Positions 1 through 64,000 of a DNA stretch of 64,000 bases are shown here, one piece after another; positions within the stretch are counted from its first letter, which is position 1, and every line of letters begins with the position of its first letter. The notes below the pieces were generated by a model. It was not told the DNA's origin and did not search any database. It saw only the letters and a list, made by a program, of their open reading frames with translations. Origin of the DNA: Carallia brachiata (Eukaryota > Streptophyta > Magnoliopsida > Malpighiales > Rhizophoraceae); the NCBI GenBank assembly GCA_021464245.1, contig JADCRB010000114.1:806001-870000 (forward strand), written 5' to 3'. The translations under genes were made by a program, and so were the position numbers.

Positions 1-1298
1 ATTAATGGCTTTGTGACCTCGTGGGATTAGTAAGCCCCAAGTTTTATTCTTCTTAATTGCCTTAATTTTTTTATTCATTGCATTCACCTACTTAGGGTAT
101 TGAATCGTCTCATCAAATGATATATGTTCACAATCTGTAAATATCGCAAAATGCACTATATTCCCATTATCATGAACAACATTATTAAGGATTATCTCAT
201 AATCTTGCAATTTACCTAACTGTTAGCGATTCTTTTCAGACTTTGATTCATTTGGAGAGCTTGTGAAGTAGGATTCTGAACAGAAATTGGGGGCAACTTC
301 CCTATTTGCATTAAAGACTATAATTGAGACTCCTATTCTCACAAAATAGTAATAAGACGTTTTTTAGAGTCATTTTGTCTCCTCAGTATCAAATTTTCAT
401 GCTTTATCTTCTGCAAAGTCACATCTCTACTTAAATCACTTCTTTGTCATGGGATTGTACAGCTTATATCCTATATTTATAGCTAAAAGAATCGTCTTCA
501 CTCCTCAATCATCTAGCTTTGTCCTCGTTGTAGCAGGAACATGAGTAAAACAATAGAAGCAAACACCTTCAAATGTATCACACTAGGCTGAAATCGGTTT
601 ATACTTCTTTAAGAGTGACATTCTGAATATTTTGTGCAAGATCTGTTTAATAAGTAAACAGAAGGCAAAACAACTTTTACCCAAAAGGGATTGGTCGTTC
701 CTTTGACCTTTAGCAAGTTTCTCGCCATATTCATGATTGATCTATTCTTCCTTTCAACAACTCTATTATGTTATGATATGTAGGGAAACGTGACTCCATG
801 CTTTATTCCCTATACTTCACAATAATCCTTGAACTCATTAGAGACATATTCACTACCACCATCAATTCACAATATCTTTATATAATACTCACTCTGCCTC
901 TCAACAAGAGCCTTAAACTTCTTAAAGCAACCAAACACTTCAAATTTCCTTTGTATGCAATGAATCCAAGTCTTCTATGAAAGGCAATCTGCTTTGTTTT
1001 GTAAGAATACAGGTCTCACATATTTGATTCGGATGATTTATCTTGGGCAAACATGTCACCACATTATCCTGTGCAAGCAATTTTAAATTGTGAAAATTCA
1101 AATAACTAAAATGAAGATGCCACAACCAAGACTCGTTTTTCGCAATAGCACTTAGACAAATGTAAACATCAATGGTAATATCAACTCAAAATATCTGATT
1201 TTTTGTCAAAGAGGATTTGAGAACAAATGCATCTCTAGTATCACTAATTAAGAAATAATTATCACGTAACTATACGTTGTAACCCTTTTCAAGTAATT
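1..1298 (-). pseudogene. Ty1/copia pol remnant: RT edge, integrase, pre-integrase domain
   Basis: Conceptual minus-strand translation gives a decayed copia polyprotein running off the left edge. At about 1-60 it reads like the start of the copia RT domain (a W-x-L then P-R-G-H-K-A-I pattern). At about 700-790 it matches the integrase stretch with PY, HN, VVERKNR and MNMAR. At 940-1125 lies the gag-pre-integrase zinc-binding region (WHLHF, NLKLLAQ, LPKI, CETC, KQSRLPF). At 1200-1298 are the residues linking protease to pre-integrase (LLEKGYNV then RDNYFLISDTRDAF). Several stops and frameshifts break it, so it is a dead copy. The reading resumes beyond the insertion at 1299-2719. Family assignment is firm; the lineage within copia is not determined. 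Confidence 0.8.
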
Positions 1299-2719
1299 AA
1301 GATAAGCAAATTTTTAGTCTTCTAAGTTTAATTTTTTTTCAATTAAGTCCTATAAGTTAAAGTGTTTTCATTTAAGTCCTAAACGTTACTGTTTTTATTT
1401 CAATCGAGTTCAATCATTAACGGAAGACAGTTTGACCGTTAATTTTGGTATTTGACTGATTAAAATATTATTTTTAAAAGGAAATACATGAAGAAAACTA
1501 TTTAAAAATCAATTTAATATGCTCATACCGTATAAAAAGCGTATTTTGAACATTGTCAATAAAAACATATTTTACTTGAAAAATCTATACTAATAATTTC
1601 TCAAAAATACGTATCATATGCATGTTGAATTTTTTGTAAAAAATGTAAAATAATTTTAAAAAATTCAATATTTTCTAAACTTTAATGGATTCATTTTAAT
1701 TGAATATAATTTTGGACTGAAGGGACCTTGACTATTAAATATGGTTGGTGAACACATTAAAAAATTGCAAAAAATAAAAATATGTTAAAAAATTATAGAA
1801 ATGAAAAAGAGTATGGAAATATGTCTAAAAAAAAATTTTACTTTAAATTGATTTTCAAAATTTTTTATTCATTTATTTCGTTTTAAAATAATATTTTAAC
1901 GGTCAAATATGCAATTTTATTTTAAAATTTTGATTTTTATTAAAATGAAATTTCATTTTGAATTTTTCAAACTTTATAATTTTTTTTTAGTTGTTTGAAC
2001 TTTTAGAATTTTTGAAAATTTTTTGAAATTTTAAAAAATTTCAATATGCATATGATATATATTTTTGAGAAAATGTATTTGCTGATAATACTTTTTATAT
2101 GTATTTGTATTTTTTATATGTATTTGTTAAATTTGATAGGTTTTTAAAGTAAAATACTTTTTTGTACATATTCATACTTTTTTTTTTCATTTCTATAGTT
2201 TTAAACATATATATTTTTATTTTTTTGCAATTTTGCAATGTGGTCAACAACCATATTGAATGGTCAAAGTCCCTTCTGTCCAAAATTGTACTCAATTGAA
2301 ATGAATCCATTAACGATTATAAAACATTGAATTTGAATTTTTTTTAACCATTTTAACAAAAAAATTCAATATGCATATGATACGTATTTTGAGACATTAT
2401 TAGCAATATTCATTTTTATTTGTTTTTATAGATTTTTAAAATAAAATATATATTTTTATTGGCAATGTTCAAAATACGCTTTTTATATGGTATAAGCATT
2501 TTAAATTAATTTTTAAATATTTTTCTTCATGTATTTCCTTTTAAAAATAATATTTTAATCAATCAAATACCAAAATTAACGGTCAAACGGTCTTCCGTTA
2601 GTGATTAGACTCGATTGAAATGAAATCAGTAACATTTAGGACTTAAATGAAAACGTTTTAATGTATAAGATGCAATTGAAAAAATTTTAAACCTATAAGA
2701 CTAAAAATTTGCTTATCTC
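1299..2719. mobile_element. Mutator-like foldback element inserted in copia pol
   Basis: The two ends are long terminal inverted repeats: the left end from 1300 and the reverse complement of the right end share AGATAAGCAAATTTTTAGTCT, and the similarity continues for well over 200 bp into the element (the arms around 1380-1490 and 2520-2640 are complementary). The element is flanked by a direct repeat TCAAGTAATT at 1289-1298 and 2720-2729, a 9-10 bp target duplication typical of Mutator-like elements. It lies inside the codons for the LLE residues of the copia polyprotein, and the frame on the two sides matches. The interior is AT-rich and I see no transposase, so it is non-autonomous. Confidence 0.75.
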
Positions 2720-3700
2720 TCAAGTAATTGCCTAAACTGAGAATATTGCTCTTTATATCTAGCACATAGAACACATCTGATATGCAATTATGGTTTTCAT
2801 TTTTCAACTTGATGATAATATGCCCCTTTTCCATCACAGGAATACTATTATTATCAGCAAACTTGACCGTCGAGCGAATTGACTCAACAAGATCAACAAA
2901 GAGCTCATTCTTTCCATACATATGATTGGTATATCCAGTGTCAAGGAATCACATGTTTCAATTTGGCGTTTTAGTGGTTGAAACAACTATTATGAGAGTT
3001 TGATTTTTCATCATCTCTCTTTTGTGTGCAGTGATCTGTCTGATTATTCTCCTTTAATCTACACTCATGAGAATAATGGTCACGCTTGTGGTATGAGTAA
3101 CACTCAATATTGGATTTGCCTTACCTTTCTTTGCCTTGACCTCTTCCTTGGCCTCGACTTCGACCTCGACCTCTGTATGTCTGGTCTGAATTCCTTTGGT
3201 TATTCTATTGATTGTCTCCACGTCCATAATTATTGTAATGACTTCCTTGACCTCGATTGTTGTAGGAACTACCACGTTCTCTTCCTCTTTCAGAAGAGGA
3301 ATTTTTCTTCTACTTTGATTGATCATTCTACTCACCTTTGGTGGGAGGTTAGCTATAGAGGGTTTGCTCTACTGACTTTTCAATGCGCTTCTCATTCATG
3401 CACTGTTCGTGAGGTTGCAATGCGTCCATTAATACATCAACTTACAATTGATTCAAAACGATGTGCTCGTATTATGGTATGAGTGTCCGGAAAATCTTTT
3501 CAATTTTAACTTGATCATTAAGCTGCCCTTTATAGATTTTCATTTGATTCGTCGAGGCTAGAACTCTACTAAACCGAAACCATTTCTGAGGTTTCTATCT
3601 GTAATAGTTCAAACTGACATCATAAGGTTTGGAGTTTCGCCTTTTTAACTTTATCCGCACCTTAGAAATACGCCATTAAAATATTACATACTTGTTTTGA
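2720..3700 (-). pseudogene. Ty1/copia gag and protease remnant
   Basis: This is the 5' part of the same copia element as 1-1298, on the minus strand. Positions 2730-2921 encode the region around the retropepsin end (ISDVFYVLDIKSNILSLG, the usual copia V-x-Y-V-P-x-L-x-x-N-L-L-S pattern). About 3030-3335 encodes a basic and glutamate-rich linker and a damaged zinc knuckle (CYSYHK...HYSHEC, with the second Cys lost). About 3340-3690 resembles copia gag (VKKAKLQTL, FELLQ, then DESNENL, then a FESIV segment). Stops are frequent. The start of gag and the 5' LTR are missing beyond about 3700. A 160-codon plus-strand frame over the same DNA is antisense and not a gene. Confidence 0.75.
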
Positions 3701-4912
3701 TGACCCAAATATTGAAAATAGTCTAACTAACCCAATTTTTACTCAAATAATAATTAATTAACAAATGTGGATTAACTTCAATACCTCTTGGGTCGTTTTA
3801 CCTAACATCATAATCATCTTTCCATTCCACATCAATTGTCACATTCGTAGTACTCCAGTCATCCGAGGATACCACTAGTAGTCAAGAGATATATCTGACG
3901 TAATGATTTAAATCATACAAACCATTCCAACCAATAAGTGCTAAGACTCTATAAATACTTTGCTTAGTATATTTTAAAAAAATTAAACCAACTTAAATGC
4001 TACACCATTAAAAACTTCATAATCGTAGTTTACTATGTAATCATTTTAGGACCTCATTCAATAGCTTTTTTTTTGGGTTGGATTGAATGGATTTTGACAT
4101 GATATTAGTGTCGTTATAATTTAGCAGTGTTGAGTTCAAACTCTATTGCTCTCCTCCACATTTACTTCTTAATTTCTATTGGTTAGGCAAGTCTGTGCTT
4201 TGATCACAACTTCAACGTAGTAGATTTGTCTATGATAGGTCTCGTTGGAATATAATCTGTGAACTATTATTTGGTCTCACTCAACGAAGTAAGCTTTCGA
4301 GGTAAATGGTTTGTGTCTTTTTTTATATCTATAGTAAATCTATAGTTTGTGTCTTTTTTTTTTTTTTTTGTCTATTGGAATTGGTAGTTCAACAGTAAGT
4401 GAAGGGAAAAGCTGTGTTAAGACTAAACTTCAAACCCCAAACTAAAGAATTAGATGCACATGCCTCCAACCAACTGAATTAAGTTCAGTGTTTAGTTAAA
4501 TACTTTTTTTTATTTCCCTACATTACAAAAGGCCCAAAACATATTAAGAAAAACCGACCCAGCCCAAACTAACAGCACAAAAACCTTGAGGAAGAGCTAT
4601 AGCACAAAACATTGAGAACAAACTAGAATAGTCCAACAGTGAAAAATGATAATATATCAAAAAAACATGAACGTTCCTCCACCTAGTTTAATAATTTCAC
4701 ACACTTAGTGTCTAGTTTTTCTAACTAATTTTGGAGTGTGAGGGTATACTTGGAACATTAAAATTTTTTTTAGATAAATGAGAAATAGGTGAAAGAAATT
4801 AATGAGAGAAAAAAAATGATTTAATTTAGTTTTCTAACTAAATTCTTTCCCATGTTCTTACCAAACCAAAGAAAGTGTGAGGGACAAAAAAACAGAGAAG
4901 ACTTTCTAACAA
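3701..4912. other. AT-rich intergenic, no gene seen
   Basis: There is no coding pattern. The stretch has T-runs near 4066 and 4355 and short tRNA-B-box-like phrases (for example near 4129 and 4428) that are too weak to call SINEs. Confidence 0.5.
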
Positions 4913-4929
4913 TATCATATGGGGATATA

Positions 4930-5802
4930 TATAAATTTTTTTTGACCAGAAAATAAAAAAATTAAATTAAGTACCCAGATAAGTACAAAGGGGATTAGCC
5001 CATAACTAAGCCCACACCAACCATACAGAGATAAAAACTAGTTATCCTATAATACAAAAGAAGCCCACCACACCCTAAATTCCAAGTCTTACAGCTAACT
5101 AAACAAACCATGAAACAACACTCAGCTGAGCCCAAAAGTTGGGAAATAGTAGGCCTGCTCTTCATAGAGCTGGGCCCAAAGCCTGACCTAGATAGAAACT
5201 CGTTTAGGAAACCCATACAAACCATTGGCAAACTAGTGAAACCTAAGCAAGTAAGGAAAGCAACAAGCCTCATGGGGCCATACAGCGGTAGGACCTCAGC
5301 TTGAGGCTGGAAGCACACTGGTGAATGCCGCAACGCAAAACAAAGCGCCAACAAAAGCCACAGCTATAGAAAATGTTGGCAAGTAAGGAACGGAGGCCAA
5401 CCAAAAGTCGATGACCGGAGTGACACCCAAGACGGCGCGAGACAAAGTGTACGCAGGCTTCTTTAGTAGCAAAAACCACCCCTTCCCTCATGCCCACCCC
5501 CTCTAGCAAAGAAGCGGGGCGGGGGACGCCTTCGATGTACCCCAAGACAATACCAAGCCCTGTAAGTCGAATAAAACGCCCAACCGAGAAGAACCAAGGC
5601 CCACTTACACCGCAACCAAAAGATAGACCAAAACCAACACACAAGGGTTACAAAGCTCCACAAAGGGAGGATGAAACGCCAATCAGAAACGGCGGCTACA
5701 AAGTAAATTGGGGAAGAAACTACCAGCGCATGATAGCCAAGCGCTCGACGCCAAATAACAAACCTCAAGTGCACTTTTTCTACTTTGTTATAATAACCAC
5801 AC
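4930..5802 (-). mobile_element. TSD-flanked poly(A) retroposon of unknown content
   Basis: A perfect 17-bp direct repeat TATCATATGGGGATATA lies at 4913-4929 and 5803-5819. Between them is about 870 bp whose left end begins with a T-run, that is, an A-tail on the minus strand. A long target duplication plus an A-tail is the hallmark of target-primed (LINE-type) retroposition. The interior at 5100-5750 is clearly more GC-rich than its surroundings. Minus-strand open frames exist at 4995-5354, 5270-5644 and 5463-5774, but none resembles a family I know. It could be a 5'-truncated LINE, a long SINE or a retrocopied transcript. Confidence 0.6.
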
Positions 5803-5819
5803 TATCATATGGGGATATA

Positions 5820-7214
5820 ATAGCATAGTTTCTCCATGTATTGCATGTATCATGCGTTGTCCTTGCAAGTCATGTCACATCAACAATCAACTATTCATCT
5901 TTCTTTTAATAAATAAAAGAAAAGTTACATAGGTACTCAATAATAAATGTAAAGTTAATGTATGAGATCTGAACTTTTAGATAATCAGAAATGTATTAAA
6001 TTTAAAAAAAAATTATTAAATTAATTATGTGTCTTCTGCTTACCATAAATTGCGTATCTACGCCGCAGTATCCTATAATAATAACAATTTTAGACACAGC
6101 TAACATTTCCAGACTGTCAATTTCAACCACGCATTAAAAGCCTAAAAATTTGGGACCATCCACAAAAATATTTTTATTTTGTTTATCAACTGAGAAAAGA
6201 TTCTTGATGAATAGCCTTCGTGTTGTTGGATGTAGGCTAGTAGATTCACCTTGTTCAAAAGCAAATTTTTGCTTCAAATTAAGTCGTTAAATGATCATCA
6301 TAATTCCTTTGCATCACTTTGCAGGAAATGCATAAAAACGTTAAGGAAATACCTTGTGGGATTCATTAAGTAGGATTAAAATAAGATAAAGAGTGATATA
6401 TGTTGTTAGATAATTAAAATTAAAAAAATAAATTATTAAATATTATTAAACAAATAATATGACTTATTTTATGTTAATTAAAATTAAACTATATTATGAA
6501 GTCCAAAACATTAGATTTGAAAACTTAAGATCTCTGTTGTTGTTTTGAGCTGCAAAGTCAACAAAGCGAGCAAAGAATTCTTTTTTATTTTTTGAAAGGA
6601 TACAATTATACAGACACGTAATCTGTGACATGCAGACAATACGTAGTCAATTCAATAATTTTTATTTTTTTTTTAAATTCAATACATTTTTCATGGTTCA
6701 ATAGTCTAGAATTCATAGACCAACTTTATACCTACAATTAAATGCCTACGTAACTTTTTCCCTTTTTGAAAAAATTGTTCAAGAAAAGCCATTGAATTAA
6801 TAAGCTAATGAATTTTCTTTTTTCTTATTTTTTTGATTTACAAAAAAATATGCATTTCAAATATGTTGATCATGGGTTAAGACTAGGGTTACCATTGCAA
6901 TCTTCCTTTAACCAACTTTTATGAAGAAGATCCACCACTTAAGTATTGTTAAATTTGAGTAAGTCTCTCCCGTTCAATCATGATATTAATGGTGTTGAAC
7001 TAAAGCACAGCAAGCCCAAGGGCCCATGAAGTAGAGATTTTTAGCTTTCGTAGCATTTGAGACTCGACTCCGGTCGTGACGAGAAGACATGCCAAACCAC
7101 CAACCAGACTACCGTGGAAGCTGATGAATCATACTTCAATGCTCTTACATCTTACATATAAGTTGATGAATATGAATGACAACTACTACCCTTTACTCCT
7201 TTACATTTTCAGTT
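5820..7214. other. AT-rich intergenic upstream of the P450 pseudogene
   Basis: I see no gene or repeat that I can name. The region holds poly-A/T runs and ordinary AT-rich DNA. Confidence 0.5.
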
Positions 7215-8991
7215 ATGGAGTACCAATTGCCTTCCATTCCAATACTCATCGCCTTCCTCTCCTTCATCTTCATAGCAGTGAAGATACTGAAACAATCAAA
7301 GACCAAATTCCAAACACACATCTGCCCCAGGACCGAGGAGGCTGGCAATTATGGGAAGCATTCACCGGTTTCTTTTTTCCATGCCTCACCATCGTCTAGC
7401 AGAGTTATCAAAGAAATATGGAGGCATTGTGCACCTTCAGCTCGGTGAAGTTCCCATGTCATCATTTCATCGCCAGAGGCAGCTAAGGAAATCATGAAAA
7501 CCCACGATGTCATCTTCTCACGAAGGCACTTTGTGCTGGCTGCTAGCTTTGCAACTTATAATCTAAAAGATATTGTGTTTGCACCATATGGAGTGTTTTG
7601 GAAGCAGTTGTTAAAACTATGTGCGTTGGAGTTGCTAAGTGCGAAACACAGGCAATCCTTTTGATCGATTCTGGAAGAGGAGGTATCTTATTAGTTCAAT
7701 TGCTTCTACAGCTGGGTTGCCATTCGACTTCAGTAGGAAATTGTTTTCATTAACATATGACATTGTTGCGCGGGGTAGTTTTGGCTAAAAATGCAAAGGA
7801 CAAGAGGCTTCATAGCGGTTATGGAGGAAATTCTGGAGTATGCAGGTGGATTCAATCTTGCAGATGTGTTCAATGAGATTACTGCAAGTGATTGGCGGGA
7901 GGGGCTTTGGCTCAAGAGTCTAAATCAAGAATCTGATAGGCTACTGGGAACTATCATCAAAGATCATAGAGATAGAAGGGGAATGACAGAGAAAGATGGC
8001 TATGATGATGAAGAAGATGATCTTGTAGATGTTCTTTTGAAGCTCCAGGAGCATGGAGACCTTGAATTTCCCTTGACAGATGAAAATATAGAGGAATTCC
8101 TCCTTGTTAGCAGTCATGTTCCTCCCTACATATCCTCCAATTTCATACCATTTTTATTTTTTCTTATTTGGTCTTAAAGGAAGGTCAAAACTCATATTAT
8201 AACTAGAGAACGAGAGATTTGGAGGAGGTAAAACCCCGATCTCCACCCTGGTATAGTGCCAGTGAACCAATTGTTCTTGGCAGCTAGTTCTCATACCTTT
8301 CTTCTATGTCAAAGTTATAAGAATTATGTGTTTAGTTAAATCTGGCTGACAATGCAATTCTCTTTCAGGATACTTTTGTGGCTAGAAGTGAGACATCAGC
8401 AACAACAACAGAATGGACAACAGAATGGGCAATGTCTGAAATGGTGAAGAACCCAAGAGTACTGAAAAAGGCACAGTTAGAGGTCAGGAAACTATTTGAA
8501 CAAAATGGAAATGTTGATGAATCAAGCCTACATGAACTACACTACTTAAAATCAATCATCGAGAAAACTCTGAGAATGCATCCTCCTGCTCCCTTGCTAG
8601 TTCCAGGAGAAGCCAGAGAGAAATGTGAGATCAATGGTTATGAGATACCTGCAAAATAAAAAATCCTTGTGAATGCATGGGCTATAGGAAGGGATACAAA
8701 GTATTGGACCGATCCTAAGACGTTCTACCTAGAGAGATTCAACGACAGCCCATAGCTTTCAAGGGGAACCACTTTGAGCTTATCCCATTTGGTGCTGGAA
8801 GGAGGATGTGGCCTGGCCTGTTGTTTAGTATAGCCGGTATTAAGCTCCCACCTGCTCAGTTGCTGTGCCATTTTGATTGGAAGCCCCCTGATGGTCTCAA
8901 GCCAAAAGCATTAGCTATGACTGAGAATTTTGGTATGACAGCTATAAGGAAAAATGACCTCAACTTGATTGCCATTCCACACCATGGCTAG
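7215..8991 (+). pseudogene. CYP71D-type cytochrome P450 pseudogene
   Basis: The start at 7215 opens a typical microsomal signal anchor (MEYQLPSIPILIAFLSFIFI). Exon 1 can be followed through frame changes: KKYGGIVHLQLGEVP, SSPEAAKEIMKTHDVIFS, then YNLKDIVFAPYG. Later landmarks are GGFNLADVF and TDENIEEF. An intron of about 260 bp (GT near 8109, AG near 8369) precedes exon 2 with the I-helix region, KNPRVLKKAQ, the ExxR motif (EKTLR) and the FGAGRR heme loop, ending at TAG 8989-8991. Damage includes at least two frameshifts in exon 1, in-frame stops (for example TGA near 7661 and TAA 8657-8659), a 12-bp duplication giving TTEW twice near 8410-8430, a helix-C WxxxR changed to WKQLL, A-G-S changed to A-R-S in the oxygen-binding motif, and the heme-ligand Cys replaced by Trp. 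It is related to terpenoid-oxidising CYP71D enzymes and cannot make an active enzyme. Confidence 0.88.
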
Positions 8992-9829
8992 TAAAATGAT
9001 GTTCTACGCTTAGTTTGTATCAGTTGGAGCCAAAAACTACTCACTTGTCTATTGTAGCAGTACTGAAACATATTTCTTTTGTTTTTTTATCTTCTTTTGG
9101 ATCATTAAGGATCCGACTTACGTGTCCAGAGATTTTGGCCTGAGAAGTAATTATAGAGTGGGGTCCGTCTGTTACATTTTTTTTTTCAAATTTCAATTTA
9201 AGTCTAAAATCAATGAATTTGCAACAAAAAATAAAAATGTGCAACTGACAGAAGATTTTGATTTCAACAAATTGTATAAATGTCAAAATACACCTGGTTG
9301 TGCATTATTTTGTTACTGCTTGCACATCAACTAACTCGCTCCATGGACTCAAAACAGAATATGCATCCGGCCAAAGCTGGCGGCACCAATACCAGCACCG
9401 AACACCCCTCCCTTGCATTAACAAGGTCAAAACCCCCAGTAAAAAACAAGAGGAGAGCCTGTACTTCCTCCAAGCCACCCTATCCTTGGTTCATAGCTAG
9501 CCACTCCTTGTTTCAAGGCCATTGCCAAAACAATTGCAGCAAAGTGTTATCTCTTCTAAAAGCCTACCAAGTGTAATTGCACGCCAATTTCTACAGGGTT
9601 CTATTATATGACCGGAGAAAATCATTTGGGGAAATATCCATAATGCAAGGAATNTTAAAATTTTTATAACTATATCTAAAATGTGTAATAAAAAAAGAAA
9701 ACAAATTACTATTTTTCCGATTGTACATTTTATCGATGTTTTACATAAATTACAATAATTGTTATATCACGAACATTCTTCCGTCAACTTATCCTCCGGC
9801 CATATACTTTTTTCCTTTCTACAATGAAG
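8992..9829. other. Intergenic; assembly N at 9654
   Basis: No gene is recognised. The base at 9654 is N, suggesting a contig join or an unresolved site. Two overlapping plus-strand frames at 9258-9576 have no recognisable motif. Confidence 0.4.
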
Positions 9830-10210
9830 CTGCAAAATTACTCAGCCTTCCAATTTTTCCATCTTTGCAAGACAATCCACTGAATGGTTTGGCTTCTCTC
9901 CTTCGATGAACAAAAGTAACCTCAGAATTTCACCGAAGCTTATTACTTGGGTCATTAAGGTTATTAATCCATCTCCATTGCCAATATTTGGAGTTGTTCA
10001 TCGAGGGAAAACACTACTTGTCGAATGACTCAATAATCACCATATAGTTGCCAAATAGATTTCTGCCAACTGACATACTTACAGCCCCTTGATATGCTCT
10101 AAATTGTGCCAAAGTCAGAGTCTGCCATACCAATAGAATTAAGAGAAGCAGTAAAACATTCCTTTAATGTTTCCAACACCCCATCTCCCCTAATGACAAT
10201 TCAACTATCC
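9830..10210 (-). pseudogene. Degenerate RNase H-like fragment
   Basis: Minus-strand translation in shifting frames resembles the plant RNase H-like (RVT_3) domain found in LINEs and retro-derived genes: a G-x-x-E/L-K-E-C-F region near 10160-10200, a region compatible with the L-F-x-D-S helix around 10050, and an F-V-H-R-R-R-E-A-K-like end near 9890-9910, matching the usual VxHxxRxxNxxADxLA. Stops are numerous. This is recognition by pattern only, and no flanking reverse transcriptase is visible. Confidence 0.35.
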
Positions 10211-10612
10211 ATGAACCTGTAGTCACAGTCATATCTCATAAGGACAAGCCCGAATCCAAAATTTATGTGCCAAGGCCCAAACACAGCATAAAAAATGGTC
10301 TATGGCAGGGGCTCATCCGAGAACCTACTCTAGGCCCCACAAGTCACTTCAGCAGCTAGCAAGCGGTAAGGAACACATCTTCCCCGATTTGACCTCCCAC
10401 CACGGGCCAATTAAAATCCACCGCACTTTCTATAAATACCTCAAACAACATCAATTCTAAAATAAGGATGTCATAGTCTCTAAATTTTTTAATTATTCAT
10501 TTATTTACATTTTATTGATTTAATTATTAAAGTACTAACGTCGTGTAGAACTTAACACCCTCTAGTTTTGCCTCATCTTATAGGTCGCGAAGGCCAACTC
10601 AATACTAACTAC

Positions 10613-11364
10613 CATAGTTATTAAAACCGGCTCAGACACTGACCCGGTCAGGCGACTGGGTCAGTGAGTCATTGGTTCAATTAGTGGGTCATTGGTTCAA
10701 CCAATGAGTCATTAATTCTTAAGAAAATGAATATATCAAATAATATATATAAATTTTTTGTGCAATTTAGTACAATAATTACATTTTCACAAATTAAAAA
10801 GTAATTTATACTAATCAAAATTTTGATAAAAATTTTTAAAAAATTATTTTTTAAAATCACTTATAACATATTATTTGATATATTAACAATTTTAAATTAT
10901 TGCCTACATAAAATAGATTATAAAAAGTAAAAAATTATTAAATTGTACAAAAAAAATATTGTGTAATACTGTTTAGTATTATGAAAATATTATTTTTATC
11001 ATTCACACAGTAAAAAGTTAAAAAAATAAATTTTAGTGTGTAAATATTATACAAATATTATTGTTCAAGTAGTAAAAAATAAAAAAAATTTATAATTTTT
11101 ACTGTTTGAACACTGTTTATCATTAAAAAAATATTATTTTTACTGTTTATATAGTGAAAAGTGAAAAAAAATTATAATTTTTATTGTTTGACCACTGTTC
11201 ATCATTAAAAAATTATTATTTTTACTGTTTGTACAGTAAAAAATAAAAAAAAATTTATTATTCAAATAACCTGGTTACTGTTCACGTAAACCGGTCCGAC
11301 CCAGTGCCCGGGTCACTGGATCACCAATCCAACCGACCAAACTGAGTCGAGTTTAATAACTATA
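10613..11364. mobile_element. MITE with AACCGG-type ends
   Basis: The ends are inverted repeats: the left end from 10613 reads CATAGTTATTAAAACCGGCT, and the right end on the other strand reads TATAGTTATTAAACTCGACT. Further inside, GGTCGGAC and GTGACC-rich blocks are also complementary. An 11-bp direct repeat ATACTAACTAC flanks it at 10602-10612 and 11362-11372; because it overlaps the end bases, the true target duplication is 8-11 bp. The interior is AT-rich and has no coding capacity. An 8-bp duplication would point to hAT, 9 bp to Mutator. Confidence 0.6.
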
Positions 11365-11600
11365 CTAACTACTTCTCATGATTCAGCCCACTCTCAGACT
11401 TCTGGGATCCAGCTCGGTCAATCTCTAAGTTACCAAATTTGATCTTCCTCCTCCCGGCGCCCATTTTAGTTAAGGAAAACGCTACGGAGCTGTCTCCGAG
11501 AATATGACAACTTACCATATGGAAAATGATAAGTGGCAAGCTCATAGCCGTGCAAGGCTGTACCAATCAAGAATGGACACATTAAAGATTCAAATAATTT

Positions 11601-11862
11601 TGTTGGACTAGGATTCACTGTTTGATGAATTTATTCTTCACACTGCACTATATGATAACCAGTTTCAAGTTTCAAGCATTTCTAGGCTATGGCACGCCTA
11701 AAATTTTTGCCTTCGGTCTTAGTTCAAGTTTCAATCTCTATTTATCATTCCTTTTTTTTCTGTTCAGTTTTTTTGTATAAATTCCTATAACTTGTTCAAA
11801 TTCAATACACACTGAAATTATTCTCTCAATTCTCTCTTTACTTTCAATATAGTATCAGAGTT
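11601..11862 (+). mobile_element. Ty1/copia LTR with PBS (remnant)
   Basis: The sequence starts TGTTGGACTAGG at 11601, has a TATA-like box (TATAAATT) near 11776 and ends about 11846 in TTTCA. It is followed within a few bases by TAGTATCAGAGTT (11850-11862), one base from the plant copia primer-binding consensus TGGTATCAGAG complementary to initiator tRNA-Met. The LTR is therefore short (about 246 bp) and in plus orientation. No copia gag-pol follows before Tat element A begins at 12350, so only the 5' end survives. Confidence 0.55.
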
Positions 11863-12349
11863 TATTTTTACCTTTTTATCCTTTTATCTGCACTTGTCTA
11901 TTAGAAGTTTGACCCATTTCAATTTAATTTCCTTCTACCCTGTGCTAATCAGACCTAGTGAAACGTGTCAAAGAGTTTATAGTTTGATATTGATAAAGTA
12001 CAAAGACGTTATATGACTTATAATATTCTTAACCTTTTCCACTTGCTAGCTAATTACCTTTTAAGTGGATTTGAAGACTTTATTTGCCACGTTTGATTTT
12101 CATCTTGTTGGTTTGGTCATTACTTAACTAACAAGCATGGATATAATACAGAATCATAGGAAGTCTCTTTTATTTAGAAGTACACATAACATTTAGAAGT
12201 GAAAATGTAGTGGGAAGGAAGCAATTAAACACAACAAAGCCAATGTGTCCTCACAATCTCTTGGTATTCATCACCCACCCATAGAATCCAAGCACACACT
12301 TATTTAATTTTTTTGGTAACTACACACTTATTGAATTGCAAACTGAGTG
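11863..12349. other. Non-coding stretch between copia LTR and Tat element A
   Basis: No gene is seen. The last five bases (12345-12349, GAGTG) are the left copy of the target-site duplication of element A. Confidence 0.5.
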
Positions 12350-13222
12350 TGGAACGGGGTAAATTTCGAGTCTAAAACAGTTAAACTCGAAAATACAAAA
12401 ATAAATTTAAAATAAAAGCGTGGGGTCGATCTTCGTAGATCCTCCGATTAGTGTTTCTTTTTTTTTTTTGACTCTGTCAAGGTTGCACGAGCTTGATCTT
12501 AACAGAAATAATTTCCACAGTTTATCTTGAACTGGGTAGACTGAAACTGTATCTGATTTGGACGTTTAGACTACGGTTAAGAATCGCAGAGACCTGATCA
12601 GAGCCGATCTGGCTTAATTTCACCGAGGGCCGAAAGGACTTGTTCTCGGATGAGCTGCCTGGATTTTGCTGAGTGTCGTATGAGACTTAATCCTAGCCGG
12701 ATTTGTAATATTTTGATATTTTCAGATCTATATTCTCATAAATTCAGATCTATGGCGATCAGAGAATATAAATCCAAAAATAATCTTAGAAATGGAAACA
12801 GCAAATTTTTTGGGACTTACCCCTGAAATATCTCTAAAAAAGGAATTAGGAGAGTATACTGTAGAGTAAAACACGTAAGAAAAGGAGAAATTTTCTTAAG
12901 AGATTTTCAAAATTTTCTTTTTCTCTCAAATTCTCTGATTTTTTTTGTTTACAGATTTGCTGAATCTGTTTTGAACTGAGGGGCAGGGGCCTATTTATAG
13001 GGTTCCTTTCTCGTGTGAAAGCACGAGTGTGAAAGGAATAAGTCGAATTTTCCGTGTGAAAGCACTCGTGTGAAAGGAATAAGTTGACTTTTCCGTATGA
13101 AAGCATGCGTGCGAAAGGAATAAGTCGACTTTTCCGTGTGAAAGTACACATGTGAAAGGAATAAGTCGACTATTGACTCTTTTTTCTTTTTTTTCTTTTT
13201 TCTTTTTTTTTTTATGTTTACA
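12350..13222 (-). repeat. 3' LTR of element A
   Basis: It runs from TG at 12350 to the CA of TTTACA at 13222 and aligns along its length with 24217-25100. It contains a TATA box on the minus strand (CTATTTATAG on plus at 12991-13000). Four 41-bp repeats lie immediately upstream of that TATA box in transcription direction, so the promoter/U3 part is at 12990-13222 and R/U5 at 12350-12985. Many point differences from the right LTR show the insertion is not recent. Confidence 0.9.
13007..13170 (-). repeat. Four 41-bp tandem repeats in the LTR U3 region
   Basis: Four near-identical 41-bp units end in AAGTCGAC or a one-base variant (units end at 13046, 13088, 13129 and 13170). Each contains GTGTGAAAG and GAAAGGAATAAG. 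The same array is present in the right LTR at about 24889-25052. Its place just upstream of the LTR TATA box suggests reiterated enhancer elements. It is not a CRISPR array: there are no spacers. Confidence 0.85.
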
Positions 13223-13240
13223 AATGCCCCCACTTCAAGG
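13223..13240 (-). promoter_or_regulatory. Polypurine tract of element A
   Basis: Directly inside the 3' LTR, the minus strand reads GAAGTGGGGGCATT before TGTAAACAT. This is the expected place and composition of the plus-strand primer of reverse transcription. Element B has the decayed equivalent at 41710-41725. Confidence 0.7.
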
Positions 13241-14083
13241 GTCGGTAAGGAAGAACTTTACAGACGTGATCCGCATCGAGTCTTGAAGTCCAGTTTGAAA
13301 CTTGAGATGTCCTGATGAACATTGAATATTGAAGTCTTCTAACTCTGACTATGCCTGCTGTTGTTGGATCGCAATAGGAATCCAATACGATCTTGAGAAA
13401 GTTAGCACCCCAGCCAATATAAAAAATTGACATTCTGGCTCTAGGTGTGGTCGAGCTTCCATAGCTCGCAAAGGCTAGCAACGGTTCTTTGACCAAAGCT
13501 CTGGTGAGGATGATTCGGTAGGCAAATAACTTGAACCTTCCCAAGAGGAATGCCCAGCACCTCGGAATTTCAAGACCGGCACACAGAGAGACTGACTGTA
13601 GTGATGATTCCCGAGTCTACTCCGACGTAAGCAGAGTAGTTGGAACTTCCCTATACGTCGCCGCATCCAAAGGAAGATTAGGATGATTGCAGCTTCTCAT
13701 CCCTCTGTGGTAGATGTGAACTAAGGAGAGAAGTTGGAACTCCATGACACCGATGGCGTTGGAGACTGAGTTTCGAGAGCTTTTACGGATCCCTCAAGGA
13801 AGACTACTCCTTCTTTTCTTAGCTCGTGCGTCTCCAACTTCTTGATCAAAGAACTTCCTAAAACAAGTGTAGAGACTAGCCATTCTCTTTTGAGAAGAAG
13901 AAGAGCTGAGGGGTGAGTATTATGGCTCGGACATGCAGGATATATATACATAACATAAAGAGTTTTTTTTTTTGTTTGAAAGTCAAAAAGGAGGTAGGCA
14001 GAATCGAGTAGGGTCATCCACGTCCCTTTCCCGCATAAGAGACAAAAGAGGCAGCGGCTGACGCGCGTCACGAAAGTCGTTAC
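13241..14083 (-). other. Element A 3' region downstream of the WOX cargo
   Basis: About 840 bp between the cargo gene and the PPT. Element B carries a recognisable counterpart at 41730-42560; element C has lost it except the last part from about 53766. Short minus-strand frames (for example 13721-14071) are present, but the frames are not conserved between A and B, so I treat it as untranslated 3' sequence of the element. Confidence 0.5.
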
Positions 14084-14171
14084 CGTGTGTTGCAGAAGTC
14101 ATTGCCGTGTGCTGCAGAAGTCATTGTCGTGTGCTGCAGAAGTCATTGCCGTGTGCTGCCAAAGTCGTTGC
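14084..14171 (-). repeat. 22-bp tandem repeat, four units
   Basis: The plus strand reads CGTGTGCTGCAGAAGTCATT-like units of 22 bp repeated four times with one or two changes each. Element C has three units at 53816-53881, and element B at most one or two recognisable units near 42565-42600. It lies just downstream of the stop codon of the WOX-type gene, so it would be in that gene's 3' untranslated part. Confidence 0.75.
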
Positions 14172-14191
14172 ACCTTGTCTTGTCAGCCGTC

Positions 14192-14801
14192 CTAACGGGG
14201 CCCGAGGTGCAGTTCCAAGTCAAGCTCGACCTCGTCTGGTGGGCCGATGATGTTGACGTCGCTTTCCGGCTGGTTGATGCTGCCGGAATATTTGGAAAGA
14301 GAGGCAAAGTTTTTCCGAAATGACTCATTTCTGCTAAAAAAATTCCTCCTAGACTTAAGTACCTAGGAGGGATGAACCCTTGGCTGATTCCGTAAGACCA
14401 CCAGGACCAGTACACATGCTCCCACAAGCTACGGCTTTGATCGTTATAGCCTGAAGAGACTATTTCGTGGTAGAACTCGGACCTGCTTTATTTGAGGGCG
14501 AAGTTGTACCGGTGTGATCTATTATCGGAACGACAGACTGTTCTTTGGAAAAACCAGCTCTCAGTCTCGGTTTCTTCCTGCTTCTCCGATTCTGGAACCA
14601 ATAAAACACATTTTTTCCTTCGATTGCCCCGAGCGGGCGCAATCGTGAGACAAGTTGGTAAATCTGAGATGCATTAGGCATAATACCTCCATTGTTGTGG
14701 AAGACTTCCTCCAAAATTTGCAGTTGTGCCATGGTTGGTTGCCACCTTGTGCGGGGTGACCTTTCTTCTCCCTTATCTTGAAGTTCTGCAACTGGTTCCA
14801 T
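14192..14801 (-). pseudogene. WUSCHEL-type (WOX) homeobox gene carried by element A, frameshifted
   Basis: The ATG at 14801 starts MEPVAELQDKGEERSPRTRW. Residues about 17-80 form a WOX homeodomain: RTRWQPT, QLQILEEVF, MPNASQIYQLVSRLRPLG, then IEGKNVFYWFQNRRSRKK, the FYWFQN signature being specific to the WOX family. A 1-bp deletion near 14450 stops the frame at 14460. In the next frame (14143-14427) the conserved middle (SLWEHVYWSWWSYG), then GKTLPLFP, a WUS-box-like motif, can be read. A further 1-bp loss shifts the end, which in the other frame reads LDLELHLGPR and stop at 14192-14194, an EAR-like LxLxL. WOX proteins are plant-specific transcription factors of stem-cell and organ patterning. 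Same orientation as pol, between integrase and the 3' LTR. Compared with element C it lacks 8 bp in total (6+1+1). Confidence 0.85.
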
Positions 14802-14889
14802 CTTTCTTGTGGCAAATGAGCAAAAGTCTGGTAGGTGGTGAAGATCGGTTGAGACTGATGCTGAGTTTCAGACTCAAACCCTCCGTTGC

Positions 14890-14901
14890 TTTTATATTTT
14901 T
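14890..14901 (-). promoter_or_regulatory. TATA-like box of the WOX cargo gene in element A
   Basis: The minus strand reads AAAATATAAAAG about 90-100 bp upstream of the WOX ATG. The equivalent A/T box is kept in element B (43301-43312) and element C (54607-54618), each followed on the minus strand by a short leader and the ATG. A start site here would give a transcript independent of the LTR. Confidence 0.5.
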
Positions 14902-14939
14902 GGGCCGTTCACAGTTTATACTCATGCGGGCCAAGAGTT

Positions 14940-15228
14940 GGATTGGATTTTGAACTTGGGTTCTGGACTGTGTCTAGAACTTGGAATTTTTTGGGTTTTG
15001 GGCTTTGGATTGGATTTTGGTCGAGTGTTTGGGCTTATTGACTTGGATTTTTGGATTTGGGTCGAGTGGGTTTTGGATTTGGATTTTTAGATTTGGGTTG
15101 AGTGTTTGGGTTTTGAGTCTGGACTTAGTTTTCAAGTTTTGGGTTGGCTTTAAGTTTTCTGAATTGGGCTCAAGTGTTTGGGCTTGGATTTTCGCTTGGA
15201 CTTTCAGATCGGGACTTCCCAACTTTTT

Positions 15229-15265
<37 letters not shown>

Positions 15266-15315
15266 ATTTTTTTCTTTTTTTTTTTTTTTTTTTTTTTGAT
15301 TTTTTTTTTAAACAT
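14940..15315 (-). repeat. CCAAAA-rich spacer and poly(A) tract between pol and WOX cargo
   Basis: On the minus strand, the pol stop at about 15318 is followed by an A-rich tract (15225-15310, almost pure T on plus) and then roughly 280 bp of degenerate CCAAAATCC/CCCAAACACTC-type repeats (14940-15220). Similar blocks lie at 43340-43625 in element B and 54650-55015 in element C. Long phenylalanine- or lysine-rich open frames here are only read-through of these tracts. Confidence 0.75.
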
Positions 15316-15317
15316 AT

Positions 15318-16600
15318 TTACACATAATATTGTTTCAGAAATTTACCATTGATGAGGCCAATTCGGACGCCTTCTTGGTCTGACAGCATGTAAGCGTTGT
15401 GAGTATAGGCCTCCTGCACTAAGTATGGCCCGTCCCATTTGGAAGTAAGCTTGTCACCAGGCCGATGCTTCATGTTGATGGGCCGTCGCACTGCAAGAAC
15501 AAGGTCTCCAACTTGAAAAGATCGAGGCGGACCCTGCGGTTGAACGTGTTGGTGAGCCGGGCTTGGTAGCACTCAAGTTGCTGTTGTGCTTCGAGCCTCC
15601 TTTCATCGAGGGCTTCTAACTCATCCAGACGTAGGCGAGCATTCTCCTCCTGTGTGAGTCCTTCCAGAACAGCCATGCGCAGAGATGGAATCTGTGTTTC
15701 CAACGGCAGTATTGCTTCGACACCGTAGACAAGTGAGTATGGCGTCGCCTGTGTTGGAGTCCGGTAAGTTGTACGATACGCCCATAATGCCTCCGGAATT
15801 CTGTCATGCCAATCTCTTTTGGATTTAGAGACTACCTTCCGCAACAGGTTGCATAAGGTCTTGTTGAATGCTTCAGCCAAGCCATTTGCTGGGGCATTGT
15901 ACATGGATGACTTGTACTGCTTGAACTTGAATTTCTCGCAGAGCTTGTCGATCAAGCTGTTGTAGAACTGCTTGCCATTATCAGTGATGATGAATCGAGG
16001 GACTCCATAGCGATAGATCAGCTGAGTCCGGATGAAATTGGCAACATGCTCCTTCTTTACCTCTCTAAGTGGAATGGCTTCAGCCCATTTTGAGAAGTAG
16101 TCTGTTGCTGCGAGGATGTAAGGTGACCCAGGGATGACTTTGGCAAAGGCCCCACTAAGTCGAGACCCCAAGCTTCAAAGGGCCAGGATGAGACAGTTGG
16201 ATGCAGTGGCTCCGGTGGTTGATGTATGTAATTCGCATGAAATTGACAAGCTTGACAGGTTTTAGCAAACTCAATTGAATCACGTACCATAGTTGGCCAG
16301 TAGTATCCCATCCTTCTGAGCTGAAAGTGCAACTTAGGTCCCGATTGATGTCCGCCACAAACACCAGAATGTGCTTCAGCGAGAGCTTGTTTTGCCTCTT
16401 CATTGCCTAGGCAGCGAAGCAAAACTCCATCAAAAGACCTTCGATACAGAGCATCCTTGAGATATATGAAGCGGGGAGCTCGTCGTTGAATTTCTGTCTT
16501 ATGACGACGATCTTCGGGCAGCTTCCCGTGCTGTAGGTAGTCAATGATTGGTTGGCGTCAATCTCGTCCTCGCGAGACGTATAGATACACCGTTGGCTGC
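15318..16600 (-). pseudogene. Integrase domain of element A pol
   Basis: Read on the minus strand: the HHCC zinc-binding part (HSGVCGGH...CQACQ) lies in 16240-16400. It is followed by the integrase core with the first Asp in WGLDLVGPLP, a frameshift near 16130, then TDYFSKWAEAIPL, IITDNGKQF (second Asp) and NGLAEAFNKTL (catalytic Glu). A second frameshift near 15500 leads to the C-terminal region (RSFQVGDLVLAVRRP, KWDGPYLV) ending in KQYYV and stop at 15318. The catalytic DDE residues are all present, but two frameshifts prevent a full protein. It would insert the cDNA into the host genome. Confidence 0.88.
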
Positions 16601-17100
16601 TGTAGTTTCTTCATCATCCTACTGTGGCACTATCCATTTCTGGCATACGGCAACAACTGTAGCCTGGATTTCTGACTTTGCAAGAGAGGTGGCCAAGTTA
16701 GCCAACGCGTCTGCCTGAGTGTTTTCTCGTCGAGGCACATGCTCCAAGGTGATGCTTTCAAATTCATCCATTAGCTGTCGAGCACGTTGATGGTAAGGTG
16801 CAAGATCCTCTTTCTTTACATCATACAACCCTGTAAGTTGGTTGATGAGGAGCTGGGAATCTCCATGGACTTCTATAGTTGGAATCTTCATATCGACAGC
16901 CATTTGAAGACCAATGATTAAAGCCTGGTATTCGGCAACATTATTTGAACATAACTCACCGAGTATGATAGCATATGGTAGTATTTGTCGTTGAGGAGTG
17001 ACAAACACTATGCCGGCACCAGCACCATCACGTCTTGCTGCACCATCAAAGAACATCGTCCATGGTGGCAGTGTCTCAATGTAAAAGACCTCTTCATCCG
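16601..17100 (-). pseudogene. Second, archaeal-type RNase H of element A pol
   Basis: Minus-strand residues FFDGAARRDGAGAG (first Asp), NNVAEYQALI (Glu), VHGDSQLLINQL (Asp) and RRENTQADALANLA (last Asp) give the complete DEDD set of an archaeal-like RNase H. This extra domain after the ordinary gypsy RNase H is diagnostic of the Tat lineage and is thought to compensate for the degenerate first RNase H. The frame 16619-17056 is open over 145 codons. Confidence 0.9.
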
Positions 17101-17159
17101 GAAGATCGTCTGTGAACTTCCAATCGGACGAGACAGGGCGATCTGCTAGAAAATCTGCT

Positions 17160-17690
17160 AGGGCTTGTCCCTTTATTGCTTTTTAAGGCACGTATACAAT
17201 GTCGTAGCTCTGTAAGATTACTGCCCACTTGGCAAGTCGTCCTGACAAGATCGGTCTAGATAAGATATATTTGACAGGATCACCTTTGGCAATGAGACGT
17301 ACTGTGTGAGCTTGCATGTAGTGCCTCAGCTTATCAGTGGCAAAGAACAGTGCTAGACATGTCTTTTCAATGGGCGAATAGCTCAGTTCCGGACCGTTTA
17401 GTATTCTGCTCAAGTAGTACAGGGCAACTTCCTTTCCCTGCTCATTTTCCTGTGCAAGCAAGGCTCCCAAAGATCTTTCCTGCGCTGCAATGTAAAGAAT
17501 CAACGACTTTCCTTGAATTGGAGCTCCTAGGATTGGTGGATTGGAAAGGTACTTCTTTATACTCTCAAAGGCTTTGCTGCAAGCTTCGTCCCACTCGAAG
17601 TTGACATCTTTCTTCATTAACCGATGGAAAGGTTGACATCTCCTAGCTAAGTTTGGAATAAAACGGCGAATGCAGGCCAGGTTTCCTTAT
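17160..17690 (-). pseudogene. First RNase H and connection domain of element A pol
   Basis: The open frame 17183-17617 contains the connection start (VNFEWDEACSKAFESIK), LILYIAAQERSLGALLAQ and YSPIEKTCLALFFATDKLRHYM, then SGRLAKWAVILQSYDI. The usual L-D-A-S catalytic Asp after LY is replaced (LYIAAQ), as expected for the degenerate RNase H of Tat elements. A stop and a frame change near 17620-17690 separate it from RT. Confidence 0.85.
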
Positions 17691-18381
17691 AAACTTTGCA
17701 GCTCGTGCATGTTTTTAGGTTCAGGCATCTTTTGAATTGCCTCAACCTTGGACTGATCAACTTCGATTCCACGATGGCACACCACGAACCCAAGAAACTT
17801 TCCTGATGTGACACCAAATGCACACTTGAGAGGGTTCATTTTAAGCTGATGCCTGCGAAATCTTTCAAACACCGTCTTGAGATCCTCGAGGTGGTCTTTG
17901 CGCTTCTTAGTATTTACAACTAAGTCATCAACAAAACATTCTACAATCTTGTGCAGCATGTCATGAAAATTTTTTTACATAGCACGTTGATAAGTGGCGC
18001 CAACATTTTTTAATCCAAACGACATAACTTTGTAGAAACTTCGCAGCTCGTACATGTTTTTAGGTTCAGGCATCTTTTGAATTGCCTCAACCTTGGACTG
18101 ATCAACTTCGATTCCACGATGGCGCACCACGAACCCAAGAAACTTTCTTGATGTGACACCAAATGCACACTTGAGAGGGTTCATTTTAAACTGATGCCTG
18201 CGAAATCTTTCAAACACCGTCTTGAGATCCTCGAGGTGGTCTTTGCGCTTCTTAGTATTTACAACTAAGTCATCAACATAACATTCTACAATCTTGTGCA
18301 GCATGTCATGAAAATTTTTTTTGCATAGCACGTTGATAAGTGGCGCCAACATTTTTTAATCCAAACAGCATAACTTTGTAG
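17691..18381 (-). repeat. 345-bp tandem duplication inside the RT domain
   Basis: Units 17691-18035 and 18036-18381 are near-identical head-to-tail copies. Each encodes FGLKNVGATYQRAM, the catalytic Asp pair (FVDD in one, YVDD in the other), VNTKKRKDHLEDLKTVFERF and FLGFVV followed by QSKVEAIQKMPEPKN. Elements C and D have one copy only, so the duplication is specific to element A. It puts two active-site loops in series and breaks the frame. Confidence 0.9.
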
Positions 18382-19406
18382 CAGTATATACCTTTTGGGG
18401 TGCGGAATGCTGTCAACTCCTCATCTTCTGGTGCCATTCTGATTTGGTTATAGCCTAAAGAACCATCCATGAAGGACAATCCTTCGTGACCCGTTGTTGC
18501 ATCGACTGTGATCTCTGTTATGAGCAATGGAAAGTCATCTTTTGGACAGGCCCGGTTAAGATCTCGAAAATCAACACATACCCTCAATTGTCCATTCTTC
18601 TTCCTTACCGGGACTATGTTGGCAATCCACGTTGGGTAGGTGACCTCTCGGATGAAGCCAGCATTGATCAGCTTGTTAACCTCCTCCTCGATTTGTGGAA
18701 TGAGTTCCGAGCGAAACCGTCTTTGTGGCTGCTTGACAGAACGAACACCTTTCTTTACTACTAGACGATACACCGCGATTTTTGGGTCAAGTCCAGACAT
18801 TTCTTTGTAACTCCATGCGAACACGTCCCTGTATTGACTTAATACCTGAACATATTCTTGCTCTTCTTCTGTAGTAAGTAAAGCACTTACAAATGTAGGT
18901 CGAGGATCTTCCAGAAAGCCAAGATTGACCTTTTTGAGTTCATCAATAGTTGTTTGGCCACCATCTTCAAGTTCCGGGGGAGCCTCCTTTACTTCACCGT
19001 CTGATGAGTCAGACTCAGCTTCCTCGCTAATTGTGACATGAAATGTAGAGCCTCTGACTTCACCTTCTTTGTTTGACTGGATAAGCCTGTCTTGTTTGGT
19101 GGTGGTGGTGATGGCATGTGCATCAGCTGCTCGGCTTCGACTCTTTAGCGTGATCCGCACAGGTGACTTCTCTTGATAGCCTAAGCCAGGTCGGGACTGT
19201 GATGTTTGAGAAGTAGCGCCATGTGTGGACGGCAGCGTACCCATTGTGCTCGGGTTTGAGAAGTCATAGACCGCTTTGACCAAAAGCTTGTATGCATTAG
19301 GATCAAATCCTTCATGTGTTCTTCTTTTTGGAAGCGAGCCGCCTTGACTACCCCCGTGTGTGGTTTGACGAAGCCTTTTAATGGTTTTGAGGATGAAACG
19401 GCTCAA
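18306..19406 (-). pseudogene. Linker and N-terminal half of RT, element A pol
   Basis: A 366-codon open frame. The first 150 residues are a low-complexity acidic linker (EEAESDSSDGEVKEAPPELED). Then come the RT start (VLSQYRDVFAWSYKEMSGLDP), KQPQRRFRSELIPQIEEEV, KNGQLRVCVDFRDLNRACPKD and SFMDGSLGYNQIRM. Canonical RT motifs 1-4 are recognisable, with the YVDD Asp pair in the duplication that follows. It would copy the element RNA into DNA. Confidence 0.9.
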
Positions 19407-19479
19407 TCTTTAGTACGAGTGTAAGTCCCCTTCAGGTTGTGCAGTTCTTTTGTCTTGGGTTGGCTATGTCCTTGCTCCT

Positions 19480-20135
19480 GTTTAGGATCAATACAATAAG
19501 AAAAGGGGTTGACCTTCTGGGCGTCGTGACTTCGGCACATAGCGTAGGACTGTAGTGGAGCTTGAAGATGCAACATCCTTCAGACGAAGTTCAGCAGGCT
19601 GTGGCAGCTTTTCATTTGTCGGAGTCTGAGGTTGAGTATTGGCAGGTTCTTCGACAGCTTTTCCCATTTTGTGGATGCCCCCGATCCAAGTAGCTTTAGA
19701 TGAAATGATCTCTGGATTGTCTGTATCGGTATAAAAGACTGCATCCGTCAAATGTGATTCAGCATCATCGAACGGCTTTAAATCAGCATTGACCTTTTGA
19801 ACGCCATCCTTGTAGTACTTAAAGCACTGATGTAGACTTGAGAGCACAACTCCATTTCCATGAATCCACGGTCGTCCTAATAATATCTTATATGTGGTAC
19901 GTGCATCGATCACATGAAATAGAGTGCTAGAAGTGAGATTACCGATAGTTAACTCCAAGCGAATCATCCCAATTACTTTCTGTCCTCCTTGATTAAAGCC
20001 ATGAATCATCAAGCGGCTGTCTGATAATTCATCAATGCCAATTCCAAGCTCCTTTATGGTGGATTTTGGGATAATATTGACTGCCGAGCCATCGTCGATC
20101 AGAATACGTCGGACCTTCTGTTCTCTCACATAGCC
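19480..20135 (-). pseudogene. Retropepsin-like protease of element A
   Basis: The open frame 19488-20129 begins at REQKVRRILIDDGSAVNIIP, with the aspartic protease motif D-D-G-S-A. It continues SDSRLMIHGFNQGGQKVIGM and LLGRPWIHGNG, the usual flap and end of the domain (L-L-G-R-x-W). It processes gag-pol. It is followed by a proline-rich tail. Confidence 0.88.
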
Positions 20136-22142
20136 TGATACATACAGCGGCCGATTGTGGGGTTTGGACCCCAGTAGGAGATCCTCATCTGAAAATGATG
20201 TAGCGGAGTAACATCAGACGTGATTTTGGGCCGTATGTTGCTCCGTCGAGTTGGAATTACTTGATGGTAGAGATCTAACTGAGGCCTGGAGAATATTGCT
20301 GACTTGATTCTGCCATTTTTCTTTTGATTGCGCAAACAACTGAGGGTTAACGAGAAGAGTTTGAAGAGCTTCATATACATTCTATATTGTCGACTTTTTG
20401 TCACCGAGTGGCTCATCCTTATGGTGTGACGCCTCTTCTGATGGTTTTGAAGTGATAGTGGTCTGGTTTGACGAGGTTACGCCTTCCTGGTCCAGAATGA
20501 TTTTATTCTGGCTCTTGAGATTCATGATTAGCTCCTTCAGGACGAAACACTTCCCAGTTGGATGACTTACTATCCGGTGATATTTACAGAATCTTGGATC
20601 GTTGACTCGATCCTTTTCATTCAGCTGCTTGCACTCTGGGAGTTCGATCAACTTCGCCTCCAGGAGTTGGTCAAGGATGTCGGGAACGTCTGAGTCGGGG
20701 AATGGATACTGCTTCTGCTCCAACTCTTGCAATGTCACTTTCCACCTTTCCTGTTGTTTTGACTGAGTTATTTGAGTCAGAGGATTTACCTTGGCTTACC
20801 TCCCACTTTTACTGGTGCGGCTTCAACAGTCATCACTTCTTTTCCTTTTCCAGAACTGTTGGGTTTCTTAATCTCCCTTCAGCTCCCTTGCTGGTCCAAC
20901 TAGATGGAAACCGTTCCCCCGGAAGTCTGGATGCTTATCTCCATATCATGTGCACGGGTGGCCAGTTCTTCGAAGGTTCAGTGTTTGATACCCTGCAGGA
21001 TGTATAACATCTCCCAATGCATTCCTTGGATGCACATCTCCACGGCAGAAGTTTCTGTCAGGCGATCTTTGCAGTCCAAGCTGAGAGCATGCCATCTGTT
21101 GATGTATTCGACAACGGGCTCTCCTTTCCTTTGTTTGGTGCTGGTAAGCTCCATCATACTTACCGTCCTTCGAGTGCTGAAAAATCGGTTGAGGAACTCT
21201 CGTTGTAGCCGTTCCCAACTGTCGATCGATTCTGATTCAAGATTTATGAACCAGGTGAAAGCGGTCTCCCTAAGTGAACGAACAAACTGCTTCACCAAGA
21301 GATCTCCGTAAGTCCCTGCGTTGTTGCAGGTTTCAACGAAGTGGGCGATGTGCTGTTTGGGATCGCCTCATCCATCGAATTGTTGAAATTTGGGCGGCTG
21401 GTAGCCGAGAGGCATGTTGAGACTTTCGATCCGTACGGTTTAACGTACATCTGTGATCCTTGGAAGGATGTAGCTTGTTGCAGGTGGATCGTATTGGCTA
21501 TCATTTCCTGTAATTGTTTAACAGATAGCGAAGCTATAGAATTTCAGGGTGGCAGCTGTGTAGAACTACATAGTCGCTTTTCTACTGTGAAAACGTCGGC
21601 TGGTGTGGCTTCTGGAGTGAAACCGGGTGGATATGGTTGCTCCTCACGGATCTCGGGATCAATTTGGATCGGGGCTTTTCCTTTGAGAGCGGCGATCTGT
21701 TGATATTTTTCCTCCACGACTCTGATTAACTACAAAAGCTTGTTTTCCAATTCTAAAATTCTTTCTTCTATACTGGTTGTGTTGGTCATCATGACGGCAA
21801 CAGACGAGGCTCCACGAAAGACTGGGGGGAGAATTCTTCTGCTTCCTCTGTGTGGATCTCTACAGAATGTGTTGGATTCTGTTGAGCGAGCTTCGTCCTG
21901 CTGCCCCCGACTTCGATCGGGGTGGGCGATCGACTCTTCCATGCGGCAAGAGAGTCAGGGAAGAGATCCTGTTGTGCGAGCTGTGGACTCTCTGTGTTGA
22001 TATTTTGTCGGGTTTGGACGGCAAGAAACTGTGTCCGTCTCCGGGTTTCTGGTCCTTCGTATCTAGGTAGGGTAGTTGATGCAGGTAATGGAGCCGTTGC
22101 CTTCTTTTTGGTACCGGCGGCTGTACTTCTCTTTGGTGTCAT
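20136..22142 (-). pseudogene. Gag of element A
   Basis: The start codon at 22142 opens MTPKRSTAAGTKKKATAPLP. Downstream, in shifting frames, are PTHSVEIHTEE, the capsid region (YQPPKFQQFDGRGDPKQHIAH, as seen in the related copies) and RSLRETAFTWFINLE, REFLNRFFSTRRTVSMMEL and EYINRWHALSLDCKDRL, which form the Retrotrans_gag domain. The C-terminal part (20382-20738) has a CKYHRIVSHPTGKCFVLKELI stretch, a zinc-finger-like Cys/His segment typical of Tat gag. Several frameshifts break it. Confidence 0.85.
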
Positions 22143-22375
22143 TTGATGTGCTCAACACCTGTAAATTTTTTTTTTTTTTTACTTTTTTATCTTTTTCGTC
22201 TTTTTTTTTTCTCTTTTCTTTTTCTTTTTCTTTTTTGTTTTTTTCTTTTTCTTTTTTTCTCGGTTCTTTTCTTTTTTTTTTTCTTTTCTTTTCTCTGCTG
22301 CTTCTTTTTGCCTTTTTTTTTTTTAAGGAACAAGAGATGAGAGATGAAGAGGTCCCACCGAGAGTGCCAAAAATT
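22143..22375 (-). promoter_or_regulatory. Leader with purine tract and primer-binding site, element A
   Basis: On the coding (minus) strand, the LTR end is followed by AATTTTTGGCACTCTCGGTGGGACC (22350-22375), the place of the tRNA primer-binding site. Elements C and D read TGGCACGCCTAGTGGGACC here. I do not assign the tRNA. Then about 160 bp are almost only A and G (pure T/C on plus, 22167-22326), just before the gag start. Confidence 0.6.
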
Positions 22376-22825
22376 TGGAAAGGGGTAAATTTCGAGCCTA
22401 AAACAATTAAACTTGAAAATACAAAAATAAATTATAAATAAAAATTTAAAATAAAAGAAAATTTACGTGGGGTCGATCTCCGTAAATCCTCCGATTAGTA
22501 TTCCTCTTTTTTTTTTGACTCCGTCAAGGGCTGCACGAGCTTGATCTTGACAGAAATAATTTTCACTGCTTTATCTTGAACTGGGTAGACTGAAACTGTA
22601 TCTGATTTGGACGTTTAGGCTACGGTTAAGAACCGCAGAGACTTGATCTGAGCCGATCTGGCTTAATTTTACCGAGGGTCGAAGGAACTTATTCTCGGAT
22701 GAGCTGCCTGAATTTTGCTGAGAGCCGTATGAGACTTAATCCCAGCTGAATTTGTAATATTATGATATTTTCAGATCTATATTCTCATAAATTCATATTT
22801 AGGGCGATCAGAGAATATAAATCCA
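22376..22825 (-). repeat. Truncated extra LTR inside element A
   Basis: It begins at the LTR terminus (TGGAAAGGGGTAAATTTCGAG at 22376) and follows the LTR for 450 bp before stopping at the N at 22826. It shares changes with the right LTR (for example CAGCTGAATTTGTAATATTATG) that the left LTR lacks, so it is closest to 24217-25100. Confidence 0.85.
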
Positions 22826-22826
22826 N
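22826..22826. other. Assembly N at a repeat junction
   Basis: A single N joins the truncated LTR to a second gag segment. The abrupt change from LTR to mid-gag at this base suggests a contig join between repeats. Confidence 0.8.
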
Positions 22827-24216
22827 TGTGCGCGGGTCGCCAGTTCTTCGAAGTTCGGGTTTGACACCCTGCAGGATGTATAACAGCTCCCAATGCATTC
22901 CCTGGATGCACATCTCCACGGCAGAAGTCTCCGTCAGGCGATCTTTGCAGTCCAAGCTGAGGGCACGCCATCTGTTGATGTATTCGACAACGGGCTCTCC
23001 TTTCCTTTGTTTGGTGCTGGTAAGCTCCATCATACTTACCGTCCTTCGAGTGCTGAAAAATCTGTTGAGGAACTCTCGTTGTAGCTGTTCCCAACTGTCG
23101 ATCGATTCTGGTTCAAGATTTATGAACCAGGTGAAAGCGGTCTCCCTGAGTGAACGAACAAACTGCTTCACCAAGAGATCTCCGTAAGTCCCTGCGTTGT
23201 TGCAGGTTTCAACGAAGTGGGCGATGTGCTGTTTGGGATCGCCTCGTCCGTCGAATTGTTGAAATTTGGGCGGCTGGTAGCCCAAGGGCATGTTGAGACT
23301 TTCGATCCGTACGGTTTACGTACATCTGTGATCCTTGGAAGGATGTAGCTTGTTGCAGTCGGATCGTATTGGCTATCATTTCCTGCAATTGTTGAACAGA
23401 TAGCGAAGCTAGAATTTGAGGGTGGCAGCTGTGTAGAACTACCTGGTCGCTTTTCTAGTGAAGACGTCGGCTGGTGTGGCTTCTGGAGTGAAACCGGGTG
23501 GATATGGTTGCTCCTCGCGGATCTCGGGATCAATTGGATCGGGGCTTTTCCTTTGAGAGCGGCGATCTGTTGATCTTTTTCCTCCACGACTCTGATCAGC
23601 TGCAAAATTTTGTTTCCAATTCTGAAATTCTTTCTCTGTACTGGTTGTGTTGGTCATCATGACGGCAACAGATGAGGCTCCGAAAGACTGGGGAGAATCT
23701 TCTGATTCTCTGTGTGGATCTCTACAGATGTGTTGGATTCTGTTGAGCAGCTTCGTTGTTGCCCCCGACTTCGATCGGGGTGGGTGATCGACTCCTCCAT
23801 GCGGCAAGAGAGTCAGGGAGAGATCCTGTTGTGCGAGCTGTGGACTCTCCATTTCGATATTTTGTCGGGTTTGGACGGCAAGAAAGTGTCCGTCCCCGGG
23901 TTTCTGGACCTTACCCAGGTAGGGTAGTTGATGCAGGCAATGGAGCCGTTGCCTTCTTTTTGGTACCGGCAGCTGTACTTCTCTTTGGTGCCATTTGATG
24001 TGAACACCTGTAAATTTTTTTTTTTTTTTTTTTATCTTTTTTCTTTTTTTTTTCTTTTTTTTTTCTTTTCTTTTTTTTTTTTTTTTTTTCTTTTTCTTTT
24101 TTTCTCGGTTCTTTTTTTTTTTTTTTTTTTCTTTTCTCTGCTGCTTCTTTTTCCTTTTTTTTTTTTAAGGAACAAGAGATGGAGATGAAGAGGTCCCACC
24201 GAGAGTGCCAAAAATT
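22827..24216 (-). pseudogene. Second copy of 5' gag, leader and PBS in element A
   Basis: The segment repeats 20948-22375: the same capsid phrases (FQQFDGRGDPKQHIAHFVETC, RSLRETAFTWFINLE, EYINRWRALSLDCKDRL), the same purine leader (about 24013-24172) and the PBS-like site (about 24195-24216). Multiple frameshifts are present (frames 22785-23291, 23168-23605 and 23439-23852). Gag reaches only to the N at 22826. Confidence 0.85.
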
Positions 24217-25100
24217 TGTAAAGGTAAATTTCGAGCCTAAAAAATTAAACTCGAAAATACAAAAATAAATTACAAATAAAAATTTAAAATAAAAGAAAAT
24301 TTACGTGGGGTCGATCTCCGTAATCCTCCGATTAGTGTTCCTTTTTTTTGACTCCGTCAAGGGCTGCACGAGCTTGATCTTGACAGAAATAATTTTCCAC
24401 TGCTTTTCTTGAACTGGGTAGACTGAAACTGTATCTGATTTGGACGTTTAGGCTACGGTTAAGAACCGCAGAGACTTGATCTGCGCCGATCTGGCTTAAT
24501 TTTACCGAGGGTCGAAGGAACTTATTCTCGGATGAGCTGCCTGGATTTTGCTGAGGGCCGTATGAGACTTAATCCCAGCTGAATTTGTAATATTATGATA
24601 TTTTCAGATCTATATTCTCATAAATTCATATTTAGGGCGATCAGAGAATATAAATCCAAAAATAATCTTAGAAATGGAAACAGCAAATTTTTTGGGGCTT
24701 ACCCCTGAAATATCTCTAAAAAAGGAATTAGGAGAGTATACTGTAGAGTAAAACACGTAAGAAAAGGAAATTTTCTTGAGAGATTTTCAAAATTTTCTTT
24801 TTCTCTCAAATTCTCTGAATTTTTCTGTTTGCATATTTGCTGAAACTGTTTTGAACTAAGGGGCAGAGGCCTATTTATAGGGTTCTTTTCTCATGTGAAA
24901 GTATGCGTGTGAAAGGAATAAGTCGACTTTTCTGTGGGAAAGTACGCGTGCGAAAGGAATAAGTGGACTTTTCTGTATGAAAGCATGCGTGCGAAAGGAA
25001 TAAGTCGACTTTTCCGTGTGAAAGCACACATGCGAAAGGAATAAGTCGACTATGGACTCTTTTTTTCTTTTTTTTTCTTCTTTTTTTTTTTATGTTTACA
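24217..25100 (-). repeat. 5' LTR of element A
   Basis: An 884-bp LTR from TGTAAAGG to TTTACA. TATA box on minus at 24871-24880 (CTATTTATAG on plus); four 41-bp U3 repeats at about 24889-25052. Followed directly by GAGTG (25101-25105), matching 12345-12349 on the other side of the element. Confidence 0.9.
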
Positions 25101-25911
25101 GAGTGCCTTATTATAACAATAAAAAAGATGATTATGGCACCTATGCTTTACTAAGATTAGCGTCGATGTGTTTGATAACTTCAACTGCAAGCTGAAGCAT
25201 TGGATGTGGGTCTATAATTTGGTCTTGCAGCTTCTCATATTCCATGGTCCACCGCATCACGCTGCCCTCACCCTTTGGAGTAGTCTGAATAATGATTTTG
25301 AAGCTTTTGAATTCCTTGAACGGATCACCTTTAATTACTTTATATGTTATTGACAAGTTCTCATCGTCTATGGCTTCGATCACATCCTTGAAAATCTTAG
25401 TCTCCCCATCTGTACATTCATGTGAACTAATGAGTCGTAAAATTTTCTACGTTCATGGATGAAAAATTAATATGTGAGAATTTCAAACATATTAGCAAGA
25501 ACTGTAACTTTACTGCCGATGATATAGAGAAAGAAAGAACTACTAAGCAAACTAATCCCTTTTGTACTTTACTTTGTTTTTAGATCATTCAATAAAATCT
25601 GATCATGATTTATTGAAAACAAACATAACTGTCAAAGTTGAGGCCTGGATAAAATTGGCCCTAATTTATATATTAAAAAGGAAGTCGCAGTCAGCGAGTC
25701 TCCTGTATTTGTGGCGTGTGAGGAAAGGTCAGGCATAAATATGATGTTAAAATTAAGCTTACCATATACAAAGCTAAAGCTGACAACACTTCCTACTTTA
25801 CCCCATTCACCTTCATGTAAATCAACGGCTTGCACGATATTAGGGGAATGAGCAGGTAAATGATGGGGTTTGTCGGCAAAGACTTCATGAAACTTAATAG
25901 TCGGAGCCTTA

Positions 25912-26898
25912 GGGTGCGTTTTGTACGCAAACTAGATAGTGTAGTATAAGATAGTATAAACTAATATAGTATAAGATATACTAAACTATTAGCTTGTATT
26001 ATATTTGAATGTCATAAAATAACATAGAATAGTTATCCTATTCAATATTTGAATGATATGAGAAGAATAGTATAATACATCAAAATGATTTTTTTACTCT
26101 TAGAAATAATTAACTTATATTTACTATTAACTTACATTTATTAAAAAAGTTAAAATTAAGTAATAAAATGAATGTTTATTTTATATGTTATTATGCATTA
26201 TATTGTTTATAATTTTTCAACTTTGTATAAAAAATAATTTTCAAAATTAAGCATTAATTTTATTTAAATATCAAAGAAAAGAGATTAATATTTTTTAATT
26301 TTTTTGAGGAAAAAAATTAAATAAATTTTAAGATATAAATTTTCAAATTTATATGAAAGAAAATGAAAGAATGAGCGAGAGACAGAGAGAGAAAGAGAGA
26401 GAGAGGAGAGAGAAAGGAAGGGAGGAAGGAGGAGAGAGGGAGGAGGGAGGTGAAAGAAAGGGAAGAGAGAGAGAGACGAGGAGTGAGAGTGAGAGAGAAG
26501 GGAGGAGAGAGAAAGGCAAGAGAGAGAGACAAGGAGTGAGAGAGAGAGGAGGAAGGAGAGAGAAAGGAAAGAGAAAAGAGAGGGAGAGAGAGGAGGGATG
26601 AAAGAGAAATATTTTTCAATTTTATATTAATTTTTTAAAAATATTTAAAATTTATTTTAATTAAAAAGATATTTTAGTAAATATATAATTTGTCAATAAT
26701 AATCCATGATTTGGGATAGACTAACTCATAATAGTGAGAGAGATAGTACTATCCCACATTTATGAAATAGTAAGTTCACACTAATCTATCATATACTTAT
26801 TTTATTAACTAGCCAAACATGAGCTAAAGTGGGATAATTGGCCACTAACATATCCTATCATATCCTATCCTATCTTATCCCATGAAATAAACACACTA
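25912..26898. mobile_element. PIF/Harbinger-like MITE with internal GA tract (copy 1)
   Basis: The left end reads GGGTGCGTTTTGTACGC and the right end AAATAAACACACTA, approximately inverted. TTA flanks it at 25909-25911 and 26899-26901. A 250-bp GAGAG-rich tract (26364-26598) sits in the middle of an otherwise AT-rich body. No coding capacity. The TTA target site and GGGTGCG-type end suit a PIF/Harbinger-derived MITE. Confidence 0.6.
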
Positions 26899-26901
26899 TT
26901 A

Positions 26902-27921
26902 GGGTGCGTTTGATACGCTGACTTGATAGTGTGGTATATGATAGTATAGGCTAATATAAGATAAAATAGGTTAAACTATTAGTTTATATTATATTTGAAT
27001 GTCATTAACAATATAAAATAGATATTCTATTCAATGTTTGGATGCTATGGGATAGAATAGTATAACATATTAAAATGACTTTTTTACCCTTAGATATAAT
27101 TGACTTACATTTATTATTAATTTTAATTTTTTTAATCAAAAATAATTAAAATTAAGTAATCAAATTAATATTTATTTTATATGTTATTATACATTATACT
27201 ATTTATAATTTTTCAATTTTGTATAAAAATATTTTTTAAAATTAAGCATTAATTTTATTTGTACAAATAAATTTTAAGATATCAAAGAAAAGAAATTAAT
27301 ATATTTTGTAATTTTTTTGAGGAAAAAAATAAATAAATTTTAAGATATAAATTTTCAAATTTATATGAAAGAAACTGTAAGAATGAGAGAGAGAAAGAGA
27401 GAGAGGTAGGCAAGAAGAAGGAGAGAGGGAGGAGGGAGGGGAGAAAGGAAAAGAGAGAGAGACGAGGAGTGAGAAAGAGAGGAGGGAGGAGAGAGAAAGG
27501 GAAGAGAGAGAAAGGGAAAAGAGAGAGAGACGAGGAGTGAGAGAGAGAAGAGGGAGGAGAGAGAAAGGAAAGAGAGAGATACGAGGAGAGAGAAAGGAAA
27601 GAGAGAGAAGAGGAGTGAGAGGAAAAAAGAGGAGAGAGAAATAAATTTTTGAATTTTATATTATTTTTTAAAAATATTTAAAATTTATTTTAATTAAAAA
27701 GATATTTTAATAAATGTATAATTTGTCAACACTAATTTATAATATAAGATAGATTAACCCATAAGAATGAAAAGAATAATATTATCCTATATTCATGAGA
27801 TAGTAAGAAAACATTAATTTATTCTATATTTATTTTATTAACCAAATAAACATGAATTAACGTGAAATAGTTGATCACTAATTATCATATTATATTCTTT
27901 CTCACAAAATAAATGCACACA
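26902..27921. mobile_element. PIF/Harbinger-like MITE with internal GA tract (copy 2)
   Basis: The same family as the adjacent copy: it starts GGGTGCGTTTGATACGCTGA right after the shared TTA and follows the same order (TAGTATA-rich arm, AT body, GAGA tract 27380-27640, AT body, TATCAT-rich arm), ending AAATGCACACA. The flank after it (TAATCTC) rejoins the MLP exon. Copies 1 and 2 are head-to-tail. Confidence 0.6.
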
Positions 27922-27961
27922 TAATCTCTACTCGGTCCTCCACCTTCCCAACCAGAGACAT

Positions 27962-29825
27962 TGTTCCAGCCAATAATTCAATTCAACTACCGATTTGCGA
28001 GAGCCAATAATGAGTGCATGGCGAAGGAATAAGACTTGGCCCTCTGTCGTTCTATATGGATGATTTTGTTTAAGAGCTTTGATGGCGGGCCACGGTTACC
28101 AAAGTCGGGAAGGCTAACAGGATAATTTCTCTTTTTTTATTTTTCTTTTTTTTTTCCTAAAATCGAATGTATTTTACATCAAAATTAAATTTATTACACA
28201 TCAATCTTAATTTTTATACACTTAATATTTATTACACATAAACAATAGCCCATATACACACGAATTTACTGGATTTCTTTATTTAAGTTTGTTACATCAA
28301 GCATATCCTTAATACACAAAAATCAATTTAACAAAAAATAAGTGGGACCTACCATAAGTTCCACTACTTCCTCTTCCTCTCTTTCTCTCTCTTCCGAGGC
28401 AGGCCGCGTCCCTTACCCTATCCTCCTTTTTTTTTCGTTCGTTTTATTTTATTTTCCTTGTTTTTTTAAAGGGTGGTGGAGGGTTGGCTGACGAGCTTGA
28501 AAACAATCTCTTTCTACATGTTGATATCAACGATTAATGCATTGTTATGTTTTCTTTGTTTTTTTTTCCTTCGAACAGCTGTACAATGTTTTATAGTGTT
28601 ATTTTCTGCCATAGTGCTTAGTCTTACAATTAAAAGTCAACATATTACTATTTCTTAATAGTAAATTTATAATATATTAATTTTTTTAGAGCCAATTATT
28701 ATATGTCAGGTGTGGCGATTGAAAAAAAAAAGTGACTATTGCTAACAAAATCTATATATAGATTATAAGTTCAATCGACACTCGGTCACTACCGCATTCA
28801 GTGCGAGGACTCGATGTGAGGAGCGTGCTAGAATACATCTTGTTATATTCCTACTAGTTTCTAAGTCTGTGCATCATTGTTTTCTGTTTATGTTATAAAA
28901 ATATGAACTTTAATATAAAGATGAAAACTTTTAAATTAAAAAAAATTACAGAGATAACAACATTTATAATTTTAACAGATTATGCTAAAATCCACTAAAA
29001 TAATCAAGAATCTCTTTAGGAAGATATAGAACATAGTCATAGAATAGTTATAATAATAAGTTTAGTTTCAAAAAAAATAGTGCAATTTTTTTTTTCAAAC
29101 TAAACCCTAAAAGTATTTAATGCTATTCTAAATTTATATGGTATTACCCTAAGTCTTGATTCAAAAGACAATTTTCATTTTTGTTTGCTAAAAAAAACTT
29201 TTTACTAACTATGTTTACTCTATGCCTATTTTCTATGTCCTCCTAATTTTTTCCAATGATAAAATATGCAGTTGTAAGCTTCATTAGCTAAATTGCAAAC
29301 AAGTAAATTTTTATTTGCTTGAAATTATTAATAAATGATAATATATTCTATTGGACGACCTTCATTAGATTATTATATGCTATTCCTAAAAATTTTCATT
29401 GGACGTCCTCCACCTCTCGAATGCTTTCATGTTACCTAGAATTTTAAAATTTTTATCATCTGCATAACATATTAGTATATTATGAAATGTCCAGCAAGAA
29501 ACATTGATGGGGGACTATATTAGAGAATTTTTCACGTTTGATGGATCTTTGAGAGACGACAAACTCAACTAATATTTGAACTATATTAAATAATTTAGCT
29601 AAAAAAGAGATGCAAAACATAGATTTTATATTTTCGTATAATATTTCTGATCTGATTAAAAACAACTAATCAAAAATTGTAAGTTTCTCTGCTGAGGCAT
29701 AATTTTCTGCTTTCCTCATAAGATAAGGTACAGTATTAATAAAAAAAAAAGTTTTGATATGTTCAATAAAAAAAACACACGTCAAATTATTAACGTTTAA
29801 ACAAAAAGAAAACTAATTTTCAAAC
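27962..29825. other. Upstream region of MLP gene 1; AT-rich intergenic with a dispersed repeat
   Basis: No clear gene. The stretch 28141-28400 (ATTAAATTTATTACACATCAA-like lines, then GTGGGACCTACC and a CT-rich end) is similar to 38440-38705, so it is one copy of a dispersed repeat family. No TATA box for MLP gene 1 can be called with confidence. Confidence 0.4.
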
Positions 29826-30243
29826 CCTTTCTTTCACGCGTAGCATCCACGAAACAGAAGCAATCATTTCCTCGAGACTCTGTAGTTCACCGATGGTTAA
29901 ATACTTCAAATCCTCACCCATCACCTGCCTGTAACAAAAAAATTAGTAATGATAATAATAAGTAAACCCAATTAATAACTACTCTTTACAAAAGGACTTT
30001 TGCCGACATAGATGATGACTCAGTGGACAATAAGGTTAAATAAATTGACTTAATTTTTACCCTATTTAAACAACCAAAAAAAAAAAAAAAAAAACAGAAG
30101 AAAAGCCAGTAATGAGTGTTCATTTCATTATTTTTGTAGAAAAAAGACCAAGAAGCCATAAAAAAAAGGGTACTGACCTCGTAGTGCGTGTTCCACAAAT
30201 CTATCCGTAAAATTTCTCGATATGGATCAAGCATCTTTTTGGT
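29826..30243 (-). pseudogene. AP3/TM6-like MADS-box K-domain fragment (two exons)
   Basis: B-class MADS proteins of the AP3/TM6 group specify petals and stamens as heterodimers. Minus-strand exon 30178-30243 is 66 bp (AP3 exon 2 is normally 67), has AG before and GT after, and reads TKKMLDPYREILRIDLWNTHYE, close to the AP3/TM6 pattern K-x-x-D-x-Y-x-x-x-x-x-I-D-x-W-x-T-H-Y-E. A second exon at about 29826-29928, preceded by TTACAG, reads GQVMGEDLKYLTIGELQSLE then a VKER end, like AP3 exon 4 (about 100 bp). The exon between them is absent, as are the MADS domain and C-terminus. Missing neighbours make this a pseudogene fragment. Naming rests on motif pattern; another MADS subfamily is possible. 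Confidence 0.58.
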
Positions 30244-32263
30244 CTTGGTTTAAGTTTTAACAACAAAAGAAAAAGAAAGGGCAAAAAATAAAAAGAAGCA
30301 AACCAAACCCCGTAAACAAAGTAATTAGACACCGATAAGAAATATATAACGAACAGGCGATGATATTGTAGTACAACCCTAAACTGATGGAAGGTTAAGA
30401 GAGAGGAAGTGGCATAAAAAAAAAAAAAGGTGGATTTAGGATTAGATTTGGAGAATAATGATTGAAGTGATCAAAAATATTTTTATTATTCAAATAAAAT
30501 ATTTCTTAATAAATAAATAGCTCTTCCAATAATTTAAGATTTTGCTATGTCACCAAAAAGCCCTTCTGAAATAAATGAGAGCAAAATAACACGTTTCTCT
30601 TTTGTTCTTTGCCAATCATTTTCTTTATTGGGTTCTAATATACGGACGCAAGAAAATTTATTAACGTAGAATTAACGTGATTATTTTTTTTTCACACATA
30701 TTTCTTGTTGACATTGCACATCAACTTTAACACTATTACACATCACAAGTTGATGAGTCAAAAAATTATAACAACTTATAAAATTTACAATTAAATTTAA
30801 TGTGTAACAAACATATAACTACTATGCACAACAACTAACGCGTTAACTCTACGTCCAGCCCTTCTATGTCCAGGCGTCCAGCCCTTCTATGTCCAGCAAT
30901 TATATTCCTTATTTTAAATCTTTGTATCCTAGTCTTAATTTTTTTGCCCACACATAACTTTCGGCCTCAATCCACAACTCACAAGTAAGATAATTAACAT
31001 ATATATATATGATGTATCTTTTTTAAATTTAAAAAAAAAAAAACTCTTTTCGGTCATAATTCTACAAGACGAGAATTATTCAGTGTAAAAAAAGAAAAAA
31101 AGGGTCGAATTTAAAACTTTTAGTTCTAGAGTCGAGTACAGTAGCATTGAACCATAACTCATTGGTACTTGAAAAAATCTGTAAGATTAATGATTGGATT
31201 ATTATTACATAATGATTACTCTTGTTGCATAGATGAAATAGAACAATGATACGTAAACAAATATTACACCTGTATGTAAACCTATTGCATTAACCTTTCT
31301 TAGTAAGTACGTACCTCAATCAGATAAATGATATATACTGAAATTAGAGTTTAAAAAAAGTCATGTCGCCAGCAAATGAAAGACAGACCCCTTTTTTAAA
31401 AGAAGAAATCAAAGACAAATCTCAAATGATATCCATAGTGAGCAACAATTTTCTCTCTCCATATCTATCCAATATGATCTGTGATTGTTACCCTTTATAT
31501 GAAAAAATTGTATGTTGACTAATCTGTTAAAATTCTTGGATTTAATTGAATATTTAAGCAAAATAATTTATGTGTTTCTGTCAGAAGATCAAAAAATATA
31601 TAAACATAAAATTAATAGAAAATTTACAAGTTAAACTCATAAATTGTTCTCACAAAAATTATCAAATGATTTTCTCCAAATGCAAGGATGGATCTATCTG
31701 TCAAAAATTTTTCTGGAGACAGAGTGAATTAAATGGGAGGCATGCGCACGTGGTAGCACAGCGACCTTTCCAGGATCAGGACACGTTAATTATTAAAAAT
31801 TAAATATTGTTCAACTAACATATTAGAACCGTAAACCACGCCGAACTTTCGCTTAGTTTGAATCATATTAAGATGTTAAGTTAATATATAAAAATATATT
31901 AATTTTATTTAAAATTTAGTACTAATTTTAAAAAATAATATTTTACTCCTCTTTGAATTTTTTTATAATAAATCTATCACGTTGTGAAATTTATATAATA
32001 AAATTTATCTGTTTTGATAATATAACACTAACTTATATGATTATCCTATTATTAAACTAGACATATTTTTATAAATCTGTTATCGAAATTAACAGATTTT
32101 ATTTATATAAAGTCATTACGTGTTAGATTTGTTACAAAAAAATTTAAAGAAGGGTTAACTGTTGCTTTTGAAAGTTGACACTAGATATGTTATTTTAGAT
32201 AAAGTTGATGATATTTTTGTCTATTAACCTTTCTTTTAACTCTTTTATTATATTTCAATCAAT
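30244..32263. other. AT-rich intergenic, no gene seen
   Basis: No coding pattern. It includes a small direct repeat GTCCAGCCCTTCTATGTCCA twice (30853-30894) and poly-A/T runs. A 77-codon frame at 31570-31803 has no recognisable feature. Confidence 0.45.
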
Positions 32264-32454
32264 GAGAAATGCTAGTAATAGTCACTTTTACCTTCTCTTT
32301 TACAGTTGCTGCTTACATGATAAGTGTTGATTGGTTGTCAAAAAGTTGAATGTCAAAAATATCACAGAAATACCATTAAAAAGTATTTATGTGTTGATTT
32401 GTGATTGATGTCTGTAAAAGAGAAGGTAAAAAGTGACTGTCTGTAACAAACCTT
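32264..32454. mobile_element. Short Mutator-like MITE
   Basis: Inverted arms AGTCACTTTTACCTTCTCTT (left) and AAGAGAAGGTAAAAAGTGAC (right) pair over about 27 bp near the ends. A direct repeat TTCAATCAAT flanks it at 32254-32263 and 32455-32464. At about 190 bp it has no coding capacity. The 9-10 bp duplication points to the Mutator superfamily. Confidence 0.65.
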
Positions 32455-33715
32455 TTCAATCAATAGTCACATAGTTCATTCAACGATATTTAATAATTTA
32501 TCTATTTTTTTAAATTAATTTTAATTATCTAACAGTTTATATCATTTTTTTATTATTTTATTGTTATCTAAATATTATTAACTAATATCTCCCTTTCAAT
32601 TATTATAGATAGCAAAGCAATCAACTTCAAATATTGTTTGAATTGACTATAGAAATAGGTGTCATTATCAAATATTGCACTTAATTGATTTTTTTTCACT
32701 AATATTAGTACCTGACATCAATAAGTTTAATGATATATTTCAGTTTTAGTTAAAGACAACAATATACATTAATAAAAAATAGGGCATCATTATATAAGCA
32801 GAAGATTTGGGCATACGTTCGTAGGTATGCAGACGATAATTTATGCAATTATAAGCATGTTTTGTGAACCATAATAAAAAAATATGAAGTAAAAACAATA
32901 ATAATATTTTTTTTATCACTTTTTATTATTGCGGTTACACAAAATTTACTCTCGGTTGTACAAATCAGCGTCTGTCCACCAGCATATTCCCACCAATGTA
33001 TGCCCACTGACTTTTTCCGTAAAAAATAATCCTACCGTAGACTCAATTCGCCAACCAAATTTGCAACGATAACGCTTCTTTGACTATTTCTACTACTACT
33101 ATAATTTATTCACTTTTCGTTAGAAACAAAACAATTATAGATTGCAAAATTAACATTTTTTAGCTAATGGCATTGTCGGGTAGTGTGAATTTCAAACTCC
33201 CACAGATATCCTCACATCCAAATCTGCAGTCAGATTGGATTTGCAGCATAGATTTTGCAAATTCAATATATATCAGTATAATTTTTATTGCCATTTGCGT
33301 ATTAAATTATTCTATATATGGAATCAGCGCGTAATGCCCTAAGCTAGCTAACATGCACGAGGCGATCAAATTGGAAACATATATTAGAAGTGCATCCAGC
33401 AATTTACTTCAGGAAACTACTTCTGAATGCATCCAGCAATTATTAGATCAAGCTTCGATGCTGTTAAAAAATGTGATCTAACTTACAAAAGATTTGGTAT
33501 GCCTTGGATTCCATTTATTTAACAATATTTAGAGTATGACAACAATTATTTGCTGTCCACCACGAGAGGTGGTAGTCCAATTAATTATTGGTGTGTCCCA
33601 TCTCATATTAGTCCGAGTTCAAGTTTTTTTATTATAACTCATCCCTAATGAACGAAAATTTAAATCAAAAAAGTGGTGTTAAGTTTCAAATTTTTTAATA
33701 TCGTAACCAAGTATA
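32455..33715. other. AT-rich intergenic, no gene seen
   Basis: No gene or named repeat is visible. Confidence 0.45.
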
Positions 33716-33921
33716 AAGAAATTCACTTGAATCTAACCATATTTGAATGGTGGATTGAACGAGGATGTAAGCTAATCACCCCCAAACTCAACCCACAAGT
33801 GCAATACTTGTGATGACCAAGAAATTCACTTGAATCTAACTATATTTGAATGGTGGATTGAACGAGGATGTAAGCTAATCACCCCCAAACTCAACCCACA
33901 AGTGCAATACTTGTGATGACC
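33716..33921. repeat. 103-bp tandem duplication
   Basis: 33716-33818 and 33819-33921 are head-to-tail copies differing at about one base (ACCATATT versus ACTATATT). Such identity implies a recent local duplication. Confidence 0.92.
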
Positions 33922-34257
33922 AGTGTGCCTTTTCTTTTCTTTTCTTCTTTATGTAGAAAAAAAATGGTTAGTTATTGTCTAACCACACCTTTGTAATACA
34001 CTTAATTTCATTTAATATCAAAATAATCATCGCAGTTCTAACATCTTATCCATTTTTTTTTAATTTTAATCATTTTATAACATATATCACTTTTATATTA
34101 CTTTGATCCCACTTAATTAATCTCACTTAGTATCTCCTTATTCAATCACTTAGTATCTCCTTATAATTAATTGTCGTTTAATCACTTTTTATTTTTTGCC
34201 ACTCGATCACTTATGAATCATGATTGAATTGTAAACTTGTGTTTGTATGTGTGTGAA

Positions 34258-34309
34258 ACAGAGAGACAGAGAGAGATGAGCGAGAGAGAGAGTGAGGGAG
34301 AGAGAGAGG
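34258..34309. repeat. GA-rich simple repeat
   Basis: An imperfect (GA)n run downstream of MLP gene 2. Confidence 0.8.
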
Positions 34310-34538
34310 TTTGCACACGAAAGTGGAAAGTACATTTAAACTGCCAGAAATCCATAATTATACATAGGATACGCAAAGGATCACATACACACAAGTTTAA
34401 ATTGTTTGACTATCCATCTGGGATCAGCTGATGAGGATCAGTCTTTCAATCTCTTATTTATTTATTTTTTTCACCCAAATCTTACATAATAGCAAGCACA
34501 CCAACACTTGAATATATGCATACTGATCATCATCATCA

Positions 34539-35557
34539 TCATGCCTGTGATTTAATAAGGTGAGCATCAATATCTTTGCTGGTATGGATGCAAAACTCAA
34601 GCAGTGAAGTTGGGTCTGGATCATTGGGATCCAGCTTCTCATATTCCAGGGTCCAATGAACCAGGCTGCCCTCACCGTCCGGTTTCGGTGTGGCCTGAAC
34701 AATGAGTTTGAAGTCCTTGTACTCTTTCAGCAGGTCTCCTTCAACCAGTTTGAAGGTTGTTGACAGATTCACATCATCTATGGCTTCTATGACCTCCTTG
34801 GCAACTTTCTTTTTCCCATCTGTTACAGTGTCAGTCAAAATCGGTCAGCAGGAAATTCCTTTGTATTACTGCAAGTTGGTTACCAGCAGAAATTCCAATT
34901 TTGTTGCACATGGCTTACAGAAACAAGGCACTATCAGGCAAACAAATCTCATTATCTGATGTTCTAAACTCTCTAAATTCTTATTCTTCTTAATAAAATT
35001 TGACTCGATCTACTAGAAAAAACATCATTCAGATATAGACAGCCGTTTAAGGATATAACTAGGTCTTGTCAATTCATCAAAAGGGACCGAAGTGAGAAAG
35101 ACAATAGTATGATAAATGATGAGAAAATAACAGAAGCATACGGAAAATTAGGGATAAAATTGACAGTTTAGAGAAGTGATACTATAGAGGGCTCAATAAT
35201 AGTTGGAGTAATTGGAAACAGTGACCTATAAGTGAGAAATTTAGAATTCAAAGTTCAGATCTCTCTCTCATGATCCTCATCCCCAACCAAGCAATGCTAC
35301 GAGCTCCAAAGGAAGAAAAAGAAAAATAAGTGATACTATGATAAATGATTGATGAGGAGATGCTTACCATGTGTGTAATTCCAACAGATGACAGTTCCCA
35401 CCTTACCCCATTCACCTTCATGAAGATCACAACCATGGATTTTGTCGGGGCTCATGTTGTTCACATGGTGTGGTCTGCAACTGAAGACATCATGAAACAA
35501 AGTAGCAGGTGCTTTGATCTCCACATCACCCTCCAATTTACCAGAGAGGGAAGTCAT
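34539..35557 (-). CDS. MLP-like protein (Bet v 1 family), two exons, apparently intact
   Basis: Exon 1 is 35368-35557 (ATG at the right end) and starts MTSLSGKLEGDVEIKAPATL, followed by FHDVFSCRPHH and the glycine-rich loop DLHEGEWGKVGTV, ending ...NYTH. Donor GTAAG is at 35363-35367, the intron 34820-35367 (548 bp), and the acceptor is ...TAACAG. Exon 2 is 34539-34819, from DGKKKVAKEV through IEAIDDVNLSTTFKL and WTLEYEKLDP to the stop at 34539-34541. Spliced length is 471 nt, 156 residues, normal for major latex protein-like proteins, which bind hydrophobic ligands in a Bet v 1 cavity and are often stress- or fruit-expressed. The intron position and phase equal those of MLP gene 1, so the two are tandem paralogues. 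No lesion is visible. Confidence 0.92.
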
Positions 35558-35650
35558 TTTCTTGGGTGATATAGTTTAGAACAAAACTCAAAACTATAGT
35601 AGTGGAACTATGAAATTCAATTCTTGAAGAGATTGCTTTACTCTCTCACT

Positions 35651-35658
35651 CTTATATA
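35651..35658 (-). promoter_or_regulatory. TATA box of MLP gene 2
   Basis: The minus strand reads CATCTATATAAGAG about 95 bp upstream of the ATG at 35557, a standard plant spacing for a TATA box plus a short leader. Confidence 0.6.
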
Positions 35659-36028
35659 GATGGGTTCCGTGTAAGAGTTTCTATTTGAGGTAAGTTTATT
35701 ATTAGCAGCAAAGTCTAAAATTGTGTCAGTAATAAATAAAAACCAAGTCCATATAAAGTCAATAATCTTAAGAAAAGTAAATGAATAGGTGACATTAAAT
35801 CGTCATTAACTAGTGAGTTGATAATTTATGTAATGAAATTCACTTATATTTATTAATATTTCATATTTACATGACCAAAAAAAAAATCTTGACAACTTTT
35901 TCGGAGGTAAAAAATTTTATTTTTTTTAGCGTATATTATATGAAATTTACAATTTTAACTTTTAGGATAACACTTATCTACACGTGGATTTTAGTGTAGG
36001 CCATTTTGTTTTCCTTCTAACTTCTAAA

Positions 36029-36678
36029 CAAGTTTTTAAAACCGAACCGGTCAGTAAATCAAAAAAATTAGTAGTTCAAGGTTCAACCGGTTCGATTGGT
36101 ATAACCGTGGTTGAACCGGTAAAACCAGTATTTAATATTAAATATATAAAAATTAAATTTTATATAACTTATATAATTATAGAAATTTTATATTATATAA
36201 AAATGATAATAAATATTTAAAATAAAGTGTATTTTAAGAATTATATTAATATTTACATACATTAAGGATATTAAAATTAGTATATTTAACAAAATATAAT
36301 TTATAAAAATTAATTGAAAAAATAATATTTATAAATAATAGTTAAATATTAATGTTTTTAGTTTTAAAGATTAAATTGAAAATTTTAATCAATTGAGGAC
36401 TAAATTGAAATTTTTAGTTAAAATTAGAGTTTTAATTATAATTTAGATAAAGTTTTGGACAAAATTATAAGTTAAAATTTTTTGATTTAAATTGAACTGG
36501 TTCAACTGTTTCCTTTTTTTTTTTGTTTTCTCGGTTTTTGACCTATTTTTCCAGTTTTTGATCAGTTTTTTTAGTCCGGTTTGCATCCCATTTTTAGGTT
36601 AAAACAGGACCAGACCTAAGACCGATCACCGGTTTAACCGGTTGAACCGGTCGGTCCGGTCCAGTTCTAACTTCATTG
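36029..36678. mobile_element. hAT-like MITE with AACCGG-rich ends
   Basis: The left end reads CAAGTTTTTAAAACCGAACC, and the right end on the other strand reads CAATGAAGTTAGAACTGGACCGG. Both subterminal regions are rich in GGTTCAACCGGTT-type blocks. An 8-bp direct repeat CTTCTAAA flanks it at 36021-36028 and 36679-36686. The AT body has no coding capacity. The related ends at 10613-11364 and 47076-47511 suggest one broad family. Confidence 0.6.
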
Positions 36679-36689
36679 CTTCTAAATGA

Positions 36690-39688
36690 GCACATAGGTG
36701 TGTAGTGATTTGCCATCTCATGGAGGTTTTTCTTCCACTAATGCAGATGAGGCGAGATATAGTGGTTTGTTTTTCAGTAAAACAAGTGTCTTGCAAGGAC
36801 TCATATTATAATCAATTTTTGGGTGTCCTTCATTTTTCAGGATATTTTGAATAAAATGTCATTTGTTGTTAAAAAAAAACAAATATTCTGTCAATTTTGT
36901 GAGTTTCTAGATAGGTCTATATAGGGTTAGATTTTTCATGAGTTACTAAAATCAATATTAATAAATAAAATAGGAAAAAAGTATACAACCTGAGTTCAAT
37001 TTTTCTCCAAATGAAATGGGAGTTCGTTTTGTTAAATGACTGTAAAACTTTTTATAACGAGAGTACAAAAAGTGGATTTCATTCATTTTTTTAATTGTAA
37101 AAATTTCACTATGATTTCGAAAAATTCTACTCTCATCTCACTCGGGCGATATTTTGGGCACTTAAAATTTTGGATGTGTACGTATACTCATGAGAAAAAG
37201 TACTAACTTTTTTCAAGCTCTGTTCTTATTTTAAGTGTGTAAATAAAATGAGTGCTAGATTTTTTTTTTTTTTATAAACGTTTAGATATAAGTTGTGGTG
37301 CTACTTTTAGTAATAAGCACCGATACACATCTTAATTTTTGGTATTTTATTTAATGTTCTAAAAGTAATGGGACTGATAATTTAAAAAGATTGATATTAT
37401 TTATAATAATACTAATTAAAATATAAAAAATGTGCATACAAACAATTTTCTCTATAATAATTGCAGTGAGTTTGATGCCAATTTGATGATTATGACGGGG
37501 AAAACATTGTTTAACCATGCCGCATGCTATAATAAGTCACAATTGTGCGATATGGTGAGAAAAGAAGAGGAAAGAACAATATATTTGTATGATATATACT
37601 AATAGTTAAAAATCTTGAAGTTCATAATTTTGGAAGTTGTAGATTAGAATGCCTCGGAGGGAGGAAGTAGAATTTATAGGAAAAGAAAACTAGTTTTATT
37701 ATTAAGCTCACGACTAAATTAATTGTTGGTGCCATTAGCAATTCAAATGGGAGGTGAATTGGGTTTAATCAATTTTTCGTCTCTTCTCAAAAGATAAATC
37801 CTAACTATAAGCTATATCCAAAACTCTTCTAAGTCAATCAAAGCTTTCTTAACTCAATCAAAGCAATAGATCATAATATTAGGCAACACTTAAGTACAAA
37901 GCAAGCAAGTAATCAAGTATAAGCAATAAAAAATAAAGAGGAGCAGAAGAGAGTGTACAGCGATTTCAATCTACTGACTAACGAAGCAATGATTTGATTT
38001 ACATATACAACAATTCTACTAATAAACTAGAGAACTAACAATACCTAATCTAACCTACCTATCCTTCACTCGATTTGATTTGACGCCAAATCATCTTGAG
38101 CTGATAATCGTCGATGGCAATTTATGGTTTCTATAATGTATGAATGTACATTTGATAAATTTCTTTGCTCTTTCTTGGTTTGAACTTAATAGTGGATCTA
38201 TTGAGAAACTTTGTAAGACTTTCAGGAAATTGTTTAGATTCATATAATGGGATCATGTGTGAGAGTTCATATATTTTGATGTGTCTCCCATGTTTGATTG
38301 ATGACAAGCATGTATTTATTTAGAATAACTAATGGATACAACAACTCTTGATTAAAAAAGAAAAATTATTTAAAAAAAAAAAACCCCGATACTCAGACAC
38401 GGTATTAGGGCTAGCTTGGGTAATGCAGTCATTTGACCGTTTTCTTTTTTTTTTTCAATTTTAAATTGATATACATCAACATTAAATTTGTTGTGTATCG
38501 ACTTTAGTCTTTATACACATGTTGTATATTACGCATCAGTTTGAACTTATTGCACATGACTTTAAAGATTTTTTATTTTTAAATTTGTTGCACATTAACA
38601 TTAGCTCTTGTATGCATAGAACATTTTTTGACAAAAATATAAAAAAATCGGTGAGACCTACCAAGGATCTCACTATCTCTCCTCTCTCTCTCTTTCCCTC
38701 TCCACGGTCCGGCAATCAAAATTGTTAAAAAAAAATTAATAATTAATTATTTAGCTGGATAAACATGGATCATGAGATCATTTGTCAAATTAAACCCATG
38801 TCTTGATGCCCATGCTAGTATATTTGCTGATTCACCACAGCATGACCTTTATCCTCCATTCTTGGACACATAGATATTCAGACACATGGATGGTCTAGTA
38901 GTAAAGACGAACACAAAAAACATGCAGTAAAGTTTATGCAAATGTTCATTCCTCTTAGAATTAAACTATAGAGCAAGCTATTAGAGAATGTTCACTCTTT
39001 TGAAATTCACCTAAAAGAAATGGCCTTAAAAAAAAAAGGATAGAGAGAGAGAAGAATGAACGTTGAATTTAAAGAGAACACCTATTAGAAACAAGAGCTT
39101 TATACAAGTTGCCCCATTTCTTAAAATGTTCATTAAGAATCCTCACCGTACGGGTAGCATATACTACGCTAATCTTGAATATCCCAAGCTTTTCTCTTAA
39201 GTTTTTCTCTTTTTTTTTTTTTTGTTGAATAAGTTTAATATTATAAAAATAAAAGCTAATATTCCACGTTGGGATGTGGATCCGATAATGTTTTGGAAAT
39301 TTTTCATACTTTTCTGTGGTGATGCAAGCTTTTATTTTTTTTAATAACGGTGAACTTACGTAAGCTCGGTGGCTTCATAGATATTAGCACGAACACATTG
39401 TACTATTACACTTAAGAAAAAAATACTTACAGATTTTATTTGCATAGTTCAAAATAGTCATAAAATATTATAAGTCATTAAAAAAAATTTTTATAAAAAA
39501 TTAAAAATAAAAAAATTGTTAGATATATATATATATGGCTGCATAATTACTTATGTTATTACTTGTATAAAGCCACTGAATGTGACTCTCATAATTATTT
39601 ATTATATATTTTTAATCGTTTTTACTATTATAATTAATTTTTATATGTTTTAAAGTCTTTGATGTATACTTGCAATAAATAATCAGAG
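36690..39688. other. AT-rich intergenic with one dispersed repeat copy
   Basis: No gene is seen. 38440-38705 resembles 28141-28400 (TACATCAACATTAAATTTGT lines, GACCTACCAAGGATCTCACT, CT-rich end). Confidence 0.45.
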
Positions 39689-39892
39689 CAGGATTGGCCG
39701 GCTAGGCATAGCTTGGTTAATAAGGACGCATTTTTTCCTTTGGGCTAGGAGCTTCGACTCCCTACCGGCTCTAATTTGCCTGCTTAGTGCGCTGGAGGGG
39801 ATTTGCCTCTTTAGAAGTGCAGTGTATCTTTGTGGTATTTGTAAAATTTAATTGACTAACTATTAATTTTGTACTGAAAAAAAAAAAAAAAA
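39689..39892 (+). mobile_element. tRNA-derived SINE
   Basis: The head carries RNA polymerase III promoter boxes: an A-box-like GCATAGCTTGGTTAAT (39706-39721) and a B-box-like GAGCTTCGACTCCC (39748-39761), about 30 bp apart. It is followed by a body of about 110 bp and a 16-nt poly(A) at 39877-39892. CAGAG occurs just before the head and right after the A-tail, compatible with a short, eroded target duplication. Confidence 0.65.
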
Positions 39893-40225
39893 CAGAGAGA
39901 ACAATTGTGCTTTGAACACATTGAAATCTGGATAGCTGTGCGAAATCGGATGCTAGATATGCTGGGAGAGATCTAATCCTAAAAAAGTAAAATAAAATTT
40001 CATTGATGTGGCTTGTTGGAGTAAATACAATGTCTCGCTAGCAACTGGCAATTAAAAAACATTTCCGCATGCATTACGTAAATTAGATGTGGAAGCTGAA
40101 AATTTGACCACGATTCATGATCAACCGACCCCATGAATTAGTGGGACTTATTAAACAACAAAATGAGGGTTGGATACACATTCCAGCTGTCCATAATTTA
40201 TGATCTTACTTATGAAACTCGTTAA

Positions 40226-40262
40226 ACTGTTAGTTGGAATTGGAAATTCCAACTAACAGTCT
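40226..40262. repeat. Small inverted repeat (hairpin)
   Basis: ACTGTTAGTTGGAATT is followed after a few bases by AATTCCAACTAACAGT. Nearby, GTTAATAAGAAATCTTCTGC occurs twice (from about 40267 and 40324). Function unknown. Confidence 0.6.
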
Positions 40263-40895
40263 AACGTGTTAATAAGAAATCTTCTGCACAACCCCATGAA
40301 TTGGAATTTTCTAATGCCCTGAGAGTTAATAAGAAATCTTCTGCACATCACATAATCACATATTCCAACAATAGTTCCAAATATAATTAAAAAGTCTGAA
40401 TAATTAGCTTTGTATTTATTTTAGTCCATTTCAAATGAATGATTGATGTAATATTAATGTATTAACAAACACAGGTGACAAACAATGGGTTGGGATTCAG
40501 GTAGGATTGTTTCGGATCTCATGTCATCTAGATTCTCAATATATATTTCGATTTTATGTAAATTTTTCGGTTTATTGGGTCTTTGTTAACAAGTTTTCGG
40601 GCACATATGTTAGGGTTGGGTTCTTCAGTTTCAAGTTTTTAAATTTCAGATATATTATGGTTTAAGTTTTCAAAGTTTTAGTTCGAATTATTAAGAATTA
40701 AAAATTTAAGATTTGGGTCTGATCAGTCCAACTTTGGAATAAATATTAGGTTGACCACAAGGGAGGGAGACCCCAATGGAAATGAACTCTGAGATCTACA
40801 GGTGGGCATGGCCTAGAGCAGGTAACGGGCTATAGACTTGCAAGATAGGACGGCTTAATTAAGAGTGCCAAGTGGTGATCTGACGTTAGTGCTTT

Positions 40896-41709
40896 TGTAA
40901 CGGACGTAAATCTCGAGTCTGCAATAATTAAACTCGAAAATACAAACACACTTTACAAATAAAAATTTAAAATAAAATAAAATTTATGTGGGGTTGATCT
41001 TCGTCGGGTCCTCCGATTAGTGTTCCTTCTTGACTCTGTCAAGAAGGAACACATTTGATCTTGACAGAAATGATTCTACAGCTTTATCTCGAACTGAGCA
41101 GGACTGAAAGTGGATCTGATGTAGACGTTTGGACTACGGTTAAGAACCGTAGAGACCTGATCTTACTTGATTTGGTTTGATTTCATCTAGAGCCAATGGG
41201 ACTTATTCTCGGGTGAGCTACCTGAACTTTACTAAAAGCCGTATAAGACTTGATCTCAACTAGATTTATAATATTTTGGTATTTTAAATCTATACTCTTA
41301 CAAATTCAGATCAGAGGCGATCAGAGAGTATAAATCAAAAATACACTTAGAAATGGATATAGCAAATTTTTTGGGGCTTGTACCTGAGATATCTCTAAAA
41401 AAAAAGTTAAGAGAATATACCGCAAGGTATGAAAACGTAAGGGATGAGGGAAAATTTTGAAGGACTTTTGGAAGAGTTTTCTTTGCAATGGCTTTTTACA
41501 ATTTTCTGATGATCCTTGCAAATTGGCTAATTGCCTATTTATAAGCAATGAGCCGTGATAAAAGACAAAGGTTGGCCACCTAACGTGACCAACCAATTTA
41601 TAAATTTGCATGGTTAGCAATTGGCCGGCACCGGTCAATTGCTGACCTTTTGACTGTTTTTTTTCCTAGAAGCCGACCTTATATATATATATATATATTA
41701 ATACTTACA
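40896..41709 (-). repeat. 3' LTR of element B
   Basis: It begins TGTAACGGACGTAAATCTCG and ends ATACTTACA. A TATA box on minus lies at 41533-41542. In the U3 slot it has neither the 41-bp repeats of A nor the GTCGGCGTTGCC dyad of C/D, but its own dyads: GGTTGGCCAC/GTGACCAACC (41571-41592) and AGCAATTGGCCGG/CCGGTCAATTGCT (41616-41643). Confidence 0.8.
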
Positions 41710-42615
41710 AATACTCTCACTTCAAGGGTTGGTAAGAATAAACTTTTGGAACGTGATCTGAACCGAGTCTTGAAGTCAAACTTGAAGTTTGAAACGTCTT
41801 GATGAACATTGAATGCTGAGATCTTCTAACTCCAACTAGCTCAATTGTTGTTGGATCTCAATAAGAAACTGATACGATCTTGAGGAAGTCAACTTTCCAG
41901 CCAATATAGAAATTGATATTCTAGCTCTAGCTGACGTTGAACTTTCAATAGCTCGCAAAGGATTTTTTATATGTCTTGAAGTTCCACAGCTTTGGTGAGG
42001 ATGATCCGATAGATAATGAACTTGAACCTTCTTATGAGGAAGGCGCAAGACTACAGAACTTAAAGGCCTACGGACAAAGAGACGGGCTGTAGTGATGATT
42101 CTTGAGTCTGCTTCGATGTAAAGAGAGTAGTTGAAACTTCTCTGCACGTCGAGGTATTTGAAAGAAGATGAGGATGATTGCAGCTTCTCGTCTCTTTGTA
42201 GTAGATGTGAGCTAAAGAGAATGGTTGGAACTTCATGACACCAATGACGTTGGAGGTTGAGATTCGAGGGCTTTTAGGAATCCCTCGAAGAGGACTACTC
42301 ATTCTCTTCTTAACTCGCGCGCCTCCAGCTTCCTGATTAAAGAATTTTCTGCAAAAGAAAGTGTAGGGACTAGCCATTTCTTTTTTGAGAGAAAGAAGAG
42401 TTGAGGGCGTGAGTGCTGTGACTATAGTGTGCAAGATATATATACAAAAACCTGATTTTTTTTTTTAGAAAAGTCTAAAAGAGGATACGCAGAATTTGGC
42501 AGGGTCCTCCACGTCCCTTTCTTCCATAAGCAATAGAAGAGATAGCGGTTGATAAGCGTCGCAGAATTCGTTACCGCTTGTCGTAAAAGTCGTTGTGCCT
42601 TATCCTTGCTGGCCA

Positions 42616-43225
42616 TTCTGGTTGAGCCCGATGTGTAGCCCCAAGTCAATCTTGGCCTTATCTGGTGGGCCGATGATAATGACGTTGCTGGAGCTTTCCG
42701 ACTGGTTGATGCTGCCGGAATATTCTAAAAGAGAGGCAAAGTTTTGCCAGAATGGTTCTTCTTAGTACAAAAGTTCCTCTTGAATTTAAGTACTCGTGAG
42801 GGATGAATCCTTAACTGACTCCGTAAGACCACCAGAACCAGTATGCATACTCCCACAAGCCATGGCTTTGATTGTTATAGTCTAGAGGGACGATTGCAGT
42901 GGTAAAACTCAGATCTACTTCATTTGAGAGTGAAGCTGTACCAGTGAGATGTACTATAGAAACAGCAAGCTGTACTTTGGAAATAGCATGTCTCAGCTCC
43001 GCTCTCTCCCTATTTCTCCAATTCTAGAACTAAAAATATATATTTTTTCCTTCGACTGCCTCTAGCGGGTGCAATTGTGGGACAAGTTGGAGAATCTGTG
43101 ATGAGTTAGGGACAATACCTTAATTGTTGTTAAATAACTCTTCTAAAATTTGTAGTTGCTATAGTTGGGTGCCATCTTTTGCGGGGTGACCTTTCTTCTT
43201 CCTGTTGTTCTGCAGATGGTTCCAT
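42616..43225 (-). pseudogene. WOX-type cargo gene of element B, strongly decayed
   Basis: The ATG at 43225 gives MEP then ERSPRKRWHPT, matching the cargo starts in A and C. Later fragments are recognisable across stops and frameshifts: EGKNIYF-stop-F, the middle part around 42830-42900, and KTLPLF followed by a stop at the WUS-box-like site (about 42725). Near 42616-42645 it reads an LGLHIGL-like end. It confirms that the cargo was present before the copies diverged. Confidence 0.72.
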
Positions 43226-43625
43226 TTCTCTGCTGTAGAGGAGCAAAGATTTGATATGCAGGGAAAACTGAAGCGAGACTCAGACTCAAACTCACGATCA
43301 ATTTTATATTTTTGGGCCGTTCATAGTTTATATTCATGCGGGCCAGGAGTTGGACTAGATGTTGAGTGTTCGGATTTTGGATTTGGATTTAAGGTTTTAG
43401 GTTTTGGATTTGTGCTTGGGCTTCTAGATTTGGGCTCGAGTGTTTGAGTTCTAGATTGGACTTGGTTTTTTTTTTTTTTTTGAATTTGGGCTTTTGGATT
43501 TTGGGTTGAGTGTTTGGGTTTGGACTTTTTTACTGTAGATTTTCGCTTGGACTTTCAGATCGAGACTTCCGGACCCTTTTTTTTATTTTTTTTTTATTTT
43601 TTCCTTTTTTTTTGATTTTTTTGAC

Positions 43626-44304
43626 TTTTTTATATATGTATTTATACATAATAATGCTTCAAAAATTTTTCATTGATCGGACCAATCCGAACGCCTTCTT
43701 GGTCTGACAACATGTAAGCGTCGTGGATGTAGACTTCTTGCACTAAGTATGGCCCGTCCCATTTAGAAGTTAGCTTGTCACCAGGCCAGTGCTTCAAGTC
43801 GATGGGTCGTCGTACTGCCTGAACAAGTTCTCCCACTTGAAACGATCGAGGGTGAACCCTGCGGTTAAATGCATTAGTCAGTCGGGATTGGTAGCACTCA
43901 AGTTGCTGTTATACTTCGAGTCTCCTTTCATTAAGGGCTTCTAACTCATCTAGATGTAGGCGAGTATTCTCCTTCTATGTGAGTTCTTCTAGAACAGTTA
44001 TGCTCAGAGGTGGAATCTGTATTTTCAATAATAGTATTGTTTCGACACCGTAAACAAGTGAGTATGACGTCGTCTGTGTTAAAGTCCGGTCAGTTGTGCG
44101 ATACGCCCATAATGCCTTCGAAATGCTATCATGCCAATCTTTTGGATTTAGAGACTACATTGCGCAATAAATTGCACAAGATCTTGTTGAATGTTTCAGC
44201 CAAACCATTAGCTGGGGTATTGTACATTGATGACTTATACTGTTTGAATTTGAACTTCTCATAGAGCTTGTCCATCAAGTTGTTGTAAAACTGCTTGCCG
44301 TTAC
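43626..44304 (-). pseudogene. Integrase end of element B pol
   Basis: The frame 43642-43836 reads MGELVQAVRRPIDLKHWPGD then KWDGPYLVQEVY and ends KHYYV. Further right, in broken frames, are the LNALDERRLE-type helix and the NGLAE region. Truncated at 44304. Confidence 0.8.
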
Positions 44305-46131
44305 TTATAATATATTCAATTATAAAATATTAATAATTACATCTCCTCAACACTAATGTAATATAAAATACTTTTTATTGAGTTGCAATTAAATATCGAT
44401 TTAATCAATTTAATATTTAATTAAATTATTTAAATTAGTTAAATTTTAAATTTTTAATATTTTTGATTTGATGGTCACGTCAATTGTAAAAATCTTGTTA
44501 CAACCACACCTAACAAATTTGAGCACATACCACTGCATTGGATTTAACATATTATACAAGTAATTATTGCTTCTCCAATTTTTTGTAAAACATACTTCGC
44601 CACCATCGGAGTCGCGTGGTGATAAAATTATTGGTTCTATCTGAACTCCAAAGTTCAAATCTTTCTTAATAACGAGAAACAACTTAAAAATAGCGAATTG
44701 GTTGCAAGAACCGTGTGAACGACTCAACTTGTAAAAGGTTTGGGTTGTTACGTTAATAGAGCTTCTAGAGGGTTGGATATTTGAAGAAATATTTCAGTGC
44801 GTTTTTTTTTGTTTTTTTTTTTTTAATATTGCGTTACATGCTTAACACTTAACAGTACAATAATTTAAGTTAAGGAAAAAAAAAAAACAAACAGACTAAA
44901 GCAATGTCTGCGATTTCTTACTGGTTCTATCTCAGTAATTATTATGTGAAAAAATTGATCTTGAGATTTCCTTTTGCTGTTAATGACTCGTACCTGACAT
45001 CAATCGTCAGAACAAAAAAAAAAAACTTAATTTATTTATGTGGTTCCACTTTTGTCGTTATTCTAGGAAGGATAAGATGGCCACAGCATGAATGATACTA
45101 TTAATGGAGGTGACATCAGAATTAATTACGTTCTATTGATGGATAGAAACTCTTTCATTGTTCAAGGAAAAAAAAAAGGAACAAAGATAGAAACTCTTTC
45201 TGCAAGTGGCATGTGAAATCGGTTGTTGCATCAGGCTTTTAGATTTCAAGATGAGTATTTTGCTTTGATAAACGAGAATATATTTGTGATCCAATTTTTA
45301 GTATCTTGATTGTTTTTTTAAATCAAGCAAGATGGAACATTTTTTTAACAAAATTAATTATATTTAAAGTTTAAAAACAACAATTTTTAATTTATATTTC
45401 AAAAATTATAAATTTCATAACAAAAGATATGAATTTTATTGCATTCAAATATTAATTAAGATATTAAAAAATTGAGACATATATTTGTGTGCATAAAGAC
45501 ACTCTCTAGAAATATGTTATGGAAACATAGGCCAGAATAAAAAAATTTAAGCGATTCTTATTGTTTTTGTTAATAAAACTTACTTTGATTTATGAAAAAA
45601 AAAAATAGTTGAGTTAGTCCGACTTGCACCAGTGCAAGATCTAAAATGGCTAATTATTTCACATACCTGGCTCGGTAGGCATTCAATTCAGCACCACATG
45701 GAGCAGGCTCCTTCCAGAAAAGCAAAAAAGTTAGTGGCATGCCTGATACACATGCATCTAAAAAGGAGACTGGACGCATTCAACAATAGGTTATGGTGTT
45801 TGTAATTGGAATCGAGTAAACTCCACGTCAAATACGAAGAAGACAAAAATTAAAACAGAATCCATTAAATTAGACAAAAAATTCTAAACCGGCTGGTGTC
45901 TATGAAACATAAAATTGATGTCTGTTACCCGATTAAAAAAAAAAAAAAACAGTTTCTTTATAAACTGTACACATCCATGTACGCTGAATTTATTGTTATA
46001 TACATGCATCTCAAGAAGCATACCACCAAGTTGCATGACACTTAACCAAAATCATAGAGAAAAGGACACCCACCATACACATCGCCGTATCACTGTCTCT
46101 TCAGTCCCAGGATTTATGAAATTAGGTTACG
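44305..46131. other. AT-rich intergenic, no gene seen
   Basis: No gene is recognised. A 93-codon minus-strand frame at 44446-44727 has no family resemblance that I can defend. Confidence 0.45.
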
Positions 46132-46147
46132 TAGGTCCATATTTTCT

Positions 46148-46464
46148 TTTTTTTTTTCTTAAATAAATAAGAAATTAAGGATGAGATCTCACAGTCCGAC
46201 AAGTAAAGATTGCGTTGTATTCACTATTCATAATAAGCAAGGGTCACTGGGATCAAACCCCTGAGCATCCAACAAAACTTACCAGATTACTCTCACTATT
46301 GCATGAAAATAAACATATGTCCAACAAAACTTACCGGATTACTCTCACTATTGCATAAAAATAAACATACGTTTAATTTTACTTTACAAATTAAAAATAC
46401 CCGAACCTTAGTCCGAAATGCTACCAACAGCTGCTTTTGCCACCACGCCACGGCGCAAGGTGGT
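46148..46464 (-). mobile_element. SINE with 16-bp TSD and internal duplication
   Basis: A direct repeat TAGGTCCATATTTTCT flanks it at 46132-46147 and 46465-46480. The left end is a T-run (A-tail on minus). The minus-strand head GCGCCGTGGCGTGGTGGC resembles a tRNA A-box, and further on GGGGTTTGATCCCAG (complement of about 46243-46257) resembles a B-box. A 52-bp tandem duplication (46268-46319 and 46320-46371) lies between them and explains the unusual A-to-B distance. Confidence 0.65.
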
Positions 46465-46480
46465 TAGGTCCATATTTTCT

Positions 46481-47075
46481 CCACGTGGAATTAATTGCAT
46501 GGATGATTTGGAATACCAAAATGAGTAGCTAAAATTGTGGCACGTTAACAGGCAAATATGAGGATGAGAATATGTTGGTAACATGGATGCCTGTCCCAGG
46601 CCACATTTTCTGGCATAAAATGAGACAAGTGATTGGCTGCATTTGCATTACTATTCGCCTCCATGCCGCTTTTAAAAAGTAATACAGTAGGAGCACAACC
46701 CTTGGACAGGTCGAATCAAGGATTGAAGATTGAGGGGGCCAGTGTCTTTTCTGTAAACAATACAGACAAGCTAATATGGTCCAATTGTCAAGAACTTAGA
46801 TATGTTTATCTTGAAGCGCACAAGTTTGATTTCTTATAAGTGGTTATAGAAAAGCAGAAAATTATTCTTTTTTGTTTTTTTCACACTTAGCAAATCATCT
46901 GCTTGGCCTAATTTGTATTTGGCCATTTTAACCATATTGTATTCTTATTATATGCAAATTTTTTTGATGTCTTTACATTAAATTTGTGTATAATTTCGAT
47001 CTATATTAATGCGATGATTTCTCTATATTCAAAAAAAAAAAAAGATTATTGCCACTTGATCAAGGTTAGAGCATT
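46481..47075. other. Intergenic, small unassigned frame
   Basis: A 68-codon plus frame at 46633-46839 has no recognisable motif and no supporting context. Confidence 0.35.
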
Positions 47076-47419
47076 GTTGTCAAAATTAGACCGGACCGAT
47101 TGATTCGACCGGTTCAATTGGTGCCTTGCTAGGGGTCTGGTCCTGTTCATCACTGATTTTTACAAAATCTCGAACTAGTCATGAACTAGTCAAAATTAGT
47201 TAAAATTAGTAAAAATCGGACTAATTGGATCAGTTCAAATCAGACCAAAAAATTTATAAATTATAATTTAATCTCAAAATTTTTTAAATTATAATTTAAG
47301 TTCTCAATTTAATTAAAAATTTTAATTTAATTTTAAATTTGATCAAAACTTTTAATTTAGTTGTTAAATATAAAAAAGTTAATATTTAGTCAGTATTTAT
47401 AAGCATTATTTTTTAATTA

Positions 47420-47452
<33 letters not shown>

Positions 47453-47511
47453 CCGGTTGAACTTTGAACTACTAACATTTTCTATTCAATAACTGTTCCA
47501 ATTCTGACAAC
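47076..47511. mobile_element. MITE-like element with AACCGG-type subterminal repeats
   Basis: The left end reads GTTGTCAAAATTAGACCGGA and the right end, on the other strand, GTTGTCAGAATTGGAACAGT. CCGGTTCAA and its complement occur inside. The AT body has a (TA)n run at 47423-47452. I find no clear target duplication. Confidence 0.45.
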
Positions 47512-47881
47512 TTTAAGTTAAAGGCCAAGGCTACAATTTTTTTTTTCTTTTTTTATCGGTTAGAGGCTCATTGGATGTGAGTTACATAAGGGGCAGCTCT
47601 CTCCTTTCTATAATTTCACATCCTCCTTTTCTAAGATTGAAAGTTAATATCTGTAGAATAGAGATTTAAGTACTAATCATTAAAATGTCCTTTCATGGAC
47701 AAGGTAAAAAATTTACTTAACATCATTATTTAAAAAAATTGATTTCTTTCGAACTCATTTCAAAACACTGTCATGTTTTTTATTGTTGTTTTTTATTTTT
47801 TGTTATTATATTTTTGTTATTTGTTGAATTTTTATGTTTATTATTATCAACTTTTGATTTTTTTTTTCAATGAGAATAATT

Positions 47882-48435
47882 GTTTGTTTTCGTGAAGGGC
47901 CTTTTGTTTTGTTATTGAGCGATTTTTAGTGTGCATGGACCAACAATTCCGATTAGAAAAGCCAGGCATAAAACAATGATTAGCATTTTGGATTCAGTGT
48001 TACTATTTTTAGATAAAATCGATTTCTTTAGAACTCGTTTAGAAACATTATCACTTTTTTTTATTGTTGTGTTTTATTTTTTGTTATTATATTTTTGTTA
48101 TTTGTTGAATTTTTATATTTATTATTATCAACTTTTGGTTTTTTTTTTCAATAAGAATAATTGTTTGTTTTCGTGAAGGGCCTTTTGTTTTGTTGTTGAG
48201 CGATTTTTAGTGTGCATGGACGAACAATTCCGATTAGAAAAGCCAGGCATAAAACAATCATTAGCATTTTGGATTCAGTGTTACTATTTTTAGATAAAAT
48301 CCCACACCCACAATTCTAGAAATAGACCAAGTAGACATGACGAGGAACACCTTCATCAATAACAGAAGAAATAGGAAACACTGTTTGATATCGAGCATCA
48401 GACCTTTAAATTTTCACAGACTCTAGAAAGACATG
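47882..48435. repeat. Left copy of 553-bp direct duplication flanking elements C/D
   Basis: It is collinear with 62342-62894 with scattered substitutions. It contains about two units of a 281-290 bp tandem repeat that begins GTTTGTTTTCGTGAAGGGCC (47882 and 48163), with a partial unit just upstream (47740-47881), then a 135-bp tail ending AGAAAGACATG. Confidence 0.88.
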
Positions 48436-48883
48436 TGTAATGAGCGTAAATCTCAACTTTAAAAAAGTTAGATTCGAAAATATAAAAAATAAATTATAAA
48501 TAAAAAATTAAAATAAAAGAAAATTTACGTTGGGTCAATTTTCGTAATTCTTCCGATTTTTGTTCATTTGTGACTCCTGTTAAGGGTTACTCGAGCTTGA
48601 TTTTAATAGCAGTAAATTCCACAGTTTTATCTTGAATTGGGTAGACTGAAACTAGATCTGACGTAAACGTTTAGACTATGGTTAAGAATCGCAAAGACCT
48701 GATTTGATCTGATCTGGCTTAATTTTACTGAGGGTAGAAGGGACTTATTCTCGGATGAGCTGCCTTGACTATGCTGAGTGTCGTATGAGACTTGATCCCA
48801 ACTAGATTTGTAATATTTTGATATTTTTAAATCTATATTATCAAAAATTCAGATTTACAGCGATCGGAGAATATAAACTCAAA
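48436..48883 (-). repeat. Truncated 3' LTR of element C
   Basis: It starts at the LTR terminus TGTAATGAGCGTAAATCTC and follows the LTR for 448 bp to GAATATAAACTCAAA, where element D begins with its own TG. Confidence 0.8.
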
Positions 48884-49690
48884 TGTAAACATATTAAAAA
48901 AAAAAGAAAAAAGGAGCAAAAGTTAGTCAAACGTCGGCGTTGCCAAATTTGAAATAGGCAACGCCGACGAGAAAGGAATTATTCCTTTTCCATGTGAGTG
49001 TTCACATGGGAAAGAAGTCCTATAAATAGGCCATCACCACCAGTTCAAAACATATTCAGCAAATCTGTAAACAGAAAAAAAACAGAAAATTTGAGAGAAA
49101 AAGATAATTTTGAAAATCTCTCAAAAAAATTTCATCTTTTCTTACGTGTTTTACTCTGCAATATACTTTGCTAATTCTTTTTTTTAGAGATATTTCAGGT
49201 GTAAACCCCAAAAAATTTGCTGTTTCCATTTCTAAGTTTATTTTTGGGTTTATATTTTCCGATCGCTCTAAATCTGAATTTATGAGAATATAAACTTAAA
49301 AATATCAAAATATTAAAAATACGGCTGGGATTAAAACCTTATATGACCCCCAGCAAAGTCCAAGCAACTCATCTGAGAACAAGTCCCTTAGACTCTTGGT
49401 GAATTCAAGTCCGATCGGCTCAGATCAGATCTCTATAGTTCTTAAACGTAGCCTAGACGTTTACCTCAGATCCAATTTCAGTCTACCCAATTCAAGAAAA
49501 AGCTGCGGAATTTACTGCAGTTAAGATCAAGCTCGTGCAGCGCTTGACAAGAGTTACAAAAGAACACGAATCAGAGTAATCAAGAAGGTCGACCACACGT
49601 AAATTTCTTTTATTTTAAATTTTTATTTGTAATTTATTTTTGTATTTTTGAGTCTAACTGTTAATGGCTCGAGATTTACGCCCATTACCA
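48884..49690 (+). repeat. 5' LTR of element D
   Basis: 807 bp from TGTAAACATATT to CCCATTACCA. TATA box TATAAATAGG at 49021-49030. In the U3 slot, a perfect 13-bp dyad CGTCGGCGTTGCC (48931-48943) / GGCAACGCCGACG (48956-48968). Element C has the same dyad with one mismatch at 62254-62290. Confidence 0.88.
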
Positions 49691-51640
49691 ATATTTGGCA
49701 CGCCTAGTGGGACCTCTTCACCTCTCATCTCTTGTTCCTTAAAAAAACAACGAAGAGTCCACAGCTCGCACAACAACAGGATCTCTCCCCTGACTCTCTT
49801 GTCGCATGGAGGAGTCGATCACCCACCTCGATTAAAGTCAGGGACAACACGACGAAGCTCACTCAGCAGAATCCAACTCATTCTGTAGAGATCCACACAG
49901 AGGAATCAGAAGAGCTCTCTCTCCCCCAGTCTTTCGCGGAGCCTCATCTGTTGCTATCATGATGACCAACACAACCAGCACAGAAGAAAGGATTTCAGAA
50001 TTGGAGAATAAGATTCTGTAGTTAATTAGAGTCGTGGAGGAAAAAGATGAACACATCGCCGCTCTCAAAGGAAAAGTCCCAATTGAAGTTGATCACGAAA
50101 TCTACGAGGAGTAACCATATCCACCCAGTTTAACTCCAGAAGCCACACCAGCCTACGTCTTCACTGCAGAAAAGCAACTAGGTAGTTCTACACAGCTGCC
50201 ACCCTCAAATTCTGTAGCTTTGCTATTTGTTCAACAATTGAAGGAAATGATTATTAATACAATCCGCCGGCAGCAAGCTACATCCTTCCAAGGATCATAG
50301 ATGTACGTCAAACCGTACACCAGACGAATCGAAAGTCTCAACATGAATTTGGGCTACCATCCGCCCAAATTTCAACAATTCGACGGACGAGGCGATCCCA
50401 AACAGCACATTGCCCACTTCATTCAAACCTGCAACAACGCAAGGACTTACGGAGATCTCTTGGTGAAGCAGTTTGTTCGTTCACTCAGGGAGACCGCTTT
50501 TACTTGGTTCATAAATCTTGAACCAGAATCGATCGATAGTTGGAAACAGTTACAACGAGAGTTCCTCAACAGATTTTTCAGCACTCGAAGGATAGTAAGT
50601 ATGATGGAACTTACCAACACCAAACAAAGGAAAGGAGAGCCCGTTGTCGAATACATCAACAAATGGCGTGCCCTTAGCTTGGACTGCAAAGATCGTCTGA
50701 CGGAAATTTCTGCCATAGAGATGTGCATCCAGGGAATGCATTGGGAGCTTTTATACATACTGCAGGGCATCAAACCTCGAACCTTCGAAGAACTAGCGAC
50801 CCACGCACATAATATGGAGATAAGCATCCAGACTTCCAAGGGTACGGTTCCTATCCAGTTGGACCAGTAAGGTGGCAGAAGGGAGATTAAGAAACCCAAC
50901 AATTCAGGAAAAGGAAAAGAAGTGATGACTATTGAAGCCGCACCAGTAAAAGTGAGAAATAAAGCTAAGGTAAATCCTTTGACTCAAATAACTCAACCAA
51001 AACAACATGAAAGACGAAAGGTGACATTGTGAGTGTTGGAGTAGAAGCAGTATCCATTTCCTGACTCAATGTCCCAGACATTCTTGACCAACTCTTGGAG
51101 GCGAAACTGATCGAACTCCCAGAATGTAAGCGGCCCAACGAAAAGGATCGAGTTAGCGATGCAAGATTTTGCAAATATCACTGCATAGTAAGTCATCCAA
51201 CCGAAAAATATTTTGTCCTAAAGGAGCCAATCATGAAGCTCAAGAGCCAGAATAAAATTATTCTGGACCAAGAAGGCGTAACCTCGGCAAACCAAACCAC
51301 CATCACTTCAAATCCATCAGAAGAAGCGACACACCATAAGGAGGAAACGCTCAATAACAAAAAGTCGACAATAGAGAAGGTATATGAAGCTCTTCAAACT
51401 CTTTTTGCTAACCCTCAACAGTTTGCAACTTTGCAATCAGCAGAAGTGTGGCAGAACCAAGTCAGCAACACTCTCCATATCTCAGCTGGATCTCTGTCAT
51501 CAAATAACTCCAACTCGACGGAGCATCAGGCGGCCCAAAATCACGTCGGATGTTACTCCACTATCTCATTTTCAGATGAGAATCTCCTGCTGGGGTCTAA
51601 ACCCCACAATCGGCTGCTGTATGTATTAGGCTACGTGAGA
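49691..51640 (+). pseudogene. Gag of element D
   Basis: The N-terminal part lacks the start and the purine leader present in A and C: a short A-run (49741-49748) leads directly to SPQLAQQQDLSPDSL. The capsid domain is open at 50301-50870 (FQQFDGRGDPKQHIAHF, FVRSLRETAFTWFINLE, EYINKWRALSLDCKDRL). The later part at 51095-51646 contains the CKYHCIVSHPTEKYFVLKE segment. Stop codons such as TAA 50868-50870 and TAG 51644-51646 look like C-to-T changes of Gln codons seen in the other copies. Confidence 0.85.
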
Positions 51641-52300
51641 GAATAGAAGGTTCGACGTATTCTGAGCGACGATGGCTCCACAGTCAATATTATCCAAAAA
51701 TCCACTATAAAGGAGCTCGACATCGGCATTGATGAGTTATCAGACGGCCGTTTGATGATTCATGGCTTTAATCAAGGAGGACAGAAAGCAATTAGGATAA
51801 TTCGCTTGGAGCTAACTATCGGTAATCTCACTTCTAACACTCTATTTCATGTAATCGATGCACATACCACATATAAGATGTTGATAGAACGACCGTAGAT
51901 TCATAAAAATGGAGTTGTGCTCTCAAGCCTGCATCAGTGCTTCAAGTACAACAATGGTGGCGTTCAAAAGGTCAATGTTGACTTAAAGCCGTTTGATGAT
52001 GCTGAATCACATATGGCGGATGCAGTCTTCTGCACCGACATAGACAATCCGGAGATCATTCCATCAAACGCTACTTGGACTAGGGGCATCCACAAAAAGG
52101 GAAAAGCTGTCGAAGACCCTGCCAATGCTCAACCTCAGTCTCCGACAAATGAAAAGCTGCCACTGCTTGCTAAACTTCGTCCGAAGGATATTGCATCTTC
52201 AAGTTTCACTCCAGTCCTACACTATGTGCCGAAGTCACGATGCCCAGAAAGTCAACCCCCTTTCTCTTATTGTATTGATCTTAAACAGGAGTAAGGACAC
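51641..52300 (+). pseudogene. Protease of element D
   Basis: It reads KVRRILSDDGSTVNII, with a D-D-G-S-T active site (A in the other copies), SDGRLMIHGFNQGGQKAI, and an L-x-R-P-W site where the Trp codon is TAG at about 51896-51898. The tail (51917-52294) matches the proline-rich linker of A and C. Confidence 0.82.
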
Positions 52301-53764
52301 AGCCAACCCAAGACAAAAGAACTGCACGACTTGAAGGAGACTTACACTCTGCCAATACTAAAGATTGAGTTGGTTTTATCTTCAAAACTATTAAAAGGCT
52401 TCGTCAGACCACAAACAGGGGCAGTCAAAGGCGACTCACTTCTAGAAAGAAGAACACACGAAGTATTCGATCCTAATACATACAATCTCTTGGCCAAGGC
52501 AGGCTATGACTTCTTAAACCCGAGCACAATGGGTACGCTGCCATCTGCACATGGCACCACTTCTCAATTATTATAGTCTCGACCTGGCTTAGGCTATAAG
52601 GAGAAGTCACCTGTGTGGATGACGCTAAAGAGCCGAAGCTGACCAGCCGATGCACATGCCATCACCATCACCACCAAACAGGATAAGTTCATCTAGTCAA
52701 ACAAACAGGATGAAGTCAGGGGCTCTACATTCCATGTCACAATTAGCGATGAGGTCGATTCCGACTCATTAATTGGCGAAGTAAAGCAGGCTCCCCCAGA
52801 ACTTGAAGATGGTGGCCAAGCAACAGTTGATGAACTCAAGGAGGTCAATCTTAGCTCTCTGGAAGATTCCCGACCTACATTCATAACTGCTTTACTTACT
52901 GCAGAAGAAGAGCAAGAATATGTTTAGGTATTAAGTCAATACAGGGACGTGTTCGCATGGAGTTACAAAGAAATGCCTGGACATGACCCGAAGATTGCGG
53001 TGCATCGTCTAACGGTAAAGAAGGGTGTTCGTTCTGTCAAGCAGCCACAATGACGGTTCCGCCTGGAACTCATTCCACAAATCAAGGAGGAGGTTAACAA
53101 GCTGATTAATACTGGCTTCATCCGAGAGGTCACATACCCAACGTGGATTGCCAACATAGTCCTGGTAAAAAAGAAGAATGGACAGTTAAGGGTATGTGTT
53201 GATTTTTCTTAATAGGGCCTGTCCAAAAGATGACTTTCCGTTGCCCATAACGGAGATCACAGTTGATGCAACAATAAGTCACGAAGCATTATCCTTCATG
53301 GATGGTTCTTCAGGCTATAACCAAATCAGAATGACACTAGAAGATGAGGAGTTGACAGCATTCCGCACCCCAAAAGGTATATACTGCTACAAAGTTATGT
53401 CATTCAGATTAAAAAATTGGTGCCACTTATCAACGTGCCATGCAAAAAGTTTTTGATGACATGCTGCACAAGATTGTAGATTGTTATATTGATAACTTAG
53501 TAGTAAAGACTAAAGAGCGCAAAGACCATCTCGAGGATCTCAAAACGGTGTTTGAAAGACTTCGCAAACATCAACTCAAAATGAATCCTTTCAAGTGTGC
53601 ATTCGGTGTCACGTCAAGCAAGTTTCTTGGGTTCGTGATGCGCCATCATGGAATCGAAGTTGATCAGTCAAAGGTTGAGGCAATTCAAAACATATATGAA
53701 CCTAAAAACATATACGAACTGCGAAGTCTACAAGGAAAGTTGGCCTACATTCGCCGCTTCATCC
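52301..53764 (+). pseudogene. Linker and truncated RT of element D
   Basis: The acidic linker ends in APPELEDGG. RT reads YRDVFAWSYKEMPGHDP, a CGA codon changed to TGA near 53051, TYPTWIANIV, LNRACPKDDFPLPITEI, then MDGSSGYNQIRM, a frameshift near 53420 and CYIDNLVVKTKERKDHLED. The catalytic Asp pair is changed here (YIDN instead of YVDD). The domain ends at LAYIRRFIP, fused to element C. Confidence 0.85.
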
Positions 53765-53815
53765 CCATAAGAGACAAAAGAGGCAGTCGCTGATGCGGGT
53801 TACGAAAGTCATTAC

Positions 53816-53881
53816 CGTATGCTGCAGAAGTCGTTGCCGTGTGCTGCAGAAGTCGTTGCCGTGTGCTGCAGAAGTCGTTGC
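53816..53881 (-). repeat. 22-bp tandem repeat, three units (element C)
   Basis: Three CGTGTGCTGCAGAAGTCGTT-type 22-bp units just outside the cargo stop codon, one fewer than in element A. Confidence 0.75.
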
Positions 53882-53901
53882 ACCTTATCTTGTCAGCCGT
53901 C

Positions 53902-54519
53902 TTAGCGGGGCCCAAGGCGCAGCTTCAAGTCAAGCTCGGCCTCGTCTGGTGGGCCGATGATGTGGACGTTCCTGGAGCCTCTCGGTTGGTTGATGCTGCT
54001 GGAATATTCTGGGAAGAGAGGCAAAGTTTCGCCGGAATGATTTCCTTCTACTAGAAAAGTCCCTCATGAACTTAAGTACTTAGGAGGAATGAAACCTTGA
54101 CTAACTCCGTAAGACCACCAGGACCAGTACGCATGCTCCCACAGGCTACGGCTTTGATCGTTATAGCCTGAAGAGACCATTGCTGTGGTATAATTCGGAC
54201 CTGTTTCATTTGAGGGCGAAGCTATACCGGTGGGATCTACTATCGGAACGGCAGACTGTTCTTTGGAAAAAGCAGCTCTCAGTGCTGGTTTCTTCCTGCT
54301 TCTCCAATTCTGGAACCAATAAAACACATTTTTTCCTTCGATTGCCCCAAGCGGGCGCAATCGTGAGACAAGTTGGTAAATCTGAGATGCATTAGGCATA
54401 ATACCTCCATTGTTGTGGAAGACTTCCTCCAAAATTTGCAGTTGTTCCATGGTTGGTTGCCATCTTGTGCGGGGTGACCTTTCTTCTCCCTTATCTTGAG
54501 GTTCTGTAACTGCTTCCAT
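53902..54519 (-). pseudogene. WUSCHEL-type (WOX) homeobox gene carried by element C, one in-frame stop
   Basis: The ATG at 54519 opens MEAVTEPQDKGEERSPRTRW. The homeodomain at about residues 17-80 reads QLQILEEVF, MPNASQIYQLVSRLRPLG and IEGKNVFYWFQNWRSRKK (R to W in helix 3 compared with element A). It continues open to residue 151 (SLWEHAYWSWWSYG, GFIPPKYLSS), ends at TGA 54061-54063, and the same frame goes on with GETLPLFP (WUS-box-like) and ends ELDLKLRLGPR with a stop at 53902-53904. The whole region is 618 nt, about 205 codons, with that single lesion. In WUS/WOX proteins the homeodomain binds DNA, and the WUS box and EAR motif recruit TOPLESS-type corepressors. It sits between integrase and the 3' end of a Tat element, same strand as pol. 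Confidence 0.88.
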
Positions 54520-54606
54520 CTTTCTTGTAGCAGAGGAGCAATGATCTGGTATGTGGTGAAGATCGGTTGAGACTGATGCTAGGTTTCAGACTCAAACCCT
54601 CCGTCG

Positions 54607-54618
54607 CTTTTATATTAT
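54607..54618 (-). promoter_or_regulatory. TATA-like box of the WOX cargo gene in element C
   Basis: The minus strand reads AATAATATAAAAGC about 90-100 bp upstream of the ATG at 54519, collinear with the box in element A. Confidence 0.45.
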
Positions 54619-54649
54619 TGGGCCGTTCATAGTTTATACTCATGCGGGC

Positions 54650-55023
54650 CAGGAGTTGGTATTGGATTTTGAACTTGGGTTCTGGACTATGTCTGGAACT
54701 TGGAATTTTTTGGGTTTTGGGCTTTGGATTGGATTTGGGTCGAGTGTTTGGGTTTTGGATTTAGATTTTTGGATTTGGGTTGAGTGTTTGGGTTTTGAGT
54801 CTGGACTTAGTTTTCAGGCTTTTGAGTTGGGCTTTGAGTTTTCTAAATTGGGCTCAAGTGTTTGGGCTTGAATTTTCGGGTTTGGATTTTCGCTTGGACT
54901 TTCAGATCGGGACTTCCCAATTTTTTTTTTCATTTTTTTTCTATATATATATTTTTTATTTTTTTGATTTTGTTCTTTTTTTTGAATTTTTTTTTTTAAA
55001 ACATATTTACACATAATACTGTT
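54650..55023 (-). repeat. CCAAAA-rich spacer and A-rich tract (element C)
   Basis: The same spacer as 14940-15315: degenerate CCAAAA/CCCAAGTTC repeats on the minus strand and an A-rich tract next to the pol end. Confidence 0.7.
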
Positions 55024-56270
55024 TCAAAAATTTACCATTGATCGGACCGATTCGGACGCCTTCTTGGTCTGACAGCATGTAAGCGTTATGAGTGTAGGCC
55101 TCCTGCACGAAGTATGGCCCGTCTCATTTGGAAGTAAGCTTGTCACCAGGCCGATACTTCATGTTGATGGGCCATCGCACTGCAAGAAGAAGGTCTCCAA
55201 CTTGAAAAGATCGAGGGCGGACCCTGCGGTTGAACGTGTTGGTAAGCCAGGTTTGGTAGCACTCTAGTTGTTGTTGTGCTTCAAGCCTTCTTTCATCGAG
55301 GGCTTCTAACTCATCCAGACGTAGGCGAGCATTCTCCACTTCTGTGAGTCCTTCCAGAACAGCCATGTGCAGAGATGGAATCTAAGTATGGCGTCACCTG
55401 TGTTGGAGTCCGGTAAGTTGTACGATACGCCCATAATACCTCCAGAATTCTGTCATGCCAATCTCTTTTGGATTTAGAGACTACCTTCCGCAATAGGTTG
55501 CATAAGGTCTTGTTGAATGCTTCGGCCAAGCCATTTGCTGGGGCATTGTACATGGATGACTTGTACTGCTTGAACTTGAATTTCTCGCAGAGTTTGTCAA
55601 TCAAGCTGTTGTAGAACTATTTGCCATTATCAGTGATGATAAATCGAGGGACTCCATAGCGACAGATCAGTTGAGTCCGGATGAAATTGGCAACATGCTC
55701 CTTCTTTTCCTCTCTAAGTGGAATAGTTTCGGCCCATTTTGAGAAGTAATCTGTTGCTGCAAGGATGTAAAGGTGACCAGGGATGACTTTGGCAAAGGCC
55801 CCACTAAGTCGAGACCCCAAGCTTCAAAGGGCCAAGACGAGACAGTTGGATGCAGCGGCTCCGGTGATTGATGTATGTAATTCGCATGAAATTGACAAGC
55901 TTGACAGGCTTTAGCAAACTCAATGGAATCACGTACCATGGTTGGCCAGTAGTATCCCATCGTTCTAAGCTGAAAGTGCAACTTAGGCCCTGATTGATGT
56001 CCGCCACAAACACCAGAATGTGCTTCAGTGAGAGCCTATTTTTTCCTTTTCATTGCCTAGGCAGCAAAGCAAAACTCCATCAAAAGATTTTTGATACAGA
56101 GCATCCTTGAGATATATGAAGAGGGGAGCTCGTCGTTGAATTTCTGTCTTATGCCGACGATCTTCGGGCAGCTTCCCGTGCTGTAGGTAGTCAATGATTG
56201 GTTGGCGCCATTCTTCGTCCTCCGCGAGTCATACAGATACATCGTTGGCTACTGTAGTTTCTTCATCATC
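55024..56270 (-). pseudogene. Integrase of element C pol
   Basis: HHCC remnants and CQACQFHANYIH (55860-55960), WGLDLVGPLPKSS, TDYFSKWAETIPL, IITDNGK followed by a stop (55617), NGLAEAFNKTL, and the C-terminal KWDG region. About 60 bp are missing near 55385 compared with element A (the LPLETQIPSLRM part). Two frameshifts and a stop inactivate it. Confidence 0.85.
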
Positions 56271-56868
56271 CTTCTATGGCACCATCCATTTCTGGCATAT
56301 AGCAACAACTGTAGCTTGGATTTTTGACTTTGCAAGAGAGTTGGCCAAGTTAGCCAACGCGTCTGCCTGTGATGCTTTCAAATTCATCCATTAGCTGTCG
56401 AGCACGTTGATGGTAAGGCGCAAGATCCTCTTTCTTCACGTCATACAACCCTATAAGTTGGTTGATGACGAGCTGGCAATCTCCATGGACTTCTATAGTT
56501 GGAATCTTCATATCGACAGCCATTTGAAGACCAATGATCAAAGCCTGGTATTCAGCAACATTATTTGAACATAACTCACCGAGAATGATAGCATATGGTA
56601 GAATTTGTCGTTGAGGAGTGACAAACACTATGCCGGCACCAGCACCATCACGCCTTGCTGCACCATCAAAGAACATCGTCCATGGTGGCAATGTCTCAAT
56701 GTAAAAGACCTCTTCATCTGGAAGATCGTCTGTGAACTCCCAATCTGACGGAACAGGGTGATCTGCAAGGAAGTCTGCTAGAGCTTGTCCTTTGACTGCT
56801 TTTTGAGGCACGTAGACAATGTCGTAGCTTTGTAGGATTACTGCCCACTTGGCAAGTCGTCCTGACAA
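56271..56868 (-). pseudogene. Second RNase H of element C pol
   Basis: The open frame 56350-56868 runs from SGRLAKWAVILQSYDI through FFDGAARRDGAGAG, NNVAEYQALI and VHGDCQLVINQL. The segment with the last catalytic Asp is damaged: a deletion of about 35 bp near 56368 removes the EHVPRRENTQAD part. Confidence 0.85.
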
Positions 56869-58100
56869 GATTGGTCTAATAAGATATATTTGACAGGATC
56901 AGCTCTGGCAATGAGACGTACCGTGTGAGCTTGCATGTAGTGCCTCAGCTTGTCAATGGCAAAGAACAGTGCTAGACATGTCTTTTCAATGGGCGAATAA
57001 CTCAGCTCCGGACCGTTTAGTGTTCTGCTCAAGTATAGAGGCAACTTCCTTTCCCTGCTCCTCCTGTGCAAGCAAGGCTCCCAAAGATCTTTCCTGCGCT
57101 GCAATGTAGAGAATCAACGACTTTCCTTGAATTGGAGCTCCCAGGACTGGTGGATTGGAAAGGTACTTCTTTATGCTCTCAAAGGCTTTGCTGCAAGCTT
57201 CGTCCCACTCGAAGTTGACATCCTTCTTCATCAACCGATGGAAAGGTTGACATCTCCCAGCTAAATTGGAGATGAAACGGCGAATGTAGGCCAGCTTTCC
57301 TTGTAAACTTCGCAGCTCGTGTAGGGTTTTAGGTTCAGGCATCTTTTGAATTGCCTCAACCTTTGACTGATCAACTTCAATTCCACGATGGCGCACCACG
57401 AACCCAAGAAACTTTCCTGATGTGACACCGAATGCGCACTTGAGAGGGTTCATTTTGAGCTGATGCCTCCGAAGTCTTTCGAACACTGTCTTGAGATCCT
57501 CGAGGTGGTCTTTGCGCTTCTTAGTCTTTACAACTAAGTTATTCACATAACATTCTACAATCTTGTGCAGCATGTCATCAAAAATTTTTTGCATAGCACG
57601 TTGATAATTTTTTAATCCAAACGGCATAACTTTGTAGTATTATATACCTTTTAGGGTGTCGAATGCTGTCAACTCCTCGTCTTCTAGTTCCATTCTGATT
57701 TGGTTATAGCCTGAAGAACCATCCATGAAGGACAATGCTTCGTGACCCGTTGTTGCATCGACTGTGATCTCCGTTATGGGCAATGGAAAGTCATCTTTCG
57801 GGCAGGCCTTGTTAAGATCTCGAAAATCAACACATACCCTCAACTGTCCATTCTTCTTTCTTACCGGGACAATGTTGGCAATCCACGTTGGGTAGGTGAC
57901 CTCTCGGATGAAGCCAGCATTGATCAGCTTGTTCACCTCCTCCTCGATTTGTGGAATGAGTTCCGGGCGGAACCGTCGTTGTGGCTGCTTGACAGAACGA
58001 CACCCTTATTTACTGCTAGACGATGCACCGCAATTTTTGGGTCAAGTCCAGGCATTTCTTTGTAACTCCATGCGAACACGTCCCTGTATTGACTTAATAC
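56869..58100 (-). pseudogene. RT and first RNase H of element C pol
   Basis: RT N-part at 57640-57936 (TYPTWIANIVPVRKKNGQLR, VDFRDLNKACPKD, MDGSSGYNQIRM). Then 56986-57627 carries CYVNNLVVKTKKRKDHLED (the Asp pair YVDD changed to YVNN), FLGFVVRHRGIEVDQ, LAYIRRFISNLAGRCQPF and the RNase H start. There is a single copy of the segment that is duplicated in element A. Frameshifts separate the parts. Confidence 0.87.
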
Positions 58101-59681
58101 CTGAACATATTCTTGCTCTTCTTCTGCAGTAAGTAAAGCACTTACAAATGTAGGTCGAGGATCTTCCGGAGAGCCAAGATTGACCTCCTTGAGTGCTTGG
58201 CCACCATCTTCAAGTTCCGGGGGAGCCTCCTTTACTTCACCGTCTGATGAGTCGGAATCAGCCTCCTCGCTAATTGTGACATGAAATGCAGAACCTCTGA
58301 CTTCACCTTCTTTGTTTGACTGGATAAGCCTGTCTTGTTTGGTGGTGGTGGTGATGGCACGTGCATCAGCTGCTCGGCTTCGGCTCTTTAGCGTGATCCG
58401 CACAGGTGACTTCTCCTGATAGCCTAAGCCAGGTCGGGACTGTGATGTTTGAGAAGCGGCGCCATGTGTGGACGGCAGCGTACCCATTGTGCTCGGGTTT
58501 GAGAAGTCATAGCCCGCCTTTGCCAAAAGCTTGTATGCATTAGGATCAAATCCTTCATGTGTTCTTCTTTCTGGAAGTGAGCCGCCTTCGACTGCCCCCT
58601 GTGTGGTTTGACGAAGCCTTTTAATGGTTTTGAGACAAAACCGGCTCAATCTTTGGTATCGGCAGAGTGTAAGTCTCCTTCAGGTTGTGCAGCTCTTTTT
58701 TTGGGTTGGCTATGTCCTTGCTCCTGTTTAGATCAATACAATAAGAGAAAGGGGGTTGACCTTCTGAGCGTCGTGACTTGGCACATAGCGTAGGACTGGA
58801 GTGGAGCTTGAAGATGCAACATCCTTCGGACGAAGTTCAGCAGGCTGTGGCAGCTTTTCATTTGTTGGAGCCTGGGTTGGCATTGGCAGGTTCTTCGACA
58901 GCTTTTCCCTTTTTGTGGATGCCCCCAGTCCAAGTAGCTTTTGATGGAATGATCTCCGGATTGTCTGTGTCGTGTAGAAGACTGCATCCGCCAAATGTGA
59001 TTCAGCATCATCGAACGGCTTTAAGTCAGCATTGACCTTTTGAACGCCACCATTGTAGTACTTGAAGCACTGATGCAGGCTTGAGAGCACAACTCCATTT
59101 CCATGAATCCACGGTCGTCCTAGCAACATCTTATATGTGGTACGTGCATCGATCACATGAAATAGAGTGCTAGAAGTGAGATTACCGATAGTTAGCTCCA
59201 AGCGAATCATCCCAATTGCTTTCTGTCCTCCTTGATTAAAGCCATGAATCATCAAGCGGCTGTCTGATAATTCATCAATGCCGATGCCGAGCTCCTTTAT
59301 GGTGGATTTTGGGATAATATTGACTGCTGAACCATCGTCGATCAGAATACGTCGGACTTTCTGTTCTCTCACATAGCCTGATACATACAGCGGCCGATTG
59401 TGGGGTTTGGACCCCAGCAGGAGATCCTCGTCTGAAAATGAGATAGCGGAGTAACATCCGATGTGATTTTGGGCCGTCTGTTGCTTCGCTGAGTCAGAAT
59501 CATTTGATCGCTGTGATTCAGCCGAGGTCTGGAGAGTATTGCTGACTTGATTTTGCCACACTTCTGTTGATTGCAAAGCTATAAACAGCTGAAAGTTAGC
59601 GAGAAGGGTTTGGAGAGCTTCATAGACCTTCTTCGTTGTCGACTTTTTGTTGTCGATCGGCTCCTCCTTACGGTGTGTCAC
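58101..59681 (-). pseudogene. Protease and linker of element C
   Basis: The frame 58728-59681 (317 codons) has VRRILIDDGSAVNIIP, SDSRLMIHGFNQGGQKAI and LLGRPWIHGNG. The downstream frame 57933-58649 is the acidic linker leading to RT (EADSDSSDGEVKEAPPELED). The protease itself looks intact. Confidence 0.87.
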
Positions 59682-61255
59682 CTCTTTTGATGGTTTTGAA
59701 GTGATGGTAGTCTGGTTTGCAGAAGCCTATGCCTTCCTGGTCCAGAATGATTTTATTCTGGCTTTTGAGCTTCATGATTAGCTCCTTTAGGACGAAACAC
59801 TTCTCGGTTGGATGACTTACTATCCGGTGATATTTGCAGAATCTCATATCGCTGACTCGATCCTTTTCATTCGGCCGCTTGCACTTTGGGAGTTCGATCC
59901 TTTTACTGGTGCGGCTTCAACAGTCATCACTTCTTTTCCTTTTCCAGATCTATTGGGTTTCTTAATCTCCCTTCTGCCCCCTTGCTGGTCCAACTGGATG
60001 GGAACCGTGTCTCCAGAAGTATGGATGCTTATCTCCATATCATGTGCGCGGATCGCCAATTCTTTGAAGGTTCGGGGTTTGACACCCTGCAGGATGTATA
60101 ACAACTCCCAATGCATTCCCTGGATGCACATCTCTACAGCAGAAGTCTCCGTCAAGCGATCTTTGCAGTCCAAGCTGAGAGCACGCCATCTGTTGATGTA
60201 TTCGACAACGGGTTCTCATTTCCTTTGTTTGGCGCTGGTAAGCTCCATCATACTTACTGTCCTTCGAGTATTGAAAAATCTGTTGAGGAACTCTCGTTGT
60301 AGCTGTTCCCAACTGTCGATCGATTCTGGTTCAAGATTTATGAACCAGGTAAAAGCGGTCTCCCTGAGTGAACGAACAAACTGCTTCACCAAGAGATCTC
60401 TGTAAGTCCCTGCGTTATTGCAAGTTTCAACGAAGTAGGCGATGTGCTGTTTAGGATCGCCTCGTCCGTTGAATTGTTGAAATTTGGGCGGCTGGTAGCC
60501 CAAAGGCATGTTGAGACTTTCAATCCGTCTGGTGTACGGTTTGACGTATATCTGTGATCCTTGGAAGGATGTAACTTGTTGCAGGCGGATCGTATTAACT
60601 ATCATTTCCTGCAATTGTTGAACAGATAGCGAAATTATAAAATTTGAGGGTGGCAGCTGTGTAGAAACTACCTAGTCGCTTTTCTGCAGTGAAGACATCG
60701 GCTGGTGTGGCTTCTGGAGTGAAATCGGGTGGATATGGTTGCTCCTCGCGAATTTCGGGATCAATTTGGATCGGGACTTTTCCTTTGAGAGCGGCGATCT
60801 GTTGATCTTTTTCCTCCACGACTCTGATCAGCTGCAAAATCTTGTTCTCCAATTCTGAAATCCTTTCTTCTGTGCTGGTTGTGTTGGTCATCATGACGGC
60901 AACAGATGAGGCTCCGCAAAAGACTGAGGGAGAGAACTCTTCTGATTCCTCAGTGTGGATCTCTACAGAATGAGTTGGATTCTGTTGAGCGGGCTTTGTT
61001 GCGTTGCCCCCAACTTCGATCGGGGTGGGTGATCGACTCCTCCATGCGGCAAGAGAGTCAGGGGAGAGTTCCTGTTGTTGTGCAAGTTGTGGACTCTCCG
61101 TTTCAATATTTTGTCGGGTTTGGACGGCAAGAAATTGTGTCCGTCCCTGAATTTTTAGACCTACGTACCCGGGTAAGGTAGTTGATGCAGGTAATAGAGC
61201 CGTTGCCTTCTTGTTGGTACCGGCAGCTGTACTTCTTTTTTATGCTATTTTCAGC
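59682..61255 (-). pseudogene. Gag of element C
   Basis: Capsid phrases as in A and D (FQQFNGRGDPKQHIAYF, RSLRETAFTWFINLE, LDCKDRLTETSAVEMC). A deletion of roughly 170 bp near 59898 removes part of the C-terminal region compared with 20640-20810 of element A. Frameshifts are present at several points. The start codon seen in element A is altered. Confidence 0.83.
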
Positions 61256-61524
61256 AAAATTATATATATATATTTTTTACTCTTTTTTTTTTACTTTTTA
61301 CTTTTTACTTTTTTACCTTTTTCGTCTTTTTCTCTATTTTGTCTTTTTCTCTTTTTCTTTTTCTTTTTTTTTTCTTTTTTCTTTTCTTCTTTTCTCGGCT
61401 CTTTTCTTTTTTCCTTTTTTTTTCTCTTTTTCTTTTTTTTTCTCTGTTGCTTTTTTTTTTTTTTTTTTTTTTTTTTGAACAAGAGATGGGAGGTGAAGAG
61501 GTCCCACTAGGCGTGCCAAAAATT
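61256..61524 (-). promoter_or_regulatory. Purine-rich leader and PBS-like site, element C
   Basis: The minus strand carries about 200 nt of almost pure A/G (61270-61476), preceded by the PBS-like TTGGCACGCCTAGTGGGACC (61500-61520) next to the LTR. Confidence 0.6.
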
Positions 61525-62341
61525 TGTAACGAGTAAATTTCGAGACTAAAACAATTAAACTCGAAAAATACAAAAATAAATTACAAATAAAAATTTAAAA
61601 TAAAAGAAAATTTATGTGGGGTCGATATCCGTAGATCCTCCGATTAGTGTTCCGTTTTTTACTCTGTCAACGGCTACACGAGCTTGATATTGATAGAAAT
61701 AATTTCCACAACTTTATCTTGAATTGGGTAGACTGAAACTGGATCTGATTTGGATGTTTAGACTACGGTTAAGAACCGTAAAGATCTAATCCGAGCCGAT
61801 CTGACTTAATTTCACCGAGGGTCGAAAGGACTTATTCTCGAATGAGCTGCCTGGATTTTGCTGAGGGCCGTATGAGGTTTGATCCCAGCCGGATTTGTAG
61901 TAATTTGATATTTTTAAATCTATATTCTCATAAATTCAGATCTAGAGCGATCCGAAAATATAAATCTAAAAATAATTTTAGAAATGAAAACAGCAAATTT
62001 TTTGGGGTTTACTCCTGAAATATCACTCAAAAAGGAGTTAGGAGAGTATATTGCAGAGTAAAAGTACGTAGGAAAAGGAGAAATTTTCTTAAGAGTTTTT
62101 AAAATTTTTTTTTCTCTCAAATTCTCTAAATTTTTCTATTTACATATTTGCTGAATATGTTTTGAACTGAATGGCGGGGGCCTATTTATAGGGTTTCTTT
62201 CTCGTGTGAAAATATGGTGGGAAAAGAATATATTTTTTGAAAAAAATTTTCAACGTCGGCGTTGCCAATTTTGAAATTGGCAATGCCGACAAAAGACTTG
62301 ACTTTTTCTTTTTGCTTTTTTTTTTTTTTCATTTGTTTACA
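61525..62341 (-). repeat. 5' LTR of element C
   Basis: 817 bp from TGTAACGAGTAAATTTCG to TTTGTTTACA. TATA on minus at 62181-62190. U3 carries the CGTCGGCGTTGCC dyad (62254-62266 and 62279-62290) and no 41-bp repeats. Confidence 0.88.
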
Positions 62342-62894
62342 GTTTGTTTTCGTGAAGGGCCTTTTGTTTTGTTATTGAGCGATTTTTAGTGTGCATGGAC
62401 CAACAATTCCGATTAGAAAAGCCAGGCATAAAACAATCATTAGCATTTTGGATTCAATGTTACTATTTTTAGATAAAATTGATTTATTTTGAACTCGTTT
62501 AGAAACTTTGTCATTTTTTTTATTGTTCTTTTTTATTTTTTGTTATTATTTTTTTTATTTATTGAATTTTTATGTTTATTATTATCAACTTTTGGTTTTT
62601 TTTTTTTCAATAAGAATAATTGTTTGTTTTCGTGAAGGGCCTTTTATTTTGTTGTAGAGTGATTTTTAGTGTGCATGGACCAACAATTCCGATTAGAAAA
62701 GCCAGGCATAAAACAATCATTAGCATTTTGGATTCAGTGTTACTATTTTTAGATAAAATCCCATACCCACAATTCTAGAAAGAGACCAAGTAGACATGAC
62801 GAGGAACACCTTCATCAATAACAGAAGAAATAGGAAACACTGTTTGCTATCGAGCATCAAACCTTTGAATTTTCATAGACTCCAGAAAGACATG
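62342..62894. repeat. Right copy of 553-bp direct duplication
   Basis: It repeats 47882-48435, including the two tandem units (starts 62342 and 62632) and the tail ending GACATG. After 62894 it continues into unique sequence, whereas the left copy is cut at the same base by the LTR of element C. Confidence 0.88.
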
Positions 62895-64000
62895 AATTTT
62901 CCAGAAGGCTCCATACATCCTGTGGATTCTTTAGTCCCAAAGATGCATTGCAGAAACTGGAAGGCTCCATACCCGCAAACATTTTCCGTTTAAAAAACAA
63001 TGATAATAGTACTTCAAGGTCCGTGCAGTTTATTACGTTGGCAATTGAAATCCTATGTTAGGATCACTGGAAGTGATTGCCTATTAAGTATGCTTTCCCC
63101 CATATTCACCCAGGTTAGAGTCTCATTGCTGCTATTTGTCCTTAATAGAAGGGGATTAATATCAAGCGTACAATATTAAGTTTAAAATTTGGTAATATTA
63201 TAATTGGTGTGGAAGAGACCCATTTCAGTTTAATAGTGCTCTAATTGTGGGTTATTTTTATAAGAAAAGTTAAATGAAAAAATCAACAAATAATTATTGA
63301 TTTTGATTCACAAGTATGATAATTAAAATATCTACTGTACATCTTTTTTTAGTTTTAGTTGATAAAATAGTTATATGTGAAGATATAGGATTCTATTAAT
63401 TTTACTAAAGAAAATGGGTCCAAACAACATACTTTTAAATATATTCAATTTTTTTGGTTAATAAAACTTTAAACTATTGGATTTACAGATCATTCTCGCT
63501 TATATATTGCTTAATTTTTTCTCTTACTTTTCTCTCTCCTCTCTAATATAGGACCCCTTAACCGCATAACCCACACTTAAAATCTCAAACAATTTTTTCT
63601 TGAAGTATGAGTGTCCTCCACATTTGGGTTGCTCTCCTTCAACTTGCGAAGAACTCATTATCACTCAACCAAGCCCGTGTGCTCTAATTCTAGGGTGTGC
63701 CTATGCCAATACTCCAAGTTTCATTCTTGGGCCACACGTGTTGCTGCTTTTCTTACTGAATACTGTAACCAATTTCTTCCTTCTTCATGGGACAACAACC
63801 ATAGGAAAAGTGCATCATTCCTACTCATCTCTTGTTGAACCATCAATCCTTGTACTACTTATAAGAAAAATGCAAGAGCCCATAACCTATAAACAAATAG
63901 GCTCAACATCATATCTCAATTCAAAACTTTAATATGTTGGATTTATGGATTTTTCTTACTTATATATTAGTTACTTATCTCTCTCATTTTCAATGTGAGA
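62895..64000. other. AT-rich intergenic, no gene seen
   Basis: No family is recognised. Overlapping plus frames at 63600-63932 have no motif I can name. GGATTTACAG/CTTATATATTG-like phrases near 63480 recur near 63935, possibly an eroded repeat. Confidence 0.4.

Follow-up and report, generated by a model that had tools for sequence, protein, structure and literature searches.

Host-derived extra open reading frames (aORFs) are already known from plant Ty3/gypsy elements, few of them with a known function. Nearest among the described systems listed are the Ogre-sister Tat elements of Phalaenopsis, whose aORF encodes an AlkB m6A demethylase; like the elements described here, they form a large Tat-related Ty3/gypsy family that carries a host-derived domain as an extra ORF through many copies, but the product there is an RNA demethylase active in vitro, whereas here it is a predicted WUS homeodomain protein (PMC9289625). 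Host developmental gene domains also occur in Gypsy consensuses, YgdH/LONELY GUY in Citrus and B3 in Aegilops tauschii, although these are LOG-type and B3 domains and ours is a homeodomain (PMC9289625). The section of that paper on its screen of 121 angiosperm genomes names no homeodomain, and "homeo" has 0 occurrences in the main text (PMC9289625). Retand elements, which are related within the Tat clade, also have an aORF that lies between pol and the 3' LTR and for which DNA binding is proposed, but their TRP28 ORFs are antisense, unlike the sense WUS-type ORF described here (PMC11963269). Maize Bs1 and other transduced genes likewise place host gene sequence within an LTR element, in one or a few copies compared with the hundreds of listed places reported below (PMC7264820).

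The matches listed from open-licence PMC papers (titles and starts of abstracts) included no report of a WUS or homeobox cargo in a plant LTR element. The human double-homeodomain retrogene DUX4 is, to our knowledge, not itself carried inside an LTR element. As a homeobox retrogene tied to retroelements, whose sequences it binds, it resembles the present case, but it is an animal gene (PMC3836709).

WUSCHEL-type ORFs in three Tat-type elements

The window analysed here is a 64-kb stretch of Carallia brachiata DNA with three elements, A, B and C, that carry the cargo ORF. A sequence-only reading of the window had placed a WOX-type ORF at 53902..54519 and described it as a sense aORF of Tat-type elements. 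Both points were borne out: the ORF occupies this position, and a WUS-type gene follows the integrase in sense orientation in A, B and C.

53902..54519, minus strand: WUS-derived aORF of element C, 205 codons plus stop (ATG at 54519, stop at 53902)
14192..14801, minus strand: WUS-derived aORF of element A, homeodomain intact, frame lost after codon 113
42616..43225, minus strand: WUS-derived aORF of element B, decayed, homeodomain of type 2 (see below)

In C, the homeodomain spans codons 16-79 and is followed by an internal TGA at codon 152, TLPLFP at 165 and ELDLKLRL at 195; TLPLFP and LDLKLRL are in frame, yet 3' of the TGA. Compared with C, the A aORF is one base short at two points, after codon 113 and at the WUS box; the B aORF has several stops and frameshifts. 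None of the three window copies is therefore intact, and the earlier description of the cargo as a whole regulator fails for them. Of the motifs that had been reported as retained (FYWFQN, TLPLFP and LxLxL), FYWFQN is present in A and C and not in B. The identification had been made to depend on a significant homeodomain match, and this was obtained far above chance: the Pfam Homeodomain E-values were 1.5e-11 for C and 5.6e-13 for A, and the top solved structure in a PDB sequence search with the aORF was the Arabidopsis WUS homeodomain (E 4.3e-19).

The elements around these ORFs have the following parts.

12350..25100, minus strand: complete Tat-type element A, with a duplicated stretch and an N (22826) inside
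24217..25100, minus strand: 5' LTR of A, 884 b, followed by TTGGCACTCTCGGTGGGACC (PBS by position); flank CACTC at 25101-25105
12350..13222, minus strand: 3' LTR of A, 873 b, AAGTGGGGGCATT just before (PPT by position), CACTC after
15473..16171, minus strand: integrase (rve) of A, from Pfam
16622..17056, minus strand: RVT_3 RNase H of A, lying between RH and INT as the aRH does in angiosperm Tat
17186..17617, minus strand: RT-type RNase H (RT_RNaseH) of A
17978..19406, minus strand: reverse transcriptase of A, in two overlapping ORFs
40896..41709, minus strand: 3' LTR of B, outer end approximate
43797..44303, minus strand: integrase remnant of B, boundary approximate
55162..55820, minus strand: integrase region of C, aligned to the A integrase

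Element A is an LTR retrotransposon with paired LTRs (K2P between them 0.077), a target site duplication (CACTC at both LTR ends), and a PBS and a PPT, each recognized by position only. Its domain order is gag-PR-RT-RH-second RNase H-INT-WOX, with a PR match below the Pfam cut-off; the RVT_3 domain we take to be the aRH. Tat elements have such a second RNase H (aRH) besides RH, and in Ogre/Retand it lies between RH and INT (PMC6317226). By its second RNase H and its domain order, element A is classed in the Tat lineage of Ty3/gypsy. The listed matches of the PR-bearing ORF are proteins of Prunus, Malus, Cucumis, Sesamum and other plants, some named Ty3-gypsy. The INT-LTR stretch of A, where Retand elements have their antisense TRP28 ORF, contains a single antisense ORF of 100 aa or more, a low-complexity frame (14981-15352). 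A stretch of A is duplicated on either side of the single N at 22826 (20949-24658), which looks like an assembly gap.

Element B, a 3' fragment, comprises an INT remnant, WOX, the leader and the 3' LTR in the order of A, to which it is ~75% identical. Element C has integrase and cargo, and its 3' end meets an opposite-strand (plus) element at ~53,770; at 53760-53810 this end stands tail to tail with the pol of a plus-strand relative whose 5' LTR lies near 49001-49750. The junction is a rearrangement or a misassembly. The sequence-only reading had put the cargo between integrase and the 3' LTR in three copies; since C lacks its own 3' LTR and ends at the opposite-strand element, this placement is seen in A and B.

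A CCAAA-rich low-complexity spacer separates integrase from cargo (54640-55000 and counterparts), its length varying among A, B and C. Ahead of the cargo ATG, GGCCC-TATAAA occurs twice within 44 nt, which gives this block a promoter-like look:

14890..14933, minus strand: 44-nt GGCCC/TATAAA block 5' of the A ORF
43302..43345, minus strand: 44-nt GGCCC/TATAAA block 5' of the B ORF
54608..54651, minus strand: 44-nt GGCCC/TATAAA block 5' of the C ORF

We considered the block as a conserved promoter and rejected this: only 2 of 44 sites differ between A and B, and even so the scan-corrected P of 0.13 is not significant.

The cargo across the host genome

We searched the window's own assembly (337.5 Mb) with the cargo protein (best 150 scored matches of 2026 candidates), the integrase (best 151 scored matches of 2879 candidates, 150 of them used in the cargo-neighbour count) and an intact type-2 cargo (best 150 of 2340 candidates). 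Pooling of the cargo-protein search, the type-2 search and a homeodomain search, with merging of near places, gave at least 343 distinct cargo-like places, those from the homeodomain search alone resting on the homeodomain match and not individually read. From the homeodomain search we left out the first ten rows, assigned to host WOX genes, and the row of C itself, which the cargo-protein search covers.

A listed cargo lay within 2.5 kb downstream on the same strand for at least 75 of the 150 integrase places, and upstream for 0 of 150. Among the remaining 75, all seven that were fetched with downstream sequence carry the cargo (L084-L088, L090 and L091; hand-picked and thus non-random), as does L083, which was integrase-picked and later found among the listed cargo places; L089 has integrase only in the sequence fetched. 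Every integrase-picked element that could be read downstream therefore carries the cargo, and absence of the WOX region from other members, which had been named as evidence against the earlier reading, was not seen among those read. Viewed from the cargo, integrase lay within ~1.5 kb upstream at 60 of 72 loci, the leader downstream at all 72 and the start of a 3' LTR at 52. The WUS-type ORF is almost certainly a family-wide aORF and not a one-off transduction. No relatives were confirmed in viral_contigs and genome_contigs, which may not include the genome of the window itself, and a search of 5.8 billion proteins gave no close relatives (7 hits among 13 candidates, the best 53% identical over 48% of the query).

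Intact copies exist, with an ORF of at least 203 residues at 10 of 30 loci and of at least 191 residues in 19 of 73 sequences. In the intact type-2 search, by hand count from the table, 123 of the best 150 rows span the ORF stop-free, 10 are interrupted by a stop and 17 cover part of it; because the query was intact and these rows match it best, the share applies to them and not to the family as a whole. An identical score of 387.9 bits in 23 of these 150 rows points to recent amplification. At five of 30 loci (L001, L002, L007, L019 and L021) the longest ORF has 151 residues and stops short of the WUS box; this shortened form may have been a source of copies in its own right.

Two homeodomain types in one backbone

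A second homeodomain type is carried by L083, L084, L088, L090 and B. L083 and L087 are 99% identical in integrase, 94% in the spacer, 98% at the N-terminus, 88% in the mid segment, 97% at the C-terminus and 100% in the leader (28 bases), but only 82% in the homeodomain, and their synonymous divergence is 0.48 in the homeodomain and 0.045 after codon 138. Such homeodomain divergence inside a near-identical backbone implies that old homeodomain types came to share one backbone, most simply through recombination between elements. The two types co-circulate in the family: by identity (hand count), the 150 best rows of the intact type-2 search comprise 87 of type 2 (91% or more) and 63 of type 1 (81-85%).

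Origin of the cargo

The element homeodomain has 52 residues from W to WFQN, a spacing found in 50 of the 120 WOX hits listed. TLPLFP occurs in 37 of these 50 hits and in 0 of the 70 others, and LxLxL after the box in 38 of 50 compared with 1 of 70. The cargo has all three WUS characters: a homeodomain of WUS length, the TLPLFP WUS box and the LxLxL EAR end. An AlphaFold model (8 sequences) of the 113-residue open frame of A reached pLDDT 90-94 over residues 21-70 and 70.7 overall. Its best Foldseek match in the PDB was the WUS homeodomain bound to TGAA and TAAT DNA, and all 11 matches with E of 0.001 or less were WUS or STENOFOLIA. On homeodomain length, box, EAR end and fold, a WUS derivation of the cargo is hardly in doubt.

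The host WUSCHEL gene (G000:C90:2365849-2367408) shares the homeodomain spacing, TLPLFP and an LxLxL end (SLELSLN) with the cargo, but differs in its separated exon stretches, a longer mid region and its homeodomain. Other host loci, which we name by resemblance, are presumably a second WUS (C65), two WOX1, WOX5, two WOX4, WOX3 and WOX2. Host WUS, WOX1 and WOX4 genes (L071-L079; names by resemblance) occur in pairs, as after whole-genome duplication.

When seven of the nine host WOX homeodomains were compared with A, WUS gave the best alignment score (31/63 identical, one gap), and WOX3 gave more identities (34/61) but four gaps. An origin from WOX3 was also favoured by the ILEE and PNASQI that WOX3 shares with the element homeodomain, and the highest raw identities among the hits were WOX3-like. 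A homeodomain tree (69 columns) does not decide, since placements with WUS (p-AU 0.853) and with WOX3 (p-AU 0.831) both pass. We set the WOX3 origin aside because homeodomain length, box and EAR end point to WUS, which also aligns with the better score.

Unlike host WUS, the cargo is free of introns; citrus WOX genes, for comparison, have 1-3 introns (PMC8124563). It was therefore likely captured through mRNA. In simulations of neutral drift to 53% homeodomain identity, a mean of 5.4 stops arose and 0.2% of runs were stop-free, an argument that an already diverged donor would weaken.

Selection on the cargo

Between A and B, the whole WOX region has 80 changed codons (79.4 expected under random placement), its homeodomain 25 (26.9 expected, P 0.27) and the integrase 38 (44.2 expected, P 0.051, or 0.0045 in the other direction). 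Between A and C, 16 integrase codons changed (23.6 expected, P 0.005) and 8 of the second RNase H (12.9 expected, P 0.0085). By K2P, A and B differ by 0.263 in the cargo, by 0.266-0.285 in LTR, spacer and leader, and by 0.171 in integrase. In this comparison the cargo looks neutral, and integrase and second RNase H are constrained. The conclusion of a neutral cargo that we first drew from these tests was dropped on comparing intact subfamilies; the A-B-C result itself stands.

Compared with ten intact type-1 copies, L083 has 14-17 changed homeodomain codons against 19.5-22.8 expected (P of 0.032 or less in 10/10); the ten comparisons all share L083, and L083 and L087 were integrase-picked and the other nine partners cargo-picked. 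A P of 0.05 or less was reached by the mid segment in 4/10 and by the C-terminus in 0/10. For L083-L087, the homeodomain has 14 changed codons against 22.1 expected (P 0.00125), and the adjoining mid segment 17 against 16.9; NG86 dN/dS is 0.28 in the homeodomain and 0.63 in mid segment 80-138. Homeodomain change indistinguishable from neutral, which the earlier reading had named as evidence against itself, was thus found between A, B and C (B at least has decayed) but not between intact subfamilies.

Among intact copies, dN/dS in pairs with dS of at least 0.10 was 0.23 for the homeodomain, 0.47 for the mid segment and 0.86 for the C-terminus (109 pairs), and 0.33 for integrase (74 pairs), the homeodomain and mid values being biased down, since these loci had been ranked on the similarity of their cargo protein and such ranking depresses dN. 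For variants in at least 10% of copies, N/S was 0.63 in the cargo (72 sequences), 0.40 in the homeodomain (12 variants) and 0.26 in integrase (57 sequences). Rarer shared variants (cargo 1.02, integrase 1.04) indicate no constraint in either, and singletons gave 0.88 and 0.87. The commonest residue has a share of 0.952 in the homeodomain, 0.893 in the mid segment, 0.927 in the box, 0.930 in the EAR and 0.84-0.850 in the rest of the C-terminus; 49 of 80 copies have exact TLPLFP, and 76 of 78 keep hydrophobic residues at the four alternate sites of the EAR-like end. The homeodomain is very probably under selection. The next segment is less clearly constrained, and the C-terminus is near neutral.

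DNA-binding residues

WUS reads bases through R38, Q89, N90 and R94 (PMC7203112). All four are kept in A and C, and across the copies R38 is found in 77/80, Q89 in 69/80, N90 in 78/80 and R94 in 75/79. Position 36 is R in A, C and 74/80 copies and in 0 of the 120 WOX hits listed. The WUS variants T35R and S36R have altered binding to a TAAT probe (PMC7203112). From the kept base-reading residues and R36 it is a fair inference that the cargo protein would bind DNA, perhaps with a shifted preference. The WUS box and EAR end suggest repression by analogy, and a protein that both binds DNA and represses is somewhat more likely than not. WUS-like repressors recruit TOPLESS-type corepressors. A functional WUS-like repressor is one that binds TGAA, TAAT or G-box DNA, and the case for the cargo consists of residues and motifs. 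The LTRs of element A have no enrichment of WUS sites, and self-regulation is therefore unsupported here.

Discussion

In the explanation that we prefer and, as a whole, consider probable, a WUSCHEL coding sequence, processed and free of introns, would have been captured long ago by a Tat-lineage Ty3/gypsy family, which would have kept it ever since as an aORF in sense orientation, placed after integrase and before the 3' LTR. The predicted product, of ~205 residues, combines a WUS homeodomain and WUS box with an EAR-like LxLxL end; most likely it would act in the nucleus as a DNA-binding repressor encoded by the element, with a homeodomain of importance to the element. The steps would be mRNA capture, translation, DNA binding, repression and a benefit to the element.

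A cargo that arrived by chance, is inert and has been copied with a successful backbone would account for the neutral A-B-C comparison and the near-neutral C-terminus, and youth alone explains the open ORFs of young copies. Such passive hitch-hiking nevertheless seems unlikely to us, given the homeodomain constraint between old types (with neutral neighbouring sequence as an internal control for L083-L087), an ORF still open after deep divergence from host WUS, and no visible ORF lesion common to A and C where 2.4-4.3 would be expected (P0 0.013-0.095, rough). The host rather than the element might also have been selected, with one or more copies co-opted as a WUS-like regulator and the rest as by-products. 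Derivation from a host regulator and the existence of intact ORFs agree with co-option, but the constraint lies between element subfamilies in many places, not at a single locus, and both homeodomain types ride in the same backbone, which makes it very improbable. We give scarcely more than nominal weight to selection on nucleic acid (a promoter, RNA structure or splice signal) in place of protein: the 44-nt block with its few A-B differences would fit, but it loses significance after scanning, and the homeodomain signal is codon-specific.

How an element-serving WUS-like repressor might pay its way is a more tentative matter. We propose, as a possibility, that the cargo gives an advantage through meristem or germ-line tissue. 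It is conceivable, though doubtful, that the family has domesticated WUSCHEL as a regulator of its own, maintains two alternative homeodomain modules that differ at the end of the recognition helix and exchanges them among nearly identical backbones, and that it uses the protein in stem-cell lineages, in which new insertions are heritable, to influence either the meristem programme of the host or the transcription of the element. A constrained stem-cell transcription factor at hundreds of places would constitute an element-encoded developmental regulator. Two questions thereby become open to direct test: do plant elements act on the meristem from which the germ line arises, and by what are aORFs selected? 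The presence of two homeodomain types in one backbone provides a natural comparison.
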